Shown: one piece after another, positions 1 to 64,000 of the stretch | Layout: the number at the start of each line of letters is the position of its first letter | Position numbering within the stretch: the stretch's first letter is position 1 | NCBI GenBank assembly: GCA_037501455.1 | Contig: CM074858.1 | Coordinates: forward strand, 75,304,501-75,368,500 | DNA from: Lantana camara | Taxonomy: Eukaryota > Streptophyta > Magnoliopsida > Lamiales > Verbenaceae | Length of the DNA stretch: 64,000 bases | Direction of reading: 5' to 3' | Notes under the pieces: generated by a model | Databases searched by the model: none | Seen by the model: the letters and a program-made list of their open reading frames with translations, nothing else | What the model was told of the DNA's origin: nothing | Translations under genes and position numbers: made by a program

Positions 1-319
1 ACGACAATGCATTAATATGATATGAGTGCATAAGAGATAATATTATATCATGGAAATGTTCATGTGCACGATTAATGCCTTTAAGGCATGTAAAAAGCAA
101 TTCGTTCATACAAGGAAACGTTCATATTCATTCAAGTTCATAATCTTCACATTTCATATCAAATCAATCCAAGAATTTCATATAACAATCATAACACGTA
201 CTGTATCATGTTTACAATTAGAGAATAGACAAATAATGACATTCCAATCATAATCGAAAATTAAATAGCGCGAACTAGATAACAATTTAGTTCTATAATT
301 TAAATAAATTAAACAATAC

Positions 320-322
<3 letters not shown>

Positions 323-358
<36 letters not shown>
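323..358. repeat. (TA)n microsatellite
   Basis: An uninterrupted run of alternating T and A inside the LTR of element A, followed by further broken TA/CA tracts to about 500. It accounts for the tyrosine/isoleucine-rich open frames on the minus strand here. Confidence 0.9.
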
Positions 359-362
<4 letters not shown>

Positions 363-618
363 GTATACACATATATGTATATTTGTATATATAACACATT
401 AATGATATATAATATATATACACATACAACATGCATATTTTTATAACAATACAAATTAAATATACTCATGCATGCAAACATATATATATATATATATACA
501 TATTCCACTCATGCAAACAAATATATATAAGTGTACGTATGTAGCCATGCATTCACGCATTAACAACAAGAAACATGCACAAAGTAAAGCCATTAATCAC
601 ACAAAAGTTGCTGGAAGA

Positions 619-765
619 GCTGCACGACCGCGACACGATTCTTTCACAAGAATGGTGCGGCCGCGACACAGATCAGCAAAATCCCTGGACAAGCTGCGCA
701 ACCGCAACACCAATTCAACGTAGCAGCTACGCGGTCGCGACGCTGTTCTGCAGATCAACAAACGC
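619..765 (-). repeat. Decayed GC-rich palindrome cluster in LTR of A
   Basis: Four GC-rich near-palindromic stretches built on GACCGCGAC / GGCCGCGAC / GGTCGCGAC cores lie in otherwise AT-rich LTR sequence. They occupy the same place, downstream of the predicted donor, as the cleaner GGTCGCG arrays of element E, and look like a mutated version of them. Confidence 0.5.
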
Positions 766-1560
766 AGCAACAGCAGGAGCTCGAACAAGGAAGAAAACGG
801 GGCAACAATCTCACACACAAACAACCAAGACTTAAGCAACAAACAAGGTAAGGAAAAGTAGCAAATGACAACAAATTTCAGTACCAAAACGCAGCAGCGG
901 TCCATTACATGAGGAAGGAGATGTACTATATCATTTCATGCAATTTCTTCCAAGTATCATTAATTTCAACTCCTTAAATCATCAACTACCACAAAATACA
1001 TGTCTATAAATGAAATAAGGGAGTTCAGATGATCATTTTCATGCTTTATAACAATCAAAATCATCAAGGAATTCAACATGATCAAGAAATGGCTCAAAAC
1101 CTAAATATTCATTCATATTCTCCAATCTCCATGAATACTCCATCAAATTTAGGGATTCATGTCTTAAAATGACCACAAATGAATGCATATTACAATCCTA
1201 AACTCACCTCTTGAATTGGTTGAAGGTTGGAAGAGATTTGAGATCAAAATCTTCAAGGTTTGTAAAGTGGCGAGAATGGAACTGGAATGCTACAGCTTGG
1301 CTGAGTTTTTCCTCTTTTTATCAGGTATGGTTCGAATGGGAGTGGGTAGGGGCTGATAGAGGGTTTAGTTAGGGTTCTAAAAAGTCCAACCATGGTTAAT
1401 TTGGTTAAGTATGGTGAGAGTTATGATTAAAATGGCAAAATGTGGCAGTTTGGCGGCCGATTCGTTTTTCGATTGAGTTTCGGGGATTCAAATAGGCTTA
1501 GAAAAATACGAGACTTGATTCATTGAACCCGAATCATCGATATGAGTCCAACGAAGTTGA

Positions 1561-1648
1561 TGGAACTCGATTCTGAGTTCCCGAGCTTAAGATATCACAT
1601 ACGGAACCAAGAGTACGCTAATTGCCCGTTAGCCCCCGATTTGGTTCC
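1561..1648 (-). other. Conserved LTR double-hairpin block (A copy)
   Basis: In LTR sense this holds two inverted repeats: GGAACCAA...TTGGTTCC around a loop of about 30 nt, then GGAACTCAGAATCGAGTTCC. The same block occurs at 8947-9036, 33334-33422, 40026-40113, 47282-47370 and 61326-61414 in LTRs that are otherwise strongly diverged. Its function is unknown; a promoter or RNA structural role is possible. Confidence 0.65.
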
Positions 1649-3691
1649 ACAACTCAAAATAAATTCGTTAGCACGCGAAACGAGATCAAAAAACATAAAA
1701 CGAGCATATGGTCATGTTCATAACACATAAATCTACAACATACTAAAATTTCACAAAATTTCGATATCAAATCATATAAGAACGAAGCGCGATTATAACA
1801 CTCATGAGCAATGCATTTACAAATTCATAGAAGTCCATATTAAATAACAAAAATTAAATTTCATTTTTAAAATAAATAAACAAAGTCAACGAATTTCAAT
1901 ATGAATTTAATATTAATAAAATTAAAGATGTAATTATTTAACATTTAATTACTAAATTAAATATACAAAACACTAATAACAATTAATTCGCGCAATTTGG
2001 TAAACAGATACGTCATACCAGTACGACTGAAAAGTCGGGGCGTTACAACATACGTAGCAGGTAGGAAAAAATAAAATACATCAATTATCATTCATAAGAA
2101 GACATTAATACAACTAACAATCAAAGCACGTTGCATCATCAAATTGTTAGAATTAAAGTAGCATGTATGCATATGTCATGAATGTTTTAGTGTACCGTGC
2201 ACCGAAGAATGAAATTGGGAATAATGATCTCATGACTCATGTGAATGCACTACTCCGTGGTTGAGTTGTATCTCGACCTTTTCCTAATACCCTCAACATA
2301 TGTCCAGTTTTTAATAGATCCCATTTCCCGAATAACCCAATTCTTGCTTACACTTCACATTTCTTCACTTCGTTCTCTCATGTTCTTGAGTGTTGGCCTG
2401 GCCTTTACTCAGTTAACTCGTAGTGAATTATATTTGATGATCTCATATGCTCTAGTTAACCTTCCAGTATTCGAGCTATGATTTCCAACCTTATAGATGT
2501 CCTTGGCTCATCATCGAAAAATGACTGACGGGCGGGAAATTTCATCTTCCTAATGTTATGTCCCACCTTCAATGCTCGGTTGAATTGACTCTCACTTTCA
2601 CCATCACGGAATATGATAATCTGGTCGGATTTTCCTTTACCCGATATTCTCTTGACCCTTTCCCATGGCTACTTCCTAACTCCGTCATCTTCGACATCAT
2701 TTCTAAATATCCTTTTTGAGATTATCCCTTTTCCACTTGAAGTACCCAATTGCTTCCACTTGCCCTTGTAGTTTTACCTCACGGTCTTAGAATTTATTGA
2801 ATGTTAAAGTCCTCCAACTTATTCGTTGTAGCGTTTGTAGGGTCCCGTGACTTGTTAAACCTTGTATTTCTGTTGTCCCTAGTAAGAGTACTCCCTTAGA
2901 ACGACCGAGAGTTTAAATTTATTCCTTTGTTGTGCTCTCCCCCTTAAGAATTTCCTTATTTGTTTGTTGAACTTGTCCCGCCGTTTCCTTGACTAAAATT
3001 CTCAACTTCTTCAAGATTTATCTTCCTTAAATTGATTAGTTCTAATTATGTAGCATGTGCGGTACTCTTACTCATACTTACTTGAAGTGATTGGTTAGGG
3101 TAGTAGCCATACGTCTCTCATTTCCAATTCCCTACTTGATCCCCACACACTTTGAAATTCCCATTGTTATCTGTTCTACTCTATATCCCGCGATTTATTT
3201 CTTGGCCCAAATCTCGACTTGGTTAATATGGCATGCGGGGCATGAGGTGAGGAATACTTCCTATCAAGTAACCACAAAAATATGCATGTTGGGTAAGAAT
3301 GTTCGATGCATGTCGCACGTTTTTTACAATCAAAGTATGCATCACATTTGGGCAATTAAATCAATCTAACACACATATAAGAGAATTAAATGATTTAACA
3401 CAATGAATGGTGCACGTGCCATGAATGCGAGTACCTTTCACCATGAAAATAAGCTTTAGCTCGACGATTTGATCCTTTGCTCTCTAATCCGTTGTTCACC
3501 TCTTGCTTACCCACTGTTTTCTACATCTTCAAGGTTTCCTTGCATTAACTTGTGTATAGATATGGTGATTCTGAAACTCAAATTTCTCTTACCCCCAGGC
3601 TATTGCTATCTTGACTTCTTTCTGAATCGACCCCCAGGTATTGTCCGACCTTCACCATAGTTATCAGCTTGGTAAAAGTTTCCTCGATTTA

Positions 3692-3904
3692 TCAGGAGAG
3701 TTCAAATTGGTTAAATGACTCGTTCTCCAATTGTTTACAATTGAGCACATAACTTTCCTCCAAAAGCTCTTTGCCTTTCTTTACCGTTTCCATTTGTTGC
3801 CCTATCTCTCCCAATTCTACCTCACAACTCAACAATTCAGCTTGGATCCGGAAAATAACTCCAATCAGACTGAAGGTAGATCCTTTAGCATTGTTATCTT
3901 TCAT
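3692..3904 (-). pseudogene. Remnant peptide, heptad-like, in interior of A
   Basis: A 70-codon open frame on the minus strand whose middle (about residues 16-50) is rich in E, L, K and Q with coiled-coil-like spacing. The corresponding stretch of element E (about 42865-42940, minus) is recognisably similar at DNA level but carries frame breaks. I do not recognise the product. It may be a relic of a coding region lost from this family, or chance conservation of non-coding sequence. Confidence 0.25.
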
Positions 3905-4642
3905 AAACTTGAAATTACCACGTTAATTGGTTCTCTTTGATTCCTTCCCGATTCAATGACCATCTTATTCAAAACCGGAAGCATCCTAATCCAATTTCTT
4001 CCATTTCGATTCGAATGCTGAACTTGAAGGTCAATTGGTTATCTTGACTTCTCATGGCTTCCCTTAACTATCCCATCGTTCAGTTCTACTATTTGTTATC
4101 TACAAGAATTCAAAATGTATCAACCTCTAAATTCTTTTCAACCGACATGGACCTTGTCCTAAAACCCGAAGTATCCCGACCTATTTCTTTCTTCCCAATC
4201 TCTTTTATTTCGAAATTATAAGGTCTTCTTGCCCGATCTTGATTTTTCGATCTTTAACTCCAATTCAAACCACTTCATTTAGCTCTCAAAATCCTCTTCA
4301 ATTCACCCATATCCAAAACAATAGCTCTTGGCAAGGTGTTTTGATTGCGAAAATTGGCCGTGGTTTGATGTTGTAATAATATCCTACAATTAACAACTCA
4401 ATTTGGATATAAATGCATACGGGTTAGTGAATGCATATGTCACATAATGACCACCAAAATCACGTATATGATGCAAAATGCGACCCTCAATTCAAGAAAA
4501 TTTAATTTAATCAAATTTAACAATACAATTTCTATATCAAATGCTGATGATCAATGCGGTGCTCAAGTTGACATGTTATTCCTAAGCCGTTCGACCTATT
4601 CTTGACATGACACTACGCTAAAACCCCGGTTTTGCAACCTGG

Positions 4643-4655
4643 GCCTCTGATACCA
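4643..4655 (-). promoter_or_regulatory. Primer-binding site of element A
   Basis: On the minus strand this reads TGGTATCAGAGGC, matching the plant initiator tRNA-Met site TGGTATCAGAGC with one extra base. It lies 8 bp from the LTR end at 4664, which fixes the orientation of A. Confidence 0.8.
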
Positions 4656-4663
4656 CTTCAGAA

Positions 4664-5481
4664 TGTAGCACCCTCAACGATAGGCACCACATCCCCACAC
4701 TACAAGTCTAGTCCACACATGAAATGGATATTTCAAGCGTGAACCGGACTCATAGCGAACGGGTGACCAAATAAACCAATCCTGGCTAGGCGAAATCTAA
4801 CCCTGTACCAATTAATCACAAATTCCAAAATACGGTGCGGAAGCAATAATATCATGCATAATTTCCAAAGATAGCTACAAGTCCAACAATTCATAAACAT
4901 AAATTAATTCCAACATGCAACCTGACAACAGGTTTAACTAGGCATGCAATTTGTCCCAAGTCAAAATCAATAATCAAAATTGGCACACAGGCCCAAATAC
5001 ATAACGTGATACAAATAATCATAATGACGCCAAATGTGACTCGAGTGTACAAGTGTGACTCGAAAGAAGAAAGCTAAAACTTAACTCCCGCCTAGCAAAA
5101 CCTGCAAGAAACTGGAAGAGTGGAAACAGGGGTCAGTCTCTAGAAGACTGAGTGAGCAGGAGTTACACATATATATAAAAACATGCGCATACATATCATA
5201 AATCCTGAGCAATGTTTTATTTAAAGTTAGTTCACACAAAGGGAAAGAAAATAACTAAGTAATGCTCGGACTTTACGACTAATTCATATTAAATTCGTTA
5301 AGTTCATAATGCAAAATAATCATAATAGCTCCACGAGTGAGAATGCATAATTCTCCAACCAAACTCTGACCGCGTACAATAGACATGACTTAATATGTTT
5401 GAATACGCGATCATGCAATACATAATAACACATGCGAGCTATGACATGAGACATAATCGTTTGGGCAATCCGTGTCCCGGC
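4664..5481 (-). mobile_element. 5' LTR of element A (distal part, interrupted by L)
   Basis: Its left end is TGTAGCACCCTC, the minus-strand LTR terminus next to the PBS. It contains the predicted third-segment acceptor (minus sense TTTCTTGCAG|G, AG at 5102-5103) before GCTAGGCGGG, and a CAGTCT...AGACTG hairpin near 5135-5152. It stops at 5481, where the terminus of L's LTR (TGTCATGCCCC) begins. The remainder of this LTR is not recognisable in the window. Confidence 0.75.
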
Positions 5482-7449
5482 TGTCATGCCCCAGAATCAG
5501 GATGTGACCGGCCGTGCCGTCGGTTGCATCCCGACAACACGAGGCCCTCTTAAACCATGAACTTAGAAAAATAATTAATCTAAAGATCTAAGTAGAGTGC
5601 AAAATCCTTTAATAAGATCTAATTAATTCATGGTACAGAGCATCTAAATTCGAAACACAACTTCTCAAATATATATGAGAAGTCATTAGCATCTATAATT
5701 CCCATAAGAAAAATAAACAGATCCTAATCGAACTAGCTAATGAAATTAAAAATGACAAAAGTCCTCGACAATATGAAATTAGATAAAATACATAGATCCT
5801 GAATCCATCTTCCTGACCTCGAAACTGCTTAAATATATGAAAAACAATAGCAAGGGGTGAGCTGCATACTCAATAAGTAATTCCAAACTTTCTCTACCCG
5901 ATCAAACATATTTGAAAAAATTTAGCATTTTATACGAATAATATCATATGGATTTTCATATCAATAAACCATAACAATTTCCAAACAATGAGTCAATGAT
6001 CAATTTACTTTAGCTCAAAGAACAATACTAAGACCATCATTCTATCCCTAGGCAGGGTTGTCGGCTATATGGATATCCATGGACAATAACCAAACAATAA
6101 TCCAGCTGTACTCCCACTGGGCAGCAAAACAATAATAGAACTAGTTCCGGGCGCCACCAAAAAACCCAATGGTCTAAAACAATGATCCGATCAATCTATG
6201 AGCTCAATCCCAACAATTTTCATGAAAAGTACAATTTTCATGCATAATGAAAAATAATAACTTTATTTATATGCTTGATCTTAATTTTCATAAAACATAT
6301 CATTTTCCATAAAAACATCTCAATTGAAACAATACCATTAATTTAATAAAAATATATATTAAAGTAGAGATCATCAAGAATTACTTACCTCGAGGTACTT
6401 GAAATCCTAGAAAACCTTGATAGCTAATTGGCGAAAGCTCTAAGTCGATGGAGATGAATCAAATAATGAAACTTGATAATTAGCTTAAATACCAATAATC
6501 AAAATTTAAATTCGATAGCTACTGTGGTTCCGTTCTAATACTAATACTAATTACCCCAAGTGATCCGACAGAATAATGATCCCACCAATTCGGCCAAAAT
6601 ACAATACAAGTGACACTAAACCAAATATAATATACTATCTTAGCACTTTGTTTAAATCACTTGGGTTGTCTACTGAAAACCATTATTAATGCTTTTAATA
6701 ATCTATAATTGTCCTAAGTGGATCTTGTATAGAGTACTAGTTTTGTCAAGTGATGAGAAAAACTTATAGGACACTTTGGATATTAAAAAGCAAAAGAGTA
6801 TTCCATAATAAATATACGATGATTCTTTGGAATTTCTAATCCATCATCATCCTTACCTATTCTTACACACGATATCCCTGTAATCCGTAGTTAAACAACC
6901 AACAAATATTAAATTTCCATTAGACCTAAGCAATTTGAACTATAGGGTGCGGCTATATGGTTGTTCAAGGATACTTAAACTAATGACTATGCCATCTGAT
7001 TTTACTAAACGGAATATAAATATAAGTTCACCAATTTCTGTAAGAGTATGCATATGGAATATACCTAATAGTCTGCACACAAGTCCTGATGGTGAACGTC
7101 GATGCGGAACGCCGCACGTTGCTAAGGTGAGTTAGTTTCTCTACTTATTTCTTCTTCTCGCTTTCACTATCTTCTGTATTGAGCGCCCTTTTTCTTTTTC
7201 TCTAACTCTCTCTGTACGCGATAAACTATTGAGGCTGAGTCTAATATATCTCTCGGTTTTAGGTTTTTCTATATCGTGGGAGTTCCACTTCCATGGGTTA
7301 GGGTGAGTCTTTTCTGCATCGTGGGAATCCCACCTCTATAGTTTCTCTAAACCGTTATTCTATCATTATCCTATAATATTATTACAATAAAATATATACT
7401 TAACTAAATAAATAAAAGAGAATAATAAGAAAAAAAACTGGGTTTCACA
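5482..7449 (-). mobile_element. 3' LTR of element L
   Basis: Minus-strand LTR beginning TGTGAAACCCAG at 7449 and ending GGGGCATGACA at 5482, about 1,970 bp with TG...CA ends. A purine tract lies directly upstream (7450-7475, minus), so this is a 3' LTR. The sequence is unrelated to the TGTAACGCCCC LTR families that dominate the window. The left flank CCGGC is the candidate TSD; its partner was not found because the 5' LTR is missing. Confidence 0.75.
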
Positions 7450-7475
7450 TTCTCCCCTTCTTATAAAAAGTTTTG
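7450..7475 (-). promoter_or_regulatory. Polypurine tract of element L
   Basis: On the minus strand, AAGAAGGGGAGAA abuts the TGTGAAACC LTR start. This is the classic plus-strand primer position for a Ty3/gypsy element. Confidence 0.75.
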
Positions 7476-7621
7476 TCCTCAAAACTTAAAGGTTGAATAT
7501 ATACCTTTTTCTATGAAGGCATTTTCTTTAGAGTCATTCTGAGCTAAGGTAAACACTCTGGCGTTACTCTTTCGTTACGTTTCAGGTTGTTTTCTAGCTT
7601 GAGTATTCTCAATATTCTTAT

Positions 7622-8469
7622 TTGGACAGTCCTTCACCTGGTGACCAGTTTGACCACATTCGAAACACGCTCCAGTCCTCCAACGACACTAACCAGGATG
7701 TCTTCGTCCACAATTCTCACACTTACCATAATGAAAATTATCTTTCTCCTTTGACCTTTTCTCGTTCTTGTTATCTCTCAATTATTGTGGCTCTTCTAAT
7801 CGAGTCCTCTTCAACTTATTCTCTTCATCTCTTCGCTTGATGTCAGCCTCCGCCCTTGTAGCAGCCCCTAACAGTTCATCAAAACTCCTAGCCTAAAAAA
7901 CAGCAAGTGCAGACTCGATCCGACTTTTCAAACCCTTGGTGAACTTATGAATTTTCAATAGTGGATCGGCCATAATTGTCGGTGAGTACTTCCCTAAGTA
8001 GTGAAACTTAGCTGAATACTCCACCACAGTCATGTCAGGCAATTGTACCAAACTATCAAATTCAGCCATCTTTTGGAGTCGAATCGCCCTTGGAAAGAAA
8101 TGCTTCAAATGGGCCTCCCTAAAACGTTCCCACGTGATTGGTCCTTCTTTCATCATCAAAGGAGACATGCTTTCCCACCATCTAGCTGCTTCTCCCACCA
8201 AAAATAGCACTACCACCCTAGGCCTAATGTCTAAGGGAACCTCCATCAACTCGAAGTTATCCTCTATCTCCTTTAGCCATTTTGATGCTGCCTCTGGAGC
8301 ATGTGAACCATCGAAAGTTGGCACATGACTCTCCTCAAAGCTTCATAGTGGAACTTGGTTCCATTGTTGGCAGGTGGGGGATTCATTGGTTCGGCCGGTT
8401 GCTGGTTCACCTGCATAGCTTCGGCCACAGCAGTAGCTATTGCAACTAAGTCTTCTTGTCGAATTCCAG
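7622..8469 (-). pseudogene. gag: gag pseudogene of element L, split by solo LTR J
   Basis: Minus-strand Gag of a plant Ty3/gypsy element. The capsid domain (Retrotrans_gag type) is open from 8324 to 7893, with the signature ...AARWWES... and ...WERFREAHLKHFFP. Upstream, the N-terminus runs through 8469 and resumes across solo LTR J at 12457, with an ATG at 12471-12469. The nucleocapsid knuckle CFECGQTGHQVKDC lies near 7625-7675; before it comes a CENCGRRHPG motif followed by an in-frame TAG. After a short QARVF-like stretch the sequence runs straight to the polypurine tract, so protease and all of pol are absent. Nonsense changes and the LTR insertion make it non-functional. Confidence 0.75.
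8465..8469. repeat. TSD TCCAG (left copy) of solo LTR J
   Basis: TCCAG directly precedes TGTAACGCCCC and is repeated directly after the LTR's ...TACTACA end at 12457-12461. Confidence 0.9.
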
Positions 8470-8946
8470 TGTAACGCCCCAATTTTTCAGTAATAATAAT
8501 GTGACGTAATTGTTTATAAATTGCGCAATTTAATTATTTAATTATATGATTAATTGTTTATAAAATGTTTATATTTGATTTAAACTATAAACTATTGCTA
8601 TTTTAATTTATTTCATTTTATTTCACTTTGATATTTAGTGTTTAAATTCTTAATTAAGGTTTCGTGTTACCTTAACTATTTCGGTAATTTCGTTAATTAA
8701 TTTTAACATGTTATTAGTTGGTTTTAATTTAATTAATGTGGAATTTAGGTTTAGTAAATTATTTATAACAATATGAATTCGTTCATGCGCATGAGTGTTC
8801 TATTTGTGCTTCGTTCATATGTGTAATGATATCGGATTGGTATGAAAATTCAGTATGTCGTAAATATATGTGTTATGAACATGCCTATATGCTCGGTTTA
8901 TGTTTTCGGATTTATTTGACGTGTTTATGAATTTATTTTGATTTTT

Positions 8947-9036
8947 GGAACCAAGTCGGGGGCTAACGAGCAATTAGTGCACCCTTGGTTCCGTGCGTGA
9001 TATCTTGAGCTCGGGAATTCGGATTCGAATTCCGAC
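8947..9036 (+). other. Conserved LTR double-hairpin block (J copy)
   Basis: GGAACCAA (8947) pairs with TTGGTTCC (8985-8992), followed by GGAATTCGGATTCGAATTCC. Against the C copy, the second stem differs by a T-A to C-G pair swap that preserves pairing. Confidence 0.7.
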
Positions 9037-10291
9037 ACCTCCGTTGCCTTCGTATCGACGATTCGGAGACAATGGAACAAGCCTCATACCTTTTTGAAAT
9101 CATTAAGACCTCCGAAATCCAACCGTAACGGACAACTCGTGCAAGAAGAGCTCCTTTGGTTGACTAGTCTTCATGGTGGGACCCCATAACACTCCTTAAC
9201 CTAACCAAACCTTAACCTTGACTCTTGTACCTTGAGTTAACCCTTTCTCTTCCCCTTAAGCTGCAAAAACCGAACCCAAACCCTCACTCTCCAGCTGCAA
9301 CTGAAACGAGAAAGAGAAGAGAGAGGAGAAGGAAGAAGAAAACCTTGGCCTTTGTGATTTTGGAGCTCAAATCACCATCTTCCTTCACCAAAACTTCAAG
9401 GTATGAATATTTATGTCTTCTCTACTCAATTATGCTTGATTTCATCTATTTAAAACATGATTTGGATCAGATTTGATTAGGGTTTGAATTATGAGATTGG
9501 TATGATCTTTTAGGGATTTTTGTTCTAGTGACCTATTTGCTTGTGTGGCTGATTTTCTTGCTTGTACATGAGTATATGAACTTGTTTCTTGACCTATTTC
9601 TTTCCCAACTGATAGTATATGATGTTAGGGGGATTTCATCTCTTGCTCCTTTTATAAAATTATGAGTTATGGAGCTTCAAACTTGATGATCTAATTGATT
9701 CCCCTGTTTTGTGACTGTTGTGTGAAATTTGGTGTTGTTGCATGATCATATGGCCTCCATTTCGTGTGAAAATGCATGGAGTTGATGTACACTCATTGTT
9801 CTATATGTTAGCATTCATGCTTTAAGTATTTGGTTCCATTTGAAGCCTCAAAACCGCAAGACATGGCCTGTTCTTATGCATGATTTTTGACAGAATTGTT
9901 GCTGTTACATTTTGTAACTTGTGGATCATTCTAATGTGCTTTAAATGGTACCATTTTGCATATATATGATGTATATAAGTTGTTTAGTATGTTAGCATGC
10001 ATTCCCCTAAGTTTCAGATCCAAATTCAAGCCCTAAGTACTTGATCAAGGCATGATAGAATTGTTAGGGCTCATATGTCCGATTGTAGCGACCCAGTTTT
10101 GTTTCACGGTTTCGATGATCTTAACGTGTGATTTAGCTTTTTCACTCTAAATGAAAAATGTTCATAACATGCCAAATATGTTGTATATTAAGTTTCAGAG
10201 CATTTGGAGTTCATTTGGTATGCCTTTGGATTGAATTTGTGTGAGTCCAGTTTTGCCGGCAGAATTTTTACATGTGATTTGGTTCTGTACC

Positions 10292-10418
10292 GTGACACCC
10301 CCGTGTCTCATTTACTCATAAGAGTGAGACACGGGCGTGTCACACCTTCTGGGCAGCTCTGTACTGAGCCACGCCCGTGGCTCAGTTGGGCAAGGGTTGG
10401 TGACACCCCCGTGTCACC
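10292..10418 (+). repeat. GC-rich palindrome cluster in LTR J
   Basis: Contains a long inverted repeat (arms about 10292-10310 and 10324-10342, GTGACAC type), a near-perfect palindrome at 10363-10386 with GAGCCACG arms, and GGTGACACCCCCGTGTCACC at 10399-10418. It lies in the predicted first LTR intron. Confidence 0.85.
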
Positions 10419-10944
10419 TCCCATGCGCAGTCTTCGTTACTTCCTCTTCGGTTTTTGATTTGTTTCACCTCCTTAATGACTTTATCTCCTTTTGTGTTAA
10501 ACTATGAACTTGTTTTGCTATGTGTTAGGAGTATTGTGGTTCAATTTCGTGGCATTTGGATGAGTTATAGGTATGCTTTTGCTTAATGCCGTTTATGTGT
10601 GTTTATACGTCGTTTATGAATTGCATAACTTATTTTCTATATCATATGATTTCTTCTTGTCGTCAAACCTTGGATATATGCTATGTTATGTAATTTGAAG
10701 TATGTAATAGCATGTTGGGAAAGTTTGAACATGTTCTATGCTTCTATTTGAATTCTTGAATAAATTGAATGGAGATATGAATTGAATGATCTATGATTGA
10801 ACAAGTGAATGAATTGGTTATATGATTTTCATGACTTAATATGATCTTTATGTCTTCATATCATGTGTGAGCATTGCCGTGCGTCATATATGGTTCATTT
10901 AGGGTCTTGAGTCTCACGAGCACGTCTTGTGGTCTTTTGTACAG

Positions 10945-11015
10945 TTTGTCTCCAGGGCGGAGAGCTTTCGATCGTCAGGCACTTGGTGCTCGATCCTTGT
11001 TTCTTCACGGTTAAG
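10945..11015 (+). other. Predicted LTR leader exon 2 (J)
   Basis: 71 nt between a TCTTTTGTACAG acceptor and a TTAAG|GTGAGG donor. It includes CTCCAGGGCGGAG, a short hairpin also found in the middle segments of E and F. This is a prediction from conserved splice-site-like borders only. Confidence 0.5.
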
Positions 11016-11358
11016 GTGAGGGTGGTTTATGTTTTAGCTATGTACAAACCCTATAACCCTTATGTGCAAAGCTTTGGCCAAAAACCTTATGATTATATAT
11101 ATATATGATTTCCAAGCGAAGCTATCGAGTAAATTCTTCTGAATTATACGTATGAGCATACATAAGCTTAAAAATGGTTTTGTAATGAGGCTATGCTCCA
11201 AACCGTGTGTCTTCATGCTAGCTATGGATTAGGATGACACGGAGAGGTACGTATATAGCATATGCCGAGTTACGCGGTAAGGTATGATTTCTTATAGTAT
11301 GTATCATATGTATGTATTGATATGTTTTGGCCAGACACATTTATTACTTATTACAGAA

Positions 11359-11575
11359 CGGGCCCCGGGACTTGGTATATGTGGCTAACCGAGGAAGCAA
11401 GGGCTGACGGGGATCTCATATACTAGTCCCAATTTATTACAGCGGTACCGGACCTCGTCAGGAGATTGGCGGGGAAAGGGAGCTGAGTGCCATCTGGGGA
11501 GTCATGTAACCCCTTTTGGTCAAAGATCGGGTGGTCGGGCCTTGCAAACCCACCACCAACCCGGAGGAAGAAGGT
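11359..11575 (+). other. Conserved intron-2 block (J)
   Basis: From GGGCCCCGGGACTTGG through GGGCTGACGGG to CACCAACCCGGAGG. The order and wording closely match 49520-49732 in C, and more loosely 51344-51545 in D and 37845-38053 (minus) in E. It has no open frame. It may be a structured RNA or a regulatory DNA block. Confidence 0.6.
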
Positions 11576-12456
11576 TGGAACTTATTTAGGATTGAAATGA
11601 TTGATTGACTGATTGATTATTGATTGATAGGCACTGTGCGGGAAGGCCGGGAACCGGATTGCCCAAACAAATATATTTAGGATATGATATGATTTATGGT
11701 CTGTGTGTATTATGATATATTGCCTGATCACCTAATCAATATATTACTGATATTTATGTACACTGTCGGAGTTTGGATGGAGGTTGTGCACGCTCACTCG
11801 CCGAGCCTTATATTTATGTATGATTTATGAATGAAATGAAGTTAATATAAATTAGTCGTAAAAGTCGAGCATTGGTTATCTATTTTCTTGCCCTTAGTGG
11901 GAATTAATTCCAAACAAAACCTTGCTCGGAATTTATGACTTGCATGTGTATGTTTTATATATATGTATCGCTCCTGCTCACTCAGTCTTCTAGAGACTGA
12001 CCCCTCTCCCTCCCCATTCTTTTAGTGTGCAGGTTTGATCTTTGGAGTTTCGGGCTAGGCGGAGGTGTTGGAGTTTGAGTGAGTCGAGTTAGATTAGGAG
12101 AGTCTCTCCACTCATTCATGTATTGGAATTATGTATAACTCATTTAAGTTACATCACGAAATTTGATACCTAAGTATTTAGTATGAAATTGGCTTTACTG
12201 GATGTTGCTATGATTTAAAAAGAGGCCTGAAGAGCCCAAATTCCGTTTATAGCTTGTATGATTGAATTTTGGCTTCGCTATGCATAATATGTTGTGGAGT
12301 GGTAACCATTGCAGGGTCTAGCTCCGCCTGGCTTAGGAAGGGTTTTATGTTTGTCTCCCGTTCGCTAGGGTTTGATACGGGTGCGGAGTTACAATTTCGT
12401 TACTCGTGTTGAGCTTTAGTGCGGGGGATGTGGTGCCTCACGTGCGGGGTACTACA

Positions 12457-12479
12457 TCCAGGCTGGTTCATTGGGGGTG
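12457..12479 (-). pseudogene. Start of L gag, right of solo LTR J, including TSD copy
   Basis: 12457-12461 is the right TCCAG copy. On the minus strand an ATG lies at 12471-12469 and its frame continues across J into the gag frame at 8469. Only 8 bp separate this ATG from the LTR terminus at 12480, so the PBS and leader expected here are missing. Confidence 0.6.
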
Positions 12480-13225
12480 TGTAGCACCCCATACACGTGG
12501 AGGTGCCACACCCCCGCACGACAGGTCAATCCACATACGAAATGGCGATCCGTACATGAAGCAACCTATAGCGAACGGGTGACAATGCACTACACGACTA
12601 GCTAGGCGGGATACTCGAACATGCGACATAATAAAGCGGAAGCATAAATATAACATTATCAACTATTTCCATTTATCCAATCATGACATTTCTCGATTAC
12701 CATATAAAATATATTCTAACTGATCATATCAATACATTATCATCTTCAATTTAACAATTCCACAATAAGTAAATACACGAACCACGAATGACACGACTAC
12801 ATGAACGGGACTTGACTCGACTCAACTCCCGCCTGGCGTGCACCTGCAATAACCTGAAAGGTGGAGGCGTCAGTCTATGAAGACCGAGTGAGGGGTTTAA
12901 ATATGTATTAGCGCAGATAACATGCAAGTCATATTCTCGGGTAAAGGTTTATAAAAGATAAATATACAAGTTCAATAATAATCTAACTTCGCCCGAGAAT
13001 ACAACTATCAATATTAAGTTCTTGTTCTTTTCATGCAATCGATAAACATACTTGCTTGCTTGTTATTCATTAGGTGATCATGCAATCCAATTATCGTGCA
13101 ATCATGCAATAGTGTAGTCATATAGCACGTTCATGGAATGGAGATCATGCAATCCCTACATGGCTTGCTTGTAACACGATGGGTTGTTTCTCCTGTGGTT
13201 GGACGGACAACCACCGGCTCGGAAA
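12480..13225 (-). mobile_element. LTR fragment K (D-family 3' end)
   Basis: Begins TGTAGCACCCCATACACGTG on the plus strand, i.e. an LTR end on the minus strand. It is similar to the reverse complement of the last part of element D's LTR (matching GGCACCTCCACGTG and CACCCGTTCGCTATAG). It contains a GGTCT...AGACTG hairpin near 12870-12885. It is cut at 13225 by the terminus of LTR I. Confidence 0.7.
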
Positions 13226-16200
13226 TGTAACACCCCAAACGGAGGATGCCACATCCCCCGCACTAGGACCCCGACCCGGTCATGAAATAATAGTCCATGC
13301 CCGAATCCGAATCATAGCGAACGGGTGACCAACTCACACACTAGGCTAGGCGGATCTAACTTGACAAACTCAGAGTGCGGAAGCAATTAAAACGAACAAC
13401 AATAGATAGTGGAAGCATTTAAAACAAAACATACAAAGCAGGTGACGGGTTCAACTAGCATAGATACCTAATCCCGAATATCATTTCAGAATCCAATATA
13501 ATATCAGCATAAGTATCATCAATATCTAATGACATCCAAATTCTAGCTTACGAACCCCACATGGGCTTAAGTCTAAGTAGAGCATACAACATAACCTTCG
13601 AGTCCGAAACATAGATACAAAACATAATTAAAGTATGCGACAAATGCATCCTAATACCAACTAGACCGACAAGTGGGACTCAGGAGACTCACTTCCGCCT
13701 AGCTCAAGCCAAAAGGAAACCTGCAAACTAAAAGATAAAATGAGGTGTCAGTCAACTGACTGAGTGAGGGGGCTAACGCACACCCACAATATATATATAA
13801 AGAGCACATCACATATCAAAAGGGTGAACTCATGAACCGGAGATAGGTGTTGCATACCAAAGCGTTTCAAAGCAAAACCCAAATATATATATATATACTT
13901 AGAAAACATTTTCAGAAACTCTATTCCGATTCATGATTCCCATAACATATCATACCATATGCTCGGCGAGTACGAGCTTCCAACCTCAACTCCTCATATC
14001 ATAACAAAACAGAAATAACATACCAACCTCAACTCCGGGTGATGGTAGGGTTGCGCGACCCTAACCATCCATAATAAAACCGTCTAAAATAGACTCGACC
14101 TCAAGGGGTAGCGAACCCACAAGAGTCCTCCCCGGCCTTAGCCGAAGGCTCAAGATATCACGCCTCCTCCATCACCCTAAAGTCGCGCAATGATATCTCA
14201 AATGGAACTACGCAATGGATAAATGCCCCGACGGCCCTAACCGTCCCGGGGGTACCCACTCCCGCAGCTCCTCGGAACGCAATGGATAAATGCCCCGTCG
14301 GCCTTAACCGTCCCGGGGGTACCCATTCCTGCAGTTCCTAGGATCCATAACATAATAGAACAGGATAGAACAGATACCATATAACATGGCCAACTCGCTA
14401 AAGAAACATAACACAATCGATTATTCCAAAAGGCTCACATATACCTCCATAATAGTTTTCCAAAACCAAAGGTGGTCCATAAGATCATACCCATATCATA
14501 TCCAACACATACTAAATCATAAGTATAAGATATACTCGCATGCGGGGATTAAAAACAGCACATTAAGGCCATAGGTCAATAACTATACAAAATCCTAAAC
14601 CTCACCTCGTGAAAGTAGAGTCTGCGAGTGTGAAGGGCCAAACACTCTAAACCTCTGGCCCACCGGCACCACCAAACTCTGTGACAAGACATACAGAAGC
14701 CCAGACTTAGACTCTATATGAACCAAACAAGACGCACGGCGTTGCTCAACATGATCGTGGTTATGCATAAGTGTTCATGTTGTGCTTGGATAAGGTGTCG
14801 TGCTCATTCAAGGCATATCAATGCTCAATAAGGTCATATTTACAAGCAACCGACATGCAATTCCATATCAAAAGATGCAAGATCAATTTAGGAAATCAAT
14901 GTATTCACAAAATGCATATTAAATCATCCAATGTCACAGGGTTCAATTATAATGTTAGAATTAAGCATCAAGTTCATATACACGACATAAATACATGATC
15001 AAAGACGATAAAGAGTATTCGGACAAGTTAAGAGAATTGAATAAGAATTATATAATGCCAAGTAAGTTCAAATTTTAATTCAATAAGAAACTTTTACATC
15101 TCAAGACATGATTTGTACAAGTTAAGTACCTTATGATACATGCATACATATATCCATAATTATAAATTTTCCAAAATAACATTTCGGCACATTCCTTATA
15201 GTTTACACAAGAGTCATACACACAAGTAGAAACATGTTCATTCACGTACCTATTCCTTGAAAACAAATTATAAAACAATTCAATCATCTAAGCAAGTTAT
15301 AATAGCTTACAAATTGATATAAATTTGAATCCAAATTTCATACAGTTTAATATATATATACAAGTTACATCAGTTTAACAATTCAACAATGCATTTAAAG
15401 ATAATTAGATCATGCAGTTTCATTGTTAGACTCATCCCAATTATTTACATTCTTATTAACCACTCATGAATCGAGCACAAAACAACTTAAGGACACCATT
15501 ATTTAAAATATTTCATACAATATTTGGGAATATCCAAAACGAAGTCCTTTCTAAAATTCCTAAACCAATTTACATTTATCAGTATATACATATGCATAAA
15601 ATTAAAATTATATACCAATCAAATACAAGAAAATGAAAGAAGGGAATGGGGCTTACGACAACAGCAACATTCGGATTGCTCAAAGTTATTTCTCCATTAA
15701 CAAGAACAAAATTAACAAACTAATCTACTAAATCCCACATGCCACGTAAATAATCTAATCTGACCCATAATATGCCGAAACAACATTTACTCTTACCGTT
15801 CAAGCCCTCAATTTACAGTTTCGCGCTTAGCTAAATTCTAGTCCAGATTATAATTACAAACTAACCACACAACTTAATTAATCCAAGTAAGAACGAGGGT
15901 TCTGAAATTCGGTTAACCAACAACCAAGACTATAGCTTACAATTCTTCAACAAATTTTACAATTGGTAAAATTATCCTAAGAGCACAGAAATTAAAATAC
16001 ACAAATAAGAAGGTTAGGCTCACGTTTCTGGAAACAAGGAAAAGAGAATTTCTGTAATGACGACGAAACAGGAGCTGGCAGAACCGATTTGGGGTTGTCG
16101 GATCTGAACCCTATTGCGGTGGTGGTCAAGCGTCGGACTCGTGCCCGGATCTGTGAGAACACCGCGGTTGTCGTCGCGACCAAGGGACGGGCGCTGGAGT

Positions 16201-17247
16201 TACTGCGCTCTGCGGCCTCTCTTTTGGTTGAAGCAGAGGTGAGGGAGAGAGAAGAAGATTGAGGGTGGTGGTTGGTCGGCGGCGTCTCTGGTTCTAAAGC
16301 CGAGAGGCGGTCGTTGCTCGCCGGACTTGTGGCCAAGATGAATGGCAGAGAAAGGAAAGGGTGGTGTTGTGGCGGCGGTCGGTGGGGCGTGAGGCGCCAG
16401 ATCTGGCGTGGTGGTGGAGTGAGGATGGTGGTTCGACGGTGGCTGTCTGGTGGTGGTTGAGTGGTGCTGCGAGTTTCGCCTTCTTTCCAGATCTGGGCAA
16501 GAGAGGGAGAGACGGCTGGGGACGGAGATGGCTGTAACGGGTGGCGGCGTGAAGAGAGCTCGCCGGATCCGGAATAACCGAAGCCGTTGTGTGCTTGTGG
16601 TGGTGGCGACGACTGTGTTGGCGAAGGTGGTGGTTCGCTGGCGATGATGGCGGCGCGGTGGAGTTGCTGAGCTTGTAAGGCTGAGATGGGGGAGAAAGAG
16701 TCGTCGGATGGGTGGAAGAAGGAGGCGGCGGCGATGCGGTGGTGACCGGCGCACTGATTGCTGCGCTTCTGCTAAACGAGAGGGAGAAATGGAAAAACGG
16801 GGAAAATGAAGAAAGCTGCTAGGGTTTGGGGGTATTAAAGCTCTCTCTCCAGAAATTGCAAACAAGTCCCCCAAAAATATAAGTCATGCAATTGAGTCCT
16901 CCAGTTCCAATAAGATCAATTAAGTCCAATCAAAGATTTTGAAATTGTAAAAGCACCCACAAGATTAAGAGTGGTGTCCAATTAAGTCAAAATTGAATTT
17001 CTCATAATTAGAAAATGATCTCCAATTTCTGATAATTACAATTTAGTCCACATTATATAAATTAAAGAGCAATTAGGTACTAAACACATATTTCAATTAA
17101 GTTCACATATTTTCATAAGTATGCAATTGAGTCAAATAAACAATTAAAACATGAATAAGGCAATTCAAGCACAAGCCGAGTTAAATAAATGATAGTCTAA
17201 TCGCACCAAAACGACATCGTACCTTGCTCCGAAAATGCGGTGATACG
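13226..17247 (-). mobile_element. LTR I, about 4.0 kb, diverged
   Basis: Its left end is TGTAACACCCCAAACGG. The right end is less certain: minus sense (C)GTATCACCGCATTTTCGG at 17247, an LTR start with a mutated first base. It contains the CAGTCA...TGACTG hairpin near 13745-13765, a TTTGCAG|G acceptor (AG at 13731-13732), two GTCCCGGGGGTACCC-type repeats (14240-14335), and a predicted middle exon 14606-14678 (CACAG acceptor, CGAG|GTGAGG donor). The GC-rich stretch 16050-16800 gives a 224-codon minus frame (16200-16874) that is low-complexity S/R/P/T and resembles no protein; I treat it as transcribed leader. No matching TSD was found. Confidence 0.65.
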
Positions 17248-17329
17248 AACTCCACGTACTTGCCGTGAAACCCTATACCAATACTTGGAGTTCTTGATTT
17301 TCGATCGTCCACTTCAAGGTTAAAATAGA

Positions 17330-17502
17330 GGAGTGTGACCCGTTTGCTATAATGAGCAAGGAACCAACACTATCAGATTTGAATTATAGGAGTGTGACCC
17401 GTTTGCTATAATGAGCAAGGAACCAACACTATCAGATTTGATAAGTAATGCACCCCGTCGACTATAATGAGTCGGGAAATGACATTATCCGGTGGAGGTT
17501 TG
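17330..17502. repeat. 59-bp tandem repeat, two near-identical copies plus a diverged third
   Basis: 17330-17388 and 17389-17447 both begin GGAGTGTGACCCGTTTGC. A third copy shares TATAATGAG...GGAA and ...ACA(T/C)TATC spacing but is otherwise changed. The first pair is close to identical, so that duplication is recent. Confidence 0.8.
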
Positions 17503-17866
17503 AAACCCCGATGTCGTTCAACTAAGAACTTGTGAGTATAACTCACTTGAATCACAATTCATTCATTTTTTGACTGAATATTTCGAACTACAAGGCTGGA
17601 ATATAAAGATGCATGCATGGGAATTCTAAGAGACAATTCAGAATTCAAAGAGACAAGCTAATCCCGTCACTTTTCTTGTAGGCTGAATAAAATGGGCTTA
17701 ACCTAATCTAAATGCATTCAAAATAAATAAAAAGATGGCCCAAAGTATAATATAATAGTTCAGGGCCAAATTACAATAAACTTAACACAATTTGGGCTTA
17801 AAATTCTATCACTAAGACATTGAAACAAGGTGGATTGGGTCCAGCTGAATACTTGTCTTCTTGGAG

Positions 17867-18109
17867 CTAATCTTGAGTTATTTGGATCAAAAGAGATTGA
17901 ACTTCTTCTTGCATTCTTTTGGACCGTGACCTTGTGATAGGTCCAACATAACTTGGTTTATCTTGAGTTGTGATCATATCATCATTTGGATAATTCACAT
18001 CATCCTGATTCCTATCACCTACTTTAGAGAAAACAAGGGCCGGAGGCCAAATAACAAGTTTTAAGAGCTTATAAATCCTTTCTCTTTCCATAGATTGTAC
18101 AGGATCCAC
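17867..18109 (-). pseudogene. Polyprotein C-terminal tail (GPITRSRS motif)
   Basis: An 80-codon minus-strand frame with a basic GPITRSRSKRMQEEVQSLL tail, preceded by an acidic, asparagine-rich stretch. No integrase core, RT or chromodomain accompanies it, so only the end of a polyprotein survives. Its sequence is unlike the chromodomain-ending pol of B and C, which indicates a different retroelement lineage. Confidence 0.4.
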
Positions 18110-18110
18110 T

Positions 18111-18502
18111 AACTCGGCGAGTACGAGTCACATCTCCAAACCTCCATAAACAAAGGGACAAAACAAAGTAAAACAAAACAAAATTCAACCTTTACACCGG
18201 GTGATAGAGGGGTTGACGGCCCTAACTATCCAAAAATCACAAGAGACAAGGCTTAATTACAACCTTGAAACCTTTGACGGTTGCTTCCGCCGGCTCAAGA
18301 GAAACACCCTTCCCCAAACCTCCTGAGGTTAGGTGAGACTCTCAAAAGGAAAATGTTTATGGAAGAGCTCGGCGACCCCACGACCGACCCGAGATTACCA
18401 TACCATTCTCCGGGGCCCAAACATCTCACAAAATAACGCAAAGTGCAAAGCTTATCTTTCAAAGCCACATATCTCGCTTACACACACACGCTTAATCGAA
18501 GG
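18111..18502 (-). mobile_element. LTR piece G (left part, interrupted by H)
   Basis: Starts inside an LTR at ACTCGGCGAGTACGAG, a phrase also found at 13962 and 19195 in LTRs I and H. It reaches the GAAGG target of LTR H at 18498-18502 and resumes at 31768. The LTR end proper is absent at the left. Confidence 0.6.
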
Positions 18503-20707
18503 TGTAGCACCCCGGAGCGAAGGGCACCACATCCCCCGCAGCATAGCCCGACACGTGTAACGAAATGGAAAATCTGCACACGCACCAAGCTATAGCGAAC
18601 GGAAGACAAACATAAACCCTCACCTAAGCTAGGCGGTCTAGACCCTAAAACCGAGTACGCAACAAAATAAAACATACGCAGAAGCAACAGGATCAACAAA
18701 TACTAAGGTCATACATGCTCAAGAGAATAAAAGATATAAATGCGATGCCGCTCCAGGGCCAAATAAAAGCTTACAAATTGCAAATTTGAATCATAAACAT
18801 AATCTTATACATATCTCCAAAATACCAAAGCAATATATAAAGATGCGGTATGCAAGACTCGACTCAAATGACCCAAAAGAAACCGCCGCCTAGCTCAAAC
18901 CGAACCCTGCACCTGCAACTCAAAAGCAAAGGGAAAAAGGGGAAATGACATCGAGGGTCAGTCCTAAAGACTGGTGAGGGGCTAACCCACGTACATATAC
19001 GTAATAGCAAAGCACATTCATAGTCATATTATTCATAAATCGGGGCGTGGTTTTTGCAATCCAAAGCATTTTGATCCCGTGATACTATATATAGAAGAAA
19101 AGTTAGGCCAAAGGCCAAAATCTACCAAATTTTAATAATTAGAAGTCCACTCCCGTTTCACGAATCGAATTCATAATCAAATTCAAACTAACTCGGCGAG
19201 TACGAGTTTTCAAACCAACCTCCTTCATATAGATTCAAACTTAGATTCAAATTCAAATAAAAACCAACTCAAACGTACCTTCCCCAACACCGGGTGATAG
19301 AAGGGTTGTGCACACCCTAACTATCCGAACTTTATGTATGGGTCATGAGTTTCATGACGCTCACGCCCGAGGATTCCATCCCCCACCAAACCTCCTAGTG
19401 GGTTCCGGGTTGATCCTATCCAACAAGAGAATGTGAACAGGGGTCATAACCGGCGACCCCATGGTCGTCCCGGGTCTCCCTTACCCACATCTCCGCGGCC
19501 CAGATTCAAACTCAAACACAGGGATTCATATAAAAGACTTATCTTTCAAAGTCAAACCTCGCTACATATCCCAATTGAAATTACACACACCAACCCGTTT
19601 ACAAAACAAATAACCGAAAACATATCTACGTATATATATACAAAGCGTTTTCAAAAGGGTTCATAACAAAAGGGCCAATTCCCACAAAATACATAACAAA
19701 CACGTATCTAGATATAAATATATATATACATAGGTCACATGCGGGCTTAAAACACAGCTAGGGTTGTAGGTCATACTAACTAAAAGAAAGAAACCTCACC
19801 TCGATGAACAAACCGAACGAACAGGTTCAAAGCACACCTACGGAGCGGCTCCACACCAACGAGCTACTCCAATCGAACAATCTAAACAAGGGAACAACAT
19901 TTAGACTCAATATGAACCAAGGAAACGCTCGGCAAATGCATATGAATGCATATGATACAATGCACTTCATATAATTTCATACTTAGGCCTATCGAAGCAA
20001 ATATCGAAATATCACATTAATAATCCAAGAAACAAATTCATTTCACATCAAATAAATTCATATTAAGTCATTTAATATCATACCACGAGTATCCATAATT
20101 CATACACGTATATATTCATCGAATTCATACCATTTATGCCACTTAAGATCATAATTCTCAAAGAAATATTCAAAATTAAACCAATAAATTCACATAATTA
20201 ATTTAATGCTTAAACACAAAATATATTTCATATATATTCATATATACACACACAGATTATACTTTAATACAAACATTACACTCTTATATATATATAATAT
20301 ATATACGTACTATACACATGCATGCATTAATCTAATTTTTAGCAATTTCATGCACATGCACACATGCACACACAAATCAACAAACGCATGAAATAGTTAT
20401 ACATTACATATATATACACAGCATGCATGCATATATTATATATATAATTACCACGTACATATATATATACATTTATAACCAGCATGCACAACATATTTAA
20501 CACACACACATGCACTCACGTAAATACATGCATTCAAACACAAACACATATATAAATACACAACTATAAACACATGCACAAAGTATTAAAAGAACGCAGC
20601 AACAAAAGGAGCTCCCCGGCCTGGTAAAAACTCAACACAAAGCTCCCTGGCCGGGTAGAAGAAGAGGCAGAAGCTACTGCCTCAAGGTGTCCCCACCCTA
20701 AATTCAA
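18503..20707 (-). mobile_element. LTR H (left part), solo-type, interrupted by B
   Basis: Its left end is TGTAGCACCCCGGAGCG, preceded by GAAGG (18498-18502). Its right end TGTGACACCCCG (minus) is at 31767, followed by GAAGG (31768-31772), so this is a bona fide insertion with no interior, i.e. solo-type. It contains a predicted middle exon (about 19800-19881, minus), a conserved block at 19280-19510, TA/CA-rich DNA at 20200-20560 and a palindrome cluster at 20609-20683. The sequence breaks off at about 20700 inside a GTCCCCACCC unit, where the truncated 5' LTR of B begins. About 1 kb of H appears to be missing. Confidence 0.75.
20609..20683 (-). repeat. Palindrome cluster of LTR H (truncated)
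   Basis: Includes AGCTCCCCGGCCTGGTA, AGCTCCCTGGCCGGGTA and GAGGCAGAAGCTACTGCCTC (20664-20683). It belongs to the same class as the CTCCCCGCCCGGGGAG arrays of F and G. Confidence 0.6.
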
Positions 20708-20977
20708 ATGTTACATGTTCTGATATGCCGAGTCTCTCTTACACGATCGATTTGTTCTTGCTTGTTACATGCCATCACGCACATGTTTTGAAAAGTTTTA
20801 AAATACTCTGATTTTCCGCTGCATAGCCACATCGTTGTACATGTATAGTTCTGAGATGGACAGCCGTTCGCTAGAGTATTTCTTGAGTGATGGCTCACAC
20901 CATTACTTGAGAGGTGCTTCAGTGCGGGGGTTGAGACGCCGCTCTCCTCTTGTTCTAGTACGGGTGGGGGCATTACA
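20708..20977 (+). mobile_element. Truncated 5' LTR of B (last 270 bp)
   Basis: Matches 31088-31357 and ends GGGTGGGGGCATTACA. About 3.85 kb of LTR is missing upstream, including any promoter. Confidence 0.9.
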
Positions 20978-20985
20978 GCCTGAGG

Positions 20986-20997
20986 TGGTATCAGAGC
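20986..20997 (+). promoter_or_regulatory. Primer-binding site of B
   Basis: TGGTATCAGAGC, complementary to the 3' end of plant initiator tRNA-Met, 8 bp after the LTR end. Confidence 0.92.
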
Positions 20998-21200
20998 TTC
21001 GGGTTAAGTAAGAAGAGACTTAACCTAGATTGCTCTCATGTTGCATCATGGATTGTTCACGCATTGCATCCAGGATCATTCTCATATTTCATCGAGACAG
21101 GATATTTGGGGATTGCATGGTTCTGTTATCTGGATTTAATATATGTGGTATCTTCTGTATAGATATAGCAGTTCAGCCACACCAGGATCCTAATCAGCAG

Positions 21201-21872
21201 ATGGATGAGGCTTTCTTTGAGCAGTTTGAGGCCCCGCGTACTGTGGCAGTTTCTCACCGTGGAGGCACTCGTTTCTACACCTGGCGTAGGTCTAGGAACA
21301 GTGGCAGGCCTGGGTATTCCTATCCTAACAGAGCTGTGCACTATCTCGAGTCTGAGAGAGATGGTTACTTCCAGGAGTATCAGAGGACCCGTGAGGTCAG
21401 GTTGGAGTCTATGCGCCATCATGATCAGTCACTGCAGTACCAGATTGATAGGGACATCGCTCGTGAGCATGCTGCAGAGATGACTCATATTGCTGATCAG
21501 AGGGCTGCTCGTATTGCTGAGCTGGAGGCAGATCTTATGCAGATGACTATCGATCGGGACACCTCTATGGAGCGTCACCAGCACTACCGTGCACGCGTGA
21601 GACCTCGCCTGTATAATACCTATCACTTATCCGATGAGCAGGCAGTTGAGGAGGTCGAGGGTCAGGATGTCAATCAGGCCTCTCAGGAGCCCGAGCCTAT
21701 GTAGGATCAGCCAGATAGAGGCGATGGAGGATCTGATGATGATGATGGTGGTGGAGACGAGCCAGCAGGACACGGACAGGGTGAGGTCGTTGCTGTTTCT
21801 GATGACACCACCAGGGGTTCTTTGGACCACAGTTATCAGGGTTGGTCGCTGATGGGATTTTTCTGTATATAG
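21201..21872 (+). pseudogene. Extra open frame upstream of gag (ORF0 of B)
   Basis: The open frame extends back to 21030, but the ATG at 21201 (MDEAFFEQFEAP...) looks the likelier start. From there it is open to a TAG at 21702-21704, and the same frame continues to 21872 with an acidic GDGGSDDDDGGGDEP tail. The middle (about residues 50-150) is strongly charged with heptad-like spacing (SERDGYFQEYQRTREVRLESM, and RIAELEADLMQM later), suggesting a coiled coil. The N-part is aromatic and basic (RFYTWRRSRNSGRPGY). I recognise no known domain. It lies in the same sense as gag, about 950 bp upstream of it. Elements C and D have only about 215-260 bp between LTR and gag, so they lack it. Extra 5' frames are known in Tat/Ogre elements; I know of none established for Tekay-type ones. 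Confidence 0.6.
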
Positions 21873-22657
21873 TACTGATGCATATATATCTATCTATGGA
21901 TGACGGACGTATCGTCGGGACAATTCAGGACTGACTTTTGGATGAGGGGATGTATAGCTATGGTAGATGATCCCCGACTTTTGGCACCACGGATGACGGT
22001 TCAGATGACTTGGTACCTACTAGGTTATTTTCAGCAGGGTTGGACGAATTGGGAAGGCCGGTAAGGGAGTCATCCCGATAGTATCGGGTCCTCCGCATTT
22101 TGAATTAACACTGTTAACATGTGGCCTGTAGTAAAATATTACTAAACCTTGCACAGTTATAACACTTTCGGCTTTATGTTGGATATTTATTTACTGCTTT
22201 CCATAACTATCATTGCATGAGTCTTAGAGTTGCTTCAAGGTACCATTAGGACCGTTCATAGGATCATGCCATTTCATTTATTGTTAGCATGCTGATATTC
22301 TTGTTGTTGGATTGATCATGCTTCTGATCATGTTACAGTTCTGGTAGATATGACAGTACACGTTCTGTTCCCGTTTACATGTTGATCATGTTTTGGGATA
22401 TGTTATACATGTTTCTGATATGTTGATATGTTACCCGAGCTTCTGTTCCCGTTTACATGTTGTCTGACAGTTGTTTCTGATTACATAATATGTGTGGAGA
22501 TCTTGAATCTTTGCTGATATGTTGTTATGGGAATGTGTTGTTCTCATACTTATGTGTGACTACGTGGGAATGTGAATACGTGGTTACGGATTCTGTGAAT
22601 CATTATATATCATGCACCGAATATATGTATCTGAATGCTTATGAATTCAGTAACAAC
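21873..22657 (+). other. Untranslated leader of B between ORF0 and gag
   Basis: T-rich sequence with repeated TGTTACATG / CATGTTGATCATG / CCCGTTTACATGTTG phrases (a near-repeat of GTTCCCGTTTACATGTTG at about 22369 and 22447). No convincing coding frame; the 56 codons before the gag ATG are hydrophobic and probably read-in. Confidence 0.5.
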
Positions 22658-23463
22658 ATGCCACCAAGAAGAGCACCCCGGAATCGTGTACCACCACTGC
22701 CACCCCAAAGAGATATCACGCTACCCCAAAGAGATGTCACGCCACCCCTTGAATGGGAGGGAACTCCAGAGTTAAGGGATGTGCTACGACAATTTATGAG
22801 GGCTTGTGCACCGAGAGATAACCCTCCTAATGAAGGGTCACTGGAAAAATTTATGAGGATGAATCCACCTAAGTTCTATGGAGAACCGAATGACCTAAAG
22901 GCTGAGAATTGGATTACTAGCCTTGAGAAGATTTTCGAAGCTATGGAGATCTACCCAGACGATCGTGAACGAGTTCGGTATGCTACTTTTCTTTTGGAAG
23001 GAGCTGCATACAATTGGTGGAAGCACGTTCAGCATATGTGGATTGAGAACAACGTTGAGGGAAGTTGGGATGAGTTTATCAGAGAGTTTCAGCAGAAGTA
23101 CATGCCTCAAGTGACTCGTGATGCACGAGAGGCTGAGTTTATGAGTCTGGTTCAGGGAACTATGAATGTGATGGAGTATGAAGCTAGGTTTGTGAGGCTG
23201 ATCAAGTATGCGCCTCATATTCTGAATGATGAGTGTCGCAAGACGAAGAGGTTTATTGATGGACTGAAGCCCGAACTTCGGTTGGCACTTGCTTCTTTGG
23301 ACATTGAGACCTACAACCGGCTGTTGATAGAGCGCTAAGGGTTGAGGCTTCACACAAGGAGATCATGATAATTACTGCACGTCAAGGACCTTCTAACCCT
23401 AAGCCTTATCAAGGTAATAAGCGACCTTCCGGATCTTTTCCCTAAGGAACTGGAAAGAGGCCA
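22658..23463 (+). pseudogene. gag: gag (matrix/capsid part) of B
   Basis: The ATG at 22658 begins MPPRRAPRNR, the usual short basic-proline start of plant chromovirus Gag. The Retrotrans_gag capsid domain spans roughly 22860-23330, with WITSLEKIFEAMEI, AAYNWWKH, FIREFQQKYMP and GLKPELRLAL motifs. Gag would coat the RNA genome in cytoplasmic particles. The frame is lost at about 23330, where a one-base shift leads to TAA at 23336-23338. Coding character continues in another frame (SHKEIMIITARQG-like) until a second TAA near 23445. The track upstream to 22490 is probably not translated. Confidence 0.88.
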
Positions 23464-24069
23464 ATGGTAACACCACAGCATCAGCAGCAGAACGGTCCAC
23501 CGAAACAGCAAGCACAGAAGCAGAAAGCGCCACAGCAGTACCAGAGGGCGCCACAACAACAGAGAGCACCTCAGCCAGGTCCAGAGGAAATTGTTTGCCG
23601 ATATTGTCGCCGAACGGGACGCACTGAGGAGAACTGTCGCAAGAAAGCTGGACAGTGTTTCGCTTGTGGTTCCCCTGAGCACCAGATGGATAGTTGCCCG
23701 CACAAGACCAGGAGATTTGGGGTCCAAGATAAAGGAAAACGGGTGGTGGGTATGACGAACAAACCGGTGGTCAAAGGCAGAGCTTATGCTTTGGATGGTA
23801 AGGAGGAGGTTGATCCTTCATCTGTTGTGGAAGGTATTGTGCACATTCTTAATACGCCATTTAAGGTCTTGTATGACCCTGGTGCTACACATTCATTTGT
23901 TGCATCTAAATTATGTGCGCATTTACAGTTTCCACTTGAATACTTACCATATAAATTTGAAGTGAGTTCTCCTTTGGGAACTTGCATTGTTACGGATCAA
24001 GTATATAAACGCTGCCTATATGTATTGGTACCCGTTGTTACCCGACAGATCTTATTGAGTTGCCGATGA
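23464..24069 (+). pseudogene. Nucleocapsid and protease region of B
   Basis: A glutamine/proline-rich linker leads to two CCHC knuckles. The first, CRYCRRTGRTEENC, has arginine where the zinc-binding histidine is expected; the second, CFACGSPEHQMDSC, is intact. The aspartic protease follows with YDPGATHSFVA near 23872-23905; the usual catalytic D-S/T-G is D-P-G here, so the enzyme is probably dead. The frame shifts at about 24040, just before the [11 protein letters not shown] motif that closes the protease region in the next frame. Confidence 0.85.
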
Positions 24070-25773
24070 CAAGATACGATGTTATACTTGGTATGGATTG
24101 GTTGTCTAAGTACCGAGCTAAGTTGGATTGTTACAAGAAAGAGGTCATCTTGGAAGAAGATGAAAGTGGGACATCAGAAGGGAAAGTTGAGAAGTTATCA
24201 GTGATTTCTTCGATGGAAGCTAAGAAGTTGATTCAGAAAGGAGCTAGCGGATTTGTTGCGTATCTTTTGAATAGACCGAAAGATCAACTTAAGATCGAAG
24301 AAGTGGAAGTGGTGAACGAGTTCTTAGATGTGTTTCCTAAGCATTTGGATTCGTTACCTCCTGACCGAGAGTTGGAGTTTACGATCGAGACGATATCAAG
24401 AGCTGAGCCGTACTCAAAGACACCTTATAGAATGGCTCCAGCTGAATTGAAAGAACTGAGGAAGCAATTGGATGAACTGATTGAGTCTGGATATGTTCGA
24501 CCGAGCACGTCACCGTGGGGAGCGCCTGTTCTTTTCGTTAAGAAGAAGGATGGATCATTGCGTTTATGCATTGACTATCGGGAGCTGAACAGGATGACAA
24601 TCAAGAATAAGTATCCTCTCCCTCATATCGAAGAGTTGTTCGATATACTTCAAGGATCGAAGGTTCTACTCTAAGTTAGATCTAAGACAAGGATATTATC
24701 AATTGAAGATCAGGGAAGCAGATATTCCTAAGACTGCTTTCAACAGCCGATACGGACATTTTGAGTTTGTAGTAATGCGGTTTGGTTTGACGAACGCACC
24801 AGCTGCATTCATGGATATGATGCACCGTATATTCAAGCTGTTTCTCGACAAGTTTGTAGTAATCTTCATCGATGATATTTTGGTATTTTCGAAGACACCG
24901 GAGGAATATGCTGAACATCTTCGAATCGTGTTACGCACTTTGCTGGATCACAAGCTATATGCAAAGTTCAGCAAATGTGAGTTCTGGCTTGAGAGAGTTA
25001 CATTTCTCGGACACATCATATCAGGATCTGGAATCGAAGTAGATCCCTCGAAGATCGAAACGATCATGGATTGGAAGTCACCGAAGAATCCTTCAGAAGT
25101 GAGAAGTTTTCTGGGATTAGCTGGTTACTACCGGAGGTTTGTCAAAGATTTCTCGAAGATAGCTACACCTATCACTAAGTTGACAAAGAAAGAAGGGAAG
25201 TTTGAATGGACTGAGAAGTGTGAGCAAAGTTTTCGAAGATTGAAGGAGATGCTAACAACTGCACCCGTGTTAGCATTACCAGAAGGAAAAGAAGGTTACA
25301 CTGTTTACACCGATGCTTCGAAAGAAGGATTACGAGGAGTTTTGATACAGAATGGAAAGGTGATTGCGTATGCATCAAGGAAACTTAAAACGCATGAAGT
25401 TAACTACCCGACACATGATTTGGAGTTAGCAGCGATAATTTTTGCTCTTGGAAAGTGGAGACATTACCTGTATGGAGTTACGTTTGAGATCTTTACTGAT
25501 CATAAGAGCCTGCGATATCTATTCACTCAGAAGGTGTTGAATATCCGACAGAGGAGATGGATGGAATTTCTGGAGGACTACGATTGTATTATTCAGTACC
25601 ATTCAGGGAAGGCGAATGTTGTGGCCGATTCCCTAAGCAGGAAAGTTCATTTGGCACAGATTTCTGCCAACCCCGAGACTGATAGAAGAGAAAGAATGGA
25701 GGTGATAACTAAAGCTCGAGTCGCGAACGTTGTGATGATATCACCGTTGAAAGAGCAAGTGTTGGAAGCATAG
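24060..25773 (+). pseudogene. pol: Reverse transcriptase and RNase H of B
   Basis: The RT fingers/palm run from about 24300 with [35 protein letters not shown] and [10 protein letters not shown] frameshift at about 24668 breaks the protein within the [11 protein letters not shown] region. The second part (open from 24703) holds [11 protein letters not shown] and the catalytic FIDDIL at about 24865-24882, with both aspartates intact. RNase H begins with YTDAS (about 25306) and continues with [19 protein letters not shown] and FTDHKSL to VVADSLSRK (about 25645). The reading frame then meets TAG at 25771-25773. Copies retroelement RNA to DNA in particles; this copy cannot make the full enzyme. 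Confidence 0.92.
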
Positions 25774-27300
25774 AAGAACGACGAGTGGATCAAGAAATGT
25801 CTCGAATCTAAGGAGAGAGATGATGAGACTAAGTTCAAGGTTGATGAACATGGAATATTGAGGTACAAAGGTCGAGTATGCGTAGCAACTGTTTTGAGGA
25901 AAGAGATTCTTGACGAAGCGCACAAGACTAAGTACACGATACATCCCGGAGGCACTAAGATGTATCAAGATGTTAAGACGCATTTCTTGTGGAACGGAAT
26001 GAAGAGAGACATAGCCAACTATGTCAAGAAGTGCTTAACTTGTCAGAAAGTTAAAGCTGAGCACCAGAAGCCGAGTGGGAAGTTGCAACCATTACCGATT
26101 CCGACTTGGAAATGGGAGCAAATCACGACGGATTTTGTCACTGGATTACCCAAAGTCAGAGGAGGACAAGATAGTATCTGGGTGATCATTGATCGATTGA
26201 CAAAGTCAGTGCACTTTTTGCCAGTTAAGACGACGGATAAGGTCAGCACGTTGGCAAAGCTGTACCAACAAGAGATTGTCAGATTACATGGAGTCCTGAA
26301 CAGTATAGTCTCGGATTGAGATCCGAAATTCACGTCGCACTTGTGGAAAGAAATTCAGACTTTGATGGGAACAAAGTTGAACTTCAGTACTGCAGTGCAT
26401 CCTCAGGCGGATGGACAATCAGAAAGGATGATTAAGTACTTGGAAGATATGCTACGAGCTTGCGCTTTGGACTTCCAGGAAAGTTGGAAAGAGTGTTTAC
26501 CTATTGTGGAGTTTGCATACAACAATAGTTATCAAGCTTCTATTAAAGCTGCTCCATATGAAGCTCTGTATGGAAGGAAATGTAGATCCCCGTTATACTC
26601 GGATTTGGATGAAGCGAGATGTACTGAGGAAGGACAGATCAGAGTGAATTCAGCTAAATGGATGAGAGAAGCGACGGAAAAGATTCAGATCATTCGCCAG
26701 AGAATGAAAGCTGCCCAGGACCGGCAGAAGAGTTATGCTGATCGACGAAGAAGGGATTTGGAATTCGCAGTGGGCGAAAAGGTATTTCTGAAGGCATCGC
26801 CAAGGAAAGGGTTTTCCCGAATTGGAAAAGGAGAAAAGTTAAACCCGAGATATGTTGGACCATATGAGATACTGGAGAGAGTCGGACCGATTGCTTATAG
26901 ATTGGATTTGCTTGCAGGTTTAACAGGAATCCACAACATATTTCATGTATCTCAGCTTCGCAAGTGTTTCTCGGATGAGACAGAGGTTGTGCCGGTAGAG
27001 GAGATATCGTTGGAACCGGATTTGACTTATGTTTTGAAGCCCGCTAAGATTCTTGATAAGAAGTTTCAAGAGCTGAGGAATAGGAAGATTCTTTTGGTTA
27101 AAGTCCTTTGGAAGGGACATGGGACAGAAGAGGCAACCTGGGTGACAGAAGAGAAAATGCAGAAGCATCACCCTGAGTTATTTGCGGTTACAACGGAAGA
27201 ATCTGAGGACAGATTCTCTTTAAGGAGGGGTGATTGTAACAGCCCAAAACAGGGCCTGGATGAAAACAGTAAGTTAAGGGCATTGGTAAAGCGTTTATAG
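25774..27300 (+). pseudogene. pol: Integrase and chromodomain of B
   Basis: The zinc-binding N-terminus is an HHCC type: HKTKYTIHPGG, then CLTCQKVKAEH near 26035-26065. The catalytic core has its first aspartate in ITTDFVTGLP (about 26125) and its second beside a TGA at 26317-26319 (SD-stop-DPKFTS). The glutamate is in GQSERMIKYLEDML (about 26415). The GPYEI fold follows. A chromodomain lies at about 27050-27180 (VKVLWKGHGTEEATW), the hallmark of chromoviruses, which target heterochromatin. The last frame runs through the polypurine tract and 66 bp into the 3' LTR before TAG at 27298. Confidence 0.9.
27219..27234 (+). promoter_or_regulatory. Polypurine tract of B
   Basis: TTTAAGGAGGGGTGAT immediately before TGTAACAGCCC. 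It is within the terminal coding frame. Confidence 0.8.
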
Positions 27301-29106
27301 ACCGTGATCCAACTTTTTGAATCATCATGCATTGCATTCTTACATGAACTTTGTGCTCGTATATGATCTGACATGTTTTAAGGGGGAATTCTTGACCTTT
27401 GATACAGTTTACTATTTATAACCCGAGCCTACCTTGTTCATATTGCTACTCGAACCCTAGAGGTTCATAACACATGTTTCTCTATCGTTTGAACTTGTTT
27501 CCCGAGCTCGGAGAGTCTTTCTTGAACCATAAGGGTATTTTTGGAACTTACCGACCAAAGTTACTATTCATCCAAAAATGAGCTTTTGATTCCGATACCT
27601 TTTCTACCCAAGTTTACAGTCGAATCGATACTTGAGTCGAGACTCTGAAATCATTCTTGGCTTGGAAATCTATTCTGGAACTTTGTTTTATTGAAAATAT
27701 TTTCGAAAACCCTAGTTCACTATTCCTTCTACGAACGGTTTTCATTCGGAAAATGTTTTCTCTTCGGATTTGCACTACTTGAGCTATTTCAAGATTTTTG
27801 AGATGTTTTACAACTCTTGATTCAAACCCTAGCTTGAAATTTTGAAGCGTACGTTCGTACGTAAGAATTCACTATTCACTCTACGTTTTCAACTTTTAAC
27901 GGTAAAACGTTTTATAGTCGATTTTGGACTCAAAACGGTTCTCGATTTATTTCTTGAATTTTGGAAACAATCCGGACTTGAAAATCATTCTAGAAAATCG
28001 TTTTTCACTCGTGTTGAGTTTCGAGCTCAAAACTTTTATTCACTAAAACTAATGTATCTTTCAAACGGTAAATCCGATTTCGACGAATGAATATGCGTTT
28101 CGAAGTTAATTTTCTTGCCGTCGGAATGGTTACACTTCCAGCCACTTATCCTTGAGTCTTGGGCAATGAAATTACAGAAATACCCCCAGCAGTCCCATTT
28201 TTACCTTCATAATGCCTAAAGCTTCTAGAAGATGCAAGTGGATGAACTCTTGTTTTGCTCTCCTACCCTTAAGCCATCTTTATTTGCAAGGTGAGGGGCT
28301 ACTCCACGACTATAAATACCCCTCTCATGGCATTAGAATCCTTGCTCAAAGTCTTGTGTTGACAAGCACTCCTCTATCCCTCCTTTCCCTCATTGTCGTC
28401 GGCATCCCCTCCCCTTTGTTAGGTTAGTTGCTTTATTTTTATGGTATGTTTAGTTAGTTTATGTTTTTATGTTATGGTATGTTTATATTATGTTTAGGTT
28501 GGATCTTAGGGTCTTCCCTAAGCCATATAGGATTTTATTTTATGCATTTATTATATAGTTTTCATGATATGTTTTGATAGTTGTTTATATGTTTTAATTG
28601 TTTAGTTTATGCTTGAATATGTTATGAATTACCCTAGTATATGCTATGATCATGTGATATGATTGTTATATTATGAGAATTGATGCATGATTATGGAATT
28701 TGAATTATGCTCATGCATGCTAGCTAATGGAATAGTGATTTACAATTTATTATGTCACAACTTGTTACATATTGATATTGAATTAAATTGTTACATGTTA
28801 CATGCCTAAAGGTATATGATATGATATGATATATGTTGTGACATGTTGTCACATTGTTATATGATTCTTGAATTATGAATTGAGCTTATGGTATGATATG
28901 GATTAATGGATTAGTGCCTTGATCATATGTTATACACTTTAATAGTGTCACATGTTATAACCTAAGATAGAATAGTGTTTCATAACTTGATCTTATGCCT
29001 TAATTGGATCTCTTAACCATAGGTTATACCTTTAACCTAGATCACACTTGATTATATTAACATGAACTTGAAACTATAGGTTATAATCAAGATCATAATT
29101 TTATTA

Positions 29107-29170
29107 GGGTGTGTGTGTGTGTTCGTGCATGGTGTGTGTGTGTGTACCGTGTGTGTGGGTGTGTGTGTAT
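29107..29170. repeat. (GT)n microsatellite in LTR of B
   Basis: Interrupted GTGTGT runs with CGTGCATG and ACC interruptions. Confidence 0.9.
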
Positions 29171-29204
29171 AGTAAGGGTTTGACCCGACCCTTTGACCCG
29201 ACTT

Positions 29205-29276
29205 GTGAATAGTAACATGTGAATAGTAATCTTGAATAGTACTTTTGAATAGTATTTTTGAATAGTAAAAGTGAAA
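29205..29276 (+). repeat. TGAATAGTA short tandem repeat
   Basis: Five copies of TGAATAGTA with spacers of 2-6 nt. Confidence 0.85.
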
Positions 29277-29622
29277 TAAAACTTGTGCTTTCCTAATAGA
29301 CATTTGCACCTAGGGTTTCCATATCCAGGGTCTAAAATGTGTTTTCAAAATGTGTTTTCTTTCGTGGACTTGTTTCTTAACCTAAGGTTTGCGATAGGAT
29401 TCATAATTTGACTAAAGCTGACTCGGTTATAGTAAGATCATAGTCTCACGTTAAGAGTAACTCACTTTAGGTTATACCTTTTCTTGAATACCTTAAATGG
29501 TATTACTCTCTTGTGTTACATGTTCTTTACATGTTCCTTGTTCATTGTTTCATGCATTTCATATGCATCTTGGTTAGTAGTGGGTCTTAGGTCTTAAGCT
29601 CACTCTAGTACACCACCTACAG

Positions 29623-29691
29623 GAGTTAAAGTTGAGCACTGGGATCCCCAGGGCACCACATAATCTGTCTACCTACCTTTTGTTACTATAG
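29623..29691 (+). other. Predicted LTR leader exon 2 (B)
   Basis: 69 nt between CCACCTACAG and ATAG|GTGAGG. It has the same size, spacing and borders as the middle segments in J, C, D and E, despite different sequence inside. Prediction only. Confidence 0.4.
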
Positions 29692-29925
29692 GTGAGGTGA
29701 AGTTATAAATGTTTTCCAGCTGGAACCACGATTATACTATCGTATCATATGTCTTGAAATTCAAAGCTAAACCTCGTTTTGAACTATCCCTTTTTATCGG
29801 GACATTCTCTTGAAAGGATCATTCATACTTTAATAGTATATCTTGATCCACAACACATGTTTTTCAAAGTTCTGTATTCTTGTTCAAAGACAGTTACATG
29901 ATCTGCATATGTTTTCAAAGTATAG

Positions 29926-30045
29926 TTTCATATGTTTTACAGACAGAATCATATGTTTTACTGACAGAATCATATGTTTTACAGACAGTTTCATATGTTT
30001 TACAGACAGCATCATATGTTACAGTTACAGTTTCACATGTTATAG
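29926..30045 (+). repeat. 21-bp tandem repeat, about 5.7 copies
   Basis: The unit resembles TTTCATATGTTTTACAGACAG. Copies alternate TTTCATATG, AATCATATG and CATCATATG starts and decay at the right. Confidence 0.9.
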
Positions 30046-30350
30046 TTAGCATACTGGAGTGGTACTCTGGTCACTGCTAATCTTGAATGCAAGCATACAG
30101 TTTACAGTTTGGGCCCGGCGATTATGTGTGGAGGTGATGTTCGGGAGGTGTGCGCCAACGACATCACCAATACCGACCGCCACACTTAGACAATTGACAT
30201 CGACTTTTAATAGGAGGTTTGTTAAGTCAGGACAATCTGTCTGGGAACGGACAGCAAATCTGTTCCCATTACATGTTTACAGGTCGCCTAGGGCTAGCTA
30301 CCCAAAGTGACAACCGGTGGAGGATGGTGCATGTTTGTTTGCGTTGGTAA

Positions 30351-30510
30351 GAGTTGTTGTTGACCTTGGTCCGATAGTCTACTGTGTGCCAAGTTGTTGT
30401 TGACCTTGGTCCGATGCTCTACTATATGTGGGGTTATTGTTGATCTTGGTCCGATACTCTACTATACGTGGAATTATTGTTGATCCTGGTCCGATGCTCT
30501 ACCAAATCAT
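30351..30510 (+). repeat. 40-bp tandem repeat, 4 copies
   Basis: Units start at 30351, 30391, 30431 and 30471 and share TTGTTGA(C/T)C(T/C)TGGTCCGAT and CTCTACTAT. The sharp 40-bp period is in the LTR of B. Confidence 0.9.
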
Positions 30511-31357
30511 GTTTTTCTGGAGTAAGGATGGAGGAGCCTAGCTTGCGGGCAAAATTCTGTTTCTTAAAGGATGGTTCATATCTGGAAAAGTTTATTTTAC
30601 CCTTATCCCATTTTATGAAAGAACTATGAACCATCAATAGCATATGTGTGCGCGTGTGATAGCATTCATGAAAATGTTTTAAAACGTGCATTCTTTTACA
30701 GCATCACATTCAAAGAGTTTTATCAACCGAACTTGTTTGAAGTTCTTCTTTAAAGCATTGCACTTAACAGCTCTGAACTTTACTTCAAGATCTTTAATTC
30801 AGTACTTTCTTTGAAGTATTCCCTCACTTAATCCTTTTGACTAATACCTCTCCCGTTTTCTTGCCTCGTGGTTTCAGGTCTTGCAGCCGCAGTCTAGAGG
30901 TATCTTGAAGCTCTAGATTGTCATTTTGTTTCAGTCAGGACTTAGTATTACTTTCTTTTGTGTCCTGCATATGTTTTATGGCTGCATTACTTTATGTTTC
31001 TGAATACTTGAGTATCTTTGTTATACTCTTTCTGCTACTTTGTTACCGTTATTTTGAACTTTGCTGTATCGGTATTTATATGTGAATATGTTACATGTTC
31101 TGATATGCCGAGTCTCTCTTACACGATCGATATGTTCTTGCTTGTTACATGTCATCACGCACATATTTTGAAAAGTTTTAAAATACTCTGATTTTCCGCT
31201 GTATAGCCACATCGTTGTACATGTATAGTTCTGAGATAGACAGCCGTTCGCTGGAGTATTTCTTGAGTGATGGCTCACACCATTACTTGAGAGGTGCTTC
31301 AATGCAGGGGTTGAGACGCCGCTCTCCTCTTGTTCCAGTACGGGTGGGGGCGTTACA

Positions 31358-31767
31358 AAAATAATATTTAAACGAATTAAAATATATAAAAATTTTATTA
31401 AAAAGGATATTTTTCAATTAGGTCCAAAACTTTCGAAAAGTTTGAAATAAGTCCAAATTCCAATTTTCAATTAAGTCCAAAATTAAATAAATCATAAAAT
31501 TAAGCCCTTAATCACATAATTCACAAAAATTAGTATGCTCGGAAATTAAATTCACATATCATAAAATTCGGAAAAATTCGTATCATCAATCACTTAGGCA
31601 ATTTTGACATATAATTCAAATATTTCATATAAATTCAAATAATTCATATAAGAATTTCAAATAACAAAAGTATAATTCAATTAAATATGAAGTTAAAATA
31701 ATGTAAATTGCACAATTAGCTCTCTCGTAAGTGCGTACCTGGACGGCCGAAAAATCGGGGTGTCACA
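31358..31767 (-). mobile_element. LTR H (right part, LTR start on minus strand)
   Basis: AT-rich sequence ending CCGAAAAATCGGGGTGTCACA; on the minus strand this is the LTR start TGTGACACCCCGATTTTTCGG. It is followed by the GAAGG duplication at 31768-31772. Confidence 0.8.
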
Positions 31768-32386
31768 GAAGGTTTTCAAAACAAAGGCAAAATAGTTTAT
31801 ATACTTATACAAAGCGTTTTCAAGATCATATAACAAATGGGACAAGCCCTCAAGATACATATCTTGCACTTATTTATCGTGTAATATACGTATTTCGCAT
31901 GCGAGGCTTCAAACCATATAGGGGTTGTAGGTCGAATAACTAAAAGAAACAAAACCTCACCTAAACACCGATAACGGAGACAAAAGAAAGTAATCGGGCA
32001 CTTAGGGGGCAACCTCGTCGTCCATGGGAAGATCCTCTGAACAAAACAAACAACAAAGGGGTACTCTTAGACTCAAAATGAACCACATTGACGCTCGGTA
32101 AATGCATATGTATGTTCATGATGCAAAGGATCTAAAATAAATTCACACTTAAGTCATACGAGAGGATACATTGCATATAAGATCATAATTCACAAACGAG
32201 GGTATAAAACAAGTCAATGATTCATAACATTAAGCTTAACACATAATGTAACAAGTTAATCAAGCATACAAGTCATAGACAAGACAAGAAAGCTAACGAA
32301 AAGCATTAGAATCAACAAAAGAAATCCTCCCGAAAGCTAGCGTGCAAGGTACGGCCGAACCCAAGACTAGAGTGCCAAAACGCCAT

Positions 32387-32508
32387 CTCCCCGCCCGGGG
32401 GAGATTTTGTTCTACGAAGTACCCGCCCGGGTACGACATGTAGAAATTTTCTGCATAAGAAGTACCTGGCCGGGCACTTCCCAGGCCAAAATCTCCCCGC
32501 TCGGGGAG
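32387..32508 (-). repeat. Palindrome cluster of LTR G
   Basis: CTCCCCGCCCGGGGGAG (32387), GTACCCGCCCGGGTAC (32419), GTACCTGGCCGGGCAC (32462) and CTCCCCGCTCGGGGAG (32493). These are four 16-17 bp inverted repeats spaced about 31-43 bp. Confidence 0.85.
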
Positions 32509-33333
32509 GTCCTTCCAGCCACGAAAAATGGTGGTTTCACCCCTGTTCAGCCCTGCAAACCTTCCCAAACAAATACCAACTCATCTAGGCATGTTAAGAC
32601 ATGAAGTAAGGCAGCAAATCAACACAAAAACTCCATCAAACATGATCAAATCGAGCAGCAACTGACATGAATGAAAAGGAAGCAATAAACAAGCATAACT
32701 CCTCTAAAACCTAAAGAACACCAATGGTGGATTCATGCAATCAACTCTAACACTTGAAACAAGTCCATACAACTCAAAAGGGATGACTAAGGAATCATAA
32801 TCATGCATCAAGCTCAAATAATTCACAAGGAAACATGATAGAGAACTCAAAATCCACAAAACCCTTACTATTCATGTGGTATGCTTATTCTCATGAAATT
32901 CAAAGATAAAGCTCAACCTATTACACCTAATAGAACCATACAAGCTTGAAGAACTCAAAAATATGCTTACCTTCAAAATTTGAGAAGAAAAGGAGGAGTA
33001 GATTGGCCAAAAACCTTCAAAATGTAATAGTGCTCTATCTTCTTCCTTGGTTTCTCTTTGGAGCTGAATTTGGGGAACTTTTCTTTCTTCCTTGGGAGGT
33101 GGTGCACGAAATGGGATAGAGAGAGAGGTTAGAAGCTGAGTTTAGATCATTAACCCAAGTTAAGGAATGTTTGGTTAGGCTTAGGGGTCCACAAGTATTG
33201 ACTAGTCAACAAAGGAGGGCTATCTTGCAACAAGGGCTCGTTCCGGTCGATTTTTGAGGGTCCAAATGGGCTTAGAAGAGTGTGAGGGTAGGTTCCAAAA
33301 CTTTCAAATCTCGTCACGAGTCCAACGCGTCTT

Positions 33334-33422
33334 CCGGAATTCGAATCCGAATTCCCTAGCTCAAGATCCGCCGCCCGGAACCCGAGGTGCGCTAAATACT
33401 CTTTAACCATCCTCTAGGTTCC
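33334..33422 (-). other. Conserved LTR double-hairpin block (G copy)
   Basis: Minus sense GGAATTCGGATTCGAATTCC preceded by a GGAACC...GGTTCC-like arm pair. The first hairpin is degraded here, the second perfect. Confidence 0.55.
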
Positions 33423-33730
33423 GAAAAACAAAACGAGTACAAAGCCACACCAAACAAAACCCGAAACACCAAACGAGCATGCTAACATGTAAATAACTCA
33501 CATAGGTCACGTATATCAAGAATTCACGAAAGTCGGAATAAAAAAAGGGCACGCAAGAAACAAAATACAAACAAAAGGGCGTAAACGTTCAAAATTCAAA
33601 TAACAGTTAAACAAGTAATATCAAGCAATTAAGAACATTAAAAGAAATAAAAGGCATAATTAAATAAATAATAACACATTTAACACTCCGTAAATGCATA
33701 CCTGTAGATCCGGAAGGTCGGGATGTTACA

Positions 33731-33845
33731 GCTTTTATTTGTCTTCCATTCGCCATGGCTTGGTGCGTGTGCGGAGTTCCCATTTCATTACACGTCTCGA
33801 GCTATGGTGTGGGGGATGTGGTGCCCTTCGCTCCGGGGTGCTACA
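33731..33845 (+). mobile_element. LTR end fragment N, opposite orientation
   Basis: 115 bp ending GGGGTGCTACA on the plus strand. It is similar to the reverse complement of the left end of LTR H (shared GGATGTGGTGCCCTTCGCTCC). It lies head-to-tail between two minus-strand LTR pieces, with no PBS following. Confidence 0.7.
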
Positions 33846-35273
33846 CTGCTCCTCGTCCACGACCTCGTGACCTGTGCAAACACGACGTGTATACGTGAGA
33901 CATGACTCGAAATGGACCAATTATGGCGAACTGCGAAAATGCAACGCGATGACGAGCGATTCACAATGTGGCATGAAAACATCTTGTTTTGGCACATATT
34001 CAATCATATAATAGCAATTTGGGGTGAAAGAAATCATTGGATCATGGTGCTAAAAATTTAATTTTATGCAGAATGTTTTGTTCTGTCAGACGTGCGGGAA
34101 CGGCCGTTCCGGTCTCCCTTTGCAAATGGGAAGGGTCGTTCCCGTGGCCCTTTAAAACGTGCCAGCATTTTTGATTTAAAAAGCGCGCCTTTTGCTGGGA
34201 ACGGCCCTTTCGGCACATAGGCGAAAATGGGAACGACCGTTCCTAGGCTCGGCCGCCTATTTTCATTTGAAAGAGTGGGAACGACCGTTCCCATAATGCC
34301 TTGAGGCGGGAATGGTCGTTCCCCGTTTCTGCAACTGAAAAACAGAGAAGAAACAGAGCAGCAGCTACGACAACAACAACCAAGCAACAACTCAAGTTTT
34401 GATCAATAAAAAGGGCATGAATTCTGGTAATATACAAGCATATATGTTCAAAAGATGATAATATACCATTTAAACACTTAGTTCATGAAAATCATCAAGA
34501 ACTCCATGTTTCAAGCTCATGATCAAACTTGTTCACTCAAGCTAAATATTCGAGAATTCATGCTCCAAATCATACTATAATTCAGGATATACTCATATAA
34601 TCATACTTTGAACAACAATAATCCATAAACTCCATGATTCTCAAACCCTAGCTATTTCAAATATGATCAAGATTCATCAACATGCAAAACACCCACCTTG
34701 AGCTAAAGAAATGAAGAAGAAAGATGATGAATTTCTTGAAATCTTGGATGAATATGATGAAAATTCTCTTCTTCCTTTTTCCTTCATGAAACCGAGAGTG
34801 AGAGAATGAAGATGTTGGTGAATTTTTGGATGAAATGAGATCAAGGAAGCTTGGAGATATATGTTACGTGATTCACCATTTTTGGTTTGTGTGAAATATG
34901 CTAATTTGCTAATGAATCCTCCAAGGAATCAAGTTACGCAATCAAGAATGTATAGTTTTAAAATGTGATCAATTAGGTCCTTAAAAGAATATGCAATTAA
35001 GTCCCTAAAGTTAAAGAAATAAACATATAGGGACAATTTGGTAGTTTGATGCACTCTCGGCTATTTTTCACGTAATGAATATTTTTCCATGACATGAAAT
35101 AATTTTCTATTGATATGATTTCATATATTTCTCATAAATAATGTATCATGCATTTTATAAAAATTTGGAATGTCACGTAGGAAAAATAGAAATTTAAAGA
35201 ATTAAAATAAATCCTACGCTCAAAATCTCACACGTGGCGTGCCTACTTGTTTATCCGGAACCGGGGCGTTACA
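33846..35273 (-). mobile_element. LTR fragment M (D-family 5' part)
   Basis: Starts at 35273 on the minus strand (TGTAACGCCCCGGTTCC) and runs left to 33846. It shares with D's LTR the CACGACCTCGTGACC stretch and the GGGAACGACCGTTCCC array. The LTR's distal half is missing at 33846. Confidence 0.7.
34095..34323 (-). repeat. GGGAACG palindrome array of LTR M
   Basis: Six units of GGGAACGGCCGTTCC / GGGAACGACCGTTCCC type at about 34095, 34128, 34198, 34229, 34277 and 34308. Some arms are mutated, relative to the array in D. Confidence 0.85.
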
Positions 35274-35844
35274 TAACTAATAGAAGAGAAACCCACCTGT
35301 TACACGTTACCGAATAATACCAAGAAGAAAAGAAGGCTTGGAAGTAACCTATGAACCCGGCACGTCTCCGCCCTGGAGAAAACTGTAAAAGAATTGGCAC
35401 GGTGCAAACGTGAGACTCAAGTCTCTATATGAACCACATATGACGCACGACAATAATATGCACATGATATGAATGCATAAAAGATGATATTATGTCATGA
35501 ACACGTTCATGTGCACTATTAATGCATTTAAGCCATATAAACAAGCCATTCATTCGTTCAAGAAAGCGTTCATATTTATTCAAGTTCATAATTTCACATT
35601 TCATATCAACTCAATCAAAGAATTTCATATAACAATCATAACACCTACTATTTCACGTTTACAATTAGAAAATAGATAAACAAAAATGTTTAAGTCATGA
35701 TCAGAAATTAAATAACGCGAAATAGATAACAATTAAATTTTATAATTGAAATAAATTAATTAATTCATAACATATATAATTTAAACACAATTCTCATGTA
35801 AAATATATATTTATTATATATATTTCATGCACAAGTACAATATA

Positions 35845-35883
<39 letters not shown>

Positions 35884-35985
35884 ACACATGCACAAAATAT
35901 AATATACATATACATTAGTCATTATGCATGCATATCTAAGTTAACATACACTCACGTACTCATGCATGCAATATACATATTTTAC

Positions 35986-36032
<47 letters not shown>

Positions 36033-37094
36033 TCCATGCATTTATATGTAATATATTTATCTAATACATAATATACATATATACGAACACCAAGCATGAA
36101 TATATATATAATATATATACATGCACAAATATATGCACACACATCAAATATTACATATATATATATGTATATATACGTATATCATGCATATGTTTTATTA
36201 ATTTAAACCATGCACACTCAACAAACTCTAACATTCAAACATGTATTAATTAGTATATATATATATATATATATATGTTAAGTTGTTGTGCATGTGTGTT
36301 ACGTATACAATGATATTACATTATAAATCACACACACACATATATATATACTACCAGCAAAACACACGCATGCTATGTACATACACAAGCACAAAACAAA
36401 GAAATTACATGCACACATACAGGAAAATAAAGTTGCAGCAGTTAAGGAAATGAACTACAGTCTCCCTACCCCGGGCAAAAACCTAACACAACCTTCCCCG
36501 GCCGGGGAAGGAGATGCATAACGAATCTTCACAAAGTGTCCCCACCCGGGTACACATTTAGTCTAAAATCTCCCCGCCCGCGGAGATCAGCGCAGCAGGA
36601 AAAAGGAATAGCAGCAGTTCACGCAGAACAGGGAAGAAATGAAGGCAAAACAGGGGAGCACACTCTCAAGACTGCAATCCAACACTTAGGCAACAATTAT
36701 AGCAGCTAAAGCAAGAAAATGACGTAACAAACAAGGCACAACAGCAACAGCGAAACACACGTAGCAACAAACAAGGAATTCAGTCCCAAAGCTCCAAAAT
36801 TTTCAAGTTGCAGCCATGGTGGATCCATATACACGACTTATAACTCAAATTCAAGTCCATGAACAAGTAAAGGAAGTTAGAGTGGCATATTTCATGTATT
36901 AATCCTCAAGGAACTCGAAAATAAGGTCATGAATTCAAGAAATGAAAATTAAACCTAACTATTCATTCATGATTCAATTCTCAATCAAACATGGCTCAAA
37001 TTCAGAAAATTATGGATGAAAATGATCACATAAGCATATAGATATCAAATATAAGCTTACCCCTTGAAGATGATGGAAGAAAATAGAGATTGGA
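35274..37094 (-). mobile_element. LTR piece F, host of element E
   Basis: Interior of a minus-strand LTR related to E's. It has predicted middle exon 35382-35297 (TTTTACAG acceptor, AACAG|GTGGGT donor, with CTCCAGGGCGGAG), long TA/CA tracts at 35830-36350, palindromes at 36492-36585, and donor CTTCAAGGG|GTAAGC (GT at 37060-37059). It is interrupted at 37094 by E. Its outer end is beyond the window, and its left end was replaced by M. Confidence 0.7.
36492..36585 (-). repeat. Palindrome cluster of LTR F
   Basis: CCTTCCCCGGCCGGGGAAGG at 36492-36511 is a perfect 20-bp palindrome. GTCCCCACCCGGGTAC (36537) and CTCCCCGCCCGCGGAG (36570) follow. Confidence 0.85.
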
Positions 37095-37844
37095 TGTAGC
37101 ACCCCAACCGGAAAGGTGCCACATCCCCCGCACCGAGACCCGACCCGAATATGAAATGGACAATCCATACCCGAGCTAGATCACGGCGAACGGGGACTCA
37201 CTCACTCCTTAGGCTAGGTGGGAACTAAACCTTCGCAACCAAATCAAAAGAACAAGGATAAATGCCAAAGCAGAAGCATAACATATAATCTCGTAATACT
37301 TCAAGGTACCTAACGGTTTCAACTAGCACAATAACCTGTTCTCGAAAATTCGATCACAACATAATTCCATAATCACAATCATAGTTATACATATACCCAT
37401 TCTGGCAAATTCAATCAAGTTACAAGATGCAGATGAAATGACCCAAAACTTTAACCAATAGGCCTGACGATCTAGACTCCCCGCCTAGCGCTCCAACCTG
37501 CAAAGAAACTGAAAACAAACCGAGTTCAGTCTATACGAGACTGGTGGGTATAAAATGAGGCATAAATAGCGTATACAACAATATTTAACATTCACATGCA
37601 AGTTATAATCCCAAATGAGGGTTTTAGAGCAGTTCCCAAGTGGGTAAAATAAAAAAGTCATCAAAAGGGATTATAACGTTCATTTCCATTCTTTAGGTCT
37701 TTTGTGGCCCGGCGAGTGGGCGTGCATCAACTCCAACCAACACCATGTGTAATTCAATAATCATTCATTCATTAAATCGTTCATGCATATCATTCTTTGT
37801 GCACAATCAATCGATTCGATTCAATCGGTCATATACACCTTCTT

Positions 37845-38053
37845 CCTCTGGTTGATGGCCGGGTGATCGGCCCGAACCATCCAATCATTGACCAAAAGGG
37901 GTAACATGACTCCCCAGATGGCACTCAACTCCCTTTCCCCGCCAATCTCCTGACGAGGTCCGGTACCGCCGTTTAATAGTGGGACTAGTGTGAGGGTTTA
38001 CCGCCAGCCCTTGCCTCCTCGGGTCCCCACTCACACCAAGCCCCTGGGCCCCA
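37845..38053 (-). other. Conserved intron-2 block (E)
   Basis: Minus sense GGGGCCCAGGGGCTTGG ... GGCAAGGGCTGGCGG ... ACCCGG...; it is collinear with the block at 11359-11575 and 49520-49732. The 5' LTR copy is at about 44497-44706. Confidence 0.55.
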
Positions 38054-38236
38054 TTCAGTGCAATCAATCATTCATTCATTTCTCGCCAAAACATTTGGTG
38101 GGTTCATAAAAGAAGGGCTTTACTTTAAAACATTTACTCATCAAAACAACTCTATATACATATATATATTTTTGGCCGAAATCTTTACACGTTGGTAGTA
38201 TATAGGGTCATTTAACTAGATAGAAGAGAAACCCAC

Positions 38237-38321
38237 CTGTACGCATCTTACCGAACAAAACCAAGAAGGCAAGAAGACCCGAAAGTGTCCTATGAACCCG
38301 GCATCTCCGCCCTGGAGAAAA
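38237..38321 (-). other. Predicted LTR leader exon 2 (E)
   Basis: 85 nt on the minus strand between TTTTCACAG and TACAG|GTGGGT, containing CTCCAGGGCGGAG. The 5' LTR copy (44889-44973) keeps both borders. Confidence 0.5.
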
Positions 38322-39031
38322 CTGTGAAAAGATAATGTAACTTGTTCGTGAGATTCAAGACCCCAAACGAACCAAATATGACGCACGGCAATGCTATGAA
38401 TATGATATGAAGGTATAAGATATGATATCATGTCATAGAAACATTCTTGTGTACAATTAATGTCTTAAAGACATAAAAATGTTCAACGCATTCCTTTCGA
38501 GACTCATATAAAAATCATTTAGGTTCATCACTTCATAATCATACCAAATTAATCCAAGTAATTCAAATAATACGCTTAACCCATAGTACAATAGGTAAAC
38601 AATTCATATAAGCTATTAAAAGAAGTAAGATGCCACTTAGGATCCCCACATGAAGCATCAAGGCATACGTTTACCATTTAAATTCATTTAAGTTCATACC
38701 TCTCATAGATCAAGCCAATTCAATCCAAGAATTCCAAATAACAAGCATAACGCGTCATATAGTGTGTACACATATCATACAAGTCATAAAATAAAAGATA
38801 GCAAGCAATTAGGGTTCATCTTAGACGCAAAGGATCCATGCATGCATACATTAGGAGCATTAAAGACATATGAAGCCACAACTCGGAAAATAATTCACGA
38901 AAAATTATAAAACTTCATAACACACAAGTTCACACATTATATGACATGTAAATGAAGTGAAGGAACCAAAAACAATCCAATAACCCCATGCAAATGGGGT
39001 TTGAAAAACAAATTTTCATGCAGCCATGCAG

Positions 39032-39237
39032 GGGTCGCGGGAGCGACCCAAATTACTCATGAAATGGTCGCGGTCGCGACCTAATAAAATCCGAATTTTC
39101 ATGCAATTTTGTGCAATTAACGTGAGCAAATGTGTACAGTGGTCGCGGGCGCGACCTGAGAGAAATCAACGCAGCAACTGTGTGCATGTCGCGGCCGCGA
39201 CTGGTTTTGCACCAATCTCGATCGCGGCCGTGATCGG
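39032..39237 (-). repeat. GGTCGCG palindrome array of E (3' LTR)
   Basis: GGGTCGCGGGAGCGACCC (39032), GGTCGCGGTCGCGACC (39066), GGTCGCGGGCGCGACC (39141), GTCGCGGCCGCGAC (39188) and a GATCGCGGCCGTGATC unit (about 39220). The 5' LTR copy (45685-45925) has one more unit. Confidence 0.9.
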
Positions 39238-40025
39238 CCATATCCAGAACCAAAACGCCCGAAAAACAGAGCAGAACCAAACCAACCTCCTACCAACAAG
39301 TTCAGGTATGATGTGGATACATAAATGCAATATAACAACTCCATCTCAACATATAAACAAGCTTCCAAGGTGATCAAACGTGAGATGGAAGAATAGGTGA
39401 TCATTTCATACATTTTCTTCAAAATCTCATTAATGGCAACTCATGAAATACTTATCCCTCATAAAATACATGATCATGGATGTAAAGAGGAAGTTCAAAC
39501 AATCATATTCATGCTTGGAATCAACTTAAATCATCAAAGAATGAGAGAGATCATCATATTGGCATAAAACCTAACTATTTCTTCACATCCTCAAAATCCC
39601 ACCCATACATGCTCAAAATTGGGGATGCATAGCTTAAAATGATACATATTGAATGTATAATACAATCCTAAACTCACCTTGAAGGTTGGATGAAAGATGA
39701 AAGAGATTTGAGCTTGAATCTCCAAGGTTGGGCATGGTGACGGGAATGAACTGGAGCAGGGGTTGGGGCTAGTTTTTCTCTTGTTTGCTGAATGTATCTC
39801 GGTTGGGAGAGAGTGTGGTTAGATATTGGGTGTAACTAGGGTTCCATAGCTTCACCCATGGTTAATTTGGTCAAGGTTTGAGGGAGATATGTTGAAAATG
39901 GTTAAGGGTGGCCGATTTGCACTCGTTTCGGTTTTCGGTTGGATTTTGGGAGTCCAAATGATCTTAGTAAAATATGAGGTTAAATTTATTGAACCCTAAT
40001 ATTCGTTACGAGTTCAACGGAATTG

Positions 40026-40113
40026 ACGGAACTCGATTCCGAGTTCCCAAGCTCAAGATATCACATACGGAACCAAGGGTGCGCTAATTGCTCGTTAGCC
40101 CCGGTTTGGTTCC
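40026..40113 (-). other. Conserved LTR double-hairpin block (E copy)
   Basis: Minus sense GGAACCAAACC...TTGGTTCC, then GGAACTCGGAATCGAGTTCC, which pairs perfectly. The 5' LTR copy lies outside the window because C is inserted just before it. Confidence 0.7.
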
Positions 40114-40613
40114 ACTCATACCAAATTAATTTAAAATGCAATTAAACAAATCCAAAAACGTAAAACGAGCGTACGTACACATTCGCGACGCACATAACTA
40201 CAACATATCAAATTTCCACCAAATTTCGAATTCATTTCGTATAGTAATGACGCGCAACTTGTCACGTGAATGCAAATCGTTCAAGAATTTATATATTTCC
40301 AATATTCAACTAAAATTAAGTATCCATTTAAAGTATTTAATAAAATTATAACAAATTCATATAATGGAAAATTGATGAAAGTAACCATTAATAATTAGCA
40401 AAGGCGATTAATTAAACAATTACATAATTTAAACGCGAAATTACGGAGCACACAAGTTATTCATATAAATTCCAATTTTAATATTGCATATAATTAAATT
40501 ACTCACTTATTTAACAATTTAAACAATGAAAATTAATTATAAAAACACTGAAAGCCAATTAATTTGCGCAAATTAGTAAACACATATGTCATTTTAAAAA
40601 TACCGAAAAATCG

Positions 40614-40630
40614 AATCTCAGCCCCTTAAA
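40614..40630 (-). promoter_or_regulatory. Polypurine tract of E
   Basis: Minus sense TTTTTAAGGGGCTGAGATT adjoining the LTR start. It corresponds to TTTTAAGGGGGAGAGATT in element C. Confidence 0.75.
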
Positions 40631-40671
40631 AAGAATCTGTCCTCGGATTCACTACTCAACCAACAAATAAT

Positions 40672-40805
40672 GAGAGATTCCCCGTCTCTCGCAAACAACA
40701 CGGAGAGAGACCCGTCTCTCACGAACAACAATGAGAGAGCCCCGTCTCTCGAGCAACAATAAGAGAACCCCGTCTCTTACAAGCAAAGAGAGCACCCCAT
40801 CTCTC
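40672..40805 (-). repeat. Five-hairpin array upstream of the polypurine tract (E)
   Basis: Five units start at 40672, 40703, 40733, 40761 and 40788 (plus coordinates). In RNA sense each is a 5-6 bp stem around a 6-7 nt loop: GAGAGACGGGGAATCTCTC, GAGAGACGGGTCTCTCTC, GAGAGACGGGGCTCTCTC, AAGAGACGGGGTTCTCTT and GAGAGATGGGGTGCTCTC. The fourth is identical to unit 5 of the array in D (53872). Spacers are 9-13 nt. The array ends 58 nt from the LTR. Confidence 0.9.
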
Positions 40806-43726
40806 AAACAAAATAAAAAGCAAGGAAGCCTCCAATACTCCCAAGCCACACAGCGCAAGATCATAATTAAAATCACATAAGGCACTCGAAGCAGGTAACA
40901 AATATCATTCACGTTGACTATCAAACACTTCAAGTAAATTGAACATGACAAGAGATCAAAGTACATAACATAGAAATTATTTAAATTAAATTTGTATGAA
41001 TGCATGTGTCATGGATGCTACAAGTACCGTTCACCTTAGTTGCATAATTTAGAGCTATGAGTTTGTTATCCACTGTATGGTCTGTCCCGGGAGTGAACTC
41101 AGTGCTTGACTTGTCTTTAAACCCTTCAGTGTACCCCAACGAAGTAACGATAGATCCTCTTCGAATTGTATTCTTGATTCCCTTCGGATTTTTACTACTT
41201 CTAATCCTCTTTGAAATTTCATCATTTCCATAACCTTTATTCAACCAACCCAACTCTTTTCTGACTAACCGAGCTTGACTTCCCCGAATACCCTTAAATC
41301 CTCCGCCTCAAAATCAGATCCCTAGCTATCTCTCTATCCGTATAAAGCCTAACATACCATTGAAAGCAGCTATCCTTGGCGTCCTTAAAAGTTTATTCCC
41401 GACCTTAATAAGTATATCACCCAAATCTTTCCTATCTTCCGTTCAATTTACCCCTTTTTACTTTCTTTAAGCCTTTAAGGTGAATTTTAGCATTCGGTCC
41501 CTGCAATTCTTTACTCGAAAATATGATGTCCCTGACGATTCCAGAAATTGAATTGAACTTCCCCATGTTCATCCGTGTTGGTTCTGTTTCTTCTTAAATC
41601 TCCTTCTAAACTCCTGGAATCAAACTTCATTAACAATATACTTTTCCATGAGAAATTGGAGTCAGTTTCCTCTTAACAATTCAACTTAGAAATTTTCTTT
41701 AACCTCCTTCATATCTCCTTGGTCTTCAACTCGACTTTCATACACAAAACAATTGAACGATCTATCTTCTCCACTCCTCGTGAAACTTTCAGCCACAATT
41801 TGGTGACCTAACTCTCTTTTACTGATCACCCCATAGAGTTGTCTTATTCATCTTCGCTTGCCAACATAAAAATCCCGGATCTTCCTTAATTATATTTCTG
41901 TTATTCTTATTCCTTCGGTTCCGATTTCAAATTTCGTATTCACCTCCTAGTCGTGCTCACCCCCTTAAAAATTTCTGTCGTTATACATCGGACTCCATCG
42001 AACTTTCCTTCCTCAGAATTCTTGATGGAAGTTTCATTGGGAAGGGTTTTAAATAAGATAACAACCCATAGTCTTGGCTTTTCCCACTTCTTCTTTACCG
42101 CTATTAATATTCAAAACCCATTTTTTTTTTCTTGGTTGATCCGTACACCCCAAAGCCAACGATAGTTTCGCTTCTCTTTCTGAATCCCAGTTCCATCAAC
42201 CTGCCCCTTATTTGAATTTCTTTACTTTCTCCAACGTCACCCACCTATGCAACTCCATTATTTCTTTTCATCCACATTCGGAGGTGACTCGGTTAAAATG
42301 ATACTTGATGGGTGAGATGAAGGAGCTTCCTATCAAATAGACACTAAAATGCATGTCGGGTTAATATGCCGATGCATGTGGTACAATTACGACAGTTAGA
42401 TATGCAGCGCATTAGAGCAACGAAATCAATTAGAAATATACGCACGAACATAAATAAGGAAGAATAAATACTTGATGCGGAGTATGGTGCACGTGCTATG
42501 AATGTTTTGGAACCTGTCACCAAGGTGGTAAGTTGTTAGCTCGGTAGTTTTTCCTCGTTCCTCCAATCACGAGGTTACTTTGGCTTGCTGCTCATGCTTC
42601 GTTTTTCCCACGGTCTTCAAGATTTCTAAGAATCCTTGTGCATCAATTTGTACCCTCCATGATCCGGGATTCCAATTTCTTGATCACAAATGCTTCTACG
42701 TCCACGGGGTTGACATCCAAATTTCTCCTCGAACATTAACCCCTACCTCTAGTCATTACCTTGATCAAAATTTCAGTGATCATCTTTTATGAGTTTCAAT
42801 TGGTGTATTGAACTTGTTTTCCAATTGATTCTACTTGAACGCATGATTTTCTTCCAAAGAATCTTTGCCTTTCTTTACCGTTTCCATTTGTTGCTCCATA
42901 TTTTCCAATTCACCCTCCACACGACAATTCAGCTTGGATTTGGAAAAACAAACTCAAATCTTGTCCGTAGTATTGTCACTTTCCAGACTCGTTTTCCATT
43001 TTCATCGAAAACCAAGGCATCGAAATCCAACTCTTCCCGGTCTTAACCTCCAAACTCAATTCCTAACCACTAGGCTTGTTTAGCAATCCTTCTTGACCCC
43101 TTGGCCTACCGGACCCATTTTAACTTGACTCTTCTCCATTCTCGGCACCTCTTCAATGGTTCGACCCCTAAACCAAATACCTTCATGGTTCATTTACTCC
43201 GTTCCTTAGATTAAACAATTCCGTTGAATTCAATTATAGTACCCAATGTAAGAGAGCCACATATGTCCATCTTCAGAGTCATAAATATTCCTCGATCAAC
43301 TCTTATTTCTTCAAGTGTCCCTCTATAGTTGCATCTCTAAAGTCGAACTTCCATTCTAGTTCCTAACCGTTGAAATCTAACTCGATCCATGAAGACCACG
43401 CATCTCGAATTCTCTGTATCTCAAAAAGAACTTGCAATAAGGCGTTGTTAGCATGATACTTGGCCGTGGTTTGATAATACCTTCATAACCTGTAATTCAT
43501 AACTTATTCCAAGGATATATGCATGCGATTAGTGCATGCTCATGGCACATTTTAACACAAAAAGCACTGATCCAATACAGAGATGCAGCAGATAAGTCAA
43601 CAAGTCTCAGAAAGCAAAGCAATTCATATTCAAGATCAATGCAATACACACATGGTCACATAGTTCCTAAGCCGTGCGACCTAGACTGACTCAATCACGA
43701 CACGAGAACACCGGTTTTGCAACCGG

Positions 43727-43738
43727 GCTCTGATACCA
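43727..43738 (-). promoter_or_regulatory. Primer-binding site of E
   Basis: Minus sense TGGTATCAGAGC, 8 bp from the LTR end at 43747. Confidence 0.92.
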
Positions 43739-43746
43739 CTTAAGGA

Positions 43747-46657
43747 TGTAGCACCCCAACCGGAAAGGTGCCACATCCCCCGCACCGAGACCCGACCCGA
43801 ATATGAAATGGACAATCCATACCCGAGCTAGATCACGGCGAACGGGGACTCACTCACTCCTTAGGCTAGGCGGGAACTAAACATTCGCAACCAATTCAAA
43901 AGAACAAGGATAAATGCCAAAGCAGAAGCATAACATATAATCTCGTAATACTTCAAGGCACCTAACGGTTTCAACTAGCACAATAACCTGTTCTCGAAAA
44001 TTCGATCATAACATAATTCCATAATCACAATCATAGTTATACATATACCCATTCTGGCAAATTCAATCAAGTTACAAGATGCAGATGAAATGACCCAAAA
44101 CTTTAACCAATAGACCTGACGATCTAGACTCCCCGCCTAGCACTCCAACCTGCAAAGAAATTGAAAACAAACCGGGTTCAGTCTATACAAGACTGGTGGG
44201 TATAAAATGAGGCATAAACAGCGTATACAACAATATTTAACATTCACATGCAAGTTATAATCCCAAATGAGGGTTTTAGAGCAGTTCCCAAGTGGGTAAA
44301 ATAAAGAAGTCATCAAAAGGGATTATAACGTTCATTTCCATTCTTTAGGTCTTTTGTGGCCCGGCGAGTGGGCGTGCATCAACTCCAACCAACACCATGT
44401 GTAATTCAATAATCATTCATTCATTAAATCGTTCATGCATATCATTCTTTGTGCACAATCAATCGATTCGATTCAATCGGTCATATACACCTTCTTCCTC
44501 CGGTTGATGGCCGGGTGATCGGCCCGAACCATCCAATCATTGACCAAAAGGGGTAACATGACTCCCCAGATGGCACTCAACTCCCTTTCCCTGCCAATCT
44601 CCTGACGAGGTCCGGTACCGCCGTTCAATAGTGGGACTAGTGTGAGGGTTTACCGTCAGCCCTTGCCTCCTCGGGTCCCCACTCACACCAAGCCCCTGGA
44701 CCCCATTCAGCGCAATCAATCATTCATTCATATCTCGCCAAAACATTTGGTGGGTTCATAAAAGAAGGGCTTTACTTTAAAACATTTACTCATCAAAACA
44801 ACTCTATATACATATATATATTTTTGGCCGAAATCTTTACACGTTGGTAGTATATAGGGTCATTTAACTAGATAGAAGAGAAACCCACCTGTACGCATCT
44901 TACCGAACAAAACCAAGAAGGCAAGAAGACCCGAAAGTGTCCTATGAACCCGGCATCTCCGCCCTGGAGAAGACTGTGCAAAAGACAATGTAACTTGTTC
45001 GTGAGACTCAAGACCCCAAATGAACCAAATATGACGCACGGCAATGCTATGAATATGATATGAAGGTATAAGATATGATATCATGTCATAGAAATATTCT
45101 TCTGTACAATTAATGTCTTAAAGACATATAAATGTTCAACGTATTCCTTTCGAGACTCATATAAAAATCATTTAGGTTCATCACTTCATAATCATACCAA
45201 ATTAATCCAAGTAATTCAAATAATACGCTTAACCCATAGTACAATAGGTAAAAAATTCATATAAGCTATTAAAAGAAGTAAGATGCCACTTAGGATCCCC
45301 ACATGAAGCATCAAGGCATACGTTTACCATTTAAATTCATTTAAGTTCATACCTCTCATAGATCAAGCCAATTCAATCCAAGAATTCCAAATAACAAGCA
45401 TAACGCGTCATATATTGTGTACACATATCATACAAGTCATAAAATAAAAGATAGCAATCAATTAGGGTTCATCTTAGACGCAAAGGATCCATGCATGCAT
45501 ACATTAGGAGCATTAAAGACATATGAAGCCACAACTCGGAAAATAATTCACGAAAAATTATAAAACTTCATAACACACAAGTTCACACATTATATGACAT
45601 GTTAATGAAGTGAAGGAACCAAAAACAATCCAATAAACCCATGCAAATGGGGTTTGAAAAACAAATTTTCATGCAGCCATGCAGGGGTCGCGGGCGCGAC
45701 CCAAATTACTCATGAAATGGTCGCGGTCGCGACCTAATAAAATCCGAATTTTCATGCAATTTTGTGCAATTAACGTGAGCAAATGTGTACAGTGGTCGCG
45801 GGCGCGACCTGAAATGCAAAGGATTCAGGTCGCGGGCGCGACCTGAGAGAAGTCAACGCAGCAACTGTGTGCATGTCGCGGCCGCGACTGGTTTTGCACC
45901 AATCGCGATCGCGGCCGCGACCGGCCATATCCAGAACCTAAACGCCCGAAAAACAGAGCAGAACCAAACCAACCTCCTACCCACAAGTTCAGGTATGATA
46001 TGGATACATAAATGCAATATAACAACTCCATCTCAACATATAAACAAGCTTCCAAGGTGATCAAACGTGAGATGGAAGAATAGGTGATCATTTCATACAT
46101 TTTCATCAAAATCTCATTAATGGCAACTCATGAAATACTTATTCCCCATAAAATACATGATCATGGATGTAAAGAGGAAGTTCAAACAATCATATTCATG
46201 CTTGGAATCAACTTAAATCATCAAAGAATGAGAGAGATCATCATATTGGCATAAAACCTAACTATTTCTTCACATCCTCAAAATCCCACCCATACATGCT
46301 CAAAATTGGGGATGCATAGCTTAAAATGATACATGTTGAATGTAAAATACAATCCTCAACTCACCTTGAAGGTTTGATGAAAGATGAAAGAGATTTGAGC
46401 TTGAATCTCCAAGGTTGGGCATGGTGACGGGAATGAACTGGAGCAGGGGTTGGGGCTGGTTTTTCTCTTGTTTTCTGAATGTATCTCGATTGGGAGAGAG
46501 TGTGTTTAGATAGTGGGTGTAACTAGGGTTCCATAGCTTCCAACCATGGTTAATTTGGTCAAGGTTTGAGGGAGAAATGTTGAAAATGGTTAAGGGTGGC
46601 CGATTTGCACTCGTTTCGGTTTTCGGTTGGATTTCGGGAGTCCAAATGATCTTAGTA
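43747..46657 (-). mobile_element. 5' LTR of E (part within window)
   Basis: TGTAGCACCCCAACCGG rightward; collinear with 37095-39969. It is interrupted after GATCTTAGTA by element C. It has an extra unit of about 34 bp (about 45810-45843) containing one more GGTCGCGGGCGCGACC palindrome than the 3' LTR. Confidence 0.88.
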
Positions 46658-47281
46658 TGTAACGCCCCGATTTTTCGGACGTAAAGGTAGGACGTACGTG
46701 TTTACCTAATTTCGCGAATTAATTGTTTTTACGTGTTTTATATTTAATTTTATTATAATTGTTATAATTTTATTATATTATATTATAATATTTTATTTTA
46801 ATATTATTAATTATATATATATATATATATATTTCGCATTATATATATATATATGTTTAATTACTATATTATTAATTTAATGATTATACTAATTATATGT
46901 TACATTAATTAATCATGTTTTAATTAATTAATTGATTATTTATATATATATATATATATTTATACGTACAATATAAATTATGCATGAAGATTTTATTTAT
47001 GCATGCAAATTAATATATTTATGCATGGGAATTAAATATGCATGAATTTCATTTCATTTTTGCATGAATTTGGTTGAATTGTGCATGGGAATTTTATGAT
47101 TTATGCATGAATTGTATGATTGAGTTTGTTCGTTTATTTTGTGCTTCGTTCTCTTATGAAATGATATTGAAATGCCACGATTTTCTAATATGTTGTACAT
47201 ATATGTGTTATGAACATGATTTTATGCTCAAATTATGTTTTTGAATTTATTTGTTGTGTTAACGAATTAAATTTTAATTGA

Positions 47282-47370
47282 GGAACCAAAACGGGAGCTA
47301 ATGAGCACTTAGCGTACCCTTGGCTCCGAATTTAATATATTGAGCTCGGGAACTCGGATTCGAGTTCCGT
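47282..47370 (+). other. Conserved LTR double-hairpin block (C copy)
   Basis: GGAACCAA...TTGGCTCC, then GGAACTCGGATTCGAGTTCC. The second copy in this element is at 61326-61414. Confidence 0.7.
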
Positions 47371-48381
47371 CAACTCCGCTGAACTTATAACAAAAATTTG
47401 AGTTTAGTACACTTAGCCTCATATTTTTCTTAAGTCATTTGAAACTCCGAAATCCAACCGAAAAACGAAACGGAGACCAACTTGACCTTGTTGCACTAAA
47501 TCAGCCATATCTTGAGCAAACCATAACCAAATTAACCATGGTTTGATTCTTTGAAACCCTAACTCAACCCTCTATCATGACATAACCAGCCTTGACCGAG
47601 ATTATCCTCACACAAGCCCCAAAACTCGGCCAAAGCTCCTGTTCCTCATTCCAGTCCCGAAACCCTTCATCCCTTGGAGATTTTGGAGCTCAAATCTCAT
47701 CCAAACTTCAACCAATCATCAAGGTAAGTTAAGGGTTGTATTGTATGTTTAATTCTGATCATTTTCATCCTTCCATTCATGATTTTGAGCATGGTTTCAT
47801 GATTTTCTGGGCTTTTACCGAAAATAAAGGATTTTGGGCAAAATGTTGATCTTCTTCGTTTTTCAATGATTTTGATTGATTCCAAGCCTGAGATTAATTG
47901 ATTTAGCATCCTCATAACATTTATGATCTTTGATTTCATGGTTGTTGAAATATTTATGAGATATCACTTATGAAATTTTGAGAAAATCCCACATGTTTGT
48001 CACGTATGGCTTCCTTCTTGTGTGAGTTTGTTTGGGACTAAATCTTGGGTTGGTTTCATGTTATTTTGCTGCACAATTGTTGGCTTTTTGGACCTGATCT
48101 GAGTTGTTTGAGCTGTGAGCAAGCATGCTCTGTTTTTCCTCCAGTTTTGATCGGTTTTGGGCTTGGAGTTCGCTGTCAAACTGTTGTCAATTCCTTCTTC
48201 CTTTTTGTTGTCTCTTTCATGGATTCTTGGGTGTATTTAACTGAGTCTTTTATAGCTTTTCATGCATGATTTTGTTGCCTTTCTTGCTCGTACATGGCTG
48301 CCTTTTTCCTGCTCTGTTTCTGCGCATTTTGCTGTACGAAACAGAGGCTGTTGTTGCTGCGTCACGGGCGTGCTGTTTCTG

Positions 48382-48485
48382 CCCGTTCCTGCGAGGAACG
48401 GGGGTGCAAACCGGCCTGGAATTTCTGTACCGAGACACGGGGGTGTCTCGGTCCAGGCTTGGAGGGTGACACGGGGGTGTCACCC
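48382..48485 (+). repeat. GC-rich palindrome cluster in LTR of C
   Basis: CCCGTTCCTGCGAGGAACGGG (arms 48382-48389 and 48395-48402), a 22-bp GAGACACGGGGGTGTCTC palindrome (48430-48451) and a 22-bp GTGACACGGGGGTGTCAC palindrome (48464-48485). The 3' LTR copy is at about 62426-62529, with a few substitutions. Confidence 0.88.
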
Positions 48486-49270
48486 CATTTTCCTTGGATT
48501 TTTGCTGAGTTTCCTGGACTGTTGCTGCTGCTGTTATGTTGGCATGGTGTGTGCGTGAGTTGCATGCTTGGGTTGAGTGTGCATGCATGGAGTGAGTTTG
48601 TGCGTGATTGTGTGATTGAATGCATGCATGGTTAGAGTATTGTATAAGTTGCATGCATGTTTGTGTATAATATATATAGTATATATATATATATGCATGT
48701 AATATATAAGATATATATGCATGCATGGGTAGGTTGTGTGTGTGTACGTGTATATATGTATATATTATATATGTATATTGTATATTATTATATATATATG
48801 ATTATATGTATATATTATAAATATTGTATATTATTATATATGGTTATTTATATATATTATATTATGTATATTTATTGTATATTTTAAATATTATTTGATT
48901 TAATTTAATTATTGAAATTACTTGAATTCTATTTCGCGTATTTATTCTACTGACTCTTGCTTGAACGTTTTATTTATTTATTCCTATTTGTGAATGTGAA
49001 TATTATATGTTATGCTTATTAAATGAATGAGATTAATTGATATGCATTATGAATTATGAATTTACGAATATTATGAATATATGAATTTATGAAATTATGA
49101 AATTGAATGAAATATATGAACGAATGATTTGATTATATGATTTAAATTCTTTAATTGTGCACATGAACATTTTTATGATAAAACATGACCATTATGCATT
49201 CATGTCATAGTCACTTCATTGTCGAGCGTCATATGTGGTCATTGAGTCTCATACCTTTTCTTTTGCACAG

Positions 49271-49337
49271 ATTCGGGTTTGGTCGGAGACGAGGGCGAGC
49301 ATTGAGACGCTTGTGCCTTTATTTTGCTTTGGTAAAG
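49271..49337 (+). other. Predicted LTR leader exon 2 (C)
   Basis: 67 nt between CTTTTGCACAG and GGTAAAG|GTGGGT. The 3' LTR copy (63315-63381) differs inside, but both borders are kept. Confidence 0.5.
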
Positions 49338-49519
49338 GTGGGTTTTTCTTCTACTAGTTAGACAACCCTATAAATCCCTTATGTGCAAAGTTTTAAGCCA
49401 AAATAATATATTTATATTAATTGAGTCAATTTGGGTCAATGATTTCAAATGTATGACCCCTTTTTAATTGTGAAACCCTACCTTATGTTTGGCGAGACAC
49501 ATTTATATATATGCTTGTT

Positions 49520-49732
49520 CGGGCCCCGGGACTTAGTATATGTGGCTAACCGAGGAAGCAAGGGCTGACGGGGATCCCATATACTGGTTCCAACCAAACT
49601 ATGGTGATACCGGCCCTCGCTAGGAGGTTTAGCGAGGAATGGGAGCTAAGTGCCCTTGGGGGATTCATGTACCCCCATTGGCCTATGTATGAACCGGTGG
49701 TCAGGTCTAGCTAACTTGTCCACCACCCGGAG
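49520..49732 (+). other. Conserved intron-2 block (C), target of D
   Basis: GGGCCCCGGGACTTAG ... GGGCTGACGGGGATC ... CACCACCCGGAG. It matches J at 11359-11575. Element D landed at its 3' edge. The 3' LTR copy is at 63564-63780. Confidence 0.6.
49728..49732. repeat. TSD CGGAG (left copy) of D
   Basis: CGGAG before TGTAACGCCCAAATT; repeated at 56452-56456 after GGGTGCTACA. The empty-site sequence CCACCCGGAGGAAG is visible in the 3' LTR of C at 63767-63780. Confidence 0.97.
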
Positions 49733-50593
49733 TGTAACGCCCAAATTTTATTAATCATAATTTTCGGTTATTATAGTAAATTTTGAAATTTATTTTATAA
49801 TGAAAAATATTTATTGCATGAAATAATTGCCGAGAACATTTCAAATTACCAAATTGTCCCTAGTTAAATACTTTCTAAAACTTTGGGGACTTAATTGCAT
49901 GATTTTTCAAGGAGATAATTGATCACTTTCAAAACCTACCTATACCTTATTGTATAACTTAAACAATTGAGGGATTAATTGGCAAACTAGCATATTTCAC
50001 ATGTTTCAAAAATAGATATTATGTTAATCTCTTCCATAAGCTTCTATAAGCTCATTTCATCCAAGAATTTCCAAAAATATCCATCCCTCTCTCTCGGTAT
50101 CCATTGGAAGAAAAGGAAGAAGTGATTTTCTTATCAATCATCAAGATTTCAAGAATTATTCCAAGCTTTTGAGAGTTGATCATCTTCATCACCTTCTTCT
50201 CCATTCCTTCATTTTCAAGGTTGGTTGCATGGAAAAGCATGATTTTTGATCATATTTGAATAGGTTAGGGTTTGAGTGATATATGCTATATGATTGAAAT
50301 AGAATTGGAAGTATGATTGAATGATCATAACATGAACTATTACATGATTTCTAGCTTGAATCATTGAATATTTGGCAAGAATGAGCTAGGTTGATCATAG
50401 GCTTGAGACCTTGGAATCTTGTTGATATTGCATGTTTTATATGTTCAAGTGATAGATTATCATGTGTTGAAGTTGTATACATCATATTTCCAGAAATTAT
50501 AGCTTTTGGGGATCAAATATGGAATTTGTGGCCTTGTTGCTTTCTTCCCCGAGAGCTTCCCCTGTTTCTGCCTCTGTTTTTCATTTACAGAGA

Positions 50594-50824
50594 CTGGGAA
50601 CGACCGTTCCCAGCCCCAAGGCATCGCGGGAACGGGCGTTCCCATTCCTTTTCAAAATATGAGCGGCCGAGCATGGGAACGGCCGTTCCCATTTTGGCCT
50701 TGCGCCGGAAGGGCCGTTCCCAGCTCAAAGGCGCGCTTCAGAGGGGAAAAACGCGGGCACGTTTTGGGGAACTCTTGGGAACGACCGTTCCCATTTTACA
50801 AAGGGAACGGGAACGGTCGTTCCC
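50594..50824 (+). repeat. GGGAACG palindrome array of D (5' LTR)
   Basis: Six units: CTGGGAACGACCGTTCCCAG (50594), CGGGAACGGGCGTTCCC (50628), ATGGGAACGGCCGTTCCCAT (50673), GGAAGGGCCGTTCC (50707), TGGGAACGACCGTTCCCA (50776) and GGGAACGGTCGTTCCC (50809). The 3' LTR copy at 54821-55051 is identical. Confidence 0.93.
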
Positions 50825-51048
50825 ACCTGTGATGCAGAACAAAATATTCTGCACAAAATTACGAAATTAACCCCTCGACCCGACGACTTCTTTGACCCCG
50901 AATTGCTATAAGATATGCTAATATGATGTGAAACCAAATGTTTTCATGCCACATTGCATTTTCATGATCGTTTCGACACATTTCCGCCGTTCGTCATATT
51001 TGGTCCATTCTAGGTCATAACTCATGTACACACGTCGTGTTTACACAG

Positions 51049-51113
51049 GTCACGAGGTCGTGAACGAGGGACAAGCTCCCTAGAACGTATCCTTGTCGCA
51101 TTTCACAAGAAAG
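51049..51113 (+). other. Predicted LTR leader exon 2 (D)
   Basis: 65 nt between GTTTACACAG|G and AAGAAAG|GTGAGG; copied at 55276-55340. Confidence 0.5.
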
Positions 51114-51343
51114 GTGAGGTTTAGTTAATATTAGTATAACACCCTATAACCTTTATGTGAACTTTCAAGCCAAAAAGGTATTTACTTTATTTCTTACATT
51201 ATTTCTAAACATTCAAAACAACTTCAAGCAATCGAACCCATGCAAAGCAATGCTTGTAGTTCGATTAATAGCATGACCATGCAAAGCAATGCATGTATTG
51301 TACCATTCATGATTGTCTAGTGGCGAGTAGCATGATTACACAT

Positions 51344-51545
51344 TGGGCCCGAGGGTACGTGTACGAGTCAACCGGGAAAGCATTGGGCTGACGGGTAGCT
51401 CTATACACACCCCTCAACACTGGGATGACCCCTGAATCCACCAGGAGGTTGGTGGAGGAAGGAATCCCGCACGTGGGAGTCATGTTCCTGACGTGCGTAG
51501 ACTGGATGGATAGGGCCTTGCAAACCCACCATCACCCGGAGTGAA
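51344..51545 (+). other. Conserved intron-2 block (D)
   Basis: TGGGCCCGAGGG ... GGGCTGACGGGTAG ... CACCATCACCCGGAG. It is a more diverged member of the block seen in J, C and E; copied at 55571-55772. Confidence 0.5.
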
Positions 51546-52231
51546 GGAGTTCATAAATTGAATACGTGTACACCTTAACTGAATTGCTTGATCACATGAT
51601 ATTATAACTAGCTGGTAATGATTCACTATTGGAGTAAGGTTGGAGAAGCCCACACTCGCCAGGGCCACGGATCAATGAAATGACTTTTATTTAATAAACT
51701 TGATAGTTGTAATCTCGGGCGATGAGTTTATATTTTAAACTTATATTGCTTTCATAGTAAAACATTACCCGAGGTCACAACGTGCATGTTACTTGTGTTA
51801 TACATATATTAACTGCTTCACTCAGTCTTCCATGGACTGACACCCCACCTTTCAGGTACTTGAGAGCAGTCGTTTGCTAGGCGGGAGTCGAGTCAGGTCG
51901 CATCTCCACGGAGTCTAGCATTTCATTTCATGTTTTGTACAGAACTTTAGATATTATGTTTTGATGTTACTTTCACATGCTGGATTGTGATGTGAACAAC
52001 ATGCAAGGAATGTTAATGTATTGGTAGATATATTACCTATAATAAATTACTCAGTGCTTCCGCTCCATCTTATCGCATGTTTAGTTTAGTTCCCGCCTAG
52101 CTTGTTGGTATTGCATTGTCACCCGTTCGCTATAGCTTTGATTTATGTATGGATTACCCATTTCATACGTGGATTGAGGCTATAGTGCGGGGGTGTGGCA
52201 CCTCCACGTGTAAGGGGTGCTACATCTAAGG

Positions 52232-52243
52232 TGGTATCAGAGC
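52232..52243 (+). promoter_or_regulatory. Primer-binding site of D
   Basis: TGGTATCAGAGC, 7 bp after the LTR end at 52224. Confidence 0.95.
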
Positions 52244-52481
52244 CCGGTTGCAAAACCGAGGTTCTCGAGTCGTGTCAAGTGAGTCTAGGTCGAACGGCGT
52301 AGGATTACCTGTTACGTGAGAAGTTGGTATTTAATTGAAATTACGTGAATTGCTTGAACTCTTGAATTATTTGAATTTCTGAGATTCTTTGAAGTGTGTG
52401 CTGCATTAACTTTATGAAATTATTTGCACACATTTCGCATCTATTAACCAAAACATGCATGTATAGTGATCTCATTTCAGG

Positions 52482-53597
52482 ATGGATCATGATAGACATC
52501 ATCGTGACCGGTCCCCGAGACATAGACATCATCATCATCGTCGCCACCATCGCCATGAGGAGTCATCCCCTTCTCCACCTCCTCAAGCCCAGCCTCAGGA
52601 TTTTATGAACGCTGTGGTAGGGTTAATTGATCAGAGGATACAGGAAAGGGTTCCTCCCGTACCACCTGTGCAGGTAGCACCACCACATAACCCTATTTCT
52701 GCTATACTCCGGGAATTCCAAAATCAACAACCCCCAAAGTTCTACAAGGGTGATGACATTCAGGCTGAAATGTGGCTTAAGGAGATCGATAGAATTTGGC
52801 AGCTCATTCCTTGTGACTCCCAGGAAAAAGCTCGCTGCACCCTTACTTTGATTCAGGGCGAGGCGTATTCCTGGTGGGAAAGTACTCAGATCGTATTAGA
52901 GGCTACCGGAGAAGCTATCAATTGGGAAGTATTTGTTAGAGAATTCAGAAACAAATTTATTCCTCCAGCTTCACGTACTCGGAGGTTGAGGGAATTTACC
53001 GAATTAAAGCAAGAAGGAAGGTCTGTGGGTGAGTATATAGCGGAGTTTGAACGCTTATCTCGCTATGCACCCAATATAGCGAGTGACGATTTCCACAAAG
53101 CAATGCAATTTGTGCAAGGACTCAGACCGGAGATACAGGATGCTTTGAAAGCCGCTAATACAAGTACTTGGGCCAAGGCTACTGCGAAAGCGTTGAAGGT
53201 TGAGGATTCGGACAATGCAAGAAGGCCTGTTCCTCCTCTCGAACAGGACTTAGTCCCAGGATCAGGACCAGATTCTAATATAATGAAAAGGCCCGCTAGT
53301 GACTCGGTTCTACCACCTCCGGAAAGATCTAAAAAGAAGAAGTCCCAGAATAATAAACCAGTTTCAGGAAGTACTTCTACCACAACTTCGCCATCACAGT
53401 CAGGAAAGATTCTTTGCACATATTGTGGGCGTGATAATCATACTTACGAGAATTGCCGAGAACGGTTAAATCTATGTATGAGATGTGGGGGTAAAGACCA
53501 TCAAGCAAATATGTGTCCAAGGCGAAGGGAAAGAACAAGAATAGCCCGAGGTATCAACTACCTTCATAGCAACTTCCATGGTGAACGGTATCATTAA
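52482..53597 (+). CDS. gag: Gag protein of element D (intact, 371 aa)
   Basis: The only frame of D, 238 bp after the PBS, in an untranslated leader of ordinary length. The N-terminus (residues 1-28) is dense in H, R and D with an RS-like stretch, followed by a proline-rich linker. The capsid domain (Retrotrans_gag type) spans about residues 85-245, with PKFYKGDD, YSWWEST, FVREFRNKFIP and GLRPEIQDAL motifs. After a basic linker (KKKKSQNNK) come two intact CCHC knuckles near residues 308-348: CTYCGRDNHTYENC and CMRCGGKDHQANMC. It then ends within about 25 residues, where protease would begin in a full element. It would package retroelement RNA into particles. Its N-terminal design resembles Gag of C. 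No stop or frameshift is visible. Confidence 0.93.
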   Translation: MDHDRHHRDRSPRHRHHHHRRHHRHEESSPSPPPQAQPQDFMNAVVGLIDQRIQERVPPVPPVQVAPPHNPISAILREFQNQQPPKFYKGDDIQAEMWLKEIDRIWQLIPCDSQEKARCTLTLIQGEAYSWWESTQIVLEATGEAINWEVFVREFRNKFIPPASRTRRLREFTELKQEGRSVGEYIAEFERLSRYAPNIASDDFHKAMQFVQGLRPEIQDALKAANTSTWAKATAKALKVEDSDNARRPVPPLEQDLVPGSGPDSNIMKRPASDSVLPPPERSKKKKSQNNKPVSGSTSTTTSPSQSGKILCTYCGRDNHTYENCRERLNLCMRCGGKDHQANMCPRRRERTRIARGINYLHSNFHGERYH

Positions 53598-53759
53598 ACA
53601 TGCATATCACGAGCATCATGAATTTTATTATCACTGAAATTATTGCTCGCAACAATGTGCTTCAATGTGAGAGATAGATGGGTATGATTGGCGGGACGAC
53701 TTGCTTCTTTTGTGATAAATGTTTCAAGCATCATTTTGGGTTGTTCCTTGAGTACGTTA
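53598..53759 (+). other. Non-coding segment between gag and hairpin array of D
   Basis: 162 bp with no recognisable pol motifs, replacing the roughly 3-4 kb of pol expected in a full-length relative. I see nothing further in it. Confidence 0.5.
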
Positions 53760-53889
53760 GAGAGACGGGGTTCTCTCCTAACTTGTCCGAGAGGCGGGGC
53801 ACTCTCATCTTTACCGAGAAACGGGGTTTTCTCACTTATTGTGGAAAGACGGGGATCTTTCACCTTTGTTCAAGAGACGGGGTTCTCTT
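53760..53889 (+). repeat. Five-hairpin array upstream of the polypurine tract (D)
   Basis: Five 18-nt units at 53760, 53789, 53816, 53844 and 53872: GAGAGACGGGGTTCTCTC, GAGAGGCGGGGCACTCTC, GAGAAACGGGGTTTTCTC, GAAAGACGGGGATCTTTC and AAGAGACGGGGTTCTCTT. Stem positions 1, 3 and 5 each change from G-C to A-T in one unit with the partner base changed too, while CGGGG in the loop is invariant. Start-to-start spacing is 27-29 nt. It lies 70 nt before the 3' LTR. The array is duplicated in type, not in orientation, in E. Confidence 0.93.
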
Positions 53890-53940
53890 ATACCTCGTGC
53901 ATTGTTTGCAAACTTGAAAGTGGACCTGGGGACCAGGTCC

Positions 53941-53959
53941 TTTTTAAGGGGGGAAGATT
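53941..53959 (+). promoter_or_regulatory. Polypurine tract of D
   Basis: TTTTTAAGGGGGGAAGATT immediately before TGTAACGCCCAAA. Confidence 0.88.
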
Positions 53960-56451
53960 TGTAACGCCCAAATTTTATTAATCATAATTTTCGGTTATTA
54001 TAGTAAATTTTGAAATTTATTTTATAATGAAAAATATTTATTGCATGAAATAATTGCCGAGAACATTTCAAATTACCAAATTGTCCCTAGTTAAATACTT
54101 TCTAAAACTTTGGGGACTTAATTGCATGATTTTTCAAGGAGATAATTGATCACTTTCAAAACCTACCTATACCTTATTGTATAACTTAAACAATTGAGGG
54201 ATTAATTGGCAAACTAGCATATTTCACATGTTTCAAAAATAGATATTATGTTAATCTCTTCCATAAGCTTCTATAAGCTCATTTCATCCAAGAATTTCCA
54301 AACATATCCATCCCTCTCTCTCGGTATCCATTGGAAGAAAAGGAAGAAGTGATTTTCTTATCAATCATCAAGATTTCAAGAATTATTCCAAGCTTTTGAG
54401 AGTTGATCATCTTCATCACCTTCTTCTCCATTCCTTCATTTTCAAGGTTGGTTGCATGGAAAAGCATGATTTTTGATCATATTTGAATAGGTTAGGGTTT
54501 GAGTGATATATGCTATATGATTGAAATAGAATTGGAAGTATGATTGAATGATCATAACATGAACTATTACATGATTTCTAGCTTGAATCATTGAATATTT
54601 GGCAAGAATGAGCTAGGTTGATCATAGGCTTGAGACCTTGGAATCTTGTTGATATTGCATGTTTTATATGTTCAAGTGATAGATTATCATGTGTTGAAGT
54701 TGTATACATCATATTTCCAGAAATTATAGCTTTTGGGGATCAAATATGGAATTTGTGGCCTTGTTGCTTTCTTCCCCGAGAGCTTCCCCTGTTTCTGCCT
54801 CTGTTTTTCATTTACAGAGACTGGGAACGACCGTTCCCAGCCCCAAGGCATCGCGGGAACGGGCGTTCCCATTCCTTTTCAAAATATGAGCGGCCGAGCA
54901 TGGGAACGGCCGTTCCCATTTTGGCCTTGCGCCGGAAGGGCCGTTCCCAGCTCAAAGGCGCGCTTCAGAGGGGAAAAACGCGGGCACGTTTTGGGGAACT
55001 CTTGGGAACGACCGTTCCCATTTTACAAAGGGAACGGGAACGGTCGTTCCCACCTGTGATGCAGAACAAAATATTCTGCACAAAATTACGAAATTAACCC
55101 CTCGACCCGACGACTTCTTTGACCCCGAATTGCTATAAGATATGCTAATATGATGTGAAACCAAATGTTTTCATGCCACATTGCATTTTCATGATCGTTT
55201 CGACACATTTCCGCCGTTCGTCATATTTGGTCCATTCTAGGTCATAACTCATGTACACACGTCGTGTTTACACAGGTCACGAGGTCGTGAACGAGGGACA
55301 AGCTCCCTAGAACGTATCCTTGTCGCATTTCACAAGAAAGGTGAGGTTTAGTTAATATTAGTATAACACCCTATAACCTTTATGTGAACTTTCAAGCCAA
55401 AAAGGTATTTACTTTATTTCTTACATTATTTCTAAACATTCAAAACAACTTCAAGCAATCGAACCCATGCAAAGCAATGCTTGTAGTTCGATTAATAGCA
55501 TGACCATGCAAAGCAATGCATGTATTGTACCATTCATGATTGTCTAGTGGCGAGTAGCATGATTACACATTGGGCCCGAGGGTACGTGTACGAGTCAACC
55601 GGGAAAGCATTGGGCTGACGGGTAGCTCTATACACACCCCTCAACACTGGGATGACCCCTGAATCCACCAGGAGGTTGGTGGAGGAAGGAATCCCGCACG
55701 TGGGAGTCATGTTCCTGACGTGCGTAGACTGGATGGATAGGGCCTTGCAAACCCACCATCACCCGGAGTGAAGGAGTTCATAAATTGAATACGTGTACAC
55801 CTTAACTGAATTGCTTGATCACATGATATTATAACTAGCTGGTAATGATTCACTATTGGAGTAAGGTTGGAGAAGCCCACACTCGCCAGGGCCACGGATC
55901 AATGAAATGACTTTTATTTAATAAACTTGATAGTTGTAATCTCGGGCGATGAGTTTATATTTTAAACTTATATTGCTTTCATAGTAAAACATTACCCGAG
56001 GTCACAACGTGCATGTTACTTGTGTTATACATATATTAACTGCTTCACTCAGTCTTCCATGGACTGACACCCCACCTTTCAGGTACTTGAGAGCAGTCGT
56101 TTGCTAGGCGGGAGTCGAGTCAGGTCGCATCTCCACGGAGTCTAGCATTTCATTTCATGTTTTGTACAGAACTTTAGATATTATGTTTTGATGTTACTTT
56201 CACATGCTGGATTGTGATGTGAACAACATGCAAGGAATGTTAATGTATTGGTAGATATATTACCTATAATAAATTACTCAGTGCTTCCGCTCCATCTTAT
56301 CGCATGTTTAGTTTAGTTCCCGCCTAGCTTGTTGGTATTGCATTGTCACCCGTTCGCTATAGCTTTGATTTATGTATGGATTACCCATTTCATACGTGGA
56401 TTGAGGCTATAGTGCGGGGGTGTGGCACCTCCACGTGTAAGGGGTGCTACA
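53960..56451 (+). mobile_element. 3' LTR of D
   Basis: 2,492 bp, collinear with 49733-52224, with one difference seen by eye. It is followed directly by CGGAG. Confidence 0.95.
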
Positions 56452-57222
56452 CGGAGGAAGAAGGTGTATATGTATGATTATGATCATTTATGTATGTGCA
56501 CGAAAGATATGTATGACAACCAATAATTATGATATGATTACACGAGGAGAAGGTTGGAGATTGTGCACGCTCACTCGCCGAGCTTAAACCCTTATGAACA
56601 ATTATGAATGAAAATGAACGTCGTAATCCCGTTGATGTCTTCTTTGGTGTAACCACTTGGTAAATTCCTTTCAAACTTCACACGGGATTAGGGCTTGCAT
56701 GTATGTGTTTAATTTATGCGATATTATATATCCTATGCCCCGTTTTTATACCCACCAGTCTCTTTTAGACTGAACCCAGTTGTTTTCAGCTATTTTGTGC
56801 AGGTATAAGAGTGCTAGGCGGGAATACAAGTCGTCTAGGTCTTGCATTTTTGTTTAGCACTTCTTTTCAGTATCATATTCATACTCTTGTTGCTACTTTT
56901 GTATTTGATCATAGTATAGATTGGAGCGTTATGATTTTGTAGGCCGTGAGTGCCGTTGCATATTAGAATGCTCTTGTATATCTATTTTTTTAGAGCTTGT
57001 TAGCTCACTGTATCTATGCTATGTTATTCTTGCTTCCGCGAATTTTATTTAACTCTGATTTTATGATTCTTGCACTGATTGGTTTAAGGGTTAGTCCCGC
57101 CTAGCCTAGCGTGTGTGTTGTGTCCCCGTTCGCCGTGGATTTGGCACGTGTATGGACTTCTATTTCATATACGGGTCGGGTCTCGGTGCGGGGGATGTGG
57201 TACCTTACGCTCGGGTGCTACA
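56452..57222 (+). mobile_element. 5' LTR of C, second part (with right TSD copy 56452-56456)
   Basis: Resumes CGGAGGAAGAAGG as in the uninterrupted 3' LTR at 63772. It contains the CAGTCT...AGACTG hairpin (about 56757-56773), acceptor TTTTGTGCAG|G (AG at 56801-56802) before GCTAGGCGGG, and ends GGGTGCTACA at 57222. Confidence 0.93.
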
Positions 57223-57230
57223 TCCTTAAG

Positions 57231-57242
57231 TGGTATCAGAGC
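57231..57242 (+). promoter_or_regulatory. Primer-binding site of C
   Basis: TGGTATCAGAGC, 8 bp after the LTR end. Confidence 0.93.
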
Positions 57243-57436
57243 TTAGGGTTGCAAAACCCGGGCTCTAGTGTTGTGTTGAGTCAGTTAGGTCGTTCGGCTT
57301 TAGGAACAACTTGTCAATGTGTTGCATATGCATTGTTTACGTGCTTGTGTGCTCTAATCTGGAATTTTGATCGAATTAATTGCACTTGCATGCATGGACT
57401 AAAAATAGCATGCATTTTCAGTATTTCTTGAACAGG

Positions 57437-58423
57437 ATGCCTCCATGCAGACACCGTGAGAGATCTCCCGGACGCCGTCGTCATCATGATCGATCTCCTA
57501 CGCCTCCACCCCAACCACAAGCACCATCGATGGATATGGGGAATTTCATGGAAGCGGTTTTCAACTATGTTGAGCATAGAAGGGCTCAAGCTTCCCCACC
57601 ACAACAGGCAGAACAACAAGCCCCTCCACCGAATCATAATAACAATAGAGAACCTCATGGGGTGTTTCTGAGTTATAACCCCCCTCGATCTTCTGGTGCT
57701 AGCGATGATGCGGTCTCGGAGGGTTGGTTGATTCGAGTAGAGAGGATATCTGGAGTCAGACAGTCTACTACGCAAGGGGAGGGAATCAAAAAGAAGGATC
57801 CGATTTTTAGAGCTCCTATGAGAAGAGGTTCCGGATCGAATTCGGGAAAGAGGCCAATGATGCAAGCTAGTCCTCCTCCTAAGGTTCCGTTTAAGAAGCC
57901 AAGAATGGGAGGACCAACTCCACCGGTCCCAAAAGCTCTGCCTACACCTACGAAAGATCGACAAGGTCCGAGCGTGGCGAGATTGGCTCAAGCTCCCTGT
58001 ATACATTGTGGAGGACCAACTCATAATTACTATAACTGTCGGAGGAGGTTGAAATTGTGCTTTATATGTGGAAAAGGCGACCATATGGCGGATACTTGCC
58101 CCTATAAAGACCCCGGATATCAAAGTCGAGTTCAAAGGCCAATGATCCCGGCTCGTGCTTACGCTAACGAAGGTGAAGAGCAAGATGCCGAGATTGATCC
58201 CACAGCTATGATAGAAGGTACCCTATGCATACATAACATGAGCATTCATGCACTCTTTGATTCGGGTGTCACGCATTCTCTTATTTCTTGTGACGTAGTT
58301 GCTATTCCGTGCTTGTCTGTTATTTGCTTTTCTTCTTCTTGTTGTTTGGTGAGTTCGCCACTGGGTGGTAGTCTTCAGACAGATCAGTTGGTTTGGGAGT
58401 GTTCAGTTCTGATGGAAGGATAA
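57437..58423 (+). pseudogene. gag: Internally deleted gag-protease of C
   Basis: The ATG at 57437 starts MPPCRHRERSPGRRRHHDRS, close in style to D's Gag. The frame stays open for 329 codons, but the capsid core is missing: the sequence passes from the FLSYNPPRSSGASDDAVSEGWL region directly to a short RVERISG stretch and then the basic linker. Both CCHC knuckles are intact (CIHCGGPTHNYYNC, CFICGKGDHMADTC, about 57998-58105). Protease shows LFDSGVTHSLIS with its DSG triad. It ends soon after in an unrelated-looking tail where protease/RT sequence has been deleted. It cannot form a capsid on its own. Confidence 0.88.
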
Positions 58424-59220
58424 GTTGTGGTAATCTTCATCGAAGACATCTTAGTTTATTCGAGAACTCCGGAGGATCATGCCAGGCACCTCAGGATTGT
58501 GTTGGATACCTTAAGAGAGCATCGGTTGTATGCTAAGTTTAGCAAAGGCGAGTTTTGGATTGATCAGGTAGCATTTCCGGGTCATATTATTTCAAGGAAA
58601 GGTTTGGAGGTAGACCCTTCTAAGATTGAGACGGTTATTCAATGGCAAAGCCCGAAAAATGCTTCAGAAGTAAGGAGTTTCTGGGGTTTGGCAGATTACT
58701 ATCGAAGATTTGTACAGGACTTTCGAAGATTACAGCTCCTTTAACCCGAGTAACTAAGAAGGTGGTTAAGTTTGAGTGGGACGAGGCATGTGAGGATAGC
58801 TTTCAACTTGTAAGGGAAAGTTGACCACCGCTCCTGTATTAGCACTTCCCGAAGGTACAGAAAGATATACAGTTTATATGGACGCCCCAAAAGGAAGGTT
58901 TGGAATGTGTGCCGATGCACAATGGAAGAGTAATCGTTTATGCCTCAAGGAAATTGAAAGAGCATGAACAGAACTACCTCACTCATGATTTGGAATTAGT
59001 GGCAGTGATCTTTGCTTTGGGTAAGTGGAGACACTATTTTCATGGAATTTCGTTCGAGGTCTTTTCTGATTACAAGAGTCTCCAATACTTATTCTCACAT
59101 AAGGAATTGAACAAGAGACAACGGCATTGGATGGAACTTTTGGCGGATTATGAGGATACAATCCTATACTATCCCGACAAAGCCAATTTGGTCGCGGATG
59201 CACTTAGCAGGAAAAACTAG
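58424..59220 (+). pseudogene. pol: RT (C-terminal part) and RNase H of C
   Basis: Begins abruptly at VVIFIEDILVYSRTPEDH: the first half of RT is gone, and the catalytic pair reads E-D rather than D-D. The thumb region (FLGL-like motif now FWGLADYYRRF) shifts frame at about 58735. RNase H survives from about 58900 ([33 protein letters not shown], then FSDYKSLQYL) to VADALSRKN and a stop at 59218. The frame shift between 58740 and 58900 removes the first catalytic region. It is inactive in several independent ways. Confidence 0.88.
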
Positions 59221-60688
59221 TGTGTCCAATGTGAAAGTGGAAATTGGAAATGAGAATGAGTTGTTCAGACTGAGGGCTAGGGTTCGGAATATTACAGTTC
59301 GACCAGATCTTAAACAGAAGTTATTTGATACTCAGAGGATTGATCCCGAGGTTCAGAAATTAGCTGGGAAAACTCGAGCTGATTCAGAGTGTCCGTTTGG
59401 GTTTGATGATTCGGGACTTCTAAGATTCAAGAATAGAGTTGTTGTCCCAGAAGAATAAAAAAGGATTATTCATGAGGAAGCCCATCGGTCAGGGTATTCG
59501 TTACATCCCGGAGGAACAAAAGGTATAAGGATCTTAAGCAATTCCATGGGTGGAATGAATTGAGAACGAGATGTTATCAACTTTGTGAAACATTGCAGGA
59601 CTTGTCAAGTGATTAAGGCAGAACATCAAAAGCCATCGGGGCTACTTCGCTCATTGCCTATCCCGGAGTGGAAATAGGAACAGATAGCTATGATTTTTGT
59701 TTTGGGATTACCAAAAGTGAGAGTAGGTTTTTATAGAATTTGGGTTACTGTGGACAGGTTGACGAAATCCGCTCATTTTCTTGCAACCAGAATGCCCGAT
59801 AAGTGAGTAAGTTGGCTAAGAGGTACAATGATGAGATTGTCAGGCTTCATGGTGTACCTGTTAGTATTGTCTCGGATTGGGATCCCAGATTTACATCAAG
59901 GCTATGGCAAGGATTACAGAAGTGTTTGGGAACAAGGCTTCAATTCAGCACAGCTCTCCATCCTCAGACCGACGGACAATCAGAAAGGTTAATTAAGTAT
60001 CTGGAGGATTTGTGAGAGCATGTGCATTGGACTTCCAGAGTTCGTGGAATGAAGAGTTACAGTTAACCGAGTTTGTTTACAACAATAGCTATCAAGCCTC
60101 GATTGAAATGACCCCTTATGAAGCTCTTTATGGACGTAAATGTCGATCACCGTTGTTCTTTGACTTGGAGGAATGGAACTGGACCAAGCAAGAAGGGATT
60201 AAAAGAAGGGAAAAGAAGGAAAAACCCTCTAAGGCTGTACAAGAGGCTATTGACAAGGTCCAGATAATTAGACAACAGATGAAGGTCGCTCAGGATCGAC
60301 AAAAGAGTTATGCAAATCTTCGGAGGAAGAAATTGGAGGTTGAGATTGGAGATAAGGTTTTCCTAAAGGCTTTCCCACGAAAAGGATTCTCAAGGATTGG
60401 ACGAGGAGGAAAATTTAACACTTGCTCCGAAAGTATTTTCGAGATGAGTTCGAGGTTCTACCAGTTGAAGAAGTGGAATTAGAACCGGATCTCACCTTCG
60501 TTCAGAAGCCGATTAAGATATTGGATCGAAAATTTCAGGAACTTCGGAATCGGTGTATTCCACTAGTCAAGGTTCTTTGGAGAAGTGATAAAACCGAAGA
60601 GGCTACGTGGGAGACGGACGATAAGATGAAAAGGTTTCACCCCGAGTTGTTCCGAGTGAGCAATGAATCCGAGGACGGATTCTTTTAA
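59221..60688 (+). pseudogene. pol: Integrase and chromodomain of C
   Basis: Integrase pieces lie in several frames. The HHCC region is broken at about 59457-59575, with stops and frameshifts. The first catalytic aspartate position reads AMIFVLGLP (D lost, about 59690). The second region SDWDPRFTSRLW is at about 59872, and the glutamate in GQSERLIKYLEDL at about 59975, followed by TGA at 60013. A second open part (60012-60482) includes YNNSYQASIEMTPYEALYGRKCRSP and GDKVFLKAFPRKGFSRIG. The chromodomain follows in another frame (60510-60660; VKVLWRSDKTEEATW), ending with a stop at 60686-60688 just before the polypurine tract. Confidence 0.88.
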
Positions 60689-60699
60689 GGGGGAGAGAT
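60683..60699 (+). promoter_or_regulatory. Polypurine tract of C
   Basis: TTTTAAGGGGGAGAGAT immediately before the LTR start TGTAACGCCCCG. No hairpin array precedes it. Confidence 0.9.
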
Positions 60700-63600
60700 T
60701 GTAACGCCCCGATTTTTCGGACGTAAAGGTAGGACGTACGTGTTTACCTAATTTCGCGAATTAATTGTTTTTACGTGTTTTATATTTAATTTTATTATAA
60801 TTGTTATTATTTTATTATATTATATTATAATATTTTATTTTAATATTATTAATTATATATATATATATATATATTTCGCATTATATATATATATATATGT
60901 TTAATTACTATATTATTAATTTAATGATTATACTAATTATATGTTACATTAATTAATCATGTTTTAATTAATTAATTGATTATTTATATATATATATATA
61001 TATTTATACGTACAATATAAATTATGCATGAAGATTTTATTTATGCATGCAAATTAATATATTTATGCATGGGAATTAAATATGCATGAATTTCATTTCA
61101 TTTTTGCATGAATTTGGTTGAATTGTGCATGGGAATTTTATGATTTATGCATGAATTGTATGATTGAGTTTGTTCGTTTATTTTGTGCTTCGTTCTCTTA
61201 TGAAATGATATTGAAATGCCACGATTTTCTAATATGTTGTACATATATGTGTTATGAACATGATTTTATGCTCAAATTATGTTTTTGAATTTATTTGTTG
61301 TGTTAACGAATTAAATTTTAATTGAGGAACCAAAACGGGAGCTAATGAGCACTTAGCGTACCCTTGGCTCCGAATTTAATATATTGAGCTCGGGAACTCG
61401 GATTCGAGTTCCGTCAACTCCGCTGAACTTATAACAAAAATTTGAGTTTAGTACACTTAGCCTCATATTTTTCTTAAGTCATTTGAAACTCCGAAATCCA
61501 ACCGAAAAACGAAACGGAGACCAACTTGACCTTGTTGCACTAAATCAGCCATATCTTGAGCAAACCATAACCAAATTAACCATGGTTTGATTCTTTGAAA
61601 CCCTAACTCAACCCTCTATCATGACATAACCAGCATTGACTGAGATTATCCTCACACAAGCCCCAAAACTCGGCCAAAGCTCCTGTTCCTCATTCCAGTC
61701 CCGAAACCCTTCATCCCTTGGAGATTTTGGAGCTCAAATCTCATCCAAACTTCAACCAATCATCAAGGTAAGTTAAGGGTTGTATTGTATGTTTAATTCT
61801 GATCATTTTCATCCTTCCATTCATGATTTTGAGCATGGTTTCATGATTTTCTGGGCTTTTACCGAAAATAAAGGATTTTGGGCAAAATGTTGATCTTCTT
61901 CGTTTTTCAATGATTTTGATTGATTCCAAGCCTGAGATTAATTGATTTAGCATCCTCATAACATTTATGATCTTTGATTTCATGGTTGTTGAAATATTTA
62001 TGAGATATCACTTATGAAATTTTGAGAAAATCCCACATGTTTGTCACGTATGGCTTCCTTCTTGTGTGAGTTTGTTTGGGACTAAATCTTGGGTTGGTTT
62101 CATGTTATTTTGCTGCACAATTGTTGGCTTTTTGGACCTGATCTGAGTTGTTTGAGCTGTGAGCAAGCATGCTCTGTTTTTCCTCCAGTTTTGATAGGTT
62201 TTGGGCTTGGAGTTTGCTGTCAAACTGTTGTCAATTCCTTCTTCCTTTTTGTTGTCTCTTTCATGGATTCTTGGGTGTATTTAACTGAGTCTTTTACAGC
62301 TTTTCATGCATGATTTTGTTGCCTTTCTTGCTCGTACATGGCTGCCTTTTTCCTGCTCTGTTTCTGCGCATTTTGCTGTACGAAACAGAGGCTGCTGTTG
62401 CTGCGTCACGGGCGTGCTATTTCTACCCGTTCCTGCGAGGAACGGGGGTGCAAACCGGCCTGGAATTTCTGTACCGAGACACGGGGGTGTCTCGGTCCAG
62501 GCTTGGAGGGTGACACGGGGGTGTCACCCCGTTTTCCTTGGATTTTTGCTGAGTTTCCTGGACTGTTGCTGCTGCTGTTATGTTGGCATGGTGTGTGCGT
62601 GAGTTGCATGCTTGGGTTGAGTGTGCATGCATGGAGTGAGTTTGTGCGTGATTGTGTGATTGAATGCATGCATGGTTAGAGTATTGTATAAGTTGCATGC
62701 ATGTTTGTGTATAATATATATAGTATATATATATATATGCATGTAATATATAAGATATATATGCATGCATGGGTAGGTTGTGTGTGTGTACGTGTATATA
62801 TGTATATATTATATATGTATATTGTATATTATTAGATATATATGATTATATGTATATATTATAAATATTGTATATTATTATATATGGTTATTTATATATA
62901 TTATATTATGTATATTTATTGTATATTTTAAATATTATTTGATTTAATTTAATTATTGAAATTACTTGAATTCTATTTCGCGTATTTATTCTACTGACTT
63001 TTGCTTGAACGTTTTATTTATTTATTCCTATTTGTGAATGTGAATATTATATGTTATGCTTATTAAATGAATGAGATTAATTGATATGCATTATGAATTA
63101 TGAATTTACGAATATTATGAATATATGAATTTATGAAATTATGAAATTGAATGAAATATATGAACGAATGATTTGATTATATGATTTAAATTCTTTAATC
63201 GTGCACATGAACATTTTTATGATAAAACATGACCATTATGCATTCATGTCATAGTCACTTCATTGCCGAGCGTCATATGTGGTCATTGAGTCTCATACCT
63301 TTTCTTTTGTACAGATTCGAGTTTGGTCGGAGACGAGGGCGAGCATTGAGACGCTTGTGCCTTTATTTTGCTTTGGTAAAGGTGGGTTTTTCTTCTACTA
63401 GTTAAACAACCCTATAAATCCCTTATGTGCAAAGTTTTAAGCCAAAATAATATATTTATATAAATTGAGTCAATTTGGGTCAATGATTTCAAATGTATGA
63501 CCCCTTTTTATTTGTGAAACCCTACCTTATGTTTGGCGAGACACATTTATATATATACTTGTTCGGGCCCCGGGACTTAGTATATGTGGCTAACCGAGGA

Positions 63601-64000
63601 AGCAAGGGCTGACGGGGATCCCATATACTAGTTCCAACCAAACTACGGTGATACCGGCCCTCGCTAGGAGGTTTAGCGAGGAATGGGAGCTGAGTGCCCT
63701 TGGGGGATTCATGTACCCCCATTGGCCTATGTATGAACCGGTGGTCAGGTCTAGCTAACTTGTCCACCACCCGGAGGAAGAAGGTGTATATGTATGATTA
63801 TGATCATTTATGTATGTGCACGAAAGATATGTATGAGAACCAATAATTATGATATGATTACACGAGGAGAAGGTTGGAGATTGTGCACGCTCACTCGCCG
63901 AGCTTAAACCCTTATGAACAATTATGAATGAAAATGAACGTCGTAATCCCGTTGATGTCTTCTTTGGTGTAACCACTTGGTAAATTCCTTTCAAACTTCA
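60700..64000 (+). mobile_element. 3' LTR of C (partial, 3.3 of about 3.84 kb)
   Basis: Collinear with 46658-49732 and then with 56457 onward. It serves as the empty-site reference for D's insertion. The same sub-features repeat here: double hairpin 61326-61414, palindromes about 62426-62529, middle exon 63315-63381, block 63564-63780. Confidence 0.93.

Follow-up and report, generated by a model that had tools for sequence, protein, structure and literature searches.

The retroviral stem-loops SL1–SL4 are located in the 5′ leader and are single copies of different hairpins with G-rich loops. These packaging and dimerisation stem-loops are mentioned in PMC3902901, where quadruplex-prone sites at set places in plant LTR elements are also reported. 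The Sireviruses (Ty1/copia) carry conserved motifs repeated just upstream of the 3′ LTR; these are multiple polypurine tracts (PPTs), and at the terminal PPT there is an inverted repeat that can fold into a stem-loop (PMC2829016). In elements of the Retand/Tat group, tandem repeats separate the coding region from the 3′ LTR (PMC11963269), and the text of that article uses neither 'hairpin' nor 'secondary structure'. Here we describe an array of short hairpins in LTR elements of Lantana camara.

The window analysed is a stretch of 64,000 nucleotides (GCA_037501455.1, contig CM074858.1, positions 75,304,501 to 75,368,500, forward strand). The site contains a nest of three LTR elements. D is inserted in the 5′ LTR of C, and C in turn in the 5′ LTR of E, an element of the minus strand. 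The LTRs of D (plus strand, 49733–52224 and 53960–56451; 2.49 kb) are 99.96% identical and the element is flanked on both sides by the 5-bp target repeat CGGAG (49728–49732 and 56452–56456), so D is probably the product of a recent true retrotransposition. Its sole ORF of at least 200 aa (52482–53597, plus strand) matches only Retrotrans_gag and Ty3_capsid in Pfam. Pieces of element B found no reverse transcriptase (RT) or chromodomain match between the LTRs of D, and the protease piece of B matched D through its residues 43–79 only, its protease domain starting later (102–184). D has two LTRs with a target-site duplication, a primer-binding site (PBS), a PPT, and gag without protease, RT or integrase, as in gag-only LTR retrotransposons; we take it to be of the TR-GAG type, which it resembles in having LTRs, PBS, PPT and gag only. 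The LTRs of E (minus strand) are located at 43744–46657 (5′, cut by the insertion of C) and 37092–40612 (3′, its start approximate, as the usual TG is absent), and are 97–98% identical over the aligned parts. Between them there is no ORF of at least 200 aa, and none of five gag/pol pieces taken from B and D matches there. An LTR pair around a non-coding interior is LARD-like, and E is presumably a LARD-type non-autonomous LTR element. The Pfam and ORF scans agree with the earlier statement that D encodes Gag alone and E nothing. To our knowledge, no hairpin array is known for TR-GAG or LARD-type elements.

Elements B and C carry pol. A chromodomain (Chromo, PF00385, E 5.7e-06) terminates pol in B and C aligns to the same region, which places both among the chromoviruses (Ty3/gypsy); we assume their lineage to be Tekay. 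The first ORF of C (57380–58423) is missing about 360 nt of gag region present in the pol-bearing relatives L091–L093 (loci are cited by our L numbers), so that C, in the present copy, has a defective gag of its own. A search for Gag homologues gave two matches, both unnamed.

The array of D occupies 53760–53889 on the plus strand. It consists of five units starting at 53760, 53789, 53816, 53844 and 53872 (start-to-start 29, 27, 28 and 28 nt), with stems of 5–6 bp and loops CGGGGN. The stems had been given in the preliminary description as GAGAGA/TCTCTC, GAGAG/CTCTC, GAGAAA/TTTCTC, GAAAGA/TCTTTC and AAGAGA/TCTCTT, and the same units were recovered on re-reading. The two-sided changes reported at three stem positions were found at pairs 1, 3 and 5, where pair 1 is the outermost and pair 6 adjoins the loop. 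E has five units of like design at 40672–40805 on the minus strand (spacing 27, 28, 30 and 30 nt), and one unit, AAGAGACGGGGTTCTCTT, is identical letter for letter in both elements. The CGGGG loop, described as invariant, is so in D; in E the forms TGGGGT, CGGGTC and CGGGGAA also occur. B and C lack the array, as had been noted. The LTRs of C contain hairpins of their own, GAGACA/TGTCTC and GTGACA/TGTCAC, which are paired 34 nt apart in both LTRs (48432–48449 and 48466–48483; 62476–62493 and 62510–62527; plus strand) and whose loop, CGGGGG, resembles that of the array units. Similar hairpins are found on the minus strand from 10417 and 10309 (10.3–10.4 kb).

The array resembles each of the described systems in part. 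As in Sireviruses, conserved motifs are repeated just upstream of the 3′ LTR, but there the motif is the PPT of a Ty1/copia element and here it is a hairpin some 50–335 nt upstream of the PPT in pol-less elements of Ty3/gypsy type (PMC2829016). Membership in the Sireviruses was considered and rejected on the Ty3-type Gag of D and B, the chromodomain of B and the hairpin nature of the repeated unit. The position matches that of the Retand/Tat tandem repeats (PMC11963269), and the LTRs and non-coding interior of E those of LARD elements. Several short hairpins with G-rich loops stand in series, as in SL1–SL4, but the latter are single, unlike hairpins of the 5′ leader, whereas the array units are near-identical, repeated and close to the 3′ end.

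D and E had been considered unrelated. This cannot be maintained, because they share both a U5-PBS-leader module and a hairpin immediately before the PPT. In D the PBS (TGGTATCAGAGC, which we take to resemble initiator tRNA-Met) is located at 52232–52243 on the plus strand and starts the leader module common to C and E; B has the same PBS. When C, D, E and nine other elements were aligned, 11 of the 12 contained the U5 inverted repeat, the PBS, a leader hairpin around GGTTGCAAAACC or a variant of it, and a conserved leader stretch, the exception being L026, which ends before the PBS. The module is also carried by the pol-bearing L091–L093. Homologues of 52147–52303 are found in L010, L012, L016–L018, L024, L025, L028 and L091–L093, whose LTRs are otherwise different. 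The pre-PPT hairpin is GGACCTG-GGGAC-CAGGTCC in D (53922–53940, plus strand), followed at 53941–53957 by a T run and the PPT. In E it is GAATCC-GAGGAC-AGATTC with one pair broken (40633–40650, minus strand); in C, GAATCC-GAGGAC-GGATTC at the end of the pol frame (60665–60682, plus strand); and in B, AGAATCT-GAGGAC-AGATTCT (27198–27217, plus strand), the last two elements having no array. All four elements of the window thus carry a single hairpin, its loop GAGGAC or GGGAC, with stems that differ widely and still pair, in pol-bearing and pol-less elements alike. It was counted in 35 of 64 sources; two of these picks (L040, L049) were false, lying inside the array, although the true hairpin is present in both. 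Of the 29 misses, 17 were pol ends beginning inside the hairpin, and among the remaining 47 sources it is seen in 39 and not seen in L032, L035, L037 and L043–L047. D and E possess the replication signals of chromodomain elements, to which the array is an addition.

The abundance of the array was estimated in this one genome (1.27 Gb). The pattern RRRRRRCGGGGNYYYYYY has 48,798 matches (24,456 + 24,342), and the reversed pattern used as a control has 266 (131 + 135). With roughly three listed matches per cluster, there are perhaps ten thousand or more copies of the array. We read 82 array loci, including D and E; 60 came from a pattern search favouring consensus stems and 20 from the RRRRRRCGGGGNYYYYYY list. 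They contain 370 units, 328 of them in distinct context, with 2–9 units per array and consecutive units mostly 27–35 nt apart. Linkers measure 10–12 nt in 135 of 183 cases and are 57.5% T and 8% A. When units were defined by their stems alone, six-nucleotide loops were Y-GGG-R-Y with few exceptions, usually YGGGGY. In each unit a stem of purines opposite pyrimidines exposes a G-rich loop, and U/G-rich linkers lie between units. No Rfam match was obtained within 52200–54100 at E values up to 1. A single exact match of GAGAGACGGGGNTCTCTC (L070) to a viral contig concerned a lone unit without an array and was taken as chance.

Covariation across many copies had been set beforehand as the test of selection on pairing. 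In the 82 loci 1883 of 1968 stem cells are paired, more than in any of 1000 shuffles of whole 3′ arms (mean 1847.5, sd 2.3, maximum 1855); units were limited to at most three changes from the common stem per arm and the shuffles carry the same limit. Mutual information was calculated for the first 100 listed RRRRRRCGGGGNYYYYYY matches, all located within 9 Mb of the start of contig C1, where pairing is unselected beyond the purine/pyrimidine pattern. The true pairs 1–6 gave 0.161, 0.007, 0.397, 0.040, 0.155 and 0.001, with the 30 false pairs at or below 0.045; values were also highest on true partners in the 82-locus set. In a separate C1 sample one false pair (0.176) exceeded all true pairs except pair 3. 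Eight of the 100 listed sequences were set aside, five because their loop had 7 nt and three because they were far from the unit; Fisher tests on the remaining 92 gave P of 8.6e-05, 9.5e-15, 0.014 and 2.8e-04 at pairs 1, 3, 4 and 5 and no association at pairs 2 and 6.

A further sample was drawn from successive clusters of the RRRRRRCGGGGNYYYYYY list, leaving out neighbouring repeats of one array and lone matches. In 65 distinct rows from successive C1 clusters, two-sided changes occur at five of the six pairs, in 16 cells against 2.8 (sd 1.5) after shuffling, and slid controls fell below the true alignment by all measures. Taken alone, the number of additional pair types was reached in 29 of 500 shuffles. 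Pairing in 44 distinct stems of the consensus-biased sample was within the range of shuffles (219 versus 215.7, sd 2.1, maximum 225), covariation being diluted there since the search pattern favoured consensus stems. Overall, selection on pairing of the stems is supported by these comparisons of sequences.

The two arms of an inverted repeat share their DNA context, so G.U and A.C pairs are expected to be equally frequent without selection on RNA. At pair 3, genome-wide counts are 401 for G.U and 165 for A.C, with no control matches of either kind; the binomial P of 1.2e-23 is too small, because the copies are related. Counting distinct contexts in the 82 loci, the G.U:A.C ratios at pairs 1–6 are 10:14, 16:2, 4:3, 19:4, 8:6 and 3:5, or 60:34 in total (P 0.0096). 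Pairs 2 and 4 combined have 35 G.U and 6 A.C, and there is no excess of G.U at pairs 1, 5 and 6. The RRRRRRCGGGGNYYYYYY list sample gave 23:10 (P 0.035); pair 3, at 0:2 there and 4:3 in the 82 loci, is too rare in small samples to tell. An earlier sample, obtained with a less even unit finder, had 63:45 overall and 21:35 at G-C pairs. Bias of one arm would not be enough to produce the excess, as the wobble comes from one arm at pair 3 and from the other at pairs 2 and 4. Together these counts give moderate support for selection acting on the sense RNA in the middle pairs of the stem.

The arrays are located upstream of the PPT and are not scattered at random, in line with the preliminary description: 66 of the 82 are succeeded by a hairpin, a T run, a purine tract and the start of an LTR, and each of the 20 ten-kb loci has one cluster of at least three units. 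In 15 of the 16 arrays without this succession, no more than 357 nt of downstream sequence was available, short for the far distance class; in the remaining one (L015) the tract is present and the LTR pattern failed. In L044 a unit runs into an LTR-like start without a tract. The distance from the last unit to the PPT depends on the family and is about 49–66, 212–244 or 307–335 nt, a roughly sixfold range. These classes leave out L011 (147) and L082 (103), which are false pattern matches, and L041 (236), a matter of cluster choice; in L016, L027 and L087 (84–109 nt) unscored variant units lie between. In L031 and L090 the PPT has grown to a run of at least 14 G.

Arrays were expected mainly in pol-less elements, and this holds in the sample. 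Coding content was read for 20 of the 80 fetched arrays. Five of the 20 ten-kb loci (L012, L013, L019, L022 and L023) represent copies of a single family. Neither the RT piece nor the chromodomain piece of B matched the element upstream of the array at any of the 20; in L017 an RT lies downstream of the 3′ LTR. A D-like gag is present in two (L021 and L025), where the protease piece of B matched at residues 44–90 only, before its protease domain. No array precedes the purine tract in B, C or 20 chromodomain-pol 3′ ends, which were fetched from 150 scored matches to the chromodomain end of C (17,912 candidates). These ends are 79–95% identical to C and all are its relatives; 17 of them start inside the hairpin, and array absence in these rests on an unbroken protein match. 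Clustering of 51 LTR starts (first 250 nt, single linkage) gave 23 families at 80% identity and 15 at 70%. One 80% family contains both kinds of element: L010, L029, L033, L040, L049, L075, L079 and L080 with arrays, and the pol-bearing C, L064, L065 and L069 without. Different families have related stretches within their non-coding interiors. Retand/Tat repeats are called family-specific (PMC11963269), whereas one unit is common here to 21 LTR families at 80% and 13 at 70%, leaving out B and L063, which have no array.

The explanation that we prefer, tentatively, is that the array is an RNA module acting in cis in non-autonomous Ty3/gypsy elements, which parasitise chromodomain-bearing relatives, and that it serves as a multivalent Gag-binding signal for packaging or dimerisation. 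The preliminary description had proposed an RNA signal, for packaging, dimerisation or plus-strand priming, by which parasites use a partner's proteins; selection on pairing, the place of the array and its restriction to pol-less elements in the sample favour such a signal, and the variable distance to the PPT disfavours priming. Flexible distance and unit number, loops on pairing-conserved stems and U/G-rich linkers make the array look like a multivalent protein-binding module, of which a flexible position relative to the PPT is to be expected. Zinc knuckles of retroviral proteins favour exposed G and UG-rich RNA, so the zinc-knuckle part of Gag is the likely binder of the G-rich loops and U/G-rich linkers. 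Several Gag molecules would bind one RNA, so that RNA with the array would be over-represented in virus-like particles, or dimerised for entry into them; autonomous elements would supply these particles in whole or in part. The array would add to a packaging function of the shared leader, and the parasite RNA would compete with helper RNA. A point against the Gag-packaging reading is that D has its own Gag, which shares about 35% identity with the Gag of the likely helpers (34.9% with that of the pol-bearing L091), so that either Gag may be the one that reads the array. Minimum-free-energy folding is weak (z −2.0 for D and −0.1 for E). The mean probability of the exact local hairpin is 0.21, or 0.41 with a span of up to 40 (95 units, 22 arrays), low because arms of different units can pair together; the differing stems of D would limit such cross-unit pairing. 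A broader proposal, possible but more doubtful, is that a shared packaging handle marks a guild of pol-less retrotransposons of some 20 LTR families, is absent from their autonomous hosts and outcompetes host RNA for virus-like particles.

Other functions of the RNA were considered. Dimerisation through loop-loop or G-quartet contacts, in which the GGGG loops of two RNA copies join and favour co-packaging, would suit an array with several loops whose G at positions 2, 3 and 4 is nearly invariant (160–164 of 167 six-nucleotide loops). However, position 5 is A in 16 of the 167, variants such as TGGGAT and CGAGGT are seen, and we regard the proposal as unlikely in its own right; it overlaps the Gag-binding explanation and may be part of it. 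A priming role, in which the array shapes the RNA around the PPT and aids RNase H in making the correct primer cut, agrees with the position of arrays upstream of the tract, and such a role has been proposed for the stem-loop at the Sirevirus PPT (PMC2829016). We rank it lowest, as improbable, since the distance to the PPT is not fixed and, depending on the family, is anything from about 50 to 335 nt; moreover, the hairpin adjoining the tract is a separate one, which array-less pol-bearing elements have as well.

It is somewhat less probable than dimerisation that the signal faces the host and controls stability, nuclear export, translation or escape from silencing of the pol-less 3′ untranslated RNA. 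The array does sit in the 3′ untranslated part and is present with or without Gag, but the pol-bearing elements that were read face the same host without it, and no host factor can be named. Hardly different in probability, though a little lower, is that the array has no function: a short tandem repeat would have multiplied by slippage and been passed on to descendant families, and template switching in the course of reverse transcription would have made its palindromes perfect. Plant Retand elements commonly have tandem repeats near the 3′ end (PMC11963269), the non-coding interiors of different families are related in part, and the G.U excess is missing at some pairs. Template switching and descent do not, however, by themselves predict the preponderance of G.U over A.C at pair 3, U-rich linkers of near-constant length, or absence of the array from pol-bearing relatives with a similar LTR.

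Among the records listed by literature searches, one of them by sequence letters, neither the array nor the pre-PPT hairpin was described in the titles and the beginnings of abstracts, or in the passages of three papers. Judged by its sequence, the array would be a structured cis signal of LTR elements that is new in form, place and link to non-autonomy. A conserved RNA structure now separates the parasites from likely helpers with a similar LTR, PBS and PPT, which makes it testable how helper particles choose plant non-autonomous LTR elements that lack pol or any gene. The array offers a defined candidate signal with natural pairs of elements with and without it, and a marker for such parasites in other plants. 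If the broader proposal of a shared packaging handle is true, a multivalent Gag-binding array at the 3′ end would be unlike any packaging signal known to us.
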